DNA of 64,000 nt, taken from the NCBI GenBank assembly GCA_902629125.1, contig CACOPQ010000001.1, positions 124,001 through 188,000 of the forward strand, in the 5' to 3' direction. The position numbers were made by a program, and so were the translations under genes. Positions 1 through 64,000 of this stretch are shown here, piece after piece. Position 1 is the stretch's first letter, and every line of letters begins with the position of its first letter. The notes beneath the pieces were generated by a model. That model was not told where the DNA came from. It ran no database searches and saw only the letters and a list, made by a program, of their open reading frames with translations. This DNA comes from an uncultured Alphaproteobacteria bacterium (GTDB taxonomy: Bacteria > Pseudomonadota > Alphaproteobacteria > Thalassobaculales > Thalassobaculaceae).

Positions 1-1
1 T

Positions 2-241
2 TCTTTGACGTCATCCTCGCTTGTGCACCTTAAATCACGCGGCCCCACCGATGTCGTCGGCGCTATATTAACAGAAAAAGGGAAAATTATTCTGTTCGAC
101 GATGATAGCGGGGGAAACTATAATTTTTCTATGCGCCAAAAACTTGCACCTGGAGATTACATTTTGAGTGTAAAGCACTGTTGCTTTGGTGAGGGTCCTT
201 TTTCACTCACTTTTGACCGAGAGCCGGTCGGTAAAGACTAA
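2..241 (+). CDS. C-terminal fragment of a protein ending in a PPC-like domain
   Basis: The reading frame is open to the left edge, so this is the 3' end of a longer gene. The visible 79 or so residues resemble a bacterial pre-peptidase C-terminal (PPC) type beta-sandwich: a VVGAIL strand, then a FDDDSGG turn, then LAPGDYILSV and a final GPFSLTF strand. Such domains usually follow exported peptidases or other secreted proteins and aid export or binding. The main body of the protein lies outside the window, so its function is unknown. It converges with the pentahaem cytochrome gene, with only a few bases between the two stops. Confidence 0.55.
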   Translation, partial: SLTSSSLVHLKSRGPTDVVGAILTEKGKIILFDDDSGGNYNFSMRQKLAPGDYILSVKHCCFGEGPFSLTFDREPVGKD

Positions 242-246
242 ATCCT

Positions 247-1569
247 CTAATTAAAGTTTATTTTCCCTACAGCGCTTTTAAATTTCGCATAATCCCAAGA
301 ATCGTAACTTTCCAATGCTTCATAGGCTGTGTCCAAAGATGCCTGGATTTGCTCTGTCGACTTTTTCAAACCCATCTTTTCGGCTGCTGCCAGAACAGAT
401 GTTATTCCCATTATTGCTTGCTCAGCGCCTACATAATCAAAAAATTCCGCTTGTTTAGTTCTTTTTATCAGCTTCCGAAGTAGGTTTTCGACGTCATTCT
501 TACCGAATTTATAGTTAGAAAATACCGACACAAGTTTCTTGGCTTCATCTCGTAAAGATTGCGCCACCATATAAAACTCGTTTGAATTCGTCGTGCTGGC
601 TTTGTGTAGTTCTATAGTTTTCTCTTTTAAAGCTTTGCCTTTTCCGGCATCAATGCTTTCCAAAATGATTTGCAGCATGAGTAGGTTCGAGTCATCAAAC
701 CTTACCACGCCTGGGCCCAGCCCTGTTCCAGGCCGTGGCTGCCATTTTTGTGTCATCAATGAATGATGGCAAGCTTGGCAATCGAACAACACTAACTCGG
801 GAAAAATCCCACCTGTCTCCCCCATATTGAGCAGCGCCTCAAAACGTTTTTCAAGCGCTAATGCTTGACCAATTGCCCAAGTCTGCATTCCGTTAGATAC
901 TACTTTTCTCTCATAATAATCTTTATCGATTTCATAATGAGCCGGCTGAGTTGCTGTAAATGTGTCAAGTTCAAAATCTAGCCTTGGATGACCGGCACCC
1001 ATTATCCTATGGGTAACTATTTTTTTGTCATCACCAAAGTGGCAGGACAAGCACAGCTCTGCTCTTTTAATCGGATTTTCGGTTGGGTATAGACCAGCAT
1101 TGATATTATCCTGATGGGTTGCAACGCCAGATACATGAAGACCTAACCATCGTTCCCCTCCTCCATGGCAGGCCTCGCAACCTACACCATCCGAGATCTG
1201 AAAAACTCGTCCCCGATTTTTCTCAGCAACATTGTCTGCATGGCAATCTAGACAAATTTTCGCTTCATGAGCTTTTCCTATGCCTAAGTTCTTTGCCATC
1301 TGCTTTGACACGTCGTTCAACAAAACATTATAAGCCTTTGAGTGTGGATCATATCGGTCCCAGGTAATGTATTCATTCTGCAGAACCGTAGACCCCTTCC
1401 ATGGGCTTGTCGCACCATGACATGTGCTACCCGCGCATGAGGTGACGCCTAAATGTACATCGTCGCCATACTGCGGTAAAATGGTACCAGCGATTATTTG
1501 CGAGGGTACTAACGTAACTAGGAAAACACTGGCCGCAATTAAAAGGAAATTCCATTTTACTCTCAGCAT
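247..1569 (-). CDS. Exported pentahaem c-type cytochrome (cytochrome c554-like)
   Basis: The protein has 440 residues, with an N-terminal signal peptide or anchor (hydrophobic residues about 8-27) for export to the periplasm. Four standard haem-binding motifs are seen: CLDCH (106-110), CEACH (131-135), CLSCH (173-177) and CQACH (264-268). A fifth, wider motif CAGSTCH (45-51) has CX4CH spacing. The haem region is followed by a roughly 150-residue helical tail without cysteines. Layout and motifs recall multihaem cytochromes of the c554/hydroxylamine-oxidoreductase-related group, which shuttle electrons; no enzymatic activity can be assigned. It lies downstream of a small TPR membrane protein gene on the same strand and opposite the large redox operon, so it may be its periplasmic partner (inference). 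Confidence 0.8.
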   Translation of the reverse strand: MLRVKWNFLLIAASVFLVTLVPSQIIAGTILPQYGDDVHLGVTSCAGSTCHGATSPWKGSTVLQNEYITWDRYDPHSKAYNVLLNDVSKQMAKNLGIGKAHEAKICLDCHADNVAEKNRGRVFQISDGVGCEACHGGGERWLGLHVSGVATHQDNINAGLYPTENPIKRAELCLSCHFGDDKKIVTHRIMGAGHPRLDFELDTFTATQPAHYEIDKDYYERKVVSNGMQTWAIGQALALEKRFEALLNMGETGGIFPELVLFDCQACHHSLMTQKWQPRPGTGLGPGVVRFDDSNLLMLQIILESIDAGKGKALKEKTIELHKASTTNSNEFYMVAQSLRDEAKKLVSVFSNYKFGKNDVENLLRKLIKRTKQAEFFDYVGAEQAIMGITSVLAAAEKMGLKKSTEQIQASLDTAYEALESYDSWDYAKFKSAVGKINFN

Positions 1570-1607
1570 GCGTCTACCCCCCTAATTAATACTAGCGTGA
1601 CTAATTA

Positions 1608-1931
1608 CTAATTACTAGAGGCATGTCCTCTCGCCCTTAAATCAATAAAAGCCCTTTGAATTTCTCTATCTCCAGGAAGCTCGCGCGATGCTGAAACATA
1701 GGCTGAAACCGCCTCTTTATAGAAGCCGGCTTCCTTATACAAGGCACCCAATAATTTTAGCGCACTGCCATCTTTCGGATTTGATCTAAGGTGCTCAATC
1801 GTCTCTTGGATCCTTTCCTGTATTTCAATCATGGAACGAGTATTATCCAAATCAGTTGTTTTTTGTTGCTGAAATAATACGCCTATTAAAGCAAAACCTA
1901 CTACAACTATACCTATGGCTGCGCAAAGCAA
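1608..1931 (-). CDS. Small membrane-anchored TPR protein
   Basis: At least 107 residues: one N-terminal transmembrane helix (roughly residues 3-21), then about two tetratricopeptide-like helical pairs (LKLLGALYKEAG and YKEAVSAYVSASRELPG). TPR modules with this anchor occur in cytochrome c maturation factors such as CcmI/CycH and in assembly proteins, which suits its place just upstream of a pentahaem cytochrome, but homology is not shown. The start is uncertain. The first common start codon is TTG at 1931, inside a positively charged stretch. The frame stays open further upstream, and a GGGAGAAG sequence precedes in-frame ATT codons at 1973/1976 that would add an RKR-containing cytoplasmic tail. 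Confidence 0.6.
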   Translation of the reverse strand: MLCAAIGIVVVGFALIGVLFQQQKTTDLDNTRSMIEIQERIQETIEHLRSNPKDGSALKLLGALYKEAGFYKEAVSAYVSASRELPGDREIQRAFIDLRARGHASSN

Positions 1932-2082
1932 TCGTTTACGAAGGTTAAAATCTCGTGCTGGTGAGGGGTCAATAATAAGTCTTCTCCCGATACCGTAATT
2001 TGTATCAACCGCTGTTTAGTATCAATAACATTTTTATTGTATTAATAAATCTTACCAAAATAAGTTAAACGTCGAGAACTAT

Positions 2083-2844
2083 ATGATAATGAGTGAAGAA
2101 ATTTTTTCGGTGTTACTAATTGTAAGCGCACCGTTTTTGGGAAGTTACGTATCAACAGTCATGATCAAGACTGAGCAGGAACAATCAATTTTAAATCCAG
2201 CGTTTTCTACTTGCTCCAATTGTGGTCATCAGATTTTGCTAATTCATAAAATCCCGATTCTAAGCTATATAATATTGAAAGGGGCCTGTTACCGCTGCAA
2301 AACGCCTATTAGCTGGACATACATAACGCTTGAGGCGGGATTTCTAATTTCCAGTATTTCAGCGATGTTAGCACTTTTTAATCAAACATTTGATAAAATA
2401 TTTTTTGCCATTATTTTAGCATGGACATTTTTACCGTTATCTATTTTTGATGTTCAAAAACAGCGCTTGCCTGATTTAGCTACTATACCGATAGCTTGTG
2501 CCGCTCTTCTACAAGGATACTTCCTACCCTACATAAACTTTATCGACTGTTTATTTGGCTTTATCCTTGGGTTTGTTTTGAGCGCAACAGTATCCATCGC
2601 GTATTCTAAAATACGCGGGCAAACTGGCCTCGGTTGGGGAGATGTCAAACTTATCGCCGCAGTTGGAGCATTAATCGGATGGCAATTTGTGCCCTGGTTT
2701 ATCTTCTTAGCTTCAATATCAGCGCTGATACATGTGATTTTGCAGATAATTATCCGCGGGAAGCAGGCTGGAAGAGAGAGGATACCTTTTGGTCCATTTT
2801 TATGCGGATCTAGCTGGCTTGTTTGGCTTTACTCAATCTTTTGA
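2083..2844 (+). CDS. pilD: Type 4 prepilin peptidase (A24 family)
   Basis: This 253-residue polytopic membrane protein has the layout of bifunctional type IV prepilin leader peptidases/N-methyltransferases. Near the N-terminus there is a four-cysteine zinc motif (CSNC ... CYRC, about residues 45-75). The two aspartates typical of the A24 aspartyl protease are in FDVQKQRLPD (about 126) and GWGDVKL (about 185). Members cut and methylate the leader of type IV pilins or type II secretion pseudopilins at the inner membrane. No pilin or secretion genes are visible nearby, so its substrate lies elsewhere. In-frame ATGs at 2083 and 2089 are both possible starts. Confidence 0.85.
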   Translation: MIMSEEIFSVLLIVSAPFLGSYVSTVMIKTEQEQSILNPAFSTCSNCGHQILLIHKIPILSYIILKGACYRCKTPISWTYITLEAGFLISSISAMLALFNQTFDKIFFAIILAWTFLPLSIFDVQKQRLPDLATIPIACAALLQGYFLPYINFIDCLFGFILGFVLSATVSIAYSKIRGQTGLGWGDVKLIAAVGALIGWQFVPWFIFLASISALIHVILQIIIRGKQAGRERIPFGPFLCGSSWLVWLYSIF

Positions 2845-2883
2845 ACTGAATAACGAAAAACGAATTTTTTAGGGTCAACCGTT

Positions 2884-2912
2884 TTGACAGCACTGTTGTT
2901 ACACCTTAAACT
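2884..2912 (+). promoter_or_regulatory. Candidate sigma70-type promoter of the redox operon
   Basis: TTGACA at 2884-2889 is followed after 17 bases by TAAACT at 2907-2912, in the only gap (121 bases) before the seven-gene operon. A short inverted repeat, CCTTA-N8-TAAGG (2904-2921), overlaps the -10 and could be a regulator site. The match is by eye only. Confidence 0.4.
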
Positions 2913-2965
2913 TAAATAAGGTTAGTACAGGGGGATGTGCGAGTGTCGCAACTGACTTATACCAC

Positions 2966-5356
2966 ATGAGTGAAGAATTCGATATCGCCATTGTTGGCTC
3001 TGGCCCTTCCGGACTGAGTGCCGCGGCGCGGGCTGCACAAAAAGGGATATCTCACATTCTGCTTGAAACCACCGACCATGCCTCAGACACAATTTTTAAA
3101 TTTCAGAAACGCAAGTTCGTTATGGCGACACCAGATGTCATGCCTCTCCGAAGCGATACCAGCTTTGCTGCGGGCACAAGAGAAGAAATTCTCGATAAAT
3201 GGGACGAGGAAATAGAACAACAAAAAATAAACATTAGTTACAACAGCGAAGTAACAAGAATAAACGGTGAAAAAGGAAATTTTACATTAGAAGTAAAGGG
3301 TGGTGGCACGATAAAAGCCAGTCACGTTGTTCTTTCGATTGGCATGCAGGGTAATTTGCGAAAGCTAGACGTTGAAGGAGATGATTGGGACGGTGTTCAA
3401 TATCAACTAGATGACCCGGAAGAGTATGAGGATGAGACGATCATCGTTGTTGGAGCAGGCGACGCAGCAATAGAAAATGCGGTTGCACTTGCAGCACAAA
3501 ATCGAGTTGCTCTAGTAAATAGGAAGGGTGAGTTTGCCAGAATAAAAGCTGGAAACCTAACACTCATCACAGAGGCAATAGATAGCGGACTTTTGGAGTG
3601 CTATTACAATGCTAGTACAGCAAGAATTTCGCCCGGTGAAATAATATTAAAAACGCCTGATGGTGAGACAACGGTTCCCTGTGATCGAATTATTGCTCGT
3701 CTTGGCGCAATGGCGCCCCGCCGATTCGTTGAAAGTTGCGGCATAAAATTTACAAGTGACGAACCAAGTGCACTTCCTGAGTTATCGGAACGATACGAAA
3801 GTTCTGTGCCTGGTCTTTATGTCGTTGGCGCTTTAGCTGGTTACCCTCTAATTAAATTAGCCATGAACCAAGGTTACGAAGTGGTAGAAACAATCTCGGG
3901 AAATGAAATCCCGCCAGCAGATGAGCCACTATTAGAGGAGAAATTTGCAGCTCTTCGCGGTAAAAAAGTTAATGATGTTTTGAAAATGATCCAAGAAAAT
4001 GTCCCTCTTCTATCGCACATGTCAGCACTGCAATTTCGCGAATTCATGATAGATAGTGAAATCCACCTTAAACAAGCAGGAGACGTGATCTTCGAGAGAA
4101 ATGAATACACAAACAGCGTCTTTTCAATTGTTGAAGGACAGGTCAATGTGCAGATCAACCCCGAGGATGAAAATGAAGTTGTAGAGCTAAAGAAAGGCTC
4201 ATTTTTTGGTGAAATGGGCCTGATAGCAGGGCGACGCAGGACGGCAACCGTGGTTGCTAAACGGGAATGTTTCTTAGTTGAAACTCCTCGAAGAGCAATG
4301 CTTAAACTTATCAGCTCTGTGCCAGGTGCGAAGAAAGTTGTGGATACTGCAGCGATATACAGACAGATACAAACCCATTTGGCACCCAACATCGAAAAAG
4401 AGCTGCTTAAAGAAATCGTAGATTCAGCGACAATAGAAAGCTTGTCTGCCGGGGATAACCTCATATCGGAAGGCGATGAGTCAGATCATATGTTCATAAT
4501 TCGATCTGGCTCTATGACAGTATCAAAAATTATCGGCGGGAGAAGCGTTATATTATCCTACATCCCGTCGGGAAATTATGTTGGGGAGATGGCGTTATTA
4601 AATAGTGAGCCTCGTTCGGCTAGTGTGAAAGCAACGGTTGCTTCCGAGGTAATTAAAATCGATGCTGTGGCGTTCCGAGAATTATTAGACCGAGAGTCTG
4701 ACCTTAAACAAATTATAGAAGAAAAATTTCAAGACAGAATAGTCGAAAATTTAGAAACAGAGGAACGACCTGAGGCTGGTGACATTATTGATTTCTTAGT
4801 TGGCCAAGGTGTTGGCGAAGCATCCGATGTCTTGCTTATAGACGAGGCACTCTGTATACGATGCGATAATTGTGAAAAAGCTTGTGCCGAAACCCACGAC
4901 GGAATTTCACGGCTCAATCGGGAAGCCGGACCAACGTTCGAGACGTTGCATGTACCGACGTCGTGCAGACACTGTGAACACCCTCATTGTATGTCCGATT
5001 GCCCAGCCGACGCTATTCACCGAGCCCCGGACGGCGAGGTTTTCATAGATGACAAGTGTATTGGATGTGCAAACTGCGTCAATAACTGTCCCTACGGCGT
5101 TATACAACTAGCTTATCCACCAGCTAAAAAGCCTGGCCTGTGGTCTTGGCTCTTTTTTGGTGCTGGTCCAGGGCCTGGGGAGGATAAAACAAATAATAAA
5201 AAAGTTGAGGGCGCAAGATCAGTGGCTGCAAAGTGCGATATGTGCAAGGACATAGAGGGCGGCGCTTCATGTGTCAGTGCGTGTCCAACAGGAGCAGCCA
5301 TACGGGTTAATCCCGAGGAATTTTTATCAATTACCAATTTGGCAAAATCGGGTTAG
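2966..5356 (+). CDS. FAD/NAD(P) oxidoreductase fused to two cyclic-nucleotide-binding domains and a four-cluster ferredoxin
   Basis: The protein has 796 residues and no signal peptide, so it should be cytoplasmic. Domains in order: (a) a thioredoxin-reductase-like FAD/NAD(P) flavoprotein, about 1-315, with GSGPSG (11-16) and GAGDAA near 160; the CxxC redox pair of true thioredoxin reductases is absent. (b) A first cyclic-nucleotide-binding domain, about 350-460, with a phosphate-binding cassette FGEMGLIAGRRRTATV. (c) A second, about 470-590, with GEMALLNSEPRSASV. (d) From about 628, a DmsB/HybA-like module with four cysteine clusters: CIRCDNCEKAC, CRHCEHPHCMSDC, CIGCANCVNNC and CDMC...CVSAC. 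It probably moves electrons between NAD(P)H and the membrane cytochrome encoded 5 bases downstream, tuned by a cyclic nucleotide (inference). First gene of the operon. Confidence 0.85.
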   Translation: MSEEFDIAIVGSGPSGLSAAARAAQKGISHILLETTDHASDTIFKFQKRKFVMATPDVMPLRSDTSFAAGTREEILDKWDEEIEQQKINISYNSEVTRINGEKGNFTLEVKGGGTIKASHVVLSIGMQGNLRKLDVEGDDWDGVQYQLDDPEEYEDETIIVVGAGDAAIENAVALAAQNRVALVNRKGEFARIKAGNLTLITEAIDSGLLECYYNASTARISPGEIILKTPDGETTVPCDRIIARLGAMAPRRFVESCGIKFTSDEPSALPELSERYESSVPGLYVVGALAGYPLIKLAMNQGYEVVETISGNEIPPADEPLLEEKFAALRGKKVNDVLKMIQENVPLLSHMSALQFREFMIDSEIHLKQAGDVIFERNEYTNSVFSIVEGQVNVQINPEDENEVVELKKGSFFGEMGLIAGRRRTATVVAKRECFLVETPRRAMLKLISSVPGAKKVVDTAAIYRQIQTHLAPNIEKELLKEIVDSATIESLSAGDNLISEGDESDHMFIIRSGSMTVSKIIGGRSVILSYIPSGNYVGEMALLNSEPRSASVKATVASEVIKIDAVAFRELLDRESDLKQIIEEKFQDRIVENLETEERPEAGDIIDFLVGQGVGEASDVLLIDEALCIRCDNCEKACAETHDGISRLNREAGPTFETLHVPTSCRHCEHPHCMSDCPADAIHRAPDGEVFIDDKCIGCANCVNNCPYGVIQLAYPPAKKPGLWSWLFFGAGPGPGEDKTNNKKVEGARSVAAKCDMCKDIEGGASCVSACPTGAAIRVNPEEFLSITNLAKSG

Positions 5357-5361
5357 CCAAT

Positions 5362-6189
5362 ATGCATGAAGGTTTTTTAGTTTATGCCAATTCAAAGTAC
5401 CTGAAATGGTCAGTAGTCCTGTGCTTGGCCTCAATAGCGGCCTATATTTTTTATGAACCAATAGATGAACACAACGGCGGAACCGTTCTTGGGTATATAT
5501 TAGGAACAGTTGGTGCGCTGCTGATTTTTTGGCTGACTTGGTTAGGAATAAGAAAACGGCAATATGGCGCACATTTCAGGTTAACCGCTTGGGTGTCAGC
5601 CCACGTTTACCTAGGTTTAAGCTTAATTGTTGTAGCAACACTGCATACTGGTTTCCAATTTGACTGGAACCTGCATACGCTGGCCTATGTGCTTATGATT
5701 ATAGTAATAGTCAGTGGAATTTTTGGGATTTATGCTTATGCGAGGTTCCCGCGGCTTGTTACCGAAAACCGGCGCGGCGTCTCGATGGATGACTTACTTA
5801 CTCAAATTGGTGATTTAGATCGGGAGTGTAAGCAGTTAGCTGTTGGCTTACCTGATGAAGTTAGTTCGCTTATTTTAAAGTCATGCGAAGAAACTAGCAT
5901 TGGCGGATCAATTTTTCGGATTCTAAGTGGAAAGGCCAGTAATTGCCCGTCCGATGCGGCGTTTACTCAATTACGGAGCCTCGCGGGCACTGTGGACCAA
6001 GCTCACGCCCTGAGCACACGCAAATTACTTGTATTAATTGGCAAAAAATGTGGGTTACTCGGGACAGTAAGAAGGGACATTCAACTTAAGGCGTTAATGG
6101 ATATCTGGCTACGGGTACACGTACCTGTAACGATTGCACTCTTAGTCGCCCTGACAATTCATATAATATCTGTTTTCTATTATTGGTAA
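5362..6189 (+). CDS. b-type cytochrome-like integral membrane protein
   Basis: This 275-residue protein has about five hydrophobic segments: near residues 12-28, 35-58, 72-95, 103-128 and at the extreme C-terminus (VTIALLVALTIHIISVFYYW). Histidines in or beside the helices (HVYLGL, LHTGF, LHTLAY, then RVHVP and TIHIIS near the end) could ligate one or two b haems, as in cytochrome b561/ferric-reductase-type proteins. A soluble loop of about 100 residues separates the fourth and last helices. It begins 5 bases after the Fe-S flavoprotein and ends 10 bases before the FHA-decahaem gene, so it is well placed to carry electrons across the inner membrane. The family assignment is only approximate. 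Confidence 0.65.
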   Translation: MHEGFLVYANSKYLKWSVVLCLASIAAYIFYEPIDEHNGGTVLGYILGTVGALLIFWLTWLGIRKRQYGAHFRLTAWVSAHVYLGLSLIVVATLHTGFQFDWNLHTLAYVLMIIVIVSGIFGIYAYARFPRLVTENRRGVSMDDLLTQIGDLDRECKQLAVGLPDEVSSLILKSCEETSIGGSIFRILSGKASNCPSDAAFTQLRSLAGTVDQAHALSTRKLLVLIGKKCGLLGTVRRDIQLKALMDIWLRVHVPVTIALLVALTIHIISVFYYW

Positions 6190-6199
6190 GGTGAGGTAG

Positions 6200-7906
6200 A
6201 TGGAACTATCTATAACACGCCTTACTCGTCGAAAAAACGGAAGTATAGGGCGCAAAGAAGAAAGAAAAACATGCGAAACGTTGCGCGTGGGAAGAGATAC
6301 GAAAGACGAATTATTTCTTCCTGACCATAGAATACCTTATCATTTAGCCACTCTGCACCCAGGAGAAGATGGGTTCTTCATAGAAGCTGAGGGTGACAAC
6401 GACCTGAGGCTTAACGAAAAAATTATTCAAAGAGCTCGCGTAAACATAGGCGACACTATTGGGATTGGGCCATACGAACTCAGACTTGTTGCGCCCGAAG
6501 ATGGGATAGATCTGGCTTTAACCGTCGAATTAATTCATCCAGTAGGCGACGATGTTGAAGAATTATTATCCCGAAGTAACCTGAGTATAAATAACACAGG
6601 ATTTTCAAAGCGTACCTTATCGTGGACATTCGGGCTTTCGATTCTAGTGCTGTTTTTAGTTCTGCCTATCTTAGACGGAACCTACAATATTTTTAGATCT
6701 TCCGTATCCATAGAAAATACAGGGGATCAAGCCAATACAATGTTTACCAAAAACGAAGTTACATTCGACTTCAGTTGGCATACTGGCGAAGTTATGGATG
6801 CCCATAAGTTTTTTGCCAATGACTGCGAGGCGTGCCACACGAAGCCGTTTATAATGGTTGAGGACCAAGCATGCCTTTCTTGCCATCAAAAAACTCATGC
6901 GCACTTAGATGTGGCAAAGTTTACAAACCCAGATTTGAATTCTACCCGTTGCGCGTCATGTCATACAGATCATCAGGGCCCAGAGCCCTTAAGGGCGTCA
7001 CAACAAGCATTATGCTCAGATTGCCATACAAACCTTGAAGCAATGGCCGCGGGCACAAAGCTTATCAACGCTTCTGATTTTGGACTAAATCATCCGCAGT
7101 TTAAACCCACTGTATGGGTGGATGCTTCAGCTAACAAACGAGCGCGAATTAGTTTAGATAAAACACCAAAGGAAAATTCTAATTTGAAATTTCCGCATGA
7201 CGTTCATCTAATCGCAGAGCGGATGCGTAACCCAACCAAAGGGAAACAAGAACAATTAGATTGCGCTAGTTGCCATGTTCCAGATATGAGCAATCAATTC
7301 TTTAAACCTGTCCGCATGGAAGAGCACTGCGGGGATTGTCACGTGCTTTCGTTCGATCCAAATCAACCGGAACGGTTGGTTCCTCATGCTAGTGCCGCTA
7401 CAGTGCAACGAGAGGTCAAGGAATACTTCTCCGACCTAGCACTTAGTGGAAACGTCGACGAAAAGGCGGCGCCTACCAATTTGCGGAGAAGGCCAGGATC
7501 AAAATTAACAAAGACACAACGGCTCGAAGCTCTGGAATGGGCCGAAAAAAAGACAGAGCAAGCTACCAAATATCTTTTCTCCGCCAGTCAATGTGGCGTT
7601 TGCCACCAGTTACAACAGAAATCTGCTGAGACGCTGGAATATAAAGTGGATCCTGTAAGAGTAACTGATATTTGGCAACCTCTTTCCGTATTCAATCATG
7701 AGGCGCACGCCAATGCCTCTTGTGAAAGCTGTCACACTGCGGAGCGATCCTCCTCTAGCTCTGATGTTCTTTTACCAAAAATTGACAGCTGCCGGGATTG
7801 TCATGGTGGACAGCTAGCCTCCGACAAAATACCCAGCACATGCATAAGTTGTCATGTTTTTCACAATGATAAGCTTGCGTTGATGTTACCTACGACGGGA
7901 GAGTAA
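6200..7906 (+). CDS. FHA domain - transmembrane helix - decahaem cytochrome c fusion
   Basis: The protein has 568 residues. The first 115 or so look like a forkhead-associated (FHA) beta-sandwich (RVGRDTKDELFLPDHRI, then NDLRLNEKII). A single transmembrane helix follows at about 138-160, and then a periplasmic region with ten CxxCH haem sites, from CEACH (about 208) and CLSCH through CASCH, CSDCH, CASCH, CGDCH, CGVCH, CESCH and CRDCH to CISCH (about 547). FHA domains bind phosphothreonine, but the usual Ser of the S-x-x-H motif is not obvious here (IPYHLATL), so ligand binding is uncertain. The topology puts a signalling domain in the cytoplasm and a haem wire outside. A good ribosome site (AAGGTGAGG) precedes the ATG. 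Confidence 0.85.
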   Translation: MELSITRLTRRKNGSIGRKEERKTCETLRVGRDTKDELFLPDHRIPYHLATLHPGEDGFFIEAEGDNDLRLNEKIIQRARVNIGDTIGIGPYELRLVAPEDGIDLALTVELIHPVGDDVEELLSRSNLSINNTGFSKRTLSWTFGLSILVLFLVLPILDGTYNIFRSSVSIENTGDQANTMFTKNEVTFDFSWHTGEVMDAHKFFANDCEACHTKPFIMVEDQACLSCHQKTHAHLDVAKFTNPDLNSTRCASCHTDHQGPEPLRASQQALCSDCHTNLEAMAAGTKLINASDFGLNHPQFKPTVWVDASANKRARISLDKTPKENSNLKFPHDVHLIAERMRNPTKGKQEQLDCASCHVPDMSNQFFKPVRMEEHCGDCHVLSFDPNQPERLVPHASAATVQREVKEYFSDLALSGNVDEKAAPTNLRRRPGSKLTKTQRLEALEWAEKKTEQATKYLFSASQCGVCHQLQQKSAETLEYKVDPVRVTDIWQPLSVFNHEAHANASCESCHTAERSSSSSDVLLPKIDSCRDCHGGQLASDKIPSTCISCHVFHNDKLALMLPTTGE

Positions 7907-7911
7907 TAGGG

Positions 7912-8361
7912 ATGTTGAAAGTTACAAATATTATCGCATCAATTCTTTTCTTGGTCCTTTCTATAAGCGCCACCACGATCGGTGCCGCCTCTGAAAATCT
8001 GGAGCTTGTAACTTGGGGTTCTATTTTACCAAACGCAACAATTGATGCGCATCGTGCAAATTTAAACATACAGGTCGAACTTGGAGATGACGTTCCATTG
8101 AAAACCCATATAACCGCGCATACGCCGGCAGGAAATATACTACAACGAACCAACCTAGGATATTGGGTGCCATGGTCCGGCAAATTAAACGATTTGGTGG
8201 ACACATTTAGTCCAAAGACCAACAAGGCTATAAATTTTAAAATCTTCAAAGATGACGATTTGACCGAAGAGCTTTTCCCAATAAAGATTATGGTTGCATA
8301 TCGTACTGCAACAGAATTGAAATTTGGTGTTTTTGATTTAGCGGGCAGAAGAACACAATGA
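7912..8361 (+). CDS. Small exported protein of unknown function
   Basis: A 149-residue protein with a clear signal peptide (hydrophobic residues about 5-24, cleavage probably after TTIGAA). The mature part is about 120 residues, rich in beta-strand-forming residues, without cysteines or haem motifs. I do not recognise the family. It starts 5 bases after the decahaem gene, and its stop overlaps the next start by ATGA, so it is translationally coupled within the redox operon and probably works in the periplasm with its neighbours. Confidence 0.65.
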   Translation: MLKVTNIIASILFLVLSISATTIGAASENLELVTWGSILPNATIDAHRANLNIQVELGDDVPLKTHITAHTPAGNILQRTNLGYWVPWSGKLNDLVDTFSPKTNKAINFKIFKDDDLTEELFPIKIMVAYRTATELKFGVFDLAGRRTQ

Positions 8362-10316
8362 GAGCTCTTTTTTTAACAGTAAAGCACAGTTGCTTTCGCT
8401 TTCTAATACTCGCTGCAGCTACTGCAACCATTTCCTTATTACAAACAACTAATGCATGGGTTCAGGAGAGCCTATCGATAAGTGAAGTAAAACGCGTTTT
8501 GGCTCAAGCTATTCATGAAGCCCGCACTAGAGGCACTGGAGCCGCTATAGCGGTATCCGACAGGAGCGGCAACATTTTAGCCGTTTATAATATGATCGGT
8601 GCGAATAGACAATTTAATGCGGCGGGTGTTGACTGCACAGTTGGCTTAAGCAATATCCCCGTTGGATGCGTGGTCGTGACTTCTGATCCAAAACAGCCTA
8701 ACGGAGTACCTGGAAAAGGCGGACTAGAACGTCTGGATGTTCCAGGCCCTGTAGCAGCAATTGCAAAGGCAATAACAGGAGCTTATCTATCATCCAGCGG
8801 CAACGCTTTCACAACACGTACAGCAAGCCAAATCGTTCAAGAGCACTTCAATCCAAAGGAACGTTTTTCGCCTAGTGGCCCTCTTTTTGGTGTCCAGTTT
8901 AGCCAACTGCCATGTTCTGATTTGGTTATTGCCGAAAATAGCTCCGCTGTCACAATTGGTCCAAAACGCTCTCCGCTCGGACTAGCTGCCGATCCTGGTG
9001 GTATTCCTCTATATAAAAACAACCAGGTTGTTGGAGCAATTGGAGTAATATCGGACGGATTATATAGTCTTGACCCAAACATAGGTGATTTTGATAATGA
9101 CCTAGACGAATTAATTGCTCTCGCGGGCACTGTTGGTTTCGAGGCTCCAATAGATATTAGGGGTAATCGTATTACCGTAGAAGGAAAAACTTTTCGTTTC
9201 ACCGACAGAGGTTATCGCGCACTGAGATCTCAAGCTTCAGAGGCTGTTCCTTTTGACCAGCTAGATAGATCCGTCGGCGGGCTTACCGAAATAGGAACCT
9301 ACTTTGCCGGAACTATAAGACGCGGCACAGCTTTTGGAACACCCGCGTCCGGGTATAGAGCAAATACAACCGGAGAATACGGCCCGCTAAATGCATTCAT
9401 TCTCGTAGATGGCAATAACCAACCGAGGTTCTCTCCAAGAGATGGAACTGAAGGAACGCCAGAAGCGCTGACGGCTAACGAAGTTAGAACGATTATCCGA
9501 AATGCACTTACAATTGCGTTTAGGGCACGCGCCCAAATTAGGCGTCCTTTAGGAGACCACGCACACGTCACGGTATCGGTGGTTGATACTAATGGTGCTA
9601 TAGTCGGGTTAGCGCGAACACCAGATGGACCCGTTTTTGGCACCGATGTATCTTTACAAAAAGCACGAACAGCCGCTTTTTTTTCTAATCGCAATGCGGG
9701 TAATGAATTAATAGCTGGAAATTTGGGGAACTATGTATTGCAGGCAAGGTCAGTTTTGGGCCCAACTGCACTGAGCGACGGTATCGCGTTTGCAGATCGA
9801 TCAGGCGGAAACCTGTCAAGACCCTATTTGCCAGATGGTGTAATCAATGCGCCACCCGGACCTTTCAGCAAACCTATTGCGGAATGGAGTATTTTCAATA
9901 CTGGATTGCAGCTGGATTTAGTAGCCGCGAATTTAGTGGCGCACCGCTCTTTCCTTCTCGGGCTTTCAAGCATGGATACGGCGTCAGGTTGTACATCACT
10001 CCCATTAAGACCCGAAACAGCAAAGTCAAGAATACCAAACGGAATACAAATCTTTCCTGGTAGCGTTCCAATTTATCGTAACAATGTTTTAGTTGGCGGA
10101 CTTGGCGTTTCAGGGGATGGTATAGATCAGGATGATATGATTTCCCTACTGGGATTACACAATGCTGGATTGGAGTTAGGAACTGGTATTGGTAATGCCC
10201 CCCGTGGTATCCGCGCAGACCTTCTTTTCGCAAATGGAACACGTCTCAGATATGTAAGTTGTCCATTTGCGCCATTTTTAGACTCAGCTGATCAAACGCC
10301 ATGTTCAGGAAAATGA
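8358..10316 (+). CDS. Exported protein with two HbpS/GlcG-like (DUF336-type) domains
   Basis: The protein has 652 residues with an N-terminal signal peptide (about 1-34). Two copies of an HbpS/GlcG-like fold are suggested. The first begins near residue 38 (SEVKRVLAQAIHEAR, then AAIAVSDRSGNILAVY). The second begins near residue 370 (ANEVRTIIRNALTIAF, then VTVSVVDTNGAIVGLAR). Each ends in a glycine-rich VGAIGVISDG or VGGLGVSGDG segment. HbpS proteins bind haem and relatives occur in exported redox sensors; haem binding here is inferred only. Several cysteines (such as VDCTVGLS and IPVGCV) occur but no CxxCH. Coupled by ATGA overlaps to both neighbours. Confidence 0.7.
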   Translation: MRALFLTVKHSCFRFLILAAATATISLLQTTNAWVQESLSISEVKRVLAQAIHEARTRGTGAAIAVSDRSGNILAVYNMIGANRQFNAAGVDCTVGLSNIPVGCVVVTSDPKQPNGVPGKGGLERLDVPGPVAAIAKAITGAYLSSSGNAFTTRTASQIVQEHFNPKERFSPSGPLFGVQFSQLPCSDLVIAENSSAVTIGPKRSPLGLAADPGGIPLYKNNQVVGAIGVISDGLYSLDPNIGDFDNDLDELIALAGTVGFEAPIDIRGNRITVEGKTFRFTDRGYRALRSQASEAVPFDQLDRSVGGLTEIGTYFAGTIRRGTAFGTPASGYRANTTGEYGPLNAFILVDGNNQPRFSPRDGTEGTPEALTANEVRTIIRNALTIAFRARAQIRRPLGDHAHVTVSVVDTNGAIVGLARTPDGPVFGTDVSLQKARTAAFFSNRNAGNELIAGNLGNYVLQARSVLGPTALSDGIAFADRSGGNLSRPYLPDGVINAPPGPFSKPIAEWSIFNTGLQLDLVAANLVAHRSFLLGLSSMDTASGCTSLPLRPETAKSRIPNGIQIFPGSVPIYRNNVLVGGLGVSGDGIDQDDMISLLGLHNAGLELGTGIGNAPRGIRADLLFANGTRLRYVSCPFAPFLDSADQTPCSGK

Positions 10317-12103
10317 TTTTTAAAGATACCAAAAAACTAATGTTGCCAGTTGCGACGGCAACGGCCTTGCTGTTTACAATAACAAGTGTTGGTCTTTACA
10401 CAGATTTAGCGCAAGCACTTGAAAGAAAAAGACCAGGATCTTCTACACATATCAAAAAGGAAAAGCTAAAGCCATTACCATCAGCGATTAAAAAACGGCC
10501 GCCAGTTCTAAAACGCGACGACCCGTCAAATTTCTTGCCCGTACCAGATCGTTGGCGGATCATGGAAAGTATTGGTGTAAAAGAAAGCATAGTCGACCCG
10601 TACAACAGAAACCCCCTTAAGGGGGATAGGCCGCTCTTTGGTAAGGATTGGTTTTTTAACTTAGCGGTCATCTCTGACACAGTGTTTGAACCTAGAAGTT
10701 TTCCAGTGCCAGTCGGTGTGCAAGCCACCCGTGATGCAAATGACGTTGATCTTTTTGGTGGGGCCGATAGCTGGGTTTTTAATGAAAACTTAATTGTTAG
10801 CCTCTCACTAATAAAAGGTGATACCGCGTTTAAACCGCCCGATTATGAGTTTCGCTTAACTCCCGTTTTCAACTTTAATCATGTCGAAGTGGAAGAAGTA
10901 AGAGTTCTAAAAGCTGACCCGAGGTTGGGAACAGAACGTTCTGATAGACATATCGCGTTGCAGGAGGCCTTTGTTGATTACCATATTCGTAATGTTTCAG
11001 ATCGCTACGATTTTGATTCAATCCGTATTGGCATTCAGCCTTTTTCGTCAGACTTCAGAGGATTTTTATTTCAAGATAGCCAATTAGGAGTAAGACTTTT
11101 TGGCGACCGGGACAACAATATTTTTCAATATAATTTAGCGTGGTTCAGGCGTCTCGAAAAAGATTCGAATAGTCTTTTAAACCATATTAATAGAAAAATT
11201 AGAGACGATGATATCTTTATCGCAAACCTTTACTGGCAAGACTTTCCTGTATTGGGTTTTCAAAGTCAGGTAACTGCTGTTTATAATCGGAATACCGAAG
11301 GCGGTGATTTCTATTTTAATGACAACGAATTTATTGAAAGGCCTGCATCTTTTGGAAGTGAGCGCGGTCGTAACTACGATGTAGGCTATCTTGGATTTAA
11401 TGGCGATGGCCATTTTGGCCGACTAAATTTAACAACCTCATTCTACACGGCAATAGGAACTAATCGCGAAAGCGCATTCAGTGACGAAACCGCGAATATT
11501 AGATCCTTTTTCTTTGCGGCCGAGCCGGGAATTGATTTTGACTGGATCCGACTTCGCGGCTCGTTAGTTTACGCAAGCGGCGACAGCGACCCTTTTGATA
11601 ATACGGAAACGGGTTTTGATGCGATTTTTGAAAACCCACAAATTGCCGGATCGGATACGAACTTTTGGATAAGACAAACTATCCCTTTAATCGGTGGAGG
11701 CGGTATAGTTACTACTGCAAGAAATGCAATGCTTCCTGCTCTTCGAACTTCCAAAGAGCATGGACAATCCAATTTTAATAACCCTGGCCTGCGTTTGGTC
11801 GGTGTTGGGGCTGATTTTGATATTCTCCCAGAATTGCGCGTTTCTACTAATGTAAATTATATGGAATTTGATGATACGTCTGTGCTTGAAGTCGCACGCA
11901 ACCAACAAGAAATCGCGCAGGAAATTGGCTTAGACGTCTCAGTTGCGGCAATATACCGGCCTTTCTTTACTCAAAACGTTGTCTTTAGATTGTCTGGTGC
12001 AGCTCTAATTCCAGGGGCTGGCTTCACAGACTTGTATGGTGAACAACGCGATCAAGATGATGCGTTTTTTTCCGTTCAAGCAAACCTCATTCTTACATAT
12101 TAG
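10313..12103 (+). CDS. Porin-like outer-membrane beta-barrel protein of the redox operon
   Basis: About 596 residues starting at the ATG that overlaps the previous stop (ATGA, AGGA upstream); an ATG at 10301 is an alternative. A signal peptide is followed by a basic, proline-rich linker (about 35-75). The rest is alternating hydrophobic/polar strands with aromatic girdle residues and acidic turns, ending ANLILTY with a terminal aromatic, as outer-membrane barrels do. No cysteine or haem motif was seen. By size and position beside an exported decahaem cytochrome it could be the barrel sheath of a porin-cytochrome conduit (an MtrB-like role), but it may be a plain channel. No recognisable specific family. 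Confidence 0.65.
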   Translation: MIFKDTKKLMLPVATATALLFTITSVGLYTDLAQALERKRPGSSTHIKKEKLKPLPSAIKKRPPVLKRDDPSNFLPVPDRWRIMESIGVKESIVDPYNRNPLKGDRPLFGKDWFFNLAVISDTVFEPRSFPVPVGVQATRDANDVDLFGGADSWVFNENLIVSLSLIKGDTAFKPPDYEFRLTPVFNFNHVEVEEVRVLKADPRLGTERSDRHIALQEAFVDYHIRNVSDRYDFDSIRIGIQPFSSDFRGFLFQDSQLGVRLFGDRDNNIFQYNLAWFRRLEKDSNSLLNHINRKIRDDDIFIANLYWQDFPVLGFQSQVTAVYNRNTEGGDFYFNDNEFIERPASFGSERGRNYDVGYLGFNGDGHFGRLNLTTSFYTAIGTNRESAFSDETANIRSFFFAAEPGIDFDWIRLRGSLVYASGDSDPFDNTETGFDAIFENPQIAGSDTNFWIRQTIPLIGGGGIVTTARNAMLPALRTSKEHGQSNFNNPGLRLVGVGADFDILPELRVSTNVNYMEFDDTSVLEVARNQQEIAQEIGLDVSVAAIYRPFFTQNVVFRLSGAALIPGAGFTDLYGEQRDQDDAFFSVQANLILTY

Positions 12104-12112
12104 GCAAGGCTG

Positions 12113-15100
12113 TTGATTTATTTACGTTACATATTTTTAGTTATCAGTTTAGTCCTTTTGGGAGCTACACATAGCTTTGCGGCCTCAGGTGAAAAACCAC
12201 GGGATATCACCTATGTAACAACACCCCCTGCTCCAAAGTGGCAACCAGTTGAGCAAATCAATATAAAAAGCCAAGGCTGCATTAGTTGCCATACAACAAC
12301 GGACGAACCTAGTATGCATCGCACCGGTGGCGTGCCTTTGGGTTGCACAGACTGTCACGGCGGCAACTCATCAATTGTGAAACCTGCCTCAGGGGCACCA
12401 TCCAAGAAAGCATACCGCAAGGCAATGGACCAAGCCCACGTTCAACCGAGATATCCGGAGACTTGGAATTATCCGAGCAGTGCAAACCCCGTGGCTTCAT
12501 ACACATTATTAAATAAAGAAAGTCCAGAATATGTCCGTTTTGTGAACCCTAGTGATTATAGGATAGTAGAAGAGGCTTGCGGTTCGTGCCATGCCGGAGC
12601 GATCCGAGCCGCAAAGAACAGTCTCATGGCAACGGGCGCAATGCTTTGGGGTGGTGCCGCTTATAACAATGGTATTTTGCCGTTCAAAAACTATATTCTA
12701 GGTGAAGGATACACGAGGGATGGAACAGGAGCGTTACTGAAAAACCCTACACCGGTTACAGAGGAGATGAAGGCTGCTGGTATTTTAGAATCACTTGCAC
12801 CTATGCCGGCTTGGGAAACAATTCCTCCTGGAGATATTTTTAGGGTCTTCGAAAGAGGGGGCAGAAACATCCTTAATCTATTTCCCGAAATCGGGTTGCC
12901 AAATTCGCTCGGCCAAATACAACGTTTAGAGGAACCTGGAAGACCGGATCTAAAACAGTCAAACCGAGGCCCCGGCACAGGACTTCGAATTTCGGTTCCA
13001 GTTATCAATATTACAAAAACGCGTTTGAATGATCCCTTTACATGGTTCCTCGGCACTAACGAGCAGCCTGGTGACTATCGGTCTTCAGGGTGCGCTGCTT
13101 GCCACGTGGTCTATGCAAATGACAGAGACCCTAGGCATTCGGGTCCATATGCAAAATTTGGACATACTGGCATGAGCCAGACGAGCGACCCAACAATACC
13201 AAAAGGAGAAGAAGGTCACCCTCTGAAACATGAATTCACAAGCGCCATTCCAACAAGTCAATGTATGATTTGTCATATGCATCAGCCTAATATTTTTGTT
13301 AATTCTTTTCTTGGTTACACGATGTGGGATTATGAGTCGGATGCCCCGCATATGTGGCCTAAAGAACAGCGCTACCCAAGCAACGCCGAAATGCATGAAA
13401 TTCTTGAGAGAAATCCTGAAGGGGCAGCAGTTCGCGGCCTTTGGTCAGATCCTGAATTTTTGAAAGAGGTATCAAAACTCAATCCTAAGTTAGAAAACAC
13501 TCAATTTGCCGACTACCACGGCCATGGCTGGAATTTCCGTGCCATCTTTAAGAAGGATGAGGCTGGAAATTTATTGGACAAGGACGGCAATATTGTATCA
13601 CATGAAGATCCTGAAAAGTTTGAAAAAGCTGTACATATGTCGTCGATACATCTTGACGCAGGAATGCATTGTGTAGATTGCCACTTTGAACAAGACACGC
13701 ATGGGAATGGCCACCTTTATGGTGAGGTGGCCAGCGCAATTGAGATAACATGCCAGGACTGTCACGGCACCGCTGACGAATACCCTACACTTTTAACTTC
13801 GGGTCCTGCCGCACCTGAAGGAGGTAATGACGTCGGTGTCACAAGGAATTCAGACGGATCAAAGCGCTTTGAGTGGAGAGACGGAGTGCTTTATCAGCGA
13901 TCGGCGCTTTGGCCTGGATTAGAGTGGGAAGTTTCATTGGTCAAGGATAGCGTCAATCCAAGTCACAAAGATTATAACGCTAAATCGGCACGCGCAAAAC
14001 TTATGAAAGCCGATCCTAACAATATGGATTGGGGTCTGAAAGTCCCCTCTGATAAGCGAGCACACAAACCAGATGAAATGGAATGTTTTACTTGTCATCT
14101 TTCATGGACAACAAGCTGTGGTGGATGCCATCTACCAATTGAGGCCAACTGGAAAACAGAGCGACATCATTATGAAGGTGGAGAAACCCGAAATTATGCA
14201 ACATACAACCCACAAGTCGCACGTGACCAGATGTTTCAATTAGGGATCCACAGCACTGCAAAAGGCAATACAATTGCACCAATACGCTCAACATCGGCTT
14301 TAGTACTGTCCTCAACAAATATTAATCGCGAGAAACTATATATACAACAACCGCCGATAGCATCTAGTGGTTATTCTAGCCAAGCATTCGCGCCTCACTT
14401 CGCGCACACGGTTAGGAAAGAAGAGACTAAAAATTGTTCCGACTGCCATCTATCCGCTGCAAATGACAATAATGCAAGAATGGCTCAACTCCTATTGCAT
14501 GGTACAAATTTTGTAAATTTTGTTGGTTACAATGCTTGGATAGGTGGTGAAGGCGGAGTTGAGGCAGTACAGGTAACTGAATGGGATGAGCCGCAAGCTG
14601 TAATCGGGAGCTATTTACAAAAATATGCCTATCCAGATTGGTATGATGAGCATCAAAAGCGGGATAAGGAACTGCAGATAAGCCGTACGCACAACGCAGA
14701 TGGCGCTGTTAATTGTGTGACGTTACGAGGTGAATACCTGTTTACGGCAAGTGGAGCCGAAGGCTTTCATGTCTTTGATGTGGCGTCGATATCCAACAAA
14801 GGATTTAGTCAGCGTGTAATAACGGCACCATTCTCTCCTCTAGGTCATGATACCAGAGTTGAATCAAAAAATGCCACCTGTATGGCGCTCCCAACGAATC
14901 AAGCCATCGATCCCGAGCGAAACACGGGCGACTTAATGAGGAAAGTAAACCAAGAGCAACCATTCCACCCCATTTACAATTACGCATTTGTAACGGACTC
15001 AGAAGAGGGTCTTATTGTTGTGAATGTAAATACGCTAGCCGACGGCCTCCCCCGTAATAACTTTTTAAAGCGAGCATTGACCTGGAATCCAGATAATATT

Positions 15101-15859
15101 CTAACGGGCGCGCGGCATATTACTATGGCAGGCCATATTGTTTATATCACAACCCCGACTTCTCTCGTCGTTCTAGACCTTAATGATCCGCTAAAACCTG
15201 AGGTTGTTCAGACAATAGAAATGCAAGATCCAAGAGCCTCAGCGCTTCAGTTCCGTTATTTGTTCGTTACTGATGCTGAGGGTTTAAAGGTGTTTGACAC
15301 AACCCAACCAAAAAATATCAAAGCTGTTAAGGGCGCTCATGTCGCTCTTAGGGATCCCAAAAAACTTTACGTGGCACGCACGTACGCTTACGTGGCTGGA
15401 GGGAATGAGGGCCTTGCGATTATAAACGTAAAAAATCCGGAGCGACCAAGACTCTATAAACTCTTCAACGCTAACGGAGAGATAAATGATGCAAGAGATG
15501 TCATTGTAGGCACAACTAACGCGTCGCTTTTTGCATATGTAGCAGATGGAAAAAATGGATTGAAAGTTATTCAACTAACCTCCCCTGACTCACAGCCTCG
15601 TTTTTACGGATACAGTCCTGAACCAAAACCAGAATTGATTGCTTGGAAAAAAACCAAATATCCTGCTCTCGCCTTATCAAAAGGATTAGATAGAGATCGA
15701 GGCGTTGATGAAACCGGCGGCCAGATTGCAGTATTCGGACGACTTGGATCACGGCCATTTAACGTAAATGAAATGAAAAAACTCTATCTTGATCCATATG
15801 GGAAGCCCTATTATGTGAGCGACGAAGTGGATCAAAAAATGGCAGAGCAAATCAAATAA
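12113..15859 (+). CDS. Exported decahaem cytochrome c with C-terminal LVIVD repeats
   Basis: The protein has 1248 residues and begins at a TTG with AAGG just upstream; a signal peptide covers about 1-23 (cleavage near SFAA). Ten CxxCH haem sites are seen between about residues 55 and 775: CISCH, CTDCH, CGSCH, CAACH, CMICH, CVDCH, CQDCH, CFTCH, CGGCH and CSDCH. Residues about 860-1190 hold repeated LVIVD-type blades (EGFHVFDV, EGLIVVNV, SLVVLDL, EGLKVFDT, EGLAIINV, NGLKVIQL), a beta-propeller associated with surface proteins. It is the last gene of the operon, 9 bases after the porin-like gene. It may be a periplasmic or surface-exposed terminal cytochrome; its partner or substrate is unknown. 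The stop is followed by a 49-base gap and a convergent gene. Confidence 0.85.
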   Translation: MIYLRYIFLVISLVLLGATHSFAASGEKPRDITYVTTPPAPKWQPVEQINIKSQGCISCHTTTDEPSMHRTGGVPLGCTDCHGGNSSIVKPASGAPSKKAYRKAMDQAHVQPRYPETWNYPSSANPVASYTLLNKESPEYVRFVNPSDYRIVEEACGSCHAGAIRAAKNSLMATGAMLWGGAAYNNGILPFKNYILGEGYTRDGTGALLKNPTPVTEEMKAAGILESLAPMPAWETIPPGDIFRVFERGGRNILNLFPEIGLPNSLGQIQRLEEPGRPDLKQSNRGPGTGLRISVPVINITKTRLNDPFTWFLGTNEQPGDYRSSGCAACHVVYANDRDPRHSGPYAKFGHTGMSQTSDPTIPKGEEGHPLKHEFTSAIPTSQCMICHMHQPNIFVNSFLGYTMWDYESDAPHMWPKEQRYPSNAEMHEILERNPEGAAVRGLWSDPEFLKEVSKLNPKLENTQFADYHGHGWNFRAIFKKDEAGNLLDKDGNIVSHEDPEKFEKAVHMSSIHLDAGMHCVDCHFEQDTHGNGHLYGEVASAIEITCQDCHGTADEYPTLLTSGPAAPEGGNDVGVTRNSDGSKRFEWRDGVLYQRSALWPGLEWEVSLVKDSVNPSHKDYNAKSARAKLMKADPNNMDWGLKVPSDKRAHKPDEMECFTCHLSWTTSCGGCHLPIEANWKTERHHYEGGETRNYATYNPQVARDQMFQLGIHSTAKGNTIAPIRSTSALVLSSTNINREKLYIQQPPIASSGYSSQAFAPHFAHTVRKEETKNCSDCHLSAANDNNARMAQLLLHGTNFVNFVGYNAWIGGEGGVEAVQVTEWDEPQAVIGSYLQKYAYPDWYDEHQKRDKELQISRTHNADGAVNCVTLRGEYLFTASGAEGFHVFDVASISNKGFSQRVITAPFSPLGHDTRVESKNATCMALPTNQAIDPERNTGDLMRKVNQEQPFHPIYNYAFVTDSEEGLIVVNVNTLADGLPRNNFLKRALTWNPDNILTGARHITMAGHIVYITTPTSLVVLDLNDPLKPEVVQTIEMQDPRASALQFRYLFVTDAEGLKVFDTTQPKNIKAVKGAHVALRDPKKLYVARTYAYVAGGNEGLAIINVKNPERPRLYKLFNANGEINDARDVIVGTTNASLFAYVADGKNGLKVIQLTSPDSQPRFYGYSPEPKPELIAWKKTKYPALALSKGLDRDRGVDETGGQIAVFGRLGSRPFNVNEMKKLYLDPYGKPYYVSDEVDQKMAEQIK

Positions 15860-15908
15860 AAACTACTAAACTTACAAGTACAAAGCTTTGATATATATAA
15901 CTTGAGGT

Positions 15909-17516
15909 TTAAGCAAAAAAGAATTCTGCGTAATTATTTGCCTCAACTTTTTGAAGGACTTCTCTGTATTTAACGGCTCCGCCATTATAAGCCAAAACTC
16001 TTGGTTTATCTCTGCCCGGCACATTGCTGTTTACGCCTGTTTGCCAAGAGCCGACGCCACTCATCAAGAGACCTTCCGATGCTTTTTTCACTTGGGCCTC
16101 CCACTTGTCTACAGAACTTGATTTGGGTTCCACTCTCGTAAATCCATTCCTTAATGTATAGTCCAAAAGATTGGTTTGCCAATCTACCACTTCTTCGATA
16201 TTTCTCGGTATATTCCCTCGCGACGTATGCGGCCCTAAAATCATAAACATATTTGGAAAACCTTCGGCCTGCATGCCAAACAAGGTTCTTGGAAAATCAC
16301 TCCAATCATCTTTTAGGCAACGACCAGCTGACGTTCGGATATCAATTCTATCATAAGGTCCCGTTACCCCGTCAAAACCGGTTGCGTAAATAATAAGGTC
16401 AAATTCATACAATTTATCAGACGTTTTTATACCGTTTTCTGTTATGTGCGTGATAGGTGTTTCGTTGAGATCTACCAGCAAAACGTTTTCCTGATTATAA
16501 ACCTCGTAGTAACCACTTTCCAAAGGCAGTCTTCGTGTTCCAAATCCATGATTCTTTGGCGTGAGCAATTTTGCAATTTTAGGATCTTTTACGCGTTCAC
16601 GAATTTTTTTTGCGGCGAACTCTGTCATTAATTTATTAGCGTGCTCATCAACTAAGATGTCTTTGAGATTGCCAATCCAAATCCCAAATCCCGGCTCTTT
16701 ATAGAGTTGTTCCCAGAATGCTTCTCTCTCATCCGGCGTCAAATCAGTCGTGCTTCTGGGATCCGGGTCGTGAATAAAACATGCAATCGTTTTTCTACAT
16801 TGCTCAAAAATTTTTTCAAAGTCTTGCTTGATTTGTTTCTGTTCGTCTTCGGTAATTACACTATTATTAAGAGGCGCGGCCCAATTTGGACTACGCTGAA
16901 AAACCGTGAGGTGCGCGACATCCTGCGCAATAGTTTGTATTGTTTGAATTGCACAGGCACCCGTCCCTATAATTCCAACCCGCTTCCCTGAAAAATCTAC
17001 CTCCTCGTGAGGCCATCTCGCGGTGTGATATGCTGGTCCTTTAAAAGTCTCTCTACCTTCAATGTTTGGCAGAGTAAATGCCGATAACGGCCCTAATGCT
17101 GTAATCAAGAAACGTGCCACATATTCTTCTTCCGTGTTTGTCCTTACAGTCCACAAATTATTCTCTTGATCAAAAACGGATGCCTCAACTCTTCTGTCGA
17201 ACTTAATGTCTCGTCGCAGATCGAACTTATCTGCCACGTAATTAAGATACCTTAACGTATCAGGTTGTGCCGCAAAATGTTCTGGCCAATCCCATTCCTC
17301 AAAGAGTTCCTTGGAGAAAGAATACCCGTAAGACCAACTCTCTGAGTCAAATCGGGCACCTGGGTAGCGATTCCAATACCATGTGCCGCCAACATTATCG
17401 CCCGCTTCGATTACTAGCGCTTGTAGCTTAAGCTGTCGCAACTTGAAAAGTTGATAGAGGCCCGCAACACCGGCTCCTATCACAATCACATCATACTGAG
17501 AATTATTTTCAGACAC
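15909..17516 (-). CDS. Flavin-dependent monooxygenase, Baeyer-Villiger type
   Basis: About 535 residues. The N-terminal FAD site is GAGVAGLYQL, followed by the GGTWYWNRYPGAR segment typical of cyclohexanone-monooxygenase-like enzymes. The Baeyer-Villiger fingerprint is FKGPAYHTARWP (about 175), followed by the NADPH site GIIGTGACAIQ and FQRSPNW. Such enzymes use NADPH and O2 to turn ketones into esters or lactones, or to oxidise heteroatoms, in the cytosol; the substrate cannot be told. A GTG at 17516 with GAGAG upstream seems the best start; a TTG at 17531 is possible. It stands alone on its strand at the edge of the catabolic region. Confidence 0.85.
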   Translation of the reverse strand: MSENNSQYDVIVIGAGVAGLYQLFKLRQLKLQALVIEAGDNVGGTWYWNRYPGARFDSESWSYGYSFSKELFEEWDWPEHFAAQPDTLRYLNYVADKFDLRRDIKFDRRVEASVFDQENNLWTVRTNTEEEYVARFLITALGPLSAFTLPNIEGRETFKGPAYHTARWPHEEVDFSGKRVGIIGTGACAIQTIQTIAQDVAHLTVFQRSPNWAAPLNNSVITEDEQKQIKQDFEKIFEQCRKTIACFIHDPDPRSTTDLTPDEREAFWEQLYKEPGFGIWIGNLKDILVDEHANKLMTEFAAKKIRERVKDPKIAKLLTPKNHGFGTRRLPLESGYYEVYNQENVLLVDLNETPITHITENGIKTSDKLYEFDLIIYATGFDGVTGPYDRIDIRTSAGRCLKDDWSDFPRTLFGMQAEGFPNMFMILGPHTSRGNIPRNIEEVVDWQTNLLDYTLRNGFTRVEPKSSSVDKWEAQVKKASEGLLMSGVGSWQTGVNSNVPGRDKPRVLAYNGGAVKYREVLQKVEANNYAEFFFA

Positions 17517-17718
17517 TATACCAACTCTCAAAATGTCGTCTTACTTCCGATTACATAAAGCAAAATCGACTATCATGGAAATAATAACCTTAATTTGCTC
17601 TTCAAAAAACACTCAGTTTGATAATATATCTTTACTACGGAGCAATGATCAACGAAAGCTACCTCGCCACGAGCAAACGAAATTTTAAAAAGATTAGCTT
17701 TTAATTTGGAGGAACCGC

Positions 17719-18858
17719 ATGGATGATATCATCGAAAATATAGAGGCATATATATTAACTGTCCCCAATGAGAAGCGTCCGCATTGGGTTAGTCTTTTCA
17801 AAGTTCCCAGTGCCAATGAATTACTTATCCGCATAAAAACCAAATCGGGGGTCCAGGGTTTTGGTTTAGCCACCAGCTATACGGACATTTCACCTATTGT
17901 TAATGTTGTTAAGTCAGGGTTACTCGATGAAATCATTGGTATGGACGCGCTTGCACCTGAGCTTGTTTACGAGAAATTATTTGGCTTTACATCCAGCAGA
18001 ATTGCGTCGGAAAACGGTTGGGGGAAAGAGGCTTTAATCCGGATATCCTCAGCCGTTGACATCGCTTGTTGGGATGTTCTAGGGCATGTCGGAAACCTGC
18101 CGCTGTATAAGATATTTGGCGGCTACAACGATAAAGTCCCCTGTTACGTTACCTGTGCTTATTACCGAGAAGGAAAAGATAACTCGGAACTACGTGAAGA
18201 GGTCCAAATGCTTGTTGAACAAGGACACCGAGGTTTTAAAGGAAAAGTTGGTGGTCTCTCCCTGAGCGAAGATATTGCCAGAATGGAAATTGTGCGCGAC
18301 GTAATCGGCGAAGAGAACAATTTAATGGTCGACGTTAATAGGGCCTGGGACTTAAAAACCGCCATCGAAGGTGCCAAGGCACTTGAGCCGCTTCAACCAA
18401 CTTGGTTAGAGGAACCTGTTAGATGGACCGACGATCGGCGAGAATTAAAGTTACTATCGCAGAGGACTAATATACCCTTATCCGGCGGAGAGAGTGAAAT
18501 TACGAGCTACGGCTGTCGTTCGATGATAGAAGAACAGGCGGTTCAAATTCTTCAATTTGATTGCACGATGTTCGGTGGATTTACCGAAGGTAGAAAGCTA
18601 GCTGCATTGTGCGAATTGAACCACGTAGACGTGGCGCCACACCATGACTGCTTTATCCACGCACCGCTGGTTGCAGGTAGCCCGGCTGGCAGAATAGTTG
18701 AGTCCTTCACAGACCCTGAACGAGATCCATTGCAAGCCGAACTCTACGAAAACCCGCCAAAAATTGAGGGCGGCTATCTAACTCTGAATAATGCGCCTGG
18801 ATTGGGCCTTAAGCTCTCCGAAGCAGCATTAAAAAAGTTTGGCACCCGTATTCTATGA
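17719..18858 (+). CDS. Enolase-superfamily enzyme, mandelate racemase/muconate lactonizing type
   Basis: The protein has 379 residues with the two-domain layout of the family. In the barrel a KGK segment (about 174) supplies the KxK-type base. Metal ligands are visible as VDVNRAWD (about 195), LEEP (about 223) and GGES (about 255), and a histidine in VAPHHD (about 308) follows an Asp in LQFDCTMFGG (about 275). This points to the mandelate racemase subgroup: abstraction of a proton alpha to a carboxylate, giving epimerisation or dehydration of an acid sugar or related acid. The ribosome site GGAGG precedes the ATG. It converges with the amidase gene. The substrate is unknown. Confidence 0.85.
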   Translation: MDDIIENIEAYILTVPNEKRPHWVSLFKVPSANELLIRIKTKSGVQGFGLATSYTDISPIVNVVKSGLLDEIIGMDALAPELVYEKLFGFTSSRIASENGWGKEALIRISSAVDIACWDVLGHVGNLPLYKIFGGYNDKVPCYVTCAYYREGKDNSELREEVQMLVEQGHRGFKGKVGGLSLSEDIARMEIVRDVIGEENNLMVDVNRAWDLKTAIEGAKALEPLQPTWLEEPVRWTDDRRELKLLSQRTNIPLSGGESEITSYGCRSMIEEQAVQILQFDCTMFGGFTEGRKLAALCELNHVDVAPHHDCFIHAPLVAGSPAGRIVESFTDPERDPLQAELYENPPKIEGGYLTLNNAPGLGLKLSEAALKKFGTRIL

Positions 18859-18878
18859 TCTTTAGAAACGGCCCAACA

Positions 18879-20294
18879 TTATTCAACAATTTTTGGGATC
18901 GTGTCGTGCCAATCTGTTGCTTCTTGGTACGCATTTCCCAATCTAAAAAGTTTTCCCTCGGAAAAAGGACGCCCAATCAATTGGAAAGCAGCGGGTAAGC
19001 CTTTTGTGCCAAAGCCACAAGGGACGCTGAGCGCAGGCAATCCAAGGTAACTTATAGGGCGTGTATTACGAGATAACATTAACACAAGTTCAGGCATACT
19101 CTCGCCCCCGCCAACATCTAAATCCTTATAACGGGGTGCTACAACAGGCATAGTTGGCGTAAGTAACGCGTCACACTTAGAAAAAACGGTTTCACAGTAG
19201 TTTCTTAAGTACTTTTCTCTCAGGGTTAACGCCTCCAGATAACGTGTAGCTGGTTGATATAATCCAAATTCTATACGCCTCTTGACCATGGGGCCATAAT
19301 CCTCGGGTCTGTCTCGCAACCATTTTCTATGGATTGTTGATGCTTCAGCAGCGAGGGCTGCTGCCCATATTAAATTTATATGGTCATGACTTGGAACGTC
19401 AACAGAAACAATTTCCACTTTTAAGCCCTCAAATATTTTCCTAGTATCTTTCAGCAAACGGTCAACGTCAGTGTCCAGATTATCATAAAAATAGTTAGAA
19501 GGAATTCCCAGCCGCATAGAAGCAACCTCTTTATCGCACTCGGTCTCGTAGTCCGGAACTTTACGTTGGCTCGAAGTCGAATCTTTAGGATCATGCCCAG
19601 CAATTATGTACAGGATTCTTGCTGCATCTCGAACTGTACGTGTTAGCGGTCCACTGCAGTCAAAGGAAAATGAAAGTGGCATTAGACCAAAACGACTAAC
19701 CCTTGTCTGGGTAGGTTTGATCCCGACCACACCACACATTGCTGAGGGAATTCTTATTGAGCCGCCGGTATCGGAACCTAGCGCTCCATAAACAGTGCGC
19801 GAAGCCACAGCGGCACCCGATCCACTCGAGGAGCCACCCGGCGTGTGTTCTTGGTTCCAAGGATTAAAACAATCGCCGTAGTGAACATTATTTCCTATTG
19901 GACCTACCGCGAACTCAGACATGTTCAATCCACCAAGATATAGAGCTCCCGCTCTCTGGAGCCGGCTGAGTGCTGTTGACGTTCTATCGCCTTTGAATTT
20001 TGATCTGATTTTTGATCCGCACGTTGTTATTTTTCCAAGCCGATAAAACATGTCTTTATGCGCTAGAGGTATACCTGCCAAAGAACCAACACCCTCACCC
20101 TTTCTAAGCCTCTTATCGATATTTTCCGCTGCCTCCAGCACTTCGTCTTTTTCTAAGCTTATGAATGAATTGAGTTTTGGTTGAAGCGCCTCGGCACGAT
20201 CTATTGATGCCTTTGTTAGCTCTACCGCGGATAATTCACCTGACGAAATTAGGTCAGAGGTTTTACAAAGGTCAAAATTTAGGTAGTCCGTCAT
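18879..20294 (-). CDS. Amidase signature enzyme (AtzE/GatA-like)
   Basis: The protein has 471 residues of the amidase signature family. The Ser-cisSer-Lys triad is visible: Lys in PLAHKDMF (about 80), the glycine/serine-rich TPGGSSSGSG (about 150-160) and the nucleophile region SDTGGSIRIPS (about 173-183). These enzymes hydrolyse amides or transfer ammonia; GatA acts with GatC, and AtzE with a small subunit AtzG. The start overlaps the stop of a 70-residue gene by one base (TAATG), so the two are coupled. Because no gatB is seen nearby, a catabolic amide hydrolase is more likely than Glu-tRNA amidotransferase, but this is not proven. Confidence 0.85.
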   Translation of the reverse strand: MTDYLNFDLCKTSDLISSGELSAVELTKASIDRAEALQPKLNSFISLEKDEVLEAAENIDKRLRKGEGVGSLAGIPLAHKDMFYRLGKITTCGSKIRSKFKGDRTSTALSRLQRAGALYLGGLNMSEFAVGPIGNNVHYGDCFNPWNQEHTPGGSSSGSGAAVASRTVYGALGSDTGGSIRIPSAMCGVVGIKPTQTRVSRFGLMPLSFSFDCSGPLTRTVRDAARILYIIAGHDPKDSTSSQRKVPDYETECDKEVASMRLGIPSNYFYDNLDTDVDRLLKDTRKIFEGLKVEIVSVDVPSHDHINLIWAAALAAEASTIHRKWLRDRPEDYGPMVKRRIEFGLYQPATRYLEALTLREKYLRNYCETVFSKCDALLTPTMPVVAPRYKDLDVGGGESMPELVLMLSRNTRPISYLGLPALSVPCGFGTKGLPAAFQLIGRPFSEGKLFRLGNAYQEATDWHDTIPKIVE

Positions 20295-20506
20295 TATCCA
20301 AACCCCTCCTCATCACCGAGTTCTTCAAGCGCACGGTTATAGTCTGATGGCTCTAGATCGAACTTAATACTCGAAGATACTTCTTCACCTGCATCATCCA
20401 TTGGAGCCAGCATGTTGGTTAATGTTTTCGCCTCTTCATTTTCCAAAGAAAATCGATGCCAAATACTTGCTATTGTTTTAACAAATTCTGATGTTATTCC
20501 GCTCAT
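20294..20506 (-). CDS. Small amidase partner, AtzG/GatC-like by position and size
   Basis: A 70-residue acidic, mostly helical protein directly upstream of and coupled to the amidase gene (TAATG). Size, position and its C-terminal DLEPSDYNRALEEL segment recall small GatC/AtzG-type subunits that stabilise amidase-signature enzymes. The similarity is too short to be sure by eye. The start ATG is preceded by GAGGGTA-like sequence. Confidence 0.5.
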   Translation of the reverse strand: MSGITSEFVKTIASIWHRFSLENEEAKTLTNMLAPMDDAGEEVSSSIKFDLEPSDYNRALEELGDEEGFG

Positions 20507-20542
20507 AATTACCCTCTAAACTATATTTTGGTGATTGACAGT

Positions 20543-21871
20543 TTAATTCGTTAGGCACTTAAAAACAGCCTCCGCAAATTTGATTACACGATCGTCGCTA
20601 TACCGCGTGCCAACAACTTGAAGTCCTAAAGGCAACCCTGTATTCTTCTCCAAAGCCACTGGCAAACTTATCACCGGACAATGAAGAGACGTCCAAGCCA
20701 TATTAAAGTCTGCACTTCCAGTACTATCCAACCCTTGTGGGGCAGCACTTTGGGCAGAAGGACAAATTACAAAATCAACTCCACTCATTACCTCGTCAAA
20801 TTTAATTCTAAGCAGTTCTAGGTTTTTCTTTGCTGCTTGATACGAAGAAAACGCAACCCGAAAACCATCCGCCATTCGGCCATTCCTTAGTATCTCGCTA
20901 AGCTTGTGAAAAGCTAGCCGACGCTCATGAGCTAGCGTTCTTGCAAATTCATAGCCGGAAATTTCAATATTCCACTCACTTAAATTTTCAAATACTCCTT
21001 GGTCGTCCAAAGCAAAAACTTCGGCACCAGCATCTTCAAAGACCCTGGCCGCCTCTTCTATCATCTGTTGGCTCGAAGCGCATGCCTCCTCCCAATAAGG
21101 CTTTGTAGCAATTGCAACTCTTGCGCCTTTTAGAGAAAGTTTTTTTATTTTTGGTATACTCTCATCAAGCAGGGCTTTTCGGATAAGCACCAAGTCATCG
21201 ACGCAATTTGCAAAAAAACCCAACGTATCAAAGCTTGGCGTATTTGCTAAGACACCGGATATATTTAAATCGCCGTAAGAAGGTTTATACCCTATCACTC
21301 CGCAATAGGCTGCCGGCCTTATAACCGAGCCCGTCGTTTGAGTTCCAATAGCTATAGGAACCATGCCACTTGCAACTGCTGCAGCCGATCCGCTAGAGGA
21401 TCCTCCTGGCGTGTGCTCAATATTCCATGGGTTAGCTGTTTTGCCAGGATGACGGTGTGCAAATTCAGTGCATATCGTTTTCCCTAGAGCCACGCCCTTC
21501 GATGCCCTCATCTCCGCAACACATGCGGCATCACGGCCAGGTTGATGTCCCAAATATATATCTGTGCCATATTCAGTCGGCATATCGAAGGTATCAATAT
21601 TATCTTTTATCCCGAAAGGTATCCCAAAAAGAGTTCCACTGGGCTTTTTGTTATCTAACTCTCGGGCGAATTCGCGCGCACCCTCAATATTAATGAATGC
21701 CCAAGCTCCCACATGTTTTTCATACAAATCTATGTTTGCAATACACTCTTCCAAAACTTCACTTGGCTTCAATTGACGTGAGGAAAAAGCCGACCTCATT
21801 GCTGATGCGCTTATACTATTAGGCTTAATCGAACGATTAATTTGTATCGGATTTGAAAATTTTGTTTCCAT
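20543..21871 (-). CDS. Second amidase signature enzyme
   Basis: About 442 residues from the ATG at 21871, which has AGGG upstream; an ATG at 21901 would add ten residues. The family triad is visible: Lys in FGIKDNID (about 85-90), TPGGSSSGSAAAVASG and TQTTGSVIRPAAYCG. It differs clearly from the amidase encoded downstream, so it is not a recent duplicate. It lies upstream of the small subunit and the first amidase on the same strand, with short gaps, so the three may form one transcript. A role in hydrolysing an imported amide is plausible given the TRAP transporter genes on the other side; the substrate is unknown. Confidence 0.85.
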   Translation of the reverse strand: METKFSNPIQINRSIKPNSISASAMRSAFSSRQLKPSEVLEECIANIDLYEKHVGAWAFINIEGAREFARELDNKKPSGTLFGIPFGIKDNIDTFDMPTEYGTDIYLGHQPGRDAACVAEMRASKGVALGKTICTEFAHRHPGKTANPWNIEHTPGGSSSGSAAAVASGMVPIAIGTQTTGSVIRPAAYCGVIGYKPSYGDLNISGVLANTPSFDTLGFFANCVDDLVLIRKALLDESIPKIKKLSLKGARVAIATKPYWEEACASSQQMIEEAARVFEDAGAEVFALDDQGVFENLSEWNIEISGYEFARTLAHERRLAFHKLSEILRNGRMADGFRVAFSSYQAAKKNLELLRIKFDEVMSGVDFVICPSAQSAAPQGLDSTGSADFNMAWTSLHCPVISLPVALEKNTGLPLGLQVVGTRYSDDRVIKFAEAVFKCLTN

Positions 21872-21990
21872 ATTAGGCCCTAAAGACAAAAATCTGAGCA
21901 TGTATCGGGTGAAAAATGCTTTAAACTTGCCCTTTTAACTCATTCACTGATTAAATAACTTTCTAAAGTTTACAGGGAAGGAATGATTCT

Positions 21991-23124
21991 ATGAAGTCTA
22001 TTATGCGCAAACTTACTGTCCTTGGCCTAATTAGTTTATTTGCGATAACCCTCGGGTTTGACAAAAACAGCGTCAAGGCAGAGAGCCTTCAGAAGGTTAC
22101 TATTCGAATATCAGCAGACATTCCACCACCACCGATGCCTACTTCAGTGGCCATGGAGTGGTTTAAGAAGAAGGTAGAGTCTGAATTTCCAAGTGGAAGT
22201 AAAGTTCGAATTTACTACGCTGGTGCACTTTATAAGGACCCTGATGCTATGACTGCCATGAGCCAAGGTAATTTGGAAATGGGTTGGCTGGTATCGGGTA
22301 AAACAGCTGCAACTGATATTTGGTTAAGTATAGTTGGACAGCCTGGGGTACTAACCACGGCAGGTGCAGTCCACGATCTTATAAATCAACCAACTGGTAA
22401 AATGCTGCAAAAACGCCTTAAAGACAAACACAACATTGAAATGTTTGGATTTGCAGATATTTCCTTTGCTTTAGGCATGGCAGGTAAAAAGCGCCTCCTA
22501 ACTCTCGATACAATGAAAGATAGAAAAATCCGTACTTTTGCGGCTGGTGTTAATCCTACAGTATCCTCTTGGGGAGCATCTCCAGTAGTGATGTCATTTG
22601 GTGACGTCCCCAGTGCACTCGAGTCCGGTGTCATCGATGGCGTTATTACATCCATTGGTGGTTGGCGTGCTATTACAGAACAAACACCGTTCTATACCAT
22701 AGCTGGCATATCTACAGTAGCTTTTGACACTTATTGGGTCGGAGCAAGTTCAAAATGGATGAGTAAACTGAATAAAACGACGCAGAATAAAATACGTTCT
22801 CTCATCGACGAAACCATTGTATATCAAAATAAACTCAATTGGTGTAATGATCAGTTTGCTATTAATAAGTACAAGACCACTGATCCGTCTAAACCTGGCA
22901 TTTATCAAGCAACCGCTGCTGAGGCCGCTCCTCTCCAGAAAGCAATTGGAACTAACGTAGCCGACTTTTTGAAAGGGAAACTACCTGACGATGCAGACGC
23001 TTGGGTAGACCGTTTTCTTGAAGATGGAAAAGCCGCGTCAGTAAAATTTGGCCCTGGCACAGATCCTGTCTACAAACTGGACTGTTCGAAGTATAAGGAC
23101 CTATTGAGTAAGAAGAAAAAATAA
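21991..23124 (+). CDS. dctP: TRAP transporter substrate-binding protein (DctP family)
   Basis: A 377-residue periplasmic binding protein with a signal peptide (about 1-30). The lobe pattern fits DctP-type TRAP receptors: KVTIRISADIPPPP at the mature N-terminus, YYAGALYKDPDAM, then the RTFAAGVNP and FGDVPSALESGVIDGV segments that in this family line the ligand pocket. The conserved Arg in KIRTFAAG would bind a substrate carboxylate. It delivers an organic acid to the DctQM permease encoded downstream. A GGAAGG ribosome site precedes the ATG. A strong hairpin with a T-rich tail follows the stop, so the receptor may be made in excess over the permease. Confidence 0.9.
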   Translation: MKSIMRKLTVLGLISLFAITLGFDKNSVKAESLQKVTIRISADIPPPPMPTSVAMEWFKKKVESEFPSGSKVRIYYAGALYKDPDAMTAMSQGNLEMGWLVSGKTAATDIWLSIVGQPGVLTTAGAVHDLINQPTGKMLQKRLKDKHNIEMFGFADISFALGMAGKKRLLTLDTMKDRKIRTFAAGVNPTVSSWGASPVVMSFGDVPSALESGVIDGVITSIGGWRAITEQTPFYTIAGISTVAFDTYWVGASSKWMSKLNKTTQNKIRSLIDETIVYQNKLNWCNDQFAINKYKTTDPSKPGIYQATAAEAAPLQKAIGTNVADFLKGKLPDDADAWVDRFLEDGKAASVKFGPGTDPVYKLDCSKYKDLLSKKKK

Positions 23125-23144
23125 TAAATAAAAGTGAAAATTTA

Positions 23145-23176
23145 AGCTGGGCCGCCTAGGCCCAGCTATTATTTTT
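23145..23176 (+). terminator. Hairpin terminator/attenuator between dctP and dctQ
   Basis: A perfect 9-bp stem AGCTGGGCC / GGCCCAGCT with a five-base loop (GCCTA) is followed by ATTATTTTT. This is a classic intrinsic terminator. Since dctQ follows on the same strand 10 bases later, it probably acts as partial termination or as an mRNA-stabilising stem that lowers permease expression relative to the receptor. Confidence 0.8.
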
Positions 23177-23186
23177 AGGTTGTTTT

Positions 23187-23750
23187 ATGAACAAATTATA
23201 CGACTTATGGCGCCTCTTTCAGGACAATTTTTTACAGTACCTATCAGCTTTACTTCTTCTAAGCCTCACATTACTTGCTATTCTAGAAGTAGTAAGGCGG
23301 TATGTTTTGGGTGTCTCTTTTGAATGGCAACAAGATCTTGTCACCTTCGGCATACTATCTGGTATTTTTCTTTTTTTTGGCATTACCCAGGCTCGCAGAG
23401 CTCACCTTAGAGTAAGCGCATTACTTTTATTACTTAGGGAAAAGGGTGGAAAAACTGGACAGCTGATTGCGAGCCTTGCTGAGTTATTTGGACAGATTCT
23501 CGCCGTTTGGATATGTGCTTATATTGTATGGACAAGCAGCGAGCATTTAATTTACTTGATAAAAGAAGAGCGAAAAACCGAAAGCCTTTATTTCCTTATG
23601 TGGCCATTTTTTCTCACTTTTTTAATAAGCATAGGCTTTCTTGGTATCAGTTTTCTTTTTCAATTATGGAATGAGGTTAAACTATTAGCTGGATTGCCCG
23701 GATTACCTAGCATGCAAAAAGAAGAGGAGGACTCAGGTCCAATTCTTTGA
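23187..23750 (+). CDS. dctQ: TRAP transporter small membrane subunit (DctQ family)
   Basis: A 187-residue protein with four predicted transmembrane helices (about 15-38, 50-68, 90-115 and 132-158), the usual layout of DctQ. The motif EWQQDLVTFGILSG around the second helix matches the EE/W-rich region of this family. It pairs with DctM to make the Na+-driven permease fed by the DctP receptor. It ends with an acidic tail. The next gene begins 39 bases on. Confidence 0.85.
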   Translation: MNKLYDLWRLFQDNFLQYLSALLLLSLTLLAILEVVRRYVLGVSFEWQQDLVTFGILSGIFLFFGITQARRAHLRVSALLLLLREKGGKTGQLIASLAELFGQILAVWICAYIVWTSSEHLIYLIKEERKTESLYFLMWPFFLTFLISIGFLGISFLFQLWNEVKLLAGLPGLPSMQKEEEDSGPIL

Positions 23751-23789
23751 ATGATATTTTTCAATTAATAAATCAGATTTGAGTACAAG

Positions 23790-25076
23790 ATGGGTACATT
23801 TCTATTTAGTTTACTTGGTTTATTAGGTTCCGGTGTTACCATCGGCATCGCATTATGCGCAGGCAGCATGATCTTTATTATGCTAGATCCGATGCTAAAT
23901 GTTGAAACAGTTGGGCTCAGTTTTTTTAATTTCCTCCAAAGCTACAGCCTTATGGCAGTGCCACTTTTTATATTTGCAGGCTTCCTGATGGAACGAACAG
24001 GCATGGTCAGGCAGCTCTTTCAATTTGCCGAGGCTTTAGTAAGCTGGATACGGGGTGGATTTGGATTAGCCACGGTTACTACCTGCGTAATGTTCAGTGC
24101 AATATCCGGTTCGAGTGTTGCCGTTGCGTCCGCCATGAGCCTAATAGCAATACCCGAAATGCGAAAACGGAAATATCCAGATTGGATGTCAGCGGGCATT
24201 GTGGCATCCGGGGGGGGCATTGGTCTTCTTATTCCTCCTAGCCTTTCGTTAATCATTTATGGTGTTGCAACAGAGACATCTATAGTTCGACTTTTTATGG
24301 CGGGCGTTATTCCCGGACTACTGCTCGCGCTTGGGATGTATATAATAATAATAATCGCAGCGTCACGGGTACCCTCGTTAGTTAGAGGGAAATTTGATGT
24401 CGGTATTTTAGTGACCAGCACTGTGGCGGCCATACCCGGCCTAGGAATGCCAGTTTTAGTTTTGGGCGGCCTCTATGGGGGGCTTTTTACCCCAACTGAG
24501 GCAGCTGCCGCGGCATGCGGTTATGCACTGGCATATGGCTTCATATCAAAGCGTCGTGAATTTTTTAAAGAGTTACTGCCAGTGGCGGCAAGATCAATGA
24601 ATTTAACAGCTGTTGTCTTTTTTCTAGTCGGTAGCGTAGGGGTATTCCAATTTGTCGCAGCAAATATGGCGTGGCCTCAAGATTTGGCCGAAATGGTCAT
24701 TGAGATGAACCTGAAGCCACTGCCATTTCTCTTTAGTTATCTTGCTCTTCTGATAGTCTTAGGAATGTTTTTGGATGGGATTGCAATGATCCTTCTGACT
24801 GTGCCTGTGATCTTTCCTGTTTCTAATGCACTCGGTATCGACCCGATCCATTTAGGCATTGTTGTTACTATGGGCGTAGAACTCAGCGTCATAACGCCGC
24901 CAGTAGGATTTAACCTCTATGCTGTGAGTGGTATAGCAAAGATTCCAATCCAGACTGTTCTGAGGGGGGCAATGATTTTTTTCATATCCGACTTAATAGT
25001 AACTGGATTGGTTGTGCTGTTTCCTGAATTGTCTACATGGCTTCCAACTGCTTTATCAAAGAATCCTTTTGGGTAA
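23790..25076 (+). CDS. dctM: TRAP transporter large permease subunit (DctM family)
   Basis: A 428-residue polytopic protein with 11-12 hydrophobic segments. DctM hallmarks are present: MAVPLFIFAGFLMERTG near residue 53, the SAISGSSVAVASAM loop near 105, GGGIGLLIPPS near 140, FTPTEAAAAACGYA near 230 and a second re-entrant region ELSVITPPVGFNLY near 370. It forms the elevator-type sodium-coupled transport channel at the inner membrane. Last of the dctPQM set; the gap to the next gene is 47 bases and lacks an obvious terminator, so read-through into the MetE-like gene is possible. Confidence 0.9.
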   Translation: MGTFLFSLLGLLGSGVTIGIALCAGSMIFIMLDPMLNVETVGLSFFNFLQSYSLMAVPLFIFAGFLMERTGMVRQLFQFAEALVSWIRGGFGLATVTTCVMFSAISGSSVAVASAMSLIAIPEMRKRKYPDWMSAGIVASGGGIGLLIPPSLSLIIYGVATETSIVRLFMAGVIPGLLLALGMYIIIIIAASRVPSLVRGKFDVGILVTSTVAAIPGLGMPVLVLGGLYGGLFTPTEAAAAACGYALAYGFISKRREFFKELLPVAARSMNLTAVVFFLVGSVGVFQFVAANMAWPQDLAEMVIEMNLKPLPFLFSYLALLIVLGMFLDGIAMILLTVPVIFPVSNALGIDPIHLGIVVTMGVELSVITPPVGFNLYAVSGIAKIPIQTVLRGAMIFFISDLIVTGLVVLFPELSTWLPTALSKNPFG

Positions 25077-25123
25077 CGATACAACAGTAAAAACATTTTG
25101 ATATAAATTTTGATAGGTCACAT

Positions 25124-26158
25124 ATGACAGCCTTTCTCACCACGGGTGTTGGCAGTATGCCGAGAAGATCTTGGTTGTTTAGCAACCGAGCTGGCTTGGA
25201 TGGAAAGCACGACCATTATGGGACAGGTGGGACTTGGATGCTTCCAGAAGAACTTTTGTCTGAGGCGCAAGACGATGCAACTATTATTGCAATTAATCTC
25301 CAAGAAAAGGCCGGGTTGGATATTATTACAGACGGGGAACAAAGAAGAAAAAATTATGTTACATATCTAACCTCAAATATGAACGGGTTTGACTACAGGG
25401 AACTTAAACCAAAAGAAATGGCAGGCGGACGGAGAACGCTTTTAGCTGGTCGCTGCGTTGGTCCGATTACCCATCAAAATGCACTGATAGTCAAAGACCT
25501 AGAGTTTACGCTTTCGAAAACAAAAAAACCTGTAAAAATTACACTTCCAGGACCAATGACAGTTGTTGATTCTACTGTTGATGAATTTTATGGAAATGAA
25601 CGTGAGATGGCTTTTGCATGGGCCCGTGCAATAAATCAGGAAGCAAAACTTTTAGATACCTTAAAACCAGAGGTTATTCAATTCGACGAACCCCGATTTA
25701 GTCGGTTGCCAGATAAAGTCGAAGAATGGGGGATAGAGGCTCTCAATATCTGTGTGAAGGGAATTCAATGTAAAACTGCAGTACATGTCTGTTACGGATA
25801 TCCCCAGCCAGGGCTTTCACGGCCAATCAATAACAGTTATGAAACGATTATTACTCTGCTCGAAAATTCAAATGTCGATCAATTAGCACTCGAGTTTGCC
25901 GGAGCAAACCTTGACCCGAGTTATTTGAAAAATTGCCCCTCTAAAACCGTGATTTACGGTTGTGTTTTCAACAGTGCTGAGGTGATGGAGAATCCACAAG
26001 AGGTGGCTACTCAGTTACTAAAAGCAAGCGAGTATATTGACCCCCTGAAGCTTCAAGCTGCGCCAGATTGTGGTTTAGTAATGATGAATGATGCAGATGC
26101 TTTTAAAAAATTAAATATACTCGTTGAAGCCGCCAAACTCGCGCGGCAACAAATATAA
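25124..26158 (+). CDS. MetE-like cobalamin-independent methyltransferase
   Basis: The protein has 344 residues and resembles only the C-terminal catalytic half of cobalamin-independent methionine synthase (full MetE is about 750 residues). Family marks: TTGVGSMPR at the N-terminus, DGEQRRKNYV near residue 67, KITLPGPMTV near 140, and probable zinc ligands in VHVCYG (about 222), LEFAG (about 250) and APDCGLV (about 317). Stand-alone proteins of this type transfer methyl groups to or from small thiols or act in methylated-compound breakdown. It lies after the TRAP genes and before a methyltransferase gene, which suggests a role in using the imported substrate (inference). Confidence 0.8.
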   Translation: MTAFLTTGVGSMPRRSWLFSNRAGLDGKHDHYGTGGTWMLPEELLSEAQDDATIIAINLQEKAGLDIITDGEQRRKNYVTYLTSNMNGFDYRELKPKEMAGGRRTLLAGRCVGPITHQNALIVKDLEFTLSKTKKPVKITLPGPMTVVDSTVDEFYGNEREMAFAWARAINQEAKLLDTLKPEVIQFDEPRFSRLPDKVEEWGIEALNICVKGIQCKTAVHVCYGYPQPGLSRPINNSYETIITLLENSNVDQLALEFAGANLDPSYLKNCPSKTVIYGCVFNSAEVMENPQEVATQLLKASEYIDPLKLQAAPDCGLVMMNDADAFKKLNILVEAAKLARQQI

Positions 26159-26280
26159 AGAGACAAAAATTTGTCGGGCACTAAAAAGTTTTTGCTAACC
26201 CTAAGAAACCGGCTTCAAACCAAGGCATAAGATTTGGCACCAAAATTATGAAATCCGCTAACTATTAGAAAGATCGATAA

Positions 26281-27069
26281 ATGACCCAAGGAAAAATTAA
26301 ATTCGAGGATGCTTCCGGATATGACCAGATGATGGGTGTTTGGAGCCAGCTTGTAGGGGATGAATTCTTAAAGTGGTTGGCCCCAAAGAAAGGACAAAGG
26401 TGGATTGATATAGGTTGTGGGGGAGGAGCTTTCACAGAACAGCTGATGCTAGGCTGTGCACCGAGTTATTTAGCGGGTGTTGATCCGTCTGAGGACCAAC
26501 TAGCATTTGCACAACGACGTCCCTCCCTAAAAACAGCGGAATTTAGAAAATCTGATGCTATGGAACTTCCGTTTCAAGAAAATGAATTTGATGCAGCAAC
26601 GATGGCACTGGTGCTTTTTTTTGTTCCAGAACCGCGAAGAGGTGTTGCTGAAATGCAAAGAGTCACACGACCCGGCGCCAGCGTGTCCGCTTATTTATGG
26701 GATATACATAATGGAGGGTTTCCTCCTGAGCCTATTAAAGCTCAGCTTAAAAAAATTGGGGTTGACCTTCCACTCCCGCCCAGCTCACATATTTCCGAAA
26801 TGACTAACTTACGCTCTCTGTGGACAGAGTTTCAATTGTTAAATATTGAAACACAAGTGATTAAGGTTTCTCGACATTTTAATAATTTCGATGAATTTTG
26901 GTCCGTTACAACAAAATCAGCCAGTATTAAGCCCACGTTATCGAATCTACCTACCAATGTTTTGGCTGATTTAAGAGAGGCAGTTCATGGCGAATTATCA
27001 TTGAATGCAGATGGATCAATAACTTACTCAGCCTTTGCTAATGCTATAAAGGGCAACGTTTCCAAATAG
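26281..27069 (+). CDS. SAM-dependent class I methyltransferase (UbiE-like)
   Basis: The protein has 262 residues with a Rossmann-like methyltransferase core. Motif I is WIDIGCGGGAFTEQL (about 41-55), followed by GVDPSEDQLAFA (motif post I) and FRKSDAMELPF, then FDAATMALVLFFVPEP. The C-terminal half, with an HFNNFDEFWSVTT segment, is a cap seen in small-molecule methyltransferases. The acceptor is unknown. A 122-base gap separates it from the MetE-like gene, so co-transcription is uncertain; it converges with the M20 peptidase gene. Confidence 0.8.
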   Translation: MTQGKIKFEDASGYDQMMGVWSQLVGDEFLKWLAPKKGQRWIDIGCGGGAFTEQLMLGCAPSYLAGVDPSEDQLAFAQRRPSLKTAEFRKSDAMELPFQENEFDAATMALVLFFVPEPRRGVAEMQRVTRPGASVSAYLWDIHNGGFPPEPIKAQLKKIGVDLPLPPSSHISEMTNLRSLWTEFQLLNIETQVIKVSRHFNNFDEFWSVTTKSASIKPTLSNLPTNVLADLREAVHGELSLNADGSITYSAFANAIKGNVSK

Positions 27070-27129
27070 CATTTTTCTAAATTTTTTATAAAATGAGTTG
27101 AACTGGGTAGCTGCTTGGATTTGACGATT

Positions 27130-28296
27130 TTACAAACTGGTACTGGTTGTTTTTTCCGCTAATCTCTGGATAGTTTTTGCTATGAAGCGAGCACGTTCCG
27201 CGAGGCTATCTACTTGCATCCATTCATCTGGCCGATGATAATTTCCACCTATAGGGCCAACGCCACAAATTACTGGGGTACCAGCCGCAGCTATAAAACC
27301 ACTATCAGCACAGCCTCCGGAATGCTCCCCCTCAATATTTATACCTTCTGATTCGGCAACATCACAATAAATGTCAAATAATTCAGCGGATTGTGGCGAG
27401 GGGTTGAGTGGATGAAATTCCCCTCTCACTAACATCTCTGAACTCGTTCCCTCAACGCTAGTTTCAGTGCAAATTCTTTCAACTTCATTAAATATATAGG
27501 CTCTATCCGCATCAGCTCGGTATCTAATATCTATGTCACAGCTTGCATCAGCAGCAACGGTATTCACAGATTGACCGCCAGAAATTAAACCAACATTAAT
27601 TGTTATTCCTCGATCCAGATCTGTCAGAGCATGCAAAAGCTGTATTTTACGCGCCAATTCTTCAATGGCACTTCGACCATCTTCATAAAAACCACCCGAA
27701 TGAGCAGCAACACCCCTAACATCGCAGTGACAAAAAATACCCCCCTTGCGTCTGGTAACAATATTTCCACTTGGTCTCCCCGGTTCACTATTGAAAGCCA
27801 AACGCGCTTTTCTCGCCTCTGATATAATAATCTCTTGAGAACTTGGCGATCCTATTTCCTCATCACCGGTGAACAATCCCACAATTGGATTAGGGTGACC
27901 TCCAAATTTAGCAAAGGCTACTAGTATAAAAGCATTTATTACAAGTCCGGGTTTCATGTCAGCAACCCCTGGACCATACGCTCGGCCATTACGGACTTCA
28001 AAAGGACGCTTTACGGCTTCTCCATCGGCAAAAACAGTATCGCGGTGCCCGCAAAGAAGAATTGGCCGGTTACCATTTCCTCCTGACACCACGGCTCGCA
28101 ACGCATCCCCATGTTCTTCCACCGAAATAGTGTCATGTTGGATGCCATGGTCATCAAAAAACAAACGCAATCGATCAGCTACTTTATCAACTCCAGCCTT
28201 ATCAAAGCTGTTGCTGTCAATATTTACAATATCTGACAGCAATTCTACCATGCTCGTTTGTTGTTCATTCAACCATTCTACGACAGCGTTTGTCAT
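27130..28296 (-). CDS. M20-family metallopeptidase (glutamate carboxypeptidase/ArgE-DapE type)
   Basis: The protein has 388 residues. The two-zinc centre of the M20 family is visible: LCGHRDTV (about 82, first His and Asp), GRAYGPGVADMK (bridging Asp about 115), FTGDEEIGSP (Glu base and ligand about 145), FNSEPG (about 170) and a C-terminal His in GNYHRPDEW (about 360). The lid domain carries AAHSGGFYEDG. The closest functional type by eye is the CPG2-like carboxypeptidase group, cleaving an N-acyl or peptide amide. It would be cytoplasmic, as no signal peptide is seen, and could hydrolyse an imported amide together with the amidases. Confidence 0.85.
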   Translation of the reverse strand: MTNAVVEWLNEQQTSMVELLSDIVNIDSNSFDKAGVDKVADRLRLFFDDHGIQHDTISVEEHGDALRAVVSGGNGNRPILLCGHRDTVFADGEAVKRPFEVRNGRAYGPGVADMKPGLVINAFILVAFAKFGGHPNPIVGLFTGDEEIGSPSSQEIIISEARKARLAFNSEPGRPSGNIVTRRKGGIFCHCDVRGVAAHSGGFYEDGRSAIEELARKIQLLHALTDLDRGITINVGLISGGQSVNTVAADASCDIDIRYRADADRAYIFNEVERICTETSVEGTSSEMLVRGEFHPLNPSPQSAELFDIYCDVAESEGINIEGEHSGGCADSGFIAAAGTPVICGVGPIGGNYHRPDEWMQVDSLAERARFIAKTIQRLAEKTTSTSL

Positions 28297-28371
28297 GACT
28301 TAATAAACTCCCAAAATAAAGCCCGCTAGTTCATCAGGCATTATATCAAAATTCAAATGTTTCCTTCGGTT

Positions 28372-29637
28372 CTAAAAGAATAGGTAAGAACGTACGACAA
28401 CATTCTTTCTGCACGCGGCATCTTTTTTAGCAGTTGGATCAATACATGCACTATGAAAAGACCACCTTGATACTGATCCGTCCGTTAAAGAGTCGTAGCA
28501 TTTCAACATTGAAACTTCTGTCGATTTTTGCTTCGGAAACCAATACCACTCATGATCATCTCTGTGAGTGAACCTCGTTGTCTCACCCACCCTGTCGTCA
28601 TAAACTCTATAGTTTGTTATGTATGGCTGGTCTGCAAAAGATGGCCAAGCACATAAAACAAAAGGGTACTGCTCAACAGTTTCCATCGGCTTGGCCAAAT
28701 TAATTGACATAAAACGCCGAGACATTTTTTCTTCGGCCTCGGACACCGAATAGTTTTGTTCGCGCCCAAAATTTCTAAGATTTTTGGTAAGCAGCTCCTG
28801 ACAGCGAAGACGTCCACTATTGTCATTCAAATCATTGTGAACAAGGTTAACATAATTTGCATTTATTCCTGGATTTTTATTATCTTGATCCTCTGTTCGA
28901 TCCCCCTGGTATTCCTTGTCGAAAACGTCGTGATTATATACGAACGCGTCAGTTGCATCGGGGAAGAACTCTAAAAGCAGCCGTTCTATTTCTGGATAAA
29001 ACACCTTTTCAACCTCATGAGCATCATAGAAGTTTTTGCATTCCGATTGGCAATACGCTAGCGAGACGCCTAATTTGTCCATACATTCCGGCGTAGTAGG
29101 TGATAATCCTGGGTAATACTCAGAAATCCGTCTGGCATCCTTCAGAACTTTTGGAAAATAGAGTGCTAGCGATTTATTTCTTTCCTCCTCTTGACGTAAG
29201 GCTTCAGCATCTAAGGTTCTACCAGGGTCTTTCCACAGCGCGTTAGAGGGGACTATAGAATATGAGTGGTGTTCATTAATACTGTAGCGAAGAGGTAGTG
29301 CGACACCACCATCTGGGATATCAAACTTTTCCTTGTTAATATACGAAACACAGTCATCATATTCCATGAATCCTAACCCCCACTTGGTTCTAATGCCTCC
29401 ATTAGCGTCAGGGGTGAGATCTAACGCGGCGGTTACATTCTTTGCCTCTCTAATTTGATTTAGGGCAGCCACTGTTGCAGCCGCACTTCCACCGTCACCA
29501 TTCCGATCAAAAAACATAAAAGATAAGCCATTATTTGCGGCTATTGGCGCAGGTTGTCCTTTCGTATATTCCGGTTTAGGAATAAAGATGTGATTATCAT
29601 TATTTTGCTCCGAGATCTTTTGAGTTTCGTAAGCCAT
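28372..29637 (-). CDS. CmcJ/AsaB/GA4-desaturase-family putative Fe(II)/2-oxoglutarate oxygenase
   Basis: About 421 residues from the ATG at 29637, which has GGAGAGG five bases upstream. The family is recognised from the C-terminal half: a VHNDLNDN motif giving the first His and Asp ligands, then LAKPMETVEQYPFVLCAWPSF, then HEWYWFPKQKSTEVSMLKCYD and a late WSFHSACIDP with the second His. Members are known from natural-product pathways (CmcJ in cephamycin, fungal AsaB/NvfI, gibberellin desaturase) and act on small molecules. The N-terminal half has an extra acidic region with several cysteines. No biosynthetic cluster surrounds it, so its substrate is unknown. Confidence 0.7.
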   Translation of the reverse strand: MAYETQKISEQNNDNHIFIPKPEYTKGQPAPIAANNGLSFMFFDRNGDGGSAAATVAALNQIREAKNVTAALDLTPDANGGIRTKWGLGFMEYDDCVSYINKEKFDIPDGGVALPLRYSINEHHSYSIVPSNALWKDPGRTLDAEALRQEEERNKSLALYFPKVLKDARRISEYYPGLSPTTPECMDKLGVSLAYCQSECKNFYDAHEVEKVFYPEIERLLLEFFPDATDAFVYNHDVFDKEYQGDRTEDQDNKNPGINANYVNLVHNDLNDNSGRLRCQELLTKNLRNFGREQNYSVSEAEEKMSRRFMSINLAKPMETVEQYPFVLCAWPSFADQPYITNYRVYDDRVGETTRFTHRDDHEWYWFPKQKSTEVSMLKCYDSLTDGSVSRWSFHSACIDPTAKKDAACRKNVVVRSYLFF

Positions 29638-29817
29638 CAATCCTCTCCACAAAATTTTTTCCACATGACCTAGACGAGAAAATACGTTCACTAAATTGAA
29701 ATATCTACAGGTTACAAATTTTATTCCATTGGTGATGGCTTAAAAATTACTTCCTTTACTCAATTCCGTTTGCTCTTCTACAATTTCAGGAGTGGAATTT
29801 TACCGAGGATATGGGAA

Positions 29818-30342
29818 ATGGTTTTGGAAAGCATTTTGGGGATTGTTCAAATTATAAGTGGCATAGCAGTAATTGCATCGGTTGTTTACCTTGCAAGAGA
29901 GGTGTCTCAAACAACAAAGATCGTCCGTGCTCAGTTTGGTCATGGCTTGATATCAAGACTGTATGAAAGGTATTTCTTATCCGCAAAAGATAAAGAGTTC
30001 TCAAAATTCCTATCTAAAGATTGGTCTGATGCTGATCTGGAAGACTATGAATACTGGCGGATCACGCTTTGGATCAACACCATCCTCGTCGATTTGTTTG
30101 ATACCTATGACCAGCACAGACAAAAATTGGTGGACAGCACACATCTCCAAATGAGGGTGACTTTATTGAAAACAGGCTTGATGAAAAGTAAAATGGGAGA
30201 GCCTACTTGGCGAATATGGCGGCAGGCAAGAGATCCTGAATTTATTACCTGGTTTGAGCAGGAGTTTTTTGGTGGACCTTTAGCAGATTTAGAGGATGAC
30301 AAGAATCAAGAATGGGAAAATCTAAATATGAAAAAGATATAA
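29818..30342 (+). CDS. Membrane-anchored protein of unknown function
   Basis: A 174-residue protein from the ATG at 29818. There is one N-terminal transmembrane helix (about 5-24, LGIVQIISGIAVIASVVYLA). A helical, charged, tryptophan-rich cytoplasmic part follows, with DYEYWRITLWINTILVDLFDTYDQHR and ITWFEQEFFGGPLADL. No catalytic motif is evident and I do not recognise a named family. It stands between an oxygenase gene on the opposite strand and a tRNA-like remnant, in a part of the window that looks accessory. Confidence 0.6.
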   Translation: MVLESILGIVQIISGIAVIASVVYLAREVSQTTKIVRAQFGHGLISRLYERYFLSAKDKEFSKFLSKDWSDADLEDYEYWRITLWINTILVDLFDTYDQHRQKLVDSTHLQMRVTLLKTGLMKSKMGEPTWRIWRQARDPEFITWFEQEFFGGPLADLEDDKNQEWENLNMKKI

Positions 30343-30524
30343 CCAAGATAATATCTTGTTGAGAAGACTATTTATGACGTTTGACAGTTTATTTGATCTT
30401 GCGAAGTTAATTAAGTTCAATTTTTCTAAGAAAAATTGATGCAGCAGAGTGATTAAATTATACTTTTTGGAAAAATAATAGGGCACTGCAATTAACGATT
30501 TGAAAAATCCTGAGTCGAAAAAAT
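30343..30524. other. AT-rich intergenic stretch with two inverted repeats
   Basis: No gene was seen. Two perfect inverted repeats occur: CAAGATA-A-TATCTTG at 30344-30358, just after the preceding stop, and CAATTTTTC-TAA-GAAAAATTG at 30418-30438. Either could act as a weak terminator for the gene to the left or for transcripts arriving from the right, but neither is GC-rich. Confidence 0.5.
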
Positions 30525-30600
30525 TGGTGGGCGTAATAGGACCCGAACCTTGGACCCGCTGACTAGACTTCAGCTGCTCTACCACCAGAGCTTTGCGCCC
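30525..30600 (-). pseudogene. Decayed tRNA-like sequence, probably from tRNA-Lys
   Basis: Exactly 76 bases with canonical tRNA spacing and a genomic CCA end. Stems: acceptor GGGCGCA/TACGCCC (one mismatch, 6-67), D stem GCTC/GAGC, anticodon stem GCTGA/TCAGC (perfect), T stem CAAGG/CCTAT (mismatches 49-65 and 50-64). Several near-universal bases are wrong: A at 8, T at 14, G at 33 and G at 58. The anticodon loop reads AGTCTAG, so the nominal anticodon would be TCT. The body matches my memory of alphaproteobacterial tRNA-Lys. It is more likely a relic, or a tRNA-like RNA with another role, than a working tRNA. It lies 67 bases after rodA on the same strand. Confidence 0.65.
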
Positions 30601-30667
30601 CATTACTCGCAACCCAAAATAGGAAATATAACGGCATTTTACAACGAAGCTTTCCTAACAGAGCACA

Positions 30668-31813
30668 TTAAGCTTCTTCGTCCGAAAAACGACTTATAAT
30701 GACATCTCGGTGGACATTGCATGATATAATTAAGCCTATCGCTGTCATCGATGTCAAAAGAGCAGAACCTCCATAAGAGATAAAAGGCAGAGGCACCCCA
30801 ACGATTGGCAATAATCCCATAACCATCCCAGTATTGATGAAAACGTACAAGAATAAAGTTGTTGTCATCCCGATCGTAAGTAATCTGGCAAACTTACTTA
30901 CCATGAAAAAACTTAGTATAATCCCATAGCAACTAATAAGAAAAAATAACAAAAGGACCAAGAGACCACCTAAGAGTCCGAATTCCTCAGCTAACATAGT
31001 AAATATGAAGTCCGTTTGTATTTCAGGCAAAAAGTTTAGGTGGCTCTGAGATCCCTGCATAAAACCTTTTCCATAAAGCCCTCCTGAACCTAGAGCAATT
31101 TTCGACTGCATTAAATGATATCCCGCCCCTAATGGATCAGTTTCAGGGGAGAGGAATGTGAGAATACGCTTTTTTTGATATTCCAAAAGAAATTGCCAAA
31201 TGATAGGTACCAGAGCAATCCCTCCTAACAGCAACAATATAAACTTCCAAATCCGCACCCCAGCGATGAAGAATATAACGAGACCACTTAATGCGATCAT
31301 AACAGCCGTACCTAAGTCTGGTTGCTTGATGACTAATGCAACTGGTAACAAAATTAAAAATGCGGGGATCGCTAGATGCAGTGGGTTTCCAATTTCATGG
31401 TAGGAGCGGATATGAAAGTAGCGTGCTAATACAATAACTACCGAAATTTTCATTAGCTCCGAAGGTTGAAGTCGTATAAGCCCAAGGTCGATCCATCTTT
31501 GAGCTCCCATGCCGATTTCCCCAGCCAGCTCAACAAACACCAATAGCATTAGTGAAACACCATAGAAAATATATGCGCCCTTGAACAAAAACCTTATGTT
31601 GATTACCCCGAGGATTATAATCGCTAAAAGCCCGACAAAATACCTTACAAGGTGGCGTTGCGCCCATGGCTCAACATCACCACCGGCCGCTGAGTAAAGC
31701 ATAGCAAAACCAATACTGCAGCACGCGGTGACTAATATGATTAGTCCATAATTAATGCGCTTCAGTTTATACGTGAGCGGAAGTTTAGTCGTTTCTGAGT
31801 GTGCTATTTTCAT
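30668..31813 (-). CDS. rodA: Peptidoglycan glycosyltransferase RodA (SEDS family)
   Basis: About 381 residues from the ATG at 31813 (a TTG at 31828 is less likely). A SEDS-family membrane protein with about ten transmembrane helices. Marks include GAQRWIDLGLIRLQPSELMK (about 110-130), KQPDLGTA (about 170), GSGGLYGKG and LPEIQTDFIFTMLAEEFG (about 255) and a late GVPLPFISYGGS (about 345). RodA polymerises glycan strands for side-wall growth together with PBP2 in the MreB elongasome. It is the last gene of the mreBCD-mrdA-rodA cluster, which fits the usual proteobacterial order. Confidence 0.95.
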   Translation of the reverse strand: MKIAHSETTKLPLTYKLKRINYGLIILVTACCSIGFAMLYSAAGGDVEPWAQRHLVRYFVGLLAIIILGVINIRFLFKGAYIFYGVSLMLLVFVELAGEIGMGAQRWIDLGLIRLQPSELMKISVVIVLARYFHIRSYHEIGNPLHLAIPAFLILLPVALVIKQPDLGTAVMIALSGLVIFFIAGVRIWKFILLLLGGIALVPIIWQFLLEYQKKRILTFLSPETDPLGAGYHLMQSKIALGSGGLYGKGFMQGSQSHLNFLPEIQTDFIFTMLAEEFGLLGGLLVLLLFFLISCYGIILSFFMVSKFARLLTIGMTTTLFLYVFINTGMVMGLLPIVGVPLPFISYGGSALLTSMTAIGLIISCNVHRDVIISRFSDEEA

Positions 31814-31926
31814 TAAACCTGAAACCAATTAACTTTTCTGTGAACTTATCAATATTTTATGATTTGCTTGGATTTAACCTTAATGTCTCGGCTAATATAT
31901 CTCGAGCTATAGGGGCGGCCATGGTG

Positions 31927-33813
31927 CTACCCCCCCCCACCATGTTCGACTACCACTGAAGCCACATACCTTGGCGCTTTTAAAGGCGCAAAGGCAACGA
32001 ACATAGCGTGATCTCTCTCATGCCATGGCCGATCCTTATTTTTAAATTTTCCACTTTCACGTTCATCTAGAGATATTCTCTTAACTTGCACAGAGCCACT
32101 CTTACCACCAAACTGAAACTTCATATTCCGATTAACAACTTTTCGCGCTGTTCCTTGGGGTCCATTTACTACCTTATCCATACCTTTTAGTATTGTCCGA
32201 AGATGTTGGGGGTTTACTTGGAGAGATTTGGTTTTTAGTGTTTTGCGATTTTCATTTTGCAACAATCTTGGCGAAACAGGCCGTCCTCCATTTACTAGGC
32301 GGCAAGTCATTACCGCCAGCTGCAATGGTGTACAAAGGATAAACCCTTGTCCAATACTCGTAATCAGTGTTTCACCTGCATGCCAAGCCTGACCAAATGT
32401 TTTCCTTTTCCAAGCGGGCGTGGGTATAAGACCCCGGTTTTCTCCAGGTAAACCAAAATTAAAAGTTTCTCCAAAGCCAAATCGTGCAGCCATTTCTCCT
32501 ATACGTTTTATACCAACACGTTTTGCTAATTCATAAAAATACACATCACAGCTTTGTTCGATGGCACCCACCATGTTTAACCATCCGTGGCCATCCTTCT
32601 TCCAGCAATGAAAGCGACTATCACCAAACTCAATCATTCCCGAGCACTGTACTTTTGTTTCTTGATGCGCCACACCTGCTTCTAATGCTGCAAGACAGAC
32701 AATCATTTTAAAAGTAGACCCAGGGGAATATTGCCCAGAAACTGCCTTATTTGTCATAGGTGATCGTGGATTAGAAAGTAGATTTTCCCAATCAGCCGCA
32801 GTCAATCCGCTCGAAAATGAGTTCGGGTCAAAACCAGGGGTGGATGCTAGTGCCAAGACTTCTCCATTAAATGCATCCATAACAACAGCGGCACCGCTTT
32901 CTGGTGCCAGCACGTTACCTCGGTAATCAATGTTAACATAACCATTCACCGGATCCGTTCCTGGCGGTAAATTTCGGCCCTCGCTCAATGCTCGCTGAAT
33001 TCGGGGATCGTCCACAGGAGTATAAACTGAATTACCCTGGGCCAACCTTTTTGTTGAAAAACTTTGCAGACTGACATCAATCGTTAGTTTTACGTCACGA
33101 CCCATTTGGATCTCTTCGCCAGGAAGCTTTCGTATTATCCTGCCAACCGCATTTACCTCAACTTGCCTTTGCGCAGCCCTTCCGCGCATTTTCGAATCAA
33201 ACGATTTCTCTATCCCACTCTTACCAATTTTGAAACCAGGTAATTCGAGCACTGGATCACCGGTTTTTTCCGACTGTGAAATAGTCGCAACATAACCAGT
33301 AAGGTGAACCGCTAAATCTCTAAAAGGATAATAACGCGTTTGGCCAATATCTATTTTTATACCCGGCAAATAGGGTGTTTGAATTGCTACCTTCGCTACC
33401 TCTTTACGCGATAAATTTTCAGATACGAGCACCGGAACAAAACTACGTTTTTTCTTTGTTTCAGTTAATATTCTCTCAACGGCTTCTGGACTGATTTTGA
33501 TAATCTCCTGCAGCATTTTTATAGTTTCAGCGACATCTTTTGTCTGCTCTGACACTATTTCAAGCCTAAAATTGTCTTTATTAGTGGCAAGTGGGATACC
33601 ATTACGATCAAGAATTCTACCTCTTACTGGAGGTAAAACCTGAAAATTAAATTGGTTATTTTCTGATAAAGTACGATACTTCTCTGCTTCTTCGATTTGA
33701 AGAAAATACAACCGCCCTGCCAGCGCAGCAAAAAGGGAAAACTTTACACCCCCCAAAATAGCTGTTCGTCTACTTATGAGTTTTTGAAATTCCTGACGTT
33801 TGCGTTGCTTCAT
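31927..33813 (-). CDS. mrdA: Penicillin-binding protein 2 (transpeptidase), 3' end frameshifted
   Basis: The protein has 628 residues as read. An N-terminal membrane anchor is followed by the dimerisation domain and a transpeptidase domain with STFK (SxxK serine, about 365), SCD (SxN-like, about 420) and GKSGS (KTG-like, about 575). PBP2 cross-links peptidoglycan made by RodA during elongation. The frame ends in VVVEHGGGG then TAG inside a run of nine G (31930-31938, read on the minus strand). Removing one G restores ...GGGGSTMAAPIARDIL and a stop at 31857-31859, which is what the family's C-terminus looks like. So the gene carries a +1 frameshift, whether real, slippage-corrected or a sequencing error. 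Confidence 0.92.
   Translation of the reverse strand: MKQRKRQEFQKLISRRTAILGGVKFSLFAALAGRLYFLQIEEAEKYRTLSENNQFNFQVLPPVRGRILDRNGIPLATNKDNFRLEIVSEQTKDVAETIKMLQEIIKISPEAVERILTETKKKRSFVPVLVSENLSRKEVAKVAIQTPYLPGIKIDIGQTRYYPFRDLAVHLTGYVATISQSEKTGDPVLELPGFKIGKSGIEKSFDSKMRGRAAQRQVEVNAVGRIIRKLPGEEIQMGRDVKLTIDVSLQSFSTKRLAQGNSVYTPVDDPRIQRALSEGRNLPPGTDPVNGYVNIDYRGNVLAPESGAAVVMDAFNGEVLALASTPGFDPNSFSSGLTAADWENLLSNPRSPMTNKAVSGQYSPGSTFKMIVCLAALEAGVAHQETKVQCSGMIEFGDSRFHCWKKDGHGWLNMVGAIEQSCDVYFYELAKRVGIKRIGEMAARFGFGETFNFGLPGENRGLIPTPAWKRKTFGQAWHAGETLITSIGQGFILCTPLQLAVMTCRLVNGGRPVSPRLLQNENRKTLKTKSLQVNPQHLRTILKGMDKVVNGPQGTARKVVNRNMKFQFGGKSGSVQVKRISLDERESGKFKNKDRPWHERDHAMFVAFAPLKAPRYVASVVVEHGGGG
31930..31938 (-). 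repeat. Nine-base G homopolymer causing the mrdA frameshift
   Basis: Nine consecutive C on the plus strand (G on the coding strand). They follow CATGGT and precede TAGC, so the frame closes at once with TAG. Eight G would read on for about 23 further codons to a stop at 31857. Such tracts are prone to slippage in replication and sequencing. Confidence 0.9.
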
Positions 33814-33827
33814 TGTGGATGCCTAGT

Positions 33828-34337
33828 TTACACTGCCACTGCTCTTTGGATATTAGATAACAACCAATCCAATATAGGAAAGCTTATCACTGTCATAGCA
33901 TACTGTATGGCAAATGACCCAATGTCTGCATATTGCAAAGAAACAAAAGAAGTTATTGCCCAAGCGATTATAAACGTAAGTCCAGAAACCAAACTAAAGA
34001 CCCCCCAGATCAGATGAAAAGGTTTCAACAAAACGTTTTTTTTCTGCCAAGATGAGATAGCAAAAACTGTAAGAAATAAAATTGGAGTGAATCCTAAACT
34101 TGCACCGGTAAGTATGTCTGAAATAATGCCTAAAATGATTAGTGCTACAACATTGAAATGACCTTGCCGATGAAGTGACCAATAGAAAACAGCTGACAAA
34201 CAAAGAAATGGTGAAATTACTGAGTTCCCCAAAAGACTTTGGGGTTGCACGCTTAAGATCGCTAGAAACAAGATCGAAAGCTCAGGAACAATCTTTTTAA
34301 AACTCTTAAAAAGCCTTTTGGAAAAGACCTCACGCAT
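33828..34337 (-). CDS. mreD: Rod shape-determining protein MreD
   Basis: A 169-residue integral membrane protein with about five hydrophobic helices; the central GIISDILTGASLGFTPILFL is typical of MreD (the D/G pair in xDxxxGxxLG). MreD connects MreC to the RodA-PBP2 complex at the inner membrane. It starts just after the mreC stop and ends 14 bases before mrdA, as expected for one operon. Sequence conservation in this family is low, so position carries much of the weight. Confidence 0.85.
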   Translation of the reverse strand: MREVFSKRLFKSFKKIVPELSILFLAILSVQPQSLLGNSVISPFLCLSAVFYWSLHRQGHFNVVALIILGIISDILTGASLGFTPILFLTVFAISSWQKKNVLLKPFHLIWGVFSLVSGLTFIIAWAITSFVSLQYADIGSFAIQYAMTVISFPILDWLLSNIQRAVAV

Positions 34338-34341
34338 TGAG

Positions 34342-35211
34342 TTAATCTAATGGATTTTTTAAGTACTGAGATAGATCATCCGCAAAACGATAATCCAAAA
34401 CTCTAATGTAATCCAGTCGATCCCAATCGACTAGTGAACTAACTAGCGCACTTGAGCCATTTATCTCTGCTATGTGGCCTATCGGGATATCTGGCGGAAG
34501 AAGGCCTCCATGCCCAGATGTAACTATTCTATCCCCAACAGCCATAAGAGAATCACTCAGCATAAATTTTAGTATAGGAAACCTGCTATTATCACCCGCC
34601 ATGATAGCCGGGTCACGCGTATTCTCCGTGACAACTGGTATTTGCGAGTTAATATCTGTAATCTGGAGCACGCGCGAGAAACTACTCGCCACCTCGACAA
34701 TAATACCTACCAGCCCAAATTCAGACATAACTGGCTGCCCTAAACGGGCACCATTTTCTTGGCCGACGCTAATCAGCATACTTTTTACAAAAGGTCCTCC
34801 CGAGTGGGTAACTACACGCCCAGTAATTATTTTTGTATCAGGAAAATCTACAAAATTCGTTTGCTCTTTCAACCTTTTATTTTGAGCTATGAGGCCTTGG
34901 GTAGCAATAAGTTCTCCTTGTAAATCCCTCACCTGAACCTCTAGAGCCCTCGCCGCTTCACGTGCTTCGTTCAAGTTTTTAAATTCTTCGACGAAATTAG
35001 AGATTGATTTAATTGGCTGAAAGATAGTTTGCGTTAGCGGCAGAATAGCATCTGTTAAGCTTAATCGAATTTCCTTAACATAACGTACTTCTCCACGATC
35101 CATCATTATAAAAAGAATACAGGCCACTATACCAACAGAAAAGAAAATTTTTTGCCACCAGGATTTTAGTGGCTTGACAAGACTTGAAAATAAAACTGGC
35201 TTTCTAGCCAT
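34342..35211 (-). CDS. mreC: Rod shape-determining protein MreC
   Basis: About 289 residues from the ATG at 35211, preceded by AAGGG; earlier in-frame starts would overlap mreB. A short cytoplasmic N-terminus and one transmembrane helix (about 18-35) are followed by a coiled-coil (about 65-110) and the periplasmic beta-barrel pair with ITGRVVTHSGGPFVKSMLI, GQPVMSEFGLVGIIVEV and GDRIVTSGHGGLLPPDIPIG. MreC organises the elongasome by contacting PBP2 and MreD. Confidence 0.95.
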   Translation of the reverse strand: MARKPVLFSSLVKPLKSWWQKIFFSVGIVACILFIMMDRGEVRYVKEIRLSLTDAILPLTQTIFQPIKSISNFVEEFKNLNEAREAARALEVQVRDLQGELIATQGLIAQNKRLKEQTNFVDFPDTKIITGRVVTHSGGPFVKSMLISVGQENGARLGQPVMSEFGLVGIIVEVASSFSRVLQITDINSQIPVVTENTRDPAIMAGDNSRFPILKFMLSDSLMAVGDRIVTSGHGGLLPPDIPIGHIAEINGSSALVSSLVDWDRLDYIRVLDYRFADDLSQYLKNPLD

Positions 35212-35245
35212 TGAATACCCTTTACTGCGCACCTCGCGAGTTAAC

Positions 35246-36286
<1,041 letters not shown>

Positions 36287-36456
36287 TTAACTCAGTCCAT
36301 TGAAGCAACAGCTTAATTAGGTTTCATATGCCTGGTCACATTCAGCTGCGAAACGCCTAATTTTTATTACAACCTAATATGTTATCACGAAACGCTACTA
36401 AACCAAAACCCAAAGTGCGCAATATATGGTTACCAAGAACAAAACGCCATTGCTAT

Positions 36457-36993
36457 TTAAGTTTTAGTATTTTGTAAACCAAGTCCGCTCCCGCGCGCCA
36501 TTGCAACTACTCCTCCACGGGTGATTTCTATCTTTCCCAATCCGGACATTAATTCTATGAAAGCGTTTAATTTATTTGGGCTCCCAGTCAGTTCGAAAAC
36601 AAAGCTGTTTAACGTACTATCGATAGCACGCGCTCGAAACATATCGGCTATACGAAGCGCTTCAATGCGACGTGCCCCGGCGTTTACAACTTTAATGAGA
36701 GCCAACTCCCGCTCTAGACAGGGGCCTTGAATAGTAAGATCCTCAACGATATGCACCGGTACTAAACGATCTAAAAGAGCTTTGATTTGATCAATAACCA
36801 TATCAGTACCAGAAGTCACGATCGTGATACGAGAGTATCCTTTAACGGCGTCTATTTCAGACACTGTTAAACTTTCAATGTTATAGCCTCGGCCTGCAAA
36901 AAGACCTATAACTCTTGCTAACACGCCAGGCTCGTTATCAACTAAAACTGCTATAGTATGCCTTCGGTCTAAGTTGGGCTGTTGTGAAACCAA
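36457..36993 (-). CDS. ilvN: Acetolactate synthase small (regulatory) subunit
   Basis: The protein has 178 residues. The N-terminal ACT domain (about 10-85) begins RRHTIAVLVDNEPGVLARVIGLFAGRGYNI in two adjoining blocks of family sequence, and the C-terminal ALS_ss domain follows (ELALIKV, ADMFRARAIDS, ELTGSPNKLNAFI). It gives valine feedback control and stimulates the catalytic subunit in branched-chain amino-acid synthesis. It follows ilvB with a 64-base gap on the same strand. Also known as ilvH in some annotations. Confidence 0.95.
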   Translation of the reverse strand: MVSQQPNLDRRHTIAVLVDNEPGVLARVIGLFAGRGYNIESLTVSEIDAVKGYSRITIVTSGTDMVIDQIKALLDRLVPVHIVEDLTIQGPCLERELALIKVVNAGARRIEALRIADMFRARAIDSTLNSFVFELTGSPNKLNAFIELMSGLGKIEITRGGVVAMARGSGLGLQNTKT

Positions 36994-37057
36994 CGGTCTG
37001 CTCCTTTTAACCGATTAGGAAGTTTTACCCACTTTTCTAACTACTGGTTATTGACGA

Positions 37058-38845
37058 TCAAACTAGTGCCATTCCTGCCGCCGAGGTTTTCGAGTTCTCC
37101 GTATCTTCAGCACTTAGGATCATCTCGTTGTGCGCGGCGCCAGACGGTATCATCGGGAAGCAACTTTCTTCTTTGTTAACGCGGATATCGGCTAGAAAAA
37201 ACGTCTCCGAATTAATCATTTCATCAATTACGTTATCTAAATCATCAACTGTCTCCGCCACCATACCAGTTCCTCCAAAAGATTGTGCCAACTGGATGAA
37301 GTCGGGCAATGACTCAGTATAGCTTTGGGAATACCTGCTTCCGTGATTTAATTCCTGCCACTGCCTTACCATACCCATCCATTGGTTATTAATAATAAAA
37401 ACTTTTACCGGTAGTCTATATTGAATAATCGTGGAGAACTCTTGCATATTCATTAATATAGATGCATCCCCAGCTATATCTATGACAAGCGCATCAGGAT
37501 GAGCGATCTGCGTTCCCATAGCTGCGGGTAGGCCATAACCCATTGTTCCTAGTCCTCCAGAAGTCATCCATCTATTTGGCTTATCAAAGCCAAAGTATTG
37601 GGCAGCCCACATTTGGTGCTGACCAACTTCGGTACTAATAAAAACTTCTTTATTCTGCGTCTTTTCAAATAGTCTTTTTATAGCAAACTGAGGCTTAATA
37701 ATTTTCCCATCTTGTTCAAATTTTAGACATTCCTTACTTCTCCAGGAATTAATTTCACTCCACCACAATTTAAGACTATCTGCATTCGGCGATAATTTTT
37801 TCTTTTTCCAATAATCTATGATTGTTGTTAAAACACGCTCTGCATCACCAATAATCGGTATATCTGCTACGACATTTTTGTTAATTGACGATTGGTCTAT
37901 GTCTATATGTATTTTTGTCGCGTGCGGAGAAAATGCATCAATCCTACCGGTTACTCGGTCATCAAATCGAGCACCAATGTTTAACATTACATCGCAATTA
38001 TGCATTGCTAAATTTGCTTCATATGTACCGTGCATCCCCAACATTCCAAGAAAATTTGGATTGGACGCAGGGAAAGCTCCCAAACCCATTAGTGTTAAAG
38101 TCACGGGGAATCCGGTTATATCTGCAAATTCCTGAAGTAACTTACAGGCTGCTGGTCCTGAGTTTATTATGCCACCACCACCATAGATGATTGGACGTTG
38201 AGCTTTAGCAAGTAATTCTGCTGCTTGTTCAATTTTCGTTAAATCGCCATTCTTTTTAGGTTGATATGCACATGGTCTAACATCTTTTGGAGCGAAATAC
38301 GGAGCGTCGGCAAATAATATATCTTTCGGCAAGTCCACTACGACTGGCCCTGGCCGACCATTTGCAGCCACATAAAATGCTTCGTGCATAACGTCTGATA
38401 ATTCATCAGATTTTTTTACTAGATAATTATGTTTTGTACATGCTCTAGTAATTCCTGTTGTATCAGCCTCTTGGAAGGCGTCTGTGCCAATTAAGTGCGT
38501 TGGAACCTGACCTGTTAAGCAAACTATTGGGATGCTATCCATGAGAGCGTCCGTCAATCCTGTTACAGCGTTGGTAGCCCCGGGACCAGATGTCACGAGC
38601 ACTACGCCTATTTTTCCAGTTGATCGCGCGTACCCTTCTGCAGCATGCACCGCTGCCTGCTCATGGCGGACTAAAATATGTCGAAGGTTATTTGTTTTAA
38701 AAAGTTCATCATAGAGGGGAAGTACAGCACCCCCAGGATAACCAAAAATGACCTCAACACCTTGATCCTGTAGAGCTTTAACAATTACCTCGGCACCCGA
38801 GAAGTAGTCTGTTGGTTTTCTAGCAATATTTGGTTCACCTGTCAT
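37058..38845 (-). CDS. ilvB: Acetolactate synthase large (catalytic) subunit
   Basis: A 595-residue ThDP enzyme. The N-terminal domain has FGYPGGAVLPLYD and RHEQAAVHAAEGYAR, with the catalytic Glu at about residue 60. The central FAD-binding domain has IIYGGGGI, and the C-terminal ThDP domain has GDASILMNMQEFST and NNQWMGMVRQWQ (the GDG..NN-type motif). It condenses two pyruvates, or pyruvate and 2-oxobutyrate, in the first step shared by valine, leucine and isoleucine synthesis. The 228-base region before it holds a possible Ile/Leu-rich leader peptide, so attenuation is a candidate form of control. Confidence 0.97.
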   Translation of the reverse strand: MTGEPNIARKPTDYFSGAEVIVKALQDQGVEVIFGYPGGAVLPLYDELFKTNNLRHILVRHEQAAVHAAEGYARSTGKIGVVLVTSGPGATNAVTGLTDALMDSIPIVCLTGQVPTHLIGTDAFQEADTTGITRACTKHNYLVKKSDELSDVMHEAFYVAANGRPGPVVVDLPKDILFADAPYFAPKDVRPCAYQPKKNGDLTKIEQAAELLAKAQRPIIYGGGGIINSGPAACKLLQEFADITGFPVTLTLMGLGAFPASNPNFLGMLGMHGTYEANLAMHNCDVMLNIGARFDDRVTGRIDAFSPHATKIHIDIDQSSINKNVVADIPIIGDAERVLTTIIDYWKKKKLSPNADSLKLWWSEINSWRSKECLKFEQDGKIIKPQFAIKRLFEKTQNKEVFISTEVGQHQMWAAQYFGFDKPNRWMTSGGLGTMGYGLPAAMGTQIAHPDALVIDIAGDASILMNMQEFSTIIQYRLPVKVFIINNQWMGMVRQWQELNHGSRYSQSYTESLPDFIQLAQSFGGTGMVAETVDDLDNVIDEMINSETFFLADIRVNKEESCFPMIPSGAAHNEMILSAEDTENSKTSAAGMALV

Positions 38846-38920
38846 TTGGCATTTTTTCTTTAAGGGTTTCGCGTTGAGTTTTTAATTAATAATAATCCGA
38901 ATGATTAATGGCCAGAAGCA

Positions 38921-38980
38921 TTACCTTAATCCAATAATAGCGTCAATCAAATATCGAGTTATTCGAAGGTTTTTAATCAT
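38921..38980 (-). CDS. Possible Ile/Leu-rich leader peptide of ilvB
   Basis: A 19-codon reading frame, MIKNLRITRYLIDAIIGLR, ends 75 bases before the ilvB start. Eight of the 19 residues are Ile (5) or Leu (3), as in leader peptides of branched-chain attenuators. The upstream GGAAAAG is a weak ribosome site. The only hairpin seen between it and ilvB is short (TAATC-N5-GATTA, 38893-38907) and lacks a run of U, so a terminator is not clear. The AT-rich genome favours Ile codons by chance, so this stays tentative. Confidence 0.35.
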   Translation of the reverse strand: MIKNLRITRYLIDAIIGLR

Positions 38981-39073
38981 CAACTTTTCCAATTATTGCG
39001 CAAACAGCCACTAAAAGGTCTTTGTAGAAAAGATTTATCCCAACAACTTGTTTATATCTTTCGTAACGAAGTG

Positions 39074-39997
39074 TTATCTAAGAAAATTCACGATCTTTTC
39101 AAAACAATCCAATATTGTTTTTCTACAACACAGGTTTTGAATTAAGAAATCTTCATCCAATTGATTACGAAACCAAGTTAATTGCCTTTTTGCATATCGA
39201 CGGGTTGTTCGCTGGGCTTGCTCTACGGCATCACTTAATTCAAGTTCGCCTCTGGTGTATTTTATTAACTCGAGTAAGCCAAGTGTTTTCGATGCGGGTA
39301 GGTCAGGGCTAGCACTTATAGAATTAAGTGCTCTTGCTTCTTCTATGGCACCTTGTTCAACAAACTCCAAAAACCTTTTGTCGCATTGAGGATATAGGGC
39401 CTCCCTTTTTGGCATTAAACAAACTTTGAAAAACTTATGTTGAGTTCCTGAATTCCTTGAAAGTTCGTGCCAATAGGAAAGCGGTTTAGTTGTTGCTGTG
39501 AATACTTCCCACGCTCTTAGCAAGCGATTTGTATCGCCCGTTTTAATACGACCAGCGGAAACAGGATCATTTTTTGATAATAAATCTCTGAAGCCCTCGT
39601 TCCCTAGTTCCTCAATTTTTTTTCTTGCCTTTAATTTTATAGATAGAGGTATATTTGGAATGGCCGATAATTCGTTTAGCAAAAACTTTATATAAAGCCC
39701 CGTTCCGCCACATATGATAGGAAGATGCCCGGAGAGCTCACATTCCTTAATTGTTTCGAGTGCCATTTTTCTCCAAATACCAAGGGTGCAAGGCTTTAAA
39801 ATTGACATTATCCCATATAGGCGATGCGGCGCCTGTCGGTAATCATCTGAGGTTGGTCTACCTGATAGAACTTTTATCTCGCGGTATACTTGAATTGAGT
39901 CAGCATTAATAATTACACCCTTAAATTTTTCTGCCAAATTCAAAGCCAAACGCGACTTGCCAGCACCTGTCGGCCCACAAATTATTACTGCTTTCAT
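39074..39997 (-). CDS. miaA: tRNA dimethylallyltransferase
   Basis: The protein has 307 residues. The P-loop GPTGAGKSRLAL (about 8-19) is followed by NADSIQVYREI and SGRPT, then IICGGTGLYIKFLL (about 95-108), which are MiaA hallmarks, and by RRYAKRQLTWFRNQ near the C-terminus. It adds an isopentenyl group to A37 of tRNAs reading UNN codons. It is encoded upstream of ilvB on the same strand and divergent from serB; the miaA-ilv and miaA-serB linkage is common in Alphaproteobacteria. Confidence 0.95.
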   Translation of the reverse strand: MKAVIICGPTGAGKSRLALNLAEKFKGVIINADSIQVYREIKVLSGRPTSDDYRQAPHRLYGIMSILKPCTLGIWRKMALETIKECELSGHLPIICGGTGLYIKFLLNELSAIPNIPLSIKLKARKKIEELGNEGFRDLLSKNDPVSAGRIKTGDTNRLLRAWEVFTATTKPLSYWHELSRNSGTQHKFFKVCLMPKREALYPQCDKRFLEFVEQGAIEEARALNSISASPDLPASKTLGLLELIKYTRGELELSDAVEQAQRTTRRYAKRQLTWFRNQLDEDFLIQNLCCRKTILDCFEKIVNFLR

Positions 39998-40057
39998 GTA
40001 TTAATTACTCGCCAACAAATCTAGACATTTATCATCATATAAGGGCATATATTAATA

Positions 40058-40957
40058 ATGACACTTGTCCTTACACTCACTTCAGATCGTTTAATATACA
40101 AACTACATCCTGAATTAGTTCATCAGGTGGAGCAATTGTTATTTTCAAAAGGTGCAAACATTTGTTCTAATTGTTGGTTGGCTCAAGGGATGGCAGTAGA
40201 AATAAATTTTGATGGTATCCCTAGAGACCTTGCACTTGAATCAGCGGAATTATTTTTAGAACGAATCCCTGTGGATAAAAATATCCAAAAGAACATAAAT
40301 CGACGCAAAAAGATACTCTTAGCTGATATGGACTCTACAATTTTACAAATAGAAACACTTGACGTAATTGGTCATGCAATTGGTAAAGCGCGCGAAATCG
40401 CAGAAATAACTGAAAAAGCCATGAATGGAGACATTGACTTTGAAGCTGCTTTAAAAAATAGGGTTAAATTATTAGCAGGCGTGAATATAAATCAATTGAT
40501 CGAATTTGTACTTGAGAAACTTTTGATAACTCAAGGCGCCAACACATTGGTTAAAACAATGAAAGCCAATGGAGCGACCACAGCTTTGGTATCAGGTGGC
40601 TTCACGGTAATCACGGAAATCATTAGGGAAAAACTTAATTTTGATCTTTGCTATGGGAACACTTTGTCTGTCGATTCTTCCATTGTTACGGGCAATTTAA
40701 AGCCGCCTATTATCGATGGAGATGCAAAAGCGGCAATACTTGATCAAGAATGCGAAAAGTTAGAGATATCGAAGAACGATACTTTAGCCGTTGGAGACGG
40801 TGCAAACGATATACCCATGTTGACAAATGCCGGTTTAGGAGTCGGGTTTAGACCCAAGCCGGTAGTGAAGAACTACGCTTCCAATATAATTGAACACTGC
40901 GACCTTAGGGGGATTTTGTTCCTGCAGGGGTTCTCGGAAAGCGAGTTTCTCACATAA
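40058..40957 (+). CDS. serB: Phosphoserine phosphatase
   Basis: A 299-residue haloacid-dehalogenase-type phosphatase. The nucleophile motif LLADMDSTILQIE (about 87-99) has the DxDST pattern; motif II is VSGGFT (about 183) and motif III/IV is AVGDGANDIPML (about 247). The first 80 residues form an ACT-like regulatory region. It makes serine from phosphoserine in the cytoplasm. It is divergent from miaA (60-base gap) and converges with the degP gene. Confidence 0.95.
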   Translation: MTLVLTLTSDRLIYKLHPELVHQVEQLLFSKGANICSNCWLAQGMAVEINFDGIPRDLALESAELFLERIPVDKNIQKNINRRKKILLADMDSTILQIETLDVIGHAIGKAREIAEITEKAMNGDIDFEAALKNRVKLLAGVNINQLIEFVLEKLLITQGANTLVKTMKANGATTALVSGGFTVITEIIREKLNFDLCYGNTLSVDSSIVTGNLKPPIIDGDAKAAILDQECEKLEISKNDTLAVGDGANDIPMLTNAGLGVGFRPKPVVKNYASNIIEHCDLRGILFLQGFSESEFLT

Positions 40958-40998
40958 TGCGATTTACCATCGAGACAATCGAGCTATCATAAAACAAG

Positions 40999-42531
40999 TT
41001 ATTCCGTGACGCGTAATCCAAGAAATCTTATGGAGCCTTGTCGATTAATTGTGAAGAGAACTGACTTTTTGTCTTTTGATTCGATGATTTTCGTTATCAG
41101 CATTTTTACCGCTATAGCTGTTTTTACCTTTGTTTGATTAACTTCAACTAGTACATCGCCTAACCGAACGCCCTTCTCTGCAGCTAAACCGTTTGGATCT
41201 AATTTTGTAACCACTACGCCCTTTATTTTTGCGTCGATAGAGAATTTCTTCCTTAACTTCGAGTTCATATCCTCTAGCGACAAGCCCAGTCGAACCAACT
41301 TAACTGACTTAGGCTTCTCTTCGTCTCCAGTTTTACCTGCTCCCGACGCCTTAGTTAACGCATCTTCTTCGAGTTCACCAATTCGGACTATTATTTTCAT
41401 TTTCTTGCCGCTTCGCCATAGCTCGACGGGTACATCTATACCGATAGGTGTTTCAGCAACTATCCGGGGCAACCTCCTCATCGATTCAACCTTTTTACCA
41501 TTAAAAGTCAGGATGACGTCTCCTGGTTTAATACCAGCTCTTTTAGCGGGGCCATTTTGCGAAACTTCAGCTACCAAGGCACCAGATGTATCTTTAAGGC
41601 CGAAGCTATCTGCAATCTCATCTGTTACCATCTGAATTCTAACACCAAGCCAACCTCTTTTAGTGCGTCCGAAGTCTCTCAATTGGGCGATGACTGGCTT
41701 CGCGAGTCGCGAGGCCACCGCAAATCCTATTCCTACGGACCCCCCGCTTTGAGAAAAAATAGCCGTATTGATGCCGATAACTTCGCCATCCAGATTGAAC
41801 AAGGGGCCTCCCGAATTACCCTTATTGATAGACGCGTCAGTTTGAATGAAGTCGTCATATGGTCCTTGGTTTATATCTCGTCCCCTCGCAGAGACGATTC
41901 CCGCGGTAACGGTACCACCCAACCCAAAAGGGTTACCAATCGCCACAACCCAGTCTCCAACCCGCAACTTTTCTGAGTCACCAAACGTCACGGCAGAAAG
42001 TTTCGTTTTACCAGGATCTATACTAAGAACAGCTAAATCTGTTTTAGGATCACGGCCAAGAATTTTTGCTTTGAATTCGGTTTCATCTTGCAACCTAACC
42101 TTAACCTCGTCCGCATCAGCAATAACATGGTTATTTGTGATAATTATACCAGATGAGTCAATTATGAAGCCCGATCCTAAAGAGCGCGCGCGCCGGCGGG
42201 GCTTCCCATTGTTTGGCATCTCGCCTTTTCGTCCGTTTCGCTCCATGAAATCCTTGAAGAACTCTTCAAAAGGCGAACCTGGAGGGAATTGCGGAAAATT
42301 TTGCCCTGAATTACCACCTTGTTCTATTATCTGAGTCGTAGAAATATTAACAACTGACGGTAGTAACTTTGCCGCCAAATCGGCAAAACTTTCGGGCAAG
42401 GCGTTTGCCTCCGAACGTGGATAAAGCGATAGCACAAGCACCAAAAGCAGCAGCTTGACTTCACGTAAAAGAAAAAAGGGCTTATTACCTACGAGTTCTA
42501 CAGGCCTTGCTATTGGGAAAATTTTTCTCAT
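40999..42531 (-). CDS. degP: Periplasmic serine protease DegP/HtrA (Do-like)
   Basis: The protein has 510 residues. After an N-terminal membrane/signal segment (about 24-45), the trypsin-like domain carries the catalytic triad: His in TNNHVIADAD (about 134), Asp in KTDLAVLSID (about 165) and Ser in GNSGGPLF (about 240). Two PDZ domains follow, with VAEVSQNGPAKRAGIKPGDV and, near the end, VVTKLDPNGLAAEKGVRLGD. It degrades and refolds damaged envelope proteins. It lies downstream of hflK-hflC and a DUF2065 gene, the usual alphaproteobacterial protein-quality-control cluster. Confidence 0.95.
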   Translation of the reverse strand: MRKIFPIARPVELVGNKPFFLLREVKLLLLVLVLSLYPRSEANALPESFADLAAKLLPSVVNISTTQIIEQGGNSGQNFPQFPPGSPFEEFFKDFMERNGRKGEMPNNGKPRRRARSLGSGFIIDSSGIIITNNHVIADADEVKVRLQDETEFKAKILGRDPKTDLAVLSIDPGKTKLSAVTFGDSEKLRVGDWVVAIGNPFGLGGTVTAGIVSARGRDINQGPYDDFIQTDASINKGNSGGPLFNLDGEVIGINTAIFSQSGGSVGIGFAVASRLAKPVIAQLRDFGRTKRGWLGVRIQMVTDEIADSFGLKDTSGALVAEVSQNGPAKRAGIKPGDVILTFNGKKVESMRRLPRIVAETPIGIDVPVELWRSGKKMKIIVRIGELEEDALTKASGAGKTGDEEKPKSVKLVRLGLSLEDMNSKLRKKFSIDAKIKGVVVTKLDPNGLAAEKGVRLGDVLVEVNQTKVKTAIAVKMLITKIIESKDKKSVLFTINRQGSIRFLGLRVTE

Positions 42532-42633
42532 AAAATGTGTCCTCTTGAAGAAAATTATGCTTCGCTTTTAATTGTATATTATGACAAAAAGTTTGCTTTT
42601 TTATGGTTATACTGTGCAACAAGCCGCAGAAAA

Positions 42634-42825
42634 TTAAAAAAATTCCATAATAATCCAAACAAGGGCAACTCCAATTGCGGCTGTAAACAAGCCGGTCTGC
42701 CTGAGTACCGTGTCCGTAAATTGAGCCATTCGTTCCACTATACTTCGCATTTGCCTTGGGAACGCCGCGTATAGAAGTCCCTCAATAACTAAGACGAGCG
42801 CCAACGCAATAAAAAGATCGTGCAA
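42634..42825 (-). CDS. DUF2065 family small membrane protein
   Basis: A 63-residue protein with two transmembrane helices (about 4-20 and 42-60), joined by a basic loop containing FPRQMRSIVERM. This matches the YjeT/DUF2065 family, which is regularly found between hflC and degP in Proteobacteria. Its function is unknown; co-location suggests a part in FtsH/HflKC membrane quality control. Confidence 0.85.
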   Translation of the reverse strand: MHDLFIALALVLVIEGLLYAAFPRQMRSIVERMAQFTDTVLRQTGLFTAAIGVALVWIIMEFF

Positions 42826-42863
42826 GGTTTCCTCTCTGCATGTCTGATAGCAGACTTTGACAC

Positions 42864-43742
42864 CTATTTTGCGGACTGCTTGCCGGTAATATCACCAAAA
42901 AATCTAAAGAAGTCGCTATTTGGCGAGATTACCAACGTTGTATCTTCTGATCCTATAGACTTACTGTAGGCCTGCATAGACCTGTAAAATGCAAAGAATT
43001 CCGCGTCCTGATTGAAAGCATCTGCGTAGATTTTAATAGCTTGGCTATCACCCTCACCGCGCAATGTCTCAGCCTTTTTGTTTGCCTCGGCTAAAATAAC
43101 AATCTTCTGCTTTCCTGCGTCTGCTCTAATACCCTCTGCCATTTCAAAGCCGCGCGCCCGAAACTCTTTAGCCTCTCGTTCCCGTTCGGATTTCATTCTG
43201 TTTTCAATGTTACTTCGCGTCTCATCTGGATAATCAGCTCTACGAACTCGAACTTCAACTATCTCCATGCCAAACCTTTTCACGGCATCGTTAACAGCCT
43301 TCTGGATATCGACCATAATGGTCGCCCGCTTACCAGATAAAATATCTAATAGTGTCTCATTACCTAAGACCCGACGGAGTGAAGAGTTGATTATGGGCGT
43401 TAACTTTCCAGAAACCTCACTAACTCGGCGTGTGGTCTGGTAAAAAAGAAGTGGATCAGTAATTCTATATCTCGCATACGAGTCTACATCTAGTCTCTTT
43501 TGATCCGCCAAAATCATCCTTTCCTTCGGAGGGTCGAGGTCTAGTACCCTTTTTTCATAGTAAACAACCTCTTCAGCAAAGGGCACCTTCACGTAGAGTC
43601 CCGGTTCCCTGATAGTTTCCTGCGGCTTGCCAAAAAAGAGAACTATAGCCTGCTGAGTCTGCTCAACAATAAACAGAGAACTGCTTGCGATTACCACCAA
43701 TACCGCTATTAGTGCGCCCAACCCAATTAATAACTTATTCAT
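42864..43742 (-). CDS. hflC: HflC, modulator of FtsH protease (SPFH family)
   Basis: The protein has 292 residues: an N-terminal membrane anchor (about 4-24) and an SPFH/band-7 domain beginning IVEQTQQAIVLFFGKP. A typical helical C-terminal part has RMKSEREREAKEFRARG and ILAEANKKAETLRGEGDSQA. HflC and HflK form a large periplasmic cage around FtsH and restrain its proteolysis. Its start overlaps the hflK stop, so the two are translationally coupled. Confidence 0.95.
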   Translation of the reverse strand: MNKLLIGLGALIAVLVVIASSSLFIVEQTQQAIVLFFGKPQETIREPGLYVKVPFAEEVVYYEKRVLDLDPPKERMILADQKRLDVDSYARYRITDPLLFYQTTRRVSEVSGKLTPIINSSLRRVLGNETLLDILSGKRATIMVDIQKAVNDAVKRFGMEIVEVRVRRADYPDETRSNIENRMKSEREREAKEFRARGFEMAEGIRADAGKQKIVILAEANKKAETLRGEGDSQAIKIYADAFNQDAEFFAFYRSMQAYSKSIGSEDTTLVISPNSDFFRFFGDITGKQSAK

Positions 43743-44899
43743 TAGTTGTTAGCTCCCTGTGACGAAGAATTGTTTTGCTGCTTCTTTTTAATTTCTGGAA
43801 GGGGCAGGTACGGAACTACGCCTGCACCAGCTTTGCCAACTTCGCTGTCGATTATCACTTTATTAACATTAGAAAAAATGCCTTCCAGCGTTTCGAGATA
43901 TATACGAGTGGTCGTCACATCTTTAGATTGTCTGTATGCTTGGTACACCGAATTAAACCTATTAGCATCACCCTGCGCTCTATTAACAACTTCCTGCCTA
44001 TATGCTTCAGCACCCTGCAAGAGCTGCTGTGCCTCACCTCTAGCTCGCGGTACAATGTCATTCCTAAAGGCTTCCGCCTCATTTTTTAACCTATCCATGT
44101 CTTGCCTAGCTCGGGAAACTTCATCAAAAGCATCAATAACATTTTTTGGCGGTAAAACGGCAAGTAGTTGGACTTGTCTAACTTGTATACCCGCTTGATA
44201 TTCCGACATTAATTTTTGAAGCGACGATAATGTCCGAGCTTCAATATCTTCCCTGCGACTTGTCAATGCCTCTTGAATTGGTGTTTGACCGATTATCGCG
44301 CGCATCACAGATTCAGCAGCCATTTTTACTGTCTCGTCTGGATTCCTAATATTGAAGAGATAGTTTGGAGCATCTGATATTCGCCAGAAAACCACAAAAT
44401 CGATATCTACAATGTTTTCGTCGCCGGTAATCATTTGACTTTCTTCTGGCATATCTCGAACTGAGGCGCCCCGCCGCGATGACTCGCCTGACGTTCGCAA
44501 TCCAATTTCTATTCGATTCTCTGCTGTAACATCGGGAGTGTAGACTTTACCTATGGGTGCAGGCCAGTTCCAATGCAGGCCTGGATTTGTCGTAGTTCCC
44601 ACAAACCTTCCTAGTAGGACTGGAACACCCTCTTGGTTGGGCTGGACTCTATAAAAACCATTAGCCGCCCATATACCTAGCAAAACTAAGATAATAAGTA
44701 TCCAGGCCTTCAAACCGCCAAAGCCTTTCGGCAACAAGCTTCTCAGTTTAGCCTGGCCGCGGCGTATGACCTCATCGATATCAGGAGGCGTTTGCCCACT
44801 TCCTTGGTTCCCTGATCCTCGTCCCCACGGGGAGCCTGAGCCACCACTACCGCCGTTATTGCCCCACGGCCCGCCGCCGCCTTGATTATCCCAGGACAT
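43742..44899 (-). CDS. hflK: HflK, modulator of FtsH protease (SPFH family)
   Basis: The protein has 385 residues. A glycine-rich cytoplasmic N-terminus (repeats of GGS/GPWG, about 6-38) is typical of HflK, followed by one transmembrane helix (about 65-83), the band-7 domain (RVQPNQEGVPVLLGRFVG) and a helical tail (ARGEAQQLLQGAEAYRQEVV). It is the HflC partner in the FtsH-HflKC complex at the inner membrane. First gene of the set hflK-hflC-DUF2065-degP; divergent from mrp with about 150 bases between the two starts. Confidence 0.95.
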   Translation of the reverse strand: MSWDNQGGGGPWGNNGGSGGSGSPWGRGSGNQGSGQTPPDIDEVIRRGQAKLRSLLPKGFGGLKAWILIILVLLGIWAANGFYRVQPNQEGVPVLLGRFVGTTTNPGLHWNWPAPIGKVYTPDVTAENRIEIGLRTSGESSRRGASVRDMPEESQMITGDENIVDIDFVVFWRISDAPNYLFNIRNPDETVKMAAESVMRAIIGQTPIQEALTSRREDIEARTLSSLQKLMSEYQAGIQVRQVQLLAVLPPKNVIDAFDEVSRARQDMDRLKNEAEAFRNDIVPRARGEAQQLLQGAEAYRQEVVNRAQGDANRFNSVYQAYRQSKDVTTTRIYLETLEGIFSNVNKVIIDSEVGKAGAGVVPYLPLPEIKKKQQNNSSSQGANN

Positions 44900-45048
44900 T
44901 GATTTTCTCCCTTTACTACATCACCACCGCTAATAGCAGATGAATAGCCCTCTACGCAAACTAAACAATCGACCGAACCGGAAGTCCTCGAACGCAATTG
45001 ATATGTTCCTCACTATCACATATTGTTGCTTTCAAGGAGATTTCAAGC

Positions 45049-46173
45049 ATGGTTTCAATTTCTAAGGAAAATATTTTAGAAAAATTAGCATTGGTAAAAG
45101 ACCCTGAGCTTAGAAAAGACTTAGTTAGCCTTGATATGATAAGCGATATAATTATTAAAAATGGTAATATCGGTTTTTCGATAGAAGTTGACCCGAAACG
45201 AGGGCCATCCCTTGAACCTCTTCGGAAGGAGGCAGAGAACGTAGTCAGAAAAATACCGGGTGTTCTCTCTGTATCCGCAGTTCTTACGGCGCATAGAGGA
45301 ATACAAAACAACGAGAACACTCCAACAACTTCTAAAGCCCAACAACCCGTTGCATCCACGAATGGAAAATCTCGCGACCTAGCACCGGGCGTGAAAAATA
45401 TCATTGCAGTTGCATCAGGCAAGGGGGGTGTTGGCAAATCAACAACGGCAATAAATGTGGCTATTTCACTCGGCCTTCAAGGTTTAAAAGTAGGAATACT
45501 AGATGCGGATATTTATGGTCCGTCATTACCACGAATGATCGACGTAAATGAAAAGCCAAAAAGCCATGATGGAAAAACACTCGAGCCAATCCAAAAATAC
45601 GGTCTTAAATGCATGTCGATAGGCTTTCTGGTTCCAGAGGACACCCCTACTATCTGGCGCGGTCCAATGGTGATGAGTGCATTACAACAAATGCTGAAGG
45701 ACGTGGCTTGGGGCAATCTAGACGCCCTTGTTGTGGATATGCCACCAGGAACTGGTGATGCTCAACTTACAATGTCACAGCGCGTACCACTGGCTGGTGC
45801 TGTTATCGTGTCAACACCTCAGGATATAGCTCTTCTGGACGCTCGGAAGGGTTTAAATATGTTTAAAAAAGTAAATGTGCCAGTATTAGGTATAGTTGAG
45901 AACATGAGCACTTTTATTTGTCCTAAGTGCGGTGAGCCTACCGAAATATTTGGAACTGGCGGCGCCAAGCAGGAAGCGTTGCGTCTTGGAGTGGACTTCT
46001 TAGGTGGAATTCCTTTACACAAAGATATCAGAACTACTTCTGACGACGGCACCCCTATTGTATTGGAATTTCCTGACAGCATTCATAGTAAATCTTATAG
46101 AGATATTGCCTCTGCGATTTGGAAAAATGCAAGCAAACAGCGAAAAGCACCCCCAGTTATCAAAAGCCTTTAA
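45049..46173 (+). CDS. mrp: Mrp/ApbC/NBP35-type iron-sulfur cluster carrier ATPase
   Basis: About 374 residues from the ATG at 45049, which has AAGGAG nine bases upstream; a TTG at 44998 is in frame but has no ribosome site. The N-terminal MIP18/DUF59-like domain (about 5-85) is followed by the P-loop ATPase with VASGKGGVGKSTTAIN (deviant Walker A, about 124), DADIYGPSLPRM and VDMPPGTGDAQLT. A C-terminal CxxC pair (FICPKCG, about 285) would bind the Fe-S cluster. It carries or inserts [4Fe-4S] clusters in apo-proteins in the cytosol. Confidence 0.95.
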   Translation: MVSISKENILEKLALVKDPELRKDLVSLDMISDIIIKNGNIGFSIEVDPKRGPSLEPLRKEAENVVRKIPGVLSVSAVLTAHRGIQNNENTPTTSKAQQPVASTNGKSRDLAPGVKNIIAVASGKGGVGKSTTAINVAISLGLQGLKVGILDADIYGPSLPRMIDVNEKPKSHDGKTLEPIQKYGLKCMSIGFLVPEDTPTIWRGPMVMSALQQMLKDVAWGNLDALVVDMPPGTGDAQLTMSQRVPLAGAVIVSTPQDIALLDARKGLNMFKKVNVPVLGIVENMSTFICPKCGEPTEIFGTGGAKQEALRLGVDFLGGIPLHKDIRTTSDDGTPIVLEFPDSIHSKSYRDIASAIWKNASKQRKAPPVIKSL

Positions 46174-46207
46174 TAAAAATGGTTCCCCTATACATTCGAA
46201 CTAACCT

Positions 46208-46732
46208 TTAAATTCGATTCAATTGCAAGTAACTGTAGGTAAAAGAGTTATTTTGTGCGGTAAAATCTGACCTAGCAACCTCACGCCATTCATCCGTATT
46301 ATATTCAGGGAAGAATGTGTCACCATCTGGATACAAATTAACTTCAGTCTTATAAATTTTTTTTGCTATTGGTATGGCGGCTTCATAGATCCGCGCACCC
46401 CCAAATGCAATTATTTGATCTGCCCCCATAGTATGTGCATAGTCTTCTGCGTATGTTAAGGCGCATTCGAAACTTTTCACTATTGTTACTTCCGACGGAA
46501 ACGATGGTTCCGTCCGTGTGATGACTACAGTCCTTCTGCCGGGGAGGGGGCGTCCAATTGATTCATAGGTTTTTCGTCCCATAATTAACGGTTTTCCCAT
46601 GGTAAGTTCTTTTACTCTTACAAGATCTTCAGGAAGATGCCAAGGAAGCCCGCCTTTCGCTCCTATAACACCGTTAGCAGCAACGGCAACAACCAACACT
46701 AATTCCGGCCTCGTATTTAGACTAATATTCAT
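46208..46732 (-). CDS. folA: Dihydrofolate reductase
   Basis: The protein has 174 residues. DHFR marks: VVAVAANGVIGAKGGLPWHLPEDL (two adjoining blocks, about 13-36), MGRKTYESIGRPLPGRR (about 52-68) and IIAFGGARIYEAAI (about 108). The acidic residue is in PEDL. It reduces dihydrofolate with NADPH, needed to recycle the folate oxidised by thymidylate synthase, whose gene abuts it directly upstream. Confidence 0.95.
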   Translation of the reverse strand: MNISLNTRPELVLVVAVAANGVIGAKGGLPWHLPEDLVRVKELTMGKPLIMGRKTYESIGRPLPGRRTVVITRTEPSFPSEVTIVKSFECALTYAEDYAHTMGADQIIAFGGARIYEAAIPIAKKIYKTEVNLYPDGDTFFPEYNTDEWREVARSDFTAQNNSFTYSYLQLNRI

Positions 46733-47527
46733 TTAAACAGCTACTTTGGCAGCTATATGCGGGTCAGGATCATAGTCTGTGAGAGTAAAATCGTCGTAAG
46801 AAAAATCAAAAATATCCATAACACTTTGATTCATTTGCAGTCGCGGTAACGATTTTGGCTTTCTAGCGAGTTGTTCCTTCACTTGCCTCAGATGATTTTT
46901 ATAAATGTGAGCATCACCCATAGTATGGATAAACTCTCCAGGGGAGTATTTTGTTACCTGCGCAAGCATCAAAGTTAAAAGCGCGTAGGATGCAATATTG
47001 AAAGGGACACCTAAAAAGATATCTGCACTTCGCTGGTACAACTGACACGAGAGCTTTCCATCAGCAACATAAAACTGAAAAAGACAATGACATGGCGGCA
47101 GTGCCATTTCCTTTAACAGTGCCGGGTTCCATGCAGTCACCAAATGTCTTCGTGAATCTGGATTATTTTTGAGGCCTGAAACGAGATCTGCTATTTGGTC
47201 AATGGTTTCTCCACTATGAGCAGGCCAGGAACGCCATTGTTTACCATATACAGGGCCCAATTCACCGGTTTCATCGGCCCATTCATTCCAAATACGAACG
47301 CCATGTTTATTTAGGTAAGTTATATTTGTATCGCCATTCAAAAACCAAATTAACTCGTGAATTATGGACTTTAAATGTAGTTTTTTTGTTGTCAGCATCG
47401 GGAACCCATCTTCAAGGTTAAATCTCATCTGGTGACCAAAAATAGAAAGTGTACCCACTCCTGTTCTATCCACTTTTTCTGAGCCTTTGGTCAACACTAG
47501 ACGCATTAAATCGAGGTATTGTTTCAT
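46733..47527 (-). CDS. thyA: Thymidylate synthase
   Basis: Starting at the ATG at 47527 gives 264 residues, the length of E. coli ThyA, and an N-terminus [12 protein letters not shown]; an earlier start would add nine. Catalytic Cys is in [12 protein letters not shown] (about 146), phosphate-binding Arg in [18 protein letters not shown] (about 166). It makes dTMP from dUMP with methylene-tetrahydrofolate. It is followed at once by folA, the classic pairing. Confidence 0.96.
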
Positions 47528-47668
47528 CGAAATGCCATATTTTCTATCCTGCAAAATTTTTAAAGGTTATCTCTCGACTTCCCGCGATAAGAAAGTACAG
47601 TATCAAAAATTTAAAATCCACCTTGTAAACGAGAAAATCTCTGGGACTTACGTACAGAAAGCGTTCCA

Positions 47669-49186
47669 ATGACCAGCGAACTTGAATTTATCCTTAAAAA
47701 AGCACAAAAGCTCATCAGGCAAAAAAAAATAGCCCCAGCTGAGACCCTGTTGCTAGATGAATATAAGGATTGGGCTAACCATCCTTTAATTAATATGGCG
47801 CTTGGCGAGATTTTTTTTCTTAAACGCGATGCGACTAGGTCTCTGCAATATCTCGAAATTGCCTACGAACACGGCAAAAATATACCGGGCGTCGTTGTTT
47901 CGTTCGCAGAAAAACTCAGTTTGAATGATGAAATCACGCGGGCCAAGGGAGTGCTACAAGTTGCGTTACTAAGCTCCCCCTGTGACAAAGGGTTACTAAA
48001 GAGCTATGCAAATTTTTGTCAAACCGATCAAAACCCTCTAGAAAGTCTCAAGTTTAATTCTAGGCTTCTCTTGCTTTTTCCTGATGATTCAACAATTCAT
48101 GCGAATATAGCAGAAGTATATGCTGCGTTGGATAATCATGAAAAATCCTTGGAGCACCAAAATATTGCGATAAAATACGATTCTGGCAGCCAGATACGAC
48201 TTAATCGAGCAATAACGCTTTTGACCATGGAGAAATATCAAGAAGGTTGGGCAGAATACGAAAGCCGCTTAGGGCATGATATTATTTCATCACCTCGACG
48301 GCGCCTGCGTATCCCCAGATGGAATCGGCAACCGCTCCAAAATAAAACAATTCTAGTCTGCAGTGAGCAAGGCGTTGGTGACGAACTGTATTTCTCTTCC
48401 TACCTACCTAGGCTAATTGAAATATCCGGAAGGGTCATTCTCGAAACAGATCCGCGTTTAATACAACTTTTCAAAGAGTCACTTGGAGAAATAAATGTCT
48501 TCCCATACTCAAGAAGATTAGCATATGAACAACCCGTTTTTACTTATGGCTGGCTACCAAAGTCTATTTACCCTGACTTTTATATCGACTTAGCAAGCTT
48601 ACCACATTTCCTCTTTGAAGAGGGGATAAAGCCTCTGAATAAATTTGGTTATCTAAAAATTTCAAAAAACACGCATGATTACTGGACGAAATACCTTTTC
48701 GATATCTCTGGTGGCAGACCAATTGTTGGGCTGTGTTGGAGGAGTGGTTTAAATACTACAGACCGTCAACACTGGTACCCTCCCCTAAACCTGTGGGAGC
48801 AAGTTCTAACCATACCCGATATTTGTTTTCTAAGCTTACAATATGATGACGATGACGAAGACATTAGATTTTTTAAAGAACAGTTTGATGTTTCTTTTAT
48901 TAAACTTTCCAACATTGACCTGAAGAATGATTTTAAAAATCTTGGGGCAATATGCACTGCATTGACAGGCGTGATAGCACCGTCTACCACCGTGGCACAC
49001 CTAGCTGCGGCAGTTGGGAAAAGAACTATCATTGTCGAAAAAACGAGGACATGGTGTCCAAGGGTCAATGGCTTAGATACTTTTCTTCCATGCATTAGAA
49101 GAATATTCCCTCCAAATGCTGGGGACTGGGAATGGGTTTTCAATAATGCACGAAAGGAGCTAAACAATTGGCTTTTAGATGAATGA
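47669..49186 (+). CDS. TPR protein with C-terminal glycosyltransferase-like domain
   Basis: The protein has 505 residues with no signal peptide. The first 220 or so form TPR-like helical repeats (AETLLLDEYKDWANHPLINMA, TRSLQYLEIAYEHG, ESLKFNSRLLLLFPDD, EKSLEHQNIAIKYDSG). After a linker with a WAEYESRL motif, the C-terminal half (about 225-500) has ILVCSEQGVGDELYF, IVGLCWRSG and late APSTTVAHLAAAVGK, as in glycosyltransferase-9/41-like GT-B folds joined to TPRs. The donor and acceptor are unknown; a protein- or polysaccharide-modifying role is possible. It lies just upstream of the tmRNA gene. Confidence 0.65.
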   Translation: MTSELEFILKKAQKLIRQKKIAPAETLLLDEYKDWANHPLINMALGEIFFLKRDATRSLQYLEIAYEHGKNIPGVVVSFAEKLSLNDEITRAKGVLQVALLSSPCDKGLLKSYANFCQTDQNPLESLKFNSRLLLLFPDDSTIHANIAEVYAALDNHEKSLEHQNIAIKYDSGSQIRLNRAITLLTMEKYQEGWAEYESRLGHDIISSPRRRLRIPRWNRQPLQNKTILVCSEQGVGDELYFSSYLPRLIEISGRVILETDPRLIQLFKESLGEINVFPYSRRLAYEQPVFTYGWLPKSIYPDFYIDLASLPHFLFEEGIKPLNKFGYLKISKNTHDYWTKYLFDISGGRPIVGLCWRSGLNTTDRQHWYPPLNLWEQVLTIPDICFLSLQYDDDDEDIRFFKEQFDVSFIKLSNIDLKNDFKNLGAICTALTGVIAPSTTVAHLAAAVGKRTIIVEKTRTWCPRVNGLDTFLPCIRRIFPPNAGDWEWVFNNARKELNNWLLDE

Positions 49187-49212
49187 TTTTTAAGTTAAGC
49201 ACGGTATCCATA

Positions 49213-49241
49213 CTTCCAAATAAATTTTAATAGCGTATACT
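49213..49241 (+). promoter_or_regulatory. Candidate promoter of the tmRNA gene
   Basis: TATACT at 49236-49241 makes a good -10; CTTCCA 17 bases upstream is a weak -35. A small hairpin, GTTGG-N6-CCAAC (49248-49263), would lie at the 5' end of the precursor transcript. Confidence 0.4.
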
Positions 49242-49263
49242 CCTACTGTTGGTTTTTGCCAAC

Positions 49264-49560
49264 TATAGCAATAAACGAAGCGTGGAATAAGCGTAGCGGA
49301 CCCGGGGGCAGTACCCGGCGCCTCCACCACTAGGATCAGTCTGTCTTCGGGGGCGAACCAGGATCGACGCGCGTAATAAAGACGTTTTTTTTGCTCGGTA
49401 TGGTACCGCCGTTATCGGGCTTTTATAATAGTTGCAAACGACAACTATGCGGAGGCACGCCTCGCTGCTTAAGCAGTCGGGCAAGCCCAACTAAACTCCA
49501 TGTGGTTCGCACCGCATGGCGGGGTTCGGGGTGCACCTGGCAACAGAAGCGCCTCACTTG
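49264..49560 (+). ncRNA. ssrA: Transfer-messenger RNA, circularly permuted two-piece form
   Basis: The parts occur in permuted order. First comes the 3' acceptor piece with T arm CCGGG-GGCAGTA-CCCGG and CGCCTCC-ACCA, ending at 49329. A short spacer of about 19 bases follows, to be removed. Then comes the 5' coding piece starting GGGGGCG at 49349. GGGGGCG pairs over all seven positions with CGCCTCC (one G-U), making the acceptor stem. The coding piece holds the tag frame (49434-49472), then structured sequence to about 49560. The outer ends are approximate. The RNA rescues stalled ribosomes with SmpB; the two-piece form is characteristic of Alphaproteobacteria. sspB follows on the same strand. 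Confidence 0.93.
49434..49472 (+). other. tmRNA proteolysis-tag reading frame
   Basis: GCA resume codon followed by codons for ANDNYAEARLAA in total and a TAA stop. The tag ends in LAA, the signal for ClpXP, and its ANDNYAE part is the type recognised by alphaproteobacterial SspB. Confidence 0.93.
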
Positions 49561-49589
49561 TAAAAGCTTGAGAGGGTAAAAGTATTAGA

Positions 49590-50087
49590 ATGGCAGAACA
49601 ACAGTTCCTATATGACATGATGGTACAAGAAGCGCTGCGGAGCGTTGTTCGACAATCACTTACGCAGGTCTGCAAAGATGGTTTTCGTGGCGATCACCAT
49701 TTTTACATTACGTTCAAAACACAAGCGCCAAAAGTAACACTTCCAGATTTTCTGCATCAGCAATATCCCGACGAAATGACTATTGTTCTGCAACATCAAT
49801 TCTGGAATTTACAGGTAAATGAAGATTATTTTGAAGTTGAGTTGAGCTTCAATGATAAACGTGAAAACCTTGTAATTCCCTTTGGAGCAATAACAGGGTT
49901 TGCTGACCCCTCAGTCAAATTTGGCCTCCAATTCGACGAAATCACAAGCAGAGAATCAATACCTAGTGAGGAAATCAGCATGGAAAAAACGGCGACGCAG
50001 ACTACAAACCTGAACAATAAAAGTGAAAAGTCTGGAGAAGTTGTCTCACTAGATCATTTTAGAAAAAAAACTGACCGTAAAACCTGA
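49590..50087 (+). CDS. sspB: SspB-type ClpXP adaptor
   Basis: The protein has 165 residues. The folded part (about 1-115) fits the SspB-alpha family: LYDMMVQEALRSVVRQSL, then HHFYITFKTQAPKVTLPDF, then PDEMTIVLQHQFWNLQV and an FGAITGFADPSVKFGLQF strand. A flexible charged tail ends in VVSLDHFRKK, which in this family docks on the ClpX N-domain. It tethers ssrA-tagged proteins to ClpXP. Its gene comes directly after the tmRNA gene on the same strand, with GAGAGGG as ribosome site. Confidence 0.92.
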   Translation: MAEQQFLYDMMVQEALRSVVRQSLTQVCKDGFRGDHHFYITFKTQAPKVTLPDFLHQQYPDEMTIVLQHQFWNLQVNEDYFEVELSFNDKRENLVIPFGAITGFADPSVKFGLQFDEITSRESIPSEEISMEKTATQTTNLNNKSEKSGEVVSLDHFRKKTDRKT

Positions 50088-50181
50088 GATGCCGTCTCGT
50101 AAAAAAGTTTCTTTTACTGATATTCTTATTTGGTACAAAACCTTGTTTCTAAACACTTCTGGATTTTATTAGGTTGTTTTT

Positions 50182-51588
50182 TTAAGATGACTTATTTGGG
50201 CCGATCATTTTTTCAGGTCTTACAACTTCATCGAATGTTTTAGCGTCAACAAAACCAAGTTTGACTGCCTCTTCCTTAAGGGTAGTTCCGTTTTCATGCG
50301 CTTTTTTTGCTACAATCGAGGCATTGTCGTATCCAATTTTAGGCGCCAAGGCAGTAACAAGCATAAGACTTTCTTGCATTAACTTATCTATCCTACTTTC
50401 ATTTGCACGTATGCCGATTAAGCAATTTTCGGCAAATGCTGAGCATGAATCGCTTAATAATTGGATGGATTGCAAAACATTATAAGCTATCATTGGTTTA
50501 TAAACATTGAGCTCGAAATGACCTTGTGAGCCAGCAAAACTAACGGCAGCATCATTACCAAGTACTTGAATACACACTTGCGTTAGAGCTTCCACTTGGG
50601 TTGGATTGACTTTACCCGGCATAATTGAACTTCCAGGTTCATTTTCAGGGAGAATTAGCTCTCCCAACCCGCTACGGGGACCAGATCCTAGAAGTCGAAT
50701 GTCATTGGCAATCTTAAATAAAGAAATAGCGGCTATTTTAATTGCTCCAGACATCTCGACCATTGCATCGTGCGAAGCTAACGCCTCAAACTTATTGGGC
50801 GCTGAAACGAAGGGTAATCTAGTAATCTCTGCTATCTTCTCTGCGACAGCTTCAGCCCAACCATATTCGGTACTGAGACCGGTACCAACTGCGGTTCCAC
50901 CCTGCGCCAATTCATAGATACTTGCCAGTGCTGAGTTTATTCTTTCAATCGCCATTTTTATCTGATGCGCGTAACCAGAAAACTCTTGTCCCAAAGTCAG
51001 TGGAGTAGCATCCATTGTATGGGTGCGGCCAATTTTTATGATGTCTTTAAATTCAGTAACTTTATCATCCATAACTTTCGACAAGTTTTTCAAACTAGGT
51101 AGCAGGAGCCTATCAACCTCTGTGGCCGTTGCTATGTGCATCGCTGTTGGGAAAGTATCATTTGAAGACTGACTCATATTACAATCATCGTTTGGATGGA
51201 TCGGGTTCTTCGAACCTATTTCTCCATTTAGAATTTCTATTGCGCGATTCGCGATTACTTCATTAGCGTTCATATTCGATTGTGTGCCCGAACCAGTTTG
51301 CCAGACAACGAGAGGAAAATGATCATCAAGATCCCCAGCTATTACCTCATCAGCTGCTTTAATTATTGCTGCTGCCTTCTTGTCGGTTAATTTGCCAGTG
51401 TCTCTATTCGTAATTGCACTCGCTTTTTTTATTACACCCAATGCTCGTACTATCGAAAGCGGTTGTCTTTCCCAGCCGATTGGAAAGTTCACGATTGAGC
51501 GCTGCGTTTGAGCTCCCCAGTATTTTTGGGTTGGAACTTGAATGGGGCCAAAGCTATCGCTCTCTGTGCGAAAGGTTGTTTCCTGCAT
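50182..51588 (-). CDS. fumC: Class II fumarate hydratase
   Basis: A 468-residue member of the fumarase/aspartase superfamily. Marks: [18 protein letters not shown] (about 103-120), [13 protein letters not shown] (about 145), [17 protein letters not shown] (about 190) and the signature loop [13 protein letters not shown] (about 322) with the catalytic Ser. It catalyses fumarate hydration to malate in the TCA cycle and needs no Fe-S cluster. It stands alone with its own candidate promoter upstream. Confidence 0.96.
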
Positions 51589-52101
51589 TTTTAAACCTCT
51601 TTGTCAGTATCTTTCTAGTGGTTGACGAGTTGGAAAATTATAAATTGTCAACCGCATGTTTGACAAACGATTATACACTTATGGCTGCAGTATAAAAGTG
51701 GCTGACAAATGCTTAGCATGAACCCGTTCTTAAAGATTTTCCGTGACAGTGGAATATTAGTTTTTATCACAGCCAATTCCGACAACACATAAATTTGGTT
51801 TCTCGTACACCTCATCTTTTAGGACGATTCAGATAAGATAAAACAAGATATATAAATCAAACGTCGTATCTAAAACAATAAAAATCCCTGCTGGCAGCAT
51901 ATGAGTTTATTTAAGCGGCACACTAAAAGTTACTATAACAAGAAGTTTTTTAACCGATCTATTACTATCTCAATCAATAAATACTGGTCGTCTTAGTCTC
52001 CGATATAGCTCTGTTTTTTTTTAGCACAATAGAATTTATTGATTATTGACTCCATAAAAGGATATTGATCTAAAAAAACTCCATTCAACTTGGATTGAAG
52101 A
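51589..52101. other. 513-base intergenic region between fumC and apt starts
   Basis: The genes on both sides point outward, so this holds two promoters. Apart from the fumC promoter and its palindromes near 51620-51668, I see only AT-rich sequence with a run of nine T (about 52013-52021). A 24-codon frame starting ATGAACCCG near 51718 has no supporting features. No RNA gene was recognised. Confidence 0.5.
51620..51668 (-). promoter_or_regulatory. Candidate fumC promoter with overlapping palindromes
   Basis: On the minus strand, TTGTCA (51661-51666) and TATAAT (51637-51642) are 18 bases apart and about 50 bases before the fumC ATG. A perfect palindrome GTTTG-A-CAAAC (51658-51668) covers the -35, and a GGTTGAC/GTCAACC pair (51620-51626 and 51647-51653) flanks the -10. 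These could be operator sites for a regulator; which one is unknown. Confidence 0.45.
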
Positions 52102-52632
52102 ATGCCAAAAAGTATTGATCTCGAGAAAACAATTGCTAAAGTTCCCGATTACCCAAAACCGGGTGTCCTTTATTATGATATTTCGACACTCCTTATGAAT
52201 GCACAAGCTTGGAAAGTAACGGTGAAAAGACTAGCACGTGAAATTAGTCAGTATGAGCCGGATATAATAGCAGGTATAGAATCCAGGGGCTTCTTGCTGG
52301 CAAGTCCCCTAGCACTCGAATTATCGATTGGAGTTCAGATGATAAGGAAAAAAGGGAAACTACCTGGAACAACTCTCGCGCACAGCTACGACCTAGAATA
52401 CGGTCATGACACACTAGAAGTTCAGAAAAATTCCGCTTTAAATGGCAAACGCGTTGCAATTGTTGATGACATTTTTGCAACGGGAGGAACGCTGAACGCT
52501 GCAACAACTCTGATCCGAAAGCAAGGCTCTAATGTAGTTTGCTCTGCATGTATTCTGGAATTAGCTTTCCTGAAAGGAAAAGACAAACTTGACACGCCTT
52601 TCATTTCACTTAGCCAAGTGAATGAAGTGTAA
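52102..52632 (+). CDS. apt: Adenine phosphoribosyltransferase
   Basis: The protein has 176 residues. The type I PRTase loop is VAIVDDIFATGGTLNAA (about 117-133), the family's PRPP-binding motif. Further Apt marks are VPDYPKPGVLYYDIS (about 14-28), IAGIESRGFLLASPLA (about 55-70) and MIRKKGKLPG (about 80). It salvages adenine to AMP. Stands alone on the plus strand, converging with the thiolase gene. Confidence 0.95.
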   Translation: MPKSIDLEKTIAKVPDYPKPGVLYYDISTLLMNAQAWKVTVKRLAREISQYEPDIIAGIESRGFLLASPLALELSIGVQMIRKKGKLPGTTLAHSYDLEYGHDTLEVQKNSALNGKRVAIVDDIFATGGTLNAATTLIRKQGSNVVCSACILELAFLKGKDKLDTPFISLSQVNEV

Positions 52633-52656
52633 TATTTTTTATTAAGAAGCTTTCTG

Positions 52657-53823
52657 CTAACGAATTGCCTCCAGAATGGATACGTAATTAGCTACGACCA
52701 CGCCTCCCATATTAAAGATACCCCCAAGATTGGCATCCTTGACCTGCATCTCACCTGCTTCACCCCTCACCTGCATAGCGGTAAGAACGTGCATTGAGAC
52801 ACCTGTGGCACCAATCGGATGTCCTTTAGCTTTAAGTCCACCTGACGGATTAACTGGCAACCTTCCATCCTTTTGCGTCAGTCCTTCGGTTACAACGCGA
52901 GCACCTTCTCCTGGCTCAGCGAGCCCCATTGCCTCATATTCAAGAAGTTCTGCTGTGGTAAAGCAATCATGGGTTTCAACAAACGATAAGTCATTGAGGG
53001 TAACACTTGCCATTTGCAGCGCGTCATTCCATGCCCTAGCACACCCGTCGAAACTTAAAATATCGCGCTTGGACATGGGTAGAAAATCGTTAACGTGTGC
53101 ACGTGATCGTATCGCTACGGCTTTGCGACAACCCAATGCTGTTGCAGTGTCGGCCAAAACGACAGCTGCTGCCCCATCGGAAACAAGAGAGCAATCCGTT
53201 CGCTTCAAAGGTGACGCTACAATAGGATTTTTTTCAGACACCGTATTACAGAAATCAAACCCCAGATCTTTCCGAATTTGTGCATAAGGGTTGGAAACTC
53301 CATTCTTGTGGTTCTTTGCTGCTATCCCGGCAAGCGCCTCACTTTTATCGCCGTACTTTTGGAAATAAGCCTGCGTTATTTTTCCAAACACCCCAGCAAA
53401 GCCATCTTCTATATCAGATTCTTCCTTAAGATAGCTCGCAGAAAGTAACGCATCGCCAACCTGCGGGCCCTGAAGATCTGTCATTTTTTCTACGCCGATT
53501 ACCAAAACCACCTTGCCTCTTCGGGCTTCAATATAATCTAAGCCTTGATGTACAGCGGCGCTACCTGTCGCACACGCATTTTCAACCCGTGTAGAAGGCT
53601 TGAAACGCAACGCATCCGAGGATTGAAAAACCAGGCTTGACGTAAAACCTTGTGGGGAAAACGCACCGCCAAAATGCCCCAAATAGATGGCGTCTATATC
53701 TGCTGGACCAAAACCTGAGTCGTTAATTGCTTCAGAAGCAACGGAACATATCATACTTTCAACGTCATCGTGATCTCTTCTACCGAAGGCAAGATGGGAC
53801 CACCCTACTATACATGCTGTCAT
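52657..53823 (-). CDS. Thiolase-family acyltransferase (SCP2-type)
   Basis: About 388 residues from the ATG at 53823, which has AGGAG nine bases upstream; that sequence itself includes an earlier in-frame ATG at 53838. Thiolase active-site residues: Cys in ENACATGSAAVHQG (about 85), His in ETHDCFTTAELLE (about 285), and His in GGLKAKGHPIGATG (about 335). The pattern fits the SCP2/lipid-transfer-protein thiolases often annotated acetyl-CoA acetyltransferase. It probably cleaves or condenses acyl-CoA; the substrate is unknown and no other beta-oxidation gene is adjacent. Confidence 0.85.
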   Translation of the reverse strand: MTACIVGWSHLAFGRRDHDDVESMICSVASEAINDSGFGPADIDAIYLGHFGGAFSPQGFTSSLVFQSSDALRFKPSTRVENACATGSAAVHQGLDYIEARRGKVVLVIGVEKMTDLQGPQVGDALLSASYLKEESDIEDGFAGVFGKITQAYFQKYGDKSEALAGIAAKNHKNGVSNPYAQIRKDLGFDFCNTVSEKNPIVASPLKRTDCSLVSDGAAAVVLADTATALGCRKAVAIRSRAHVNDFLPMSKRDILSFDGCARAWNDALQMASVTLNDLSFVETHDCFTTAELLEYEAMGLAEPGEGARVVTEGLTQKDGRLPVNPSGGLKAKGHPIGATGVSMHVLTAMQVRGEAGEMQVKDANLGGIFNMGGVVVANYVSILEAIR

Positions 53824-53897
53824 TGACGCTCTCCTCATTTCTCAAAAAGGCTTAACCGCAAAATTTTATAAGGAAATTGATGTTTTGAAAACTAAAT

Positions 53898-54383
53898 CTA
53901 ACTTTTGAGGGATTTTATCACATCGTTAGTAGACGCTTCTATGAGGCTTCCCTGGACACTTTTATCCATCTTTTCAGCAATCAATTTTGTCGCAACTCCG
54001 ATTGCCAACTCAACAGCCTGATCCCTAACATCTTTTACAGCGCTGGCTTCAGCTTGTGCAATCCTCTGGACAGCCTGTTCTTCACGCCGCTTTATTGTCG
54101 CCGCCATTACCTCTTCTGCTTGCTCTTTAAGCCTTTCAGCCTCGGCTTCAGCCTGAGCTATTATTTGCTCGGCTTCCGCTAGTGCATCGCGTTGCTGTCG
54201 CTGATAACTAGCTAGCGCTGCTTGTGCCTCTTCCCTCAAATTCTGAGTTTCATCGAGTTGACTACGGATGCGCTCGGCACGCTTATCGAGTCCTTCTGTA
54301 ATTTTTTTAGTACCTTTCCAAAGAACAAGAATTACAAATATGGCAAACGCAATCGCGACAGAAATTTCAGGCGTAATCGTCAT
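53898..54383 (-). CDS. atpF: F0F1 ATP synthase subunit b
   Basis: A 161-residue protein: an N-terminal transmembrane helix (about 6-22, ISVAIAFAIFVILVLW), then a long charged helix rich in Ala/Glu/Gln for the peripheral stalk. Its start overlaps the end of the b' gene (ATGA). Having both b and b' makes a heterodimeric stalk, usual in Alphaproteobacteria. Last gene of the F0 operon; the F1 genes are not in this window. Confidence 0.93.
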   Translation of the reverse strand: MTITPEISVAIAFAIFVILVLWKGTKKITEGLDKRAERIRSQLDETQNLREEAQAALASYQRQQRDALAEAEQIIAQAEAEAERLKEQAEEVMAATIKRREEQAVQRIAQAEASAVKDVRDQAVELAIGVATKLIAEKMDKSVQGSLIEASTNDVIKSLKS

Positions 54384-55000
54384 TGTGGACGCTCCTCCAA
54401 AGTTGCAGCAATCGCTGCATCAATATCCGCCGCTGTGACATCCACTCCTATTAACTTCTGGACCGCATTCGCCACAACTTCTTGCGCGACCGACCGTTCT
54501 AAAGAGCTTATTGGATCACCTGACGTTCCCTCAGTGCCCGTCTTTGAGGCGGCAATGCGCTTTTCCGCCTCTTCTAACATTACAGTAACCTTTACTTGCG
54601 CCGCCGACTCGGCTTCTGCACTCCGCTTCGCAATTTCTTCTTGGGCGTGGCGGGTCGCGTCCTGTGCCTTTTCTCTGGCAGCTGAAAGAGCTTTTTCGTA
54701 CTCAATACGAACTTGGTAAGCTTCCTTCTTCAGTGTTTCAGCCTTATCAAGATCATCTTCTATACGCTCCTGACGCTCTTCCAAAACTTCCGCGATGCGA
54801 GGCATTGCTAGTTTTGCCACTAAAAAATAGAGTACAATAAAGCTTATAATTAACCAGAAAACTTGCGATGAGTAGGTCGCTACGTCTAATTGGGGTAACT
54901 TTGGTCCAGAAGAGGAGCTCGCAGCAGTCGCTCCCTGCCCGAACAGAACAAGTGCTAAAAATGCTGTGGCAGCAAGGCTTGATACACGTCTTATGTTCAT
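54380..55000 (-). CDS. atpG: F0F1 ATP synthase subunit b'
   Basis: The protein has 206 residues: a signal-like hydrophobic N-terminus (about 8-26), a spacer, then a transmembrane helix (about 45-65, VFWLIISFIVLYFLVAKLAMP) and a long amphipathic stalk helix (RIAEVLEERQERIEDDLDKA in the family's usual place). The pre-sequence before the helix is typical of b' in several alphaproteobacteria. It pairs with subunit b in the peripheral stalk. The symbol atpG is used for b' in some genomes, atpF2 or atpX in others. Confidence 0.9.
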   Translation of the reverse strand: MNIRRVSSLAATAFLALVLFGQGATAASSSSGPKLPQLDVATYSSQVFWLIISFIVLYFLVAKLAMPRIAEVLEERQERIEDDLDKAETLKKEAYQVRIEYEKALSAAREKAQDATRHAQEEIAKRSAEAESAAQVKVTVMLEEAEKRIAASKTGTEGTSGDPISSLERSVAQEVVANAVQKLIGVDVTAADIDAAIAATLEERPQ

Positions 55001-55092
55001 AAAAACACCCTGGTCGACAACGAAAAGTAGTTTGAAGTTAACTATTATCTGTTTTTAATCTTCAGTTCCCGAAACTTGGGAACGGAATAGAC

Positions 55093-55320
55093 CTAGACCG
55101 CAAAAAGCAATAGAAAAGATATCAATAGTGCGAACAAAGCGATTGCTTCGGTTAGGGCAAAACCTAAGATGCCAATACCAAAAACCTCCCCGCGAGCTGC
55201 AGGGTTTCTGGCTATAGAGGATACTAAAGACGAAAAGATATTTCCAATACCTATTCCAACTCCAGCCAATGCTATCACGGCTAAACCTGCTCCGATAAAT
55301 TTTGCTGCTTCTGCTTCCAT
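55093..55320 (-). CDS. atpE: F0F1 ATP synthase subunit c
   Basis: 75 residues from the ATG at 55320, preceded by AAGGAAT; longer in-frame starts have no support. Two transmembrane hairpin helices: [20 protein letters not shown], the polar loop ARNPAARGE, then the second helix with the proton-binding Glu in [13 protein letters not shown]. It forms the rotor ring. The Glu-containing ALTEA motif fits a proton-driven enzyme rather than a sodium one, though ion choice cannot be settled by eye. Confidence 0.96.
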
Positions 55321-55373
55321 AATTTTATTCCTTCTTTTTTTGTTAGTAATTAATAAATTTGATTGCGTAATCC

Positions 55374-56096
55374 CTAGTGCAAATGAATGGCATCGTTTAA
55401 ATACAAACACGTTAGTACCGTAAAAACATACGCCTGCAACACAGCAACCATGATCTCAAAACCAGTTAACGCCACCAAAAGTAATATTGGAGCGATGCCT
55501 AAAACACCAAGTGCGGCTGTGAAACCTGCAAAAACCTTCATCATAGTGTGCCCTGCCATCATATTTGCAAAAAGCCTAACTGATAAACTCACTGGCCTAA
55601 CGAAGTAGGAAATTACTTCAATTGGAATGAGGAGTGGAGCCAGCACAATTGGCATCCCTGGTGGCACAAATAACGTGAAAAAGTGAAAGCCATGCAAAAC
55701 AATGCCAATTACCGTTACCCCAAGAAATATAGTAATGGCTATCGCGAATGTTACGACAATTTGGCTGGTAAACGTATAGGAATAAGGGATCATTCCGAGC
55801 AGGTTACCCATCAAAATGAACATAAATAAGGTAAATATAAACGGGAAGTATTTGCGCCCCTCCGTGCCAACATTTTCGCGAATCATGTTTGCTATGAACT
55901 CGTAAGACATTTCAGCCAACGATTGCCAACGACCAGGAACAAGCCTCCCACCCCTCATGCTTAGCGTTAGAAAGAGTGTCACGGCAACGACTGTTATCGT
56001 CATCCAAAGCGACGAGGTTGTATAAGCGAGATCAACACCGCCCACTTCAAATGGTACAAGTGTCTTCAGCTTAAATTGATCAACCGGTGATGCCAC
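55374..56096 (-). CDS. atpB: F0F1 ATP synthase subunit a
   Basis: A 240-residue polytopic protein. The family marks are [20 protein letters not shown] with the following GMIPY, and the helix carrying the essential arginine in [13 protein letters not shown] (about 175). It forms the proton half-channels against the c ring. It follows atpI and precedes atpE on the same strand, the standard alphaproteobacterial order. Confidence 0.96.
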
Positions 56097-56133
56097 GAAA
56101 TACTCCTTTTTTACTCCAAAGACGTTAGTTTAC

Positions 56134-56478
56134 TCAATTATCGTCCAAGCTCTTTTTATATCCAACTGCCATTCCTAGTCCATTTATTGCGCGGTATACG
56201 TTTAGCATGCCAGCAGCTGCACCTACAATAAAGCATACGATCAACAGCCATGGGCTACTACCGAGCCATAAATCTAATCCGTACCCTACTCCTGCACCTA
56301 CCGCAACTCCTGCAACCAACTCGACCCCAGCTCTCATAGCCAAGCCTACTAAACTCTTTGGTAACTCAGGCTTTGCTGAAGACTTCACTCCTTCAGCAAT
56401 CTCTTTTCTGGCAGAACTAATTTTGGCATCCAACTCATCTAATTGTCCAGAATCTGGATGATATTTGTCAGCCGTCAT
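56134..56478 (-). CDS. atpI: ATP synthase accessory protein I (AtpI/AtpZ-type)
   Basis: A 114-residue protein with two transmembrane helices (about 51-70 and 76-95) joined by a short turn, after a charged N-terminal helix (LDAKISSARKEIAEG). Helix 1 is glycine-rich (GVELVAGVAVGAGVGYGLDLWLG), as in AtpI. It leads the F0 operon and helps c-ring assembly in known cases. Confidence 0.85.
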   Translation of the reverse strand: MTADKYHPDSGQLDELDAKISSARKEIAEGVKSSAKPELPKSLVGLAMRAGVELVAGVAVGAGVGYGLDLWLGSSPWLLIVCFIVGAAAGMLNVYRAINGLGMAVGYKKSLDDN

Positions 56479-56658
56479 CTTCTTTTTTTCTCAACTAATT
56501 TCAATAATAAAAAGCCGCTTGGTATTACCGTAAAACACGTGCGCACATTACGTAAATACTCTGTCAACTGTCAAGACAGAAAGCGACAGGAGTTTTCGCC
56601 AAAAAAGCCAAACGAGTTTATGATGGTTTGTTACCGAAATATCGTTTTAAATAATGTT

Positions 56659-59600
56659 TTAAGCAGTCTCCCTCAATTTTTCTGCACCCTCTAGATTCAC
56701 AGAAACGAGTTGACTTACACCCTGTTCTGCCATCGTTACTCCAAATAATCTATCCATCCTCGCCATCGTGAGTCGATGATGAGTTATGATCAGAAAGCGT
56801 GTATTTGTGATATTTGACAATTCTCGCAGGGTTGAACAGAAACGATCGACATTACTATCGTCCAAAGGTGCGTCTACCTCATCCAGGACACAAATAGGTG
56901 CTGGATTTGTCAAGAACGCTGAGAATATTAAAGCCAGGGCTGTTAAAGCCTGCTCGCCCCCCGAGAGTAGTGTCATTGTTTGAAGTTTTTTTCCAGGAGG
57001 GCTAGCCATGATTTCTATACCAGCGTCTAGAGGATCTTCGGCTTCAATAAGTTTCAAGTAAGCACCACCACCCCCAAACAATCTGGTAAAGAGATTTTGA
57101 AAATGACTATTTACATCGTCAAATGCCTGAAGCAGCCGTGATCTCCCCTCTTTATTCAAGGAAGAAATCGCTCGCCTCAAGCGGTCGATGGCGCCATTAA
57201 GGTCATCGCGTTCCGTTTCCATATCAAATATCTTTTGCTCTAGCTCTTCGACTTCTATTTCTGCGCGCAAATTAACAGGACCTATACGTTCTCTCTCTCT
57301 GGCAAGCCGTTCTATACGAGCCTCAGTTTCATCTATTTCAGGACCCGTATCATTTATATCTAATCCCGCTTTATCTAAAATTTCTTCAGGAAAACATTGC
57401 AACTTTTCCTTTATTCGCTCAGCAAGTTCTGACTGATAAAGCGCCACCTGCTCAACGACAGCTTCGCAGCGTACTCTCTCTTCTCTTTCCAGACCTAATT
57501 TTTTATCCGCATCGCGCGATTGTTTTTCCACCTCCGCTAATTCTGTTTCAGCAACAGCAAGTTTATCAGCAGCATTTTTTCGCGCTTCCTCAGCAGCACT
57601 TTTAGTTTCTGTTAGCCTTTTCATCTGAGATTGAGCCTCGTCCGGCCTATTTTTTAGTCGCTCTAATTCATTTATCTCAGCGTCCTGGCGAATATTGAGA
57701 TCACTCATTCTGACCTCTGCCTGACTAATTCGATCCATCCACGCTTCAAGTTCTTCTTTAATTGCAGAAAGACGTGTTTGGCGATCAGTTGTCTGAGTTA
57801 CAATATTTTGGAGCCGACCTCTAGCCTCGACTAGCTTTTCCCGGCTATCAAACAACTGTTGCCGAAGACTATCGCTCTCAGCCTCTAGAACATCATTAGT
57901 CTCGCGGTTACTCAATTCTTTAATGGACTCTGCTCTTAGTTTTTCTGTCTCGCTCAGATCCGCTACCAGCTGACGCCTTGTTTCAATCAAACGCTCTTTT
58001 TTGTTACTAAACTCTAATTCTAATTGTTGAGTATCAATATAGGCTTTACGGGCTCTGTCCAAGTTTTCAAAAGCTTCTTTATAGTTTGTTCTCGCTGTAT
58101 GGCTTTCAATATCCAATTCTTGTAGCTTTTTATCGTTAGCTTCACAGCTAACATCTATTTCCTCTTTTTTACATTTGAGATCACTTACTTCAGCTGAAAC
58201 TTCTCGGAGACGGGCCGCCTGAGTTAATCGTACACTCGATTGATTGTTAATTTCTCCCCGAACTACGAAACCATCCCAACGCCATAGCCCACCATTTGTC
58301 GTGGTCAACATTTGACCATGCGCCAGGGATCGACGCATTTCTTCCGCAATCTCCTCATTTTCCACAACACCAACTTGCATTAATATGGCATTTAATTCTG
58401 AAGGTGCTTCAACATGACTAGCCAAAGAAATTGCCCCTTGCGGCAGATCCGGACCAAGTTTCTCACCAACCAAACGAGACCAGTAGCGTTTAAAAGCAGT
58501 TGTTTTTTCTCGTTGGAGCGGTGCAGTTAAATCGTCCCCAAGGGCTGAAGCAAGCGCCTTTTCGTAACCTTTCTCGACATGAATTTGATCCAAAACAGGT
58601 ATTTGCTCATTGTGTTCTACATCCGCCAATAACACTTCTAAAGAGTTTGCCTCAGTTTCTAGGGCAATAAGTTGTGAGTTTAACTCTCTCCTTTCTCGAT
58701 GTTTTTCCTCTACCTTTACCGCTTGATTCGCACGCGCCTGGCCAAGCCCTTCTAACTTTCTTGTGGCTTCCTTTGCTTTAGCCTCCGCATCTTCGACGTC
58801 TATCCTTAGATCGTCAATCGCCTCATCTGCAGCGTCTCTTTTTTCAAATTCGAAGAGCTTCTCTTCTGTTGCGTTTATTTCAGTTTTTATTCTATTTTTT
58901 CGCTCATTGGTTCGACTTATTTGCCCTTCTAGTGACACAATGTTTGCCTGGTTTGCGGCTAATTTTTCCATCACCGTCGAAAACTGGCTTTCTAAGCTTT
59001 GGGTTTGCGCACTGAGAGCACTTACTTCATCTGTGATAACCTTCTCTCTCACAGCCACATTCTCAATGCTTTCACTAATTTCAAGTTGTTCCTTACTCAG
59101 TATGTCTACCGTGAGTTTAGCTTCACTAGCCAGGGTTTGTTCTCTTTTGATATCTTGCGCAATTTGATCAAGCCGCTGAGTCGCAGCATCTTTTGCTCCC
59201 TCTAGCCTTTCCAACTCGTTATGCAATTCCTTTAATTCAATATTTAGGCGTTGAAGGGCTGCAGCTGTTTCTACTTCATCCTGTCGTAGAATTGGAAGTA
59301 TTTCTGCTGCTTCAACCCGTTGCCGTGAAAAAGAGGCAGAAACCCGTGTAGCCTCTTGGACTTTTTTTTCGGCTTCGGCCATGGTCTCTAAGGCCTGCGT
59401 CTTTTTTTCCACACCCTCGAACCACTTTTTATGAAAAAGCACCGACTCTGACTTCCTTATTTGATCATTAATCGTTCGATATCGCTTTGCCTGCTTTGCT
59501 TGTTTTAGGAGGCCTCGCAGTTGATCTTTTATTGAACCAAGAATGTCTTCCAAACGCTCCAAATTCGTCTCAGCTGCCTTAAGTCTTAGTTCTGCTTCAT

Positions 59601-60132
59601 GTCTTCTTGTATGCAACCCTCGAATATTTGCGGCCTCTTCAAGTAGTATACGTCGATCACCAGGTTTAGCATTTATTAATGAACCTACTCTGCCCTGGTT
59701 TACAATGCCCGCCGATCTAGCACCCGTTCCGGCATCTGCAAAAAGTAATTGGACGTCTCTGCTCCTTACGTCTCTACCATTTACCCGATAGTTAGAACCT
59801 TTTGTACGTTCTATCCGTCTCGCGACGCTTAATTGTTCAGAATCGTTTAATCCTGCGGGCGCTTTCCAATCCGAATTATCAACAGATAAAATAACCTCTG
59901 CAACATTTCTAGCCGGACGGCTGTTAGCTCCATTAAAGATAACATCGTCCATTTCACCGCCCCGCATTTGTTTTGCCGATGTTTCCCCCATCACCCAACG
60001 CAGTGCTTCCACTAGATTCGATTTACCACAACCATTTGGACCGACAACCCCAGTCAAACCATTTGAAATATCTAATTCTGTTGGATCAACAAAGGATTTA
60101 AATCCCGTAAGTTTGAGGTGATCAAATTTCAA
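56659..60132 (-). CDS. smc: Chromosome segregation protein SMC
   Basis: The protein has 1157 residues, the normal length. N-terminal Walker A is GPNGCGKSNLVEALRWVMGE (about 32-51). Long coiled coils (about 170-500 and 670-1010) surround a hinge (about 510-660). The C-terminal head has the ABC signature LSGGEQALTALALIFS (about 1060) and Walker B CVLDEVDAPLDDSN (about 1085). It compacts and aligns the chromosome with ScpAB. The downstream neighbours (upstream on this strand) are the dsbA-like, DciA and mutY genes, a known alphaproteobacterial grouping. Confidence 0.97.
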   Translation of the reverse strand: MKFDHLKLTGFKSFVDPTELDISNGLTGVVGPNGCGKSNLVEALRWVMGETSAKQMRGGEMDDVIFNGANSRPARNVAEVILSVDNSDWKAPAGLNDSEQLSVARRIERTKGSNYRVNGRDVRSRDVQLLFADAGTGARSAGIVNQGRVGSLINAKPGDRRILLEEAANIRGLHTRRHEAELRLKAAETNLERLEDILGSIKDQLRGLLKQAKQAKRYRTINDQIRKSESVLFHKKWFEGVEKKTQALETMAEAEKKVQEATRVSASFSRQRVEAAEILPILRQDEVETAAALQRLNIELKELHNELERLEGAKDAATQRLDQIAQDIKREQTLASEAKLTVDILSKEQLEISESIENVAVREKVITDEVSALSAQTQSLESQFSTVMEKLAANQANIVSLEGQISRTNERKNRIKTEINATEEKLFEFEKRDAADEAIDDLRIDVEDAEAKAKEATRKLEGLGQARANQAVKVEEKHRERRELNSQLIALETEANSLEVLLADVEHNEQIPVLDQIHVEKGYEKALASALGDDLTAPLQREKTTAFKRYWSRLVGEKLGPDLPQGAISLASHVEAPSELNAILMQVGVVENEEIAEEMRRSLAHGQMLTTTNGGLWRWDGFVVRGEINNQSSVRLTQAARLREVSAEVSDLKCKKEEIDVSCEANDKKLQELDIESHTARTNYKEAFENLDRARKAYIDTQQLELEFSNKKERLIETRRQLVADLSETEKLRAESIKELSNRETNDVLEAESDSLRQQLFDSREKLVEARGRLQNIVTQTTDRQTRLSAIKEELEAWMDRISQAEVRMSDLNIRQDAEINELERLKNRPDEAQSQMKRLTETKSAAEEARKNAADKLAVAETELAEVEKQSRDADKKLGLEREERVRCEAVVEQVALYQSELAERIKEKLQCFPEEILDKAGLDINDTGPEIDETEARIERLARERERIGPVNLRAEIEVEELEQKIFDMETERDDLNGAIDRLRRAISSLNKEGRSRLLQAFDDVNSHFQNLFTRLFGGGGAYLKLIEAEDPLDAGIEIMASPPGKKLQTMTLLSGGEQALTALALIFSAFLTNPAPICVLDEVDAPLDDSNVDRFCSTLRELSNITNTRFLIITHHRLTMARMDRLFGVTMAEQGVSQLVSVNLEGAEKLRETA

Positions 60133-60179
60133 TTAATTTATCCCAAAATCCAGGCATAAAGCCTCTTGATGAAGAAACT

Positions 60180-60815
60180 TTATTCCAGTTCTTGTTGAAT
60201 AGCTTTGTCTAACTTTTCAAATTCAAACGCTTTAATCCGCTTCCCGCCTATTAAAAAAGATGGGGTCGTATCAATTCCATATTTTGTGTTACCTTCCATT
60301 CTTGCTTTAATGATGCCATCTAGCAGTTGCGTGTCATCCATGCATTTGCGCGCTTTTTCTTCATTTAATCCAGCAAGTTGACCGAGTTTTAACAGTGCCG
60401 CGCCAACATCTTCCGATCCAGCCCATATTGACTGCTGTTTCATCAAGACACTTACCATCGGTTCGTAGAACTTTGACGGAACACAGCGAGCCAGTGCCGA
60501 CGCACGTAACGCCCATTGATCGAGTGGAAAATCTCGAAACTCGAATTTAACTAACCCAGTATCTACATACTTCTCTTTCAACTTTGGATACACGTCTGTG
60601 TGAAAACGTCCACATGCGGGGCACGTGAAAGAGAAATATTCAACTACAGTGAGTTTTGCTTTATCCGATCCAATAATTCGCTCTGCGAGCGCTTCTTTTA
60701 GGAAAGGGGTTAAAGTTTGATCTGACGCATGACCCGTTTTTAGTAGTGACACCACTACTAGAAGTGGTAACGCGAGATATACAAAAAACTTTAATAAACG
60801 CACGAAAGACTCCAT
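60180..60815 (-). CDS. DsbA-family thiol:disulfide oxidoreductase
   Basis: The protein has 211 residues with a signal peptide or anchor (about 8-28). The thioredoxin-fold active site is FTCPACGRFH (CPAC, about 69-72), and the cis-proline is in TTPSFLIGG (about 186). The middle part has FRDFPLDQWALRASALARC. It belongs to the DsbA/Com1-like periplasmic group that makes or isomerises disulfides. Position between DciA and smc is common in Alphaproteobacteria. Confidence 0.9.
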   Translation of the reverse strand: MESFVRLLKFFVYLALPLLVVVSLLKTGHASDQTLTPFLKEALAERIIGSDKAKLTVVEYFSFTCPACGRFHTDVYPKLKEKYVDTGLVKFEFRDFPLDQWALRASALARCVPSKFYEPMVSVLMKQQSIWAGSEDVGAALLKLGQLAGLNEEKARKCMDDTQLLDGIIKARMEGNTKYGIDTTPSFLIGGKRIKAFEFEKLDKAIQQELE

Positions 60816-60944
60816 AAAAAAGATAACGTTAGGATAAGATGCAAGATCGTCGCTCGCAAGCTGCTACGATATTTAAAAATAAAAATATGTTCACAATGTG
60901 ATATTAGATAACGAAATATATTCTGCTGCGATTTTAATCTATAT

Positions 60945-61451
60945 TTATTTCTTTGATAAAATGGCTTTTCCTAAGGTTTCTAGCGCGTTTTTTAATTCTT
61001 GTGACTTGGTTCCTTTTACGCTTTCGACAACCCATTTTTCTTCTTCGAATGTCAAAGAGCGAACATTTTTTTTGATTCGTTTTTTAGGTTCTATACCGTG
61101 CACCTGTCGAATCGAGATCTTCTTTATAGCAGCGTAACCAAAAATTAAGTTAGTCCGCTCTAAAATTATTGGTTGCAAGTGCTGCAACTCAAGACTTCTA
61201 GCGCCCAAGACATCAAGAAACATAGTTGCACCGAGTGTCTTGTTACTGGGGAACGAAAGACGTGTAGGATAGCACCACTCCGAGAGCTCCTTGCCAACAA
61301 TCGATGTCCATCTATACACTACTGCTGATTCAATGAAGCCCCGTTTCTTGAGCACGTTATCCGCAACTTTGTTAACAGAGAAATTGACATTTTTCAGGCC
61401 AGCAGTTGTCGTGCTTCTCTTGCCATATTGTTTGAGATTTTGATGCATCAA
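60945..61451 (-). CDS. dciA: DciA-like protein (DUF721)
   Basis: A 168-residue basic protein. The N-terminal DUF721 region includes RGFIESAVVYRWTSIVGKEL (about 35-55), then LSFPSNKTLGATMFLDVLGARSLELQHLQ in adjoining blocks and FGYAAIKKISIRQV. DciA proteins load the replicative helicase in bacteria without DnaC. The gene is divergent from mutY, the usual alphaproteobacterial arrangement. The gap to the dsbA-like gene is 129 bases, with nothing recognised in it. Confidence 0.85.
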   Translation of the reverse strand: MMHQNLKQYGKRSTTTAGLKNVNFSVNKVADNVLKKRGFIESAVVYRWTSIVGKELSEWCYPTRLSFPSNKTLGATMFLDVLGARSLELQHLQPIILERTNLIFGYAAIKKISIRQVHGIEPKKRIKKNVRSLTFEEEKWVVESVKGTKSQELKNALETLGKAILSKK

Positions 61452-61512
61452 TGTATTCCACCGCGACCCTTACCTGTTTAATTGGAGAGGAGAATACAGT
61501 AATTTACTTCAT

Positions 61513-62607
61513 ATGGAAAACATTACACCAAATAGTTCATTTATCGGTTTACCGGAACAAGTACTTCGATGGTACGATGCACATCAGAGAGTACTTCCAT
61601 GGCGTGCTGTGGGCCGAGAAACTCCGGATCCTTATAGGGTTTGGCTGAGCGAAATTATGCTTCAACAAACCCAAGTCGTGACAGTGGTATCTTACTTTAA
61701 TCGATTCATCGAATTGTGGCCTAAAATCGAAAGCCTTGCGGCTGCTGACGTTAATGATGTCCTTCGTGAATGGGCCGGATTGGGATACTACGCGCGCGCT
61801 CGGAACCTGCACCGCTGCGCGCAAATTATCACGCGTGATCATGCAGGGGAGTTTCCGAAGGAAGAAGCCGAATTATTAAAATTGCCTGGGATCGGTCCGT
61901 ACACAGCTGCCGCTATGGCAGCCATAGCATTTGGGAAAGACGCAACGCCTGTTGACGGAAACGTCGAGAGGGTCATTGCACGCGTATATCGGATCAAGAC
62001 CCCTATCAAAGAAAATAAATTGATCATTAAATCATTAGCCTCACAGAATACCCCAAAAGCTAGAACCGGTGATTACGCTCAAGCAGTGATGGACTTAGGC
62101 GCCACGGTTTGTACTCCGCGAAGACCGCTCTGCTTTACGTGTCCGTTGACAGAATTATGCAGGGCTTTTCTGCACGAGGAAACACACGCCATCCCGATTA
62201 GCAAGAAACGGAAAAAAGCCCCCGAAAGAGCAGGAACAGCTTATGTGATTGTAAACACTGCTAATGAAATCCTACTTTATCGCCGAGCTGGAAGAGGTCT
62301 CTTAGGTGGCATGCTCGAAGTTCCTTCCGTAGGTTGGGAACAAGATGAACGACATAATGAATTAATTAGAAAATTAACCATGTGTAGACCGCATTCCAAC
62401 GCCATAACGGGAACAGTTGAGCATGTTTTTACTCATTTCAAACTAGTTTTAAGGGTTGTAGTTATGCGCGTCGAGAAAAATGATTGGCTTGCTGGTCTGC
62501 ATTGGTATTCGTTAGATAAAATAGAAAGTGTGGGCTTACCTAAACTCATGCTTAAAGTGGTAAAACATTTTCTTTCAAGTGCAGACAATAGCGACAATAC
62601 TAAGTGA
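61513..62607 (+). CDS. mutY: A/G-specific adenine DNA glycosylase
   Basis: The protein has 364 residues. The HhH-GPD core has SEIMLQQTQV (about 51), the catalytic region LPGIGPYTAAAMAAIAFG with VDGNVERV (Asp about 156). The [4Fe-4S] loop has four cysteines in CTPRRPLCFTCPLTELC (about 198-214). A C-terminal MutT-like domain (about 240-355) reads 8-oxoG. It removes A opposite 8-oxoguanine. ATG at 61513 chosen because the N-terminus before LPEQVLRWYDAHQR is normal for the family. Confidence 0.95.
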   Translation: MENITPNSSFIGLPEQVLRWYDAHQRVLPWRAVGRETPDPYRVWLSEIMLQQTQVVTVVSYFNRFIELWPKIESLAAADVNDVLREWAGLGYYARARNLHRCAQIITRDHAGEFPKEEAELLKLPGIGPYTAAAMAAIAFGKDATPVDGNVERVIARVYRIKTPIKENKLIIKSLASQNTPKARTGDYAQAVMDLGATVCTPRRPLCFTCPLTELCRAFLHEETHAIPISKKRKKAPERAGTAYVIVNTANEILLYRRAGRGLLGGMLEVPSVGWEQDERHNELIRKLTMCRPHSNAITGTVEHVFTHFKLVLRVVVMRVEKNDWLAGLHWYSLDKIESVGLPKLMLKVVKHFLSSADNSDNTK

Positions 62608-62608
62608 A

Positions 62609-63532
62609 TTAAAGGCGGTCCAAGTACTGCGTGTACCAATCAAAATCTACAAGGTCAACATATGCTTTGATAAGAGATTCTGTTACTGGTCCAGGGCAAG
62701 AAGAGACAAACGGCATACGACCATTTATACTTTGGACGGGGCAAATACAAAAGCTAGTTGAAGTTATAAAGATTTCGTCCGCATTATAGGCATCAAATAA
62801 GTCCAGATTCTTTTCTTCAACCTCTAGTCCTAACCGCTCACATAACTGAATTGTCACCTGCCTACTTACGCCGGGCAGAACATATTGCTCCTTAGGTGTT
62901 GCAAGCTTATTGTCTTTGACAATAAAAATGTTGCTGCCTTTTCCTTCTGAAAGATTGCCCTGCGTATCCAATAAAAAAGACAGTGCATCAGGATTTTGAG
63001 CCGCAACCTCCAAATCACCCATAACAAAATTTATATAGTTATGGGTTTTTGCACGAGGGCTTACCATCTCAGGTGAGACCCGCCGAACGGATGGTGTTAT
63101 TAACTGGATACCATCGCGATAAAATTTTGCTCGCGCGGCCAATGGCAAAGGACTACATTCGACGATTACCGTAGCATCAGGCCAGTCGGGCCAAGCTATT
63201 TTGTCGTCATTTGATAGCCCCCTCGTTACCCTTTGTGTAACCCAGTAATCTTCCTTTTCGTCTAAGAGCGGTAAGTTGCGATTAACGACCTCCTCCGTAA
63301 TGGTTTGAAAGTCGTCCATACTATGGCCTGGGTCCAAATCCATGTACTTTAGAGTGCGCTCAAATCTCTCCAAATGTTCTTTTAGCCTAAATATTTTGTG
63401 TCCAAATGTTCTTGTAGTATCAAAAACACCATCGCCATATTTAAAGCCTTGGTCCTTAATAGGAATAGTAGCTTCGTCTTCAGGTACAAACTTGCCGTTC
63501 AAATAGACGATACGTTGGTTGGGAAGAGACAT
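62609..63532 (-). CDS. Class IV PLP aminotransferase (branched-chain/D-amino-acid type)
   Basis: The protein has 307 residues of fold-type IV. The start region VYLNGKFVPEDEATIPIKDQG and GDGVFDTTRTF are typical, as is RLKEHLERFERTLKYM. The PLP lysine is in PRAKTHNYINF (about 156) and LDTQGNLSEGKGSNIF (about 192-207) binds the cofactor. It could be a branched-chain aminotransferase, a D-alanine aminotransferase or an aminodeoxychorismate-lyase-like enzyme; these cannot be told apart by eye. It converges with mutY, the two stops almost touching. Confidence 0.85.
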   Translation of the reverse strand: MSLPNQRIVYLNGKFVPEDEATIPIKDQGFKYGDGVFDTTRTFGHKIFRLKEHLERFERTLKYMDLDPGHSMDDFQTITEEVVNRNLPLLDEKEDYWVTQRVTRGLSNDDKIAWPDWPDATVIVECSPLPLAARAKFYRDGIQLITPSVRRVSPEMVSPRAKTHNYINFVMGDLEVAAQNPDALSFLLDTQGNLSEGKGSNIFIVKDNKLATPKEQYVLPGVSRQVTIQLCERLGLEVEEKNLDLFDAYNADEIFITSTSFCICPVQSINGRMPFVSSCPGPVTESLIKAYVDLVDFDWYTQYLDRL

Positions 63533-63621
63533 CCGCTATTGCTCCACAAAATTGTTTTGCCAAATAATAAAATCTTTACAGAGTCCTTCGATATTATTAC
63601 ACAAACCTCGATAAACTCTAG

Positions 63622-64000
63622 TTAGTTTTTTGCCCTAGCGCGCAGGAGAAAAACAAACGGGATTGCACCAAAGGCTATTACGACTAAGAACACAAAGTCG
63701 TTCAGGAACGCAACCATCTGCGCTTCAATCATAACAATTGTCTCTAAATTTCGTAAATCAGCCATGGATTTTAAATCAAATGGTTGTCCGCTTACTATTG
63801 AATTCAATGTCGATCTAAATTCAGTAATTTGTGCTCTCATTTCAATATAATTTGCTTGTGTCGATCGAACCAGTATAGAGACAACAACAGACGTGCCCAT
63901 GCTAGCTCCTATGGCTCGTATCAGCGAAAAAAGTGACGCGGCTTCAACACGATAAATTGGTTCAAGCGTAGAGAATGTCACAGTCGTTAAAGCAACCCAC
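63622..64000 (-). CDS. C-terminal part of a DHA2-family MFS efflux transporter
   Basis: The frame is open to the right edge, so only the last 126 or so residues are present. They match the end of EmrB/DHA2-type 14-helix drug exporters: EAASLFSLIRAIGASMGTSV, then a periplasmic loop, then a final helix (FLNDFVFLVVIAFGAIPFVFLL) with a short basic tail. It would work with an EmrA-like partner outside the window. Confidence 0.8.
   Translation of the reverse strand, partial: WVALTTVTFSTLEPIYRVEAASLFSLIRAIGASMGTSVVVSILVRSTQANYIEMRAQITEFRSTLNSIVSGQPFDLKSMADLRNLETIVMIEAQMVAFLNDFVFLVVIAFGAIPFVFLLRARAKN

Follow-up and report, generated by a model that had tools for sequence, protein, structure and literature searches.

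A conserved operon for a predicted electron route across both membranes, with a PCC4-like inner half and a different outer half

Which route would electrons take through the products of a seven-gene operon that combines cyclic-nucleotide (CNB) domains with decahaem cytochromes, and in which direction would they flow? The window, a stretch of 64,000 nucleotides from an uncultured alphaproteobacterium, contains seven open reading frames (g1 to g7) on the forward strand between positions 2966 and 15859, each located where the original prediction had placed it, and their tight packing on one strand was borne out. The successive intergenic gaps are 5, 10, 5, -4, -16 and 9 bases; the earlier description of gaps of 5-10 bases or ATGA overlaps holds for most junctions but one overlap spans 16 bases and does not consist of ATGA. 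The expected minimum of 20 c haems was confirmed since g3 and g7 encode 10 CXXCH motifs each. All ten motifs are retained in every aligned relative of the cytochromes, and shuffled sequences of the two decahaem proteins contain a mean of 0.04 and 0.01 CXXCH. The list of seven genes was itself incomplete: a c554-type cytochrome gene (247-1569), a neighbouring TPR gene and type II secretion genes upstream had been overlooked.

Distribution and gene order

The gene set is conserved in hundreds of bacteria, most of which use oxygen. Relatives of g1 occur in at least 589 stretches of the species-level genome collection, many of them from marine, soil and freshwater lineages that are not known for metal respiration, and the operon is carried on large replicons of cultured Sphingobium. 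A synteny check had been proposed with the original prediction, and the gene order is indeed kept across Alpha-, Beta- and Gammaproteobacteria. All genomes with g7 also contain g3 (11 inside 15 out of 398 genomes; hypergeometric P 1.6e-18, a value that ignores relatedness) and, among 289 alphaproteobacteria, the 20 genomes with g7 all fall within the 27 with g2. In some sphingomonads the inner and outer halves are located at different chromosomal sites but both are present (locus pairs L140/L141 and L142/L143).

Electron entry and the periplasmic proteins

The first gene (g1, 2966-5356, + strand) encodes an NAD(P)H-FAD oxidoreductase domain, two CNB domains and a 4x[4Fe-4S] domain, with Pfam matches to PF13738, PF00027 (twice) and PF13247 (over the cut-off) and 16 conserved cluster cysteines. 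The phosphate-binding cassettes of both CNB domains carry a Glu followed nine residues on by an Arg without exception (E416/R425 and E541/R550; 21 sequences). The flavin domain lacks the second-Cys/CxxC disulfide site of the TrxR/YpdA kind, and position 15, which we take to correspond to the YpdA Cys, is occupied by S, A or G. The GxGxxG and GxGDA motifs are retained, an NRxxEFAR segment resembles an NADPH motif and a gene for an NADP-specific GDH is a recurrent neighbour of the operon. The substrate of g1 would be NAD(P)H, with NADPH over NADH as our guess. Electrons would pass from NAD(P)H to FAD and on to the four [4Fe-4S] clusters.

The PF13247 Fe-S gene g1 lies immediately 5' of g2 (5362-6189, + strand), which encodes a predicted five-helix membrane protein with the motifs of the PCC3/PCC4 'IMP' (W77-x3-H81-x13-H95, SGxxG at 118 and W249-x3-H253-x13-H267). 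Both Wx3Hx13H motifs are present in 20 out of 21 aligned sequences, the remaining one being truncated, and SGxxG is present in all. The HX13H pairs predict two haems b, by which electrons would cross the inner membrane. The Pfam match to PF01292 falls just under the cut-off, a profile search gave no match to the ferric-reductase family PF01794, and a search of the g2 profile against the PDB found no relative. In two genomes (L137/L138) g1 and g2 are fused into a single polypeptide of ~1120 amino acids.

Electrons leaving g2 would be received by g3 (6200-7906, + strand), a protein with a degenerate FHA-like domain, one transmembrane helix as an anchor and a periplasmic decahaem domain. Exactly 10 further invariant His accompany the 10 CXXCH motifs, consistent with ten bis-His haems. 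The domain assignments made previously are supported for g1, g2, the haem part of g3, g5 and g7, but the FHA match of g3 is weak (PF16697, E 3.7e-5, below the cut-off), with a degraded binding site: G31-R32 are kept, the Ser position is occupied by P, A or L and nearly all sequences have L in place of the next Arg. The usual phosphothreonine-contact residues are thus not conserved, for which reason phosphothreonine signalling is unlikely and the earlier reading of the FHA domain as a signal module was dropped; the domain is probably structural.

Two further exported proteins accompany g3. The small g4 protein (7912-8361, + strand, 149 amino acids) is found only in alphaproteobacterial loci, is absent from those of the Beta- and Gammaproteobacteria and has no family match. 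The eighth gene (247-1569, - strand) is divergent from the operon and encodes an exported four-haem c554-type cytochrome (PF13435, E 4e-10) that is syntenic in betaproteobacterial, sphingomonad and PCC4-type loci and always carries 4 CXXCH motifs. It is a probable periplasmic shuttle, which would deliver electrons to the outer membrane. The adjacent TPR protein (1608-1931, - strand) has an N-terminal membrane helix and a weak NrfG match and is possibly an NrfG/CcmI-like haem-lyase helper; a TPR protein encoded close to the operon in Sphingobium scores above the cut-off for TPR_CcmH_CycH.

The outer half and known conduits

The outer half consists of g5, g6 and g7. The g5 gene (8358-10316, + strand) encodes an HbpS/GlcG-type protein that is exported and in which HbpS domains are repeated (PF03928, 80.5 bits against a cut-off of 25), and many of its relatives in Beta- and Gammaproteobacteria and sphingomonads carry a lipoprotein signal. 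The g6 protein (10301-12103, + strand) has no Pfam match. An AlphaFold2 model (mean pLDDT 66) predicts an outer-membrane barrel of 18 strands whose best Foldseek match in the PDB is AlgE and not MtrB. The porin-like barrel of the original prediction was thus recovered as a barrel; because it is predicted to be AlgE-like and not MtrB-like, the MtrCAB picture would not transfer directly, and a barrel of this kind with 18 strands may not be wide enough to enclose a cytochrome in the way that MtrA is enclosed by MtrB.

The last gene (g7, 12113-15859, + strand) encodes a secreted decahaem protein with a C-terminal LVIVD beta-propeller and 14 invariant His in addition to its 10 CXXCH motifs. Its identity across Alpha-, Beta- and Gammaproteobacteria is 61-82%, and in most of the distant relatives it is the best conserved protein of the set. 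Only the propeller is usable in the AlphaFold2 model (pLDDT mostly <50 in the haem part); it matched generic propellers in Foldseek, and the g7 profile found nothing among PDB sequences. Matches to the MtrA/MtrB/MtrC family were sub-threshold only (PF22113, E 0.0023), as was a distant match of g7 to ExtM (NF040943, 76.2 bits against a cut-off of 800) of the Geobacter ext loci, which differ in gene content.

A route of g7 to the cell surface is suggested by the genes upstream. A GspO-like prepilin peptidase (2083-2844, + strand, PF01478/PF06750) precedes the operon and the type II secretion system continues just upstream of the window with GspE, F, G, L, M and D (contig positions 104001-124000). 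Secretion genes adjoin the operon in the genome of the window, in its family, in Ferrovibrio and in Betaproteobacteria. In Shewanella, the type II secretion system exports MtrC and OmcA (PMC7096707). It is probable that g7, and perhaps also g5, is brought to the surface by the adjacent system, and we infer a surface location for g7.

The closest known system is PCC4, which He et al. (2017; PMC5566968) predicted as a conduit from the genomes of iron oxidizers and which contains a homologous CNB/Fe-S protein, a five-helix 'IMP' (SGxxG, two Wx3Hx13H) and ten- and four-haem cytochromes. CNB modules had been thought to set the operon apart from known conduits, a distinction that is lost since PCC4-type loci carry them too. 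The pentahaem cytochrome and porin of PCC4 are replaced here by the HbpS-like protein, the AlgE-like barrel and the decahaem LVIVD protein: g6 shows no profile similarity to the porin of PCC4-type loci (hhalign probability 0.2%) and g7 matches the pentahaem protein over only 22 columns that exclude the haem sites. The genome of the window (68% complete) contains both the four- and ten-haem PCC4 homologues and no five-haem homologue. PCC4 was described without an extracellular multihaem cytochrome (PMC5566968); g7 is exported, linked to type II secretion and may be located at the surface. Judged by sequence, homology to PCC4 extends over the inner half and the outer half differs, which shows that the inner and outer halves of PCC4 are exchangeable modules. 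MtrCAB, MtoAB and PioAB share with the operon a predicted transfer across the outer membrane by a barrel and multihaem cytochromes but receive electrons from the quinol dehydrogenase CymA instead of an NAD(P)H/Fe-S/cytochrome b pathway. Literature searches for multihaem cytochromes combined with CNB, FHA, LVIVD and HbpS domains brought up no account of the operon.

Direction and control of electron flow

The proposed trans-envelope electron route with a cyclic-nucleotide module is well supported by synteny, the g1-g2 fusion, the conserved haem ligands and a linkage to cyclases; its direction and substrate are a matter of interpretation. We favour an electron-export machine across both membranes (probability about 0.6), in which g6 and the decahaem propeller protein g7 would pass electrons to an outside acceptor; transfer to the outside of the cell is likely. 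Flow from NADPH to the outside is downhill and runs along the membrane potential, which favours the outward direction.

Cyclic nucleotide bound to the CNB pair of g1 probably gates electron entry; which kind of nucleotide is a guess. Where an operon genome encodes a single class III cyclase, the cyclase is located 1-20 kb from an operon segment (5/5 tested genomes). Chance as an explanation of these neighbours was weighed against genome-wide counts: genomes with few cyclases show strong linkage and cyclase-rich operon genomes show none, and linkage is therefore claimed only for the former. No cyclase was found near the operon in the 68% complete genome of the window. A cNMP-phosphodiesterase-like metallophosphatase gene adjoins g3 in sphingomonads.

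A conduit of the opposite direction, in which g7 accepts electrons from an outer donor (e.g., Fe(II) or Mn(II)) and the chain feeds them via g2 to the quinone pool or NAD(P)+, is a possible but rather unlikely alternative. Electron flow through haem conduits can be reversible, the inner half has its homologue in the PCC4 of iron oxidizers and drinking-water-filter bacteria, and inward flow was assumed for PCC3 and PCC4 by He et al. (2017; PMC5566968). However, electrons at metal-level potentials would have to move uphill to FAD/NADP+ and overcome the membrane potential, most of the hosts observed (SAR116-like bacteria, Lysobacterales, Sphingobium) are not known iron oxidizers, and the conservation of g7 is unusual for a mineral-facing cytochrome. 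That NADPH electrons stay within the envelope appears improbable; they would then serve to reduce or repair haem, metals or proteins, either in the periplasm or on the periplasmic side of the outer membrane. Such a system could use g5 as a haem or metal partner (proteins of the HbpS family bind haem as well as small ligands) and g6, which resembles the exporter AlgE and not MtrB, as a substrate channel, and g7 lacks a lipobox in most relatives; against it, the type II secretion linkage in several lineages favours an exported protein and the exchange with the pentahaem/porin pair of PCC4 favours an outer-membrane terminus. Very improbable is a redox or ligand sensor with little net flux, whose CNB and FHA domains would signal to the cell how reduced or oxidized the haem chain is. 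The CNB domains and the nearby cyclase and phosphodiesterase-like genes would suit it, but the FHA site is degenerate, the operon encodes no output domain (kinase, DNA-binding or cyclase) and 24 c haems plus two b haems would be excessive.

Within the favoured outward reading, the operon can be compared with the NOX/FRD enzymes, where a FAD and NAD(P)H domain feeds two haems b, in one polypeptide as in the g1-g2 fusion. There, as predicted for g2, the two haems are bound by HX13H pairs, one on TM3 and one on TM5. The operon differs by its TrxR/YpdA-like flavin domain, the four Fe-S clusters and CNB domains placed in between, and a chain of c haems as the acceptor. We offer, only tentatively and as an unlikely case, that it is a two-membrane Gram-negative counterpart of the NADPH oxidases, a cNMP-gated machine of aerobic bacteria that spends cytoplasmic NADPH on one specific reduction at the surface, such as that of O2 (yielding superoxide), of a metal or of a secreted redox enzyme; g7 would then be a dedicated extracellular reductase and not a general mineral-facing wire.

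Extracellular electron transfer has mostly been studied in anaerobic metal respirers and iron oxidizers. The operon would represent a relative of the machinery studied there, with a separate point of entry for electrons from NAD(P)H and with cyclic-nucleotide domains that are intact, and a signal-controlled surface reductase would gain a genetic identity and a tractable host.

Composition and distribution of the operon

The original prediction of a seven-gene operon on the forward strand (2966-15859) is sound: all seven open reading frames lie at the predicted positions, with gaps of 5, 10, 5, -4, -16 and 9 bases from g1 to g7 in order. The operon encodes a FAD/NAD(P)-CNB-CNB-Fe-S protein (g1), a cytochrome-b-like membrane protein (g2), an FHA-like/transmembrane/decahaem protein (g3), a small exported protein (g4), an HbpS-like exported protein (g5), an outer-membrane barrel (g6) and a decahaem LVIVD protein (g7); each domain label was supported by domain searches, the FHA assignment weakly. 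The 16 cysteines of the four [4Fe-4S] clusters of g1 are conserved, and g3 and g7 each contain ten CXXCH sites, far above the shuffled expectation and kept in all aligned relatives.

The operon is not peculiar to one metagenome-assembled genome (MAG): a scan of genome contigs identified g1 relatives in at least 589 stretches. Among 79 fetched loci, a g1-g2-g3-(g4)-g5-g6-g7 order is recurrent in the Alphaproteobacteria and Lysobacterales; g1 is relocated downstream of g7 in the Betaproteobacteria, and g4 is confined to alphaproteobacterial loci. Within the phylum, g7 was present in 11 and g3 in 15 of 398 genomes, and within the class g2 was present in 27 and g7 in 20 of 289; all g7 carriers also contained g3 (11/11) and g2 (20/20), respectively, in counts that ignore relatedness. 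The pattern covers many families. Some sphingomonads, so labelled because their arrangement resembles named Sphingobium and Sphingopyxis records, contain both halves (g1-g3 and g5-g6-g7) unlinked (loci L140 with L141, L142 with L143). Large plasmids in a dozen Sphingobium strains are among the carriers of the outer module. A Burkholderiales MAG contains a second g1 copy and a second four-haem gene on the strand opposite to the first (L093:18388-22248). Elsewhere in the window, a permuted, alphaproteobacteria-like tmRNA gene with the tag ANDNYAEARLAA is located at 49237-49563 on the forward strand.

A PCC4-type inner half with a distinct outer module

PCC4 is a predicted conduit type that He et al. 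(2017, PMC5566968) defined from iron-oxidiser genomes. It comprises a porin, 4-, 5- and 10-haem cytochromes and a membrane protein of five helices carrying SGxxG and two Wx3Hx13H motifs, preceded in Subgroup II by a PF13247 Fe-S gene. Exactly these membrane-protein motifs are present in g2, and g1 matches PF13247. The full PCC4 content was recovered in six loci (L060, L073, L079, L098, L181 and L182), and two more (L178, L179) have an arrangement resembling the Hyphomicrobium subgroup; their identification with PCC4 is based on the genes present, the number of haems and the motifs. The g1 and g2 homologues are recognisable in these PCC4-content loci, and loci with 4-, 5- and 10-haem proteins contain homologues of the four- and ten-haem proteins of the window. 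In the window, however, g5-g6-g7 stand in place of the pentahaem protein and porin, which by definition places the operon outside PCC4, and g6 has no detectable homology to the barrel of the PCC4-type loci. One genome (G571) combines the pentahaem/porin module of PCC4 type with the g7 module, yet has a single g2 (contig C2, locus L180; C5:554914-565236). At the level of sequence, the inner half is thus of PCC4 type, whereas the outer half forms a module of its own, of which no description was found in the literature searched.

The divergent gene at 247-1569 (reverse strand) encodes a four-haem c554-type cytochrome. Its homologues are located between g7 and g1 in the Betaproteobacteria, precede g5 in sphingomonads and also occur inside PCC4-type loci. 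It is an eighth member of the system, bringing the set to 24 c haems. On plasmid pMSHV of Sphingobium herbicidovorans, the four-haem gene is preceded by genes for a two-partner-secretion transporter and for an unclassified protein of 2092 aa (L153:1515-9668). The TPR gene at 1608-1931 may be a helper in haem attachment; the corresponding protein encoded close to the Sphingobium operon matches TPR_CcmH_CycH.

Probable electron entry and signal input

The flavin domain of g1 is nearest to YpdA-type and thioredoxin-reductase-type NADPH enzymes. Since it has no conserved reactive cysteine, it more likely feeds its own Fe-S clusters than acts as a disulfide reductase. It also contains an NRxxEFAR segment, which is similar to the NADPH-binding motif of thioredoxin reductases. 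A gene for NADP-specific glutamate dehydrogenase (above the NCBIfam cut-off in both cases tested) adjoins the operon in nine gammaproteobacterial, betaproteobacterial and sphingomonad loci (L053, L070, L071, L087, L143, L144, L146, L147 and L154). The natural fusion of g1 and g2 into one protein in two genomes (L137:4849-8205; L138:3052-6423) is strong evidence that the two act together. The g3 homologue beside this fusion has one haem site of the form CX4CH rather than CXXCH. The two HX13H pairs of g2 are shared with NOX/FRD proteins, where such pairs are the haem-b ligands, as He et al. (PMC5566968) also noted. Ten further histidines are invariant in g3, matching its ten haems, as expected if it is a pure electron carrier. 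Outward electron flow would be favoured on thermodynamic grounds.

The phosphate-binding cassette is kept without exception in both CNB domains of g1, and several loci have neighbouring class III cyclases of CHASE2 or GAF type. Because cyclases are common, they were counted genome-wide. In all five one-cyclase operon genomes tested (G145, G410, G453, G272 and G425; four from one family and thus not fully independent) the class III cyclase lies <20 kb from an operon segment, against a chance expectation of about 1-3% per genome. Linkage was also found in three genomes with three cyclases (G358, G317 and G433); in the same counts it was absent from G185, G406 and G650 and from cyclase-rich operon genomes. 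A metallophosphatase beside g3 in sphingomonads is related, below cut-offs, to SpdA/CpdA cyclic-nucleotide phosphodiesterases. In the FHA domain of g3, by contrast, only the initial Gly-Arg is retained, and the Ser-Arg pair of contact residues is gone. The main text of He et al. (PMC5566968) makes no mention of cyclic nucleotides.

The outer end, secretion and candidate acceptors

The AlphaFold2 model of g6 is an 18-strand barrel (mean pLDDT 66) that is nearest to AlgE and unlike the larger MtrB type. Of 68 g5 relatives, 22 carry a signal that resembles a lipobox by a simple pattern. In most distant comparisons g7 is the most conserved of the set, with about 63-70% identity to betaproteobacterial, gammaproteobacterial and sphingomonad relatives, compared with 33-39% for g3. 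Set against the <35% shared between Shewanella surface-cytochrome clades (PMC7096707), this conservation suggests a specific partner or substrate for g7.

A cluster of type II secretion genes that looks complete (GspE, F, G, pseudopilins, L, M and D) is located immediately upstream of the operon, at 10149-19079 of the 20 kb directly upstream of the window (L155, G000:C1:104001-124000), and GspO is encoded at 2083-2844 of the window. Type II secretion genes also adjoin the operon in other members of the family, Ferrovibrio, the Betaproteobacteria and L078 (a secretin). As MtrC and OmcA are exported by this route in Shewanella (PMC7096707), g7 is, by analogy, probably a client of the system. Across the family, a protein of ~380 aa without a known family is encoded between GspD and the four-haem gene (L155:19084-20000; L158:11990-13132); Ferrovibrio (L050, L057) and L078 contain distant matches to it.

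A full enzymatic explanation is missing for the extracellular superoxide of marine bacteria (PMC6414704), and superoxide is therefore one candidate product at the acceptor end of the proposed conduit, not favoured over metals or secreted redox enzymes.
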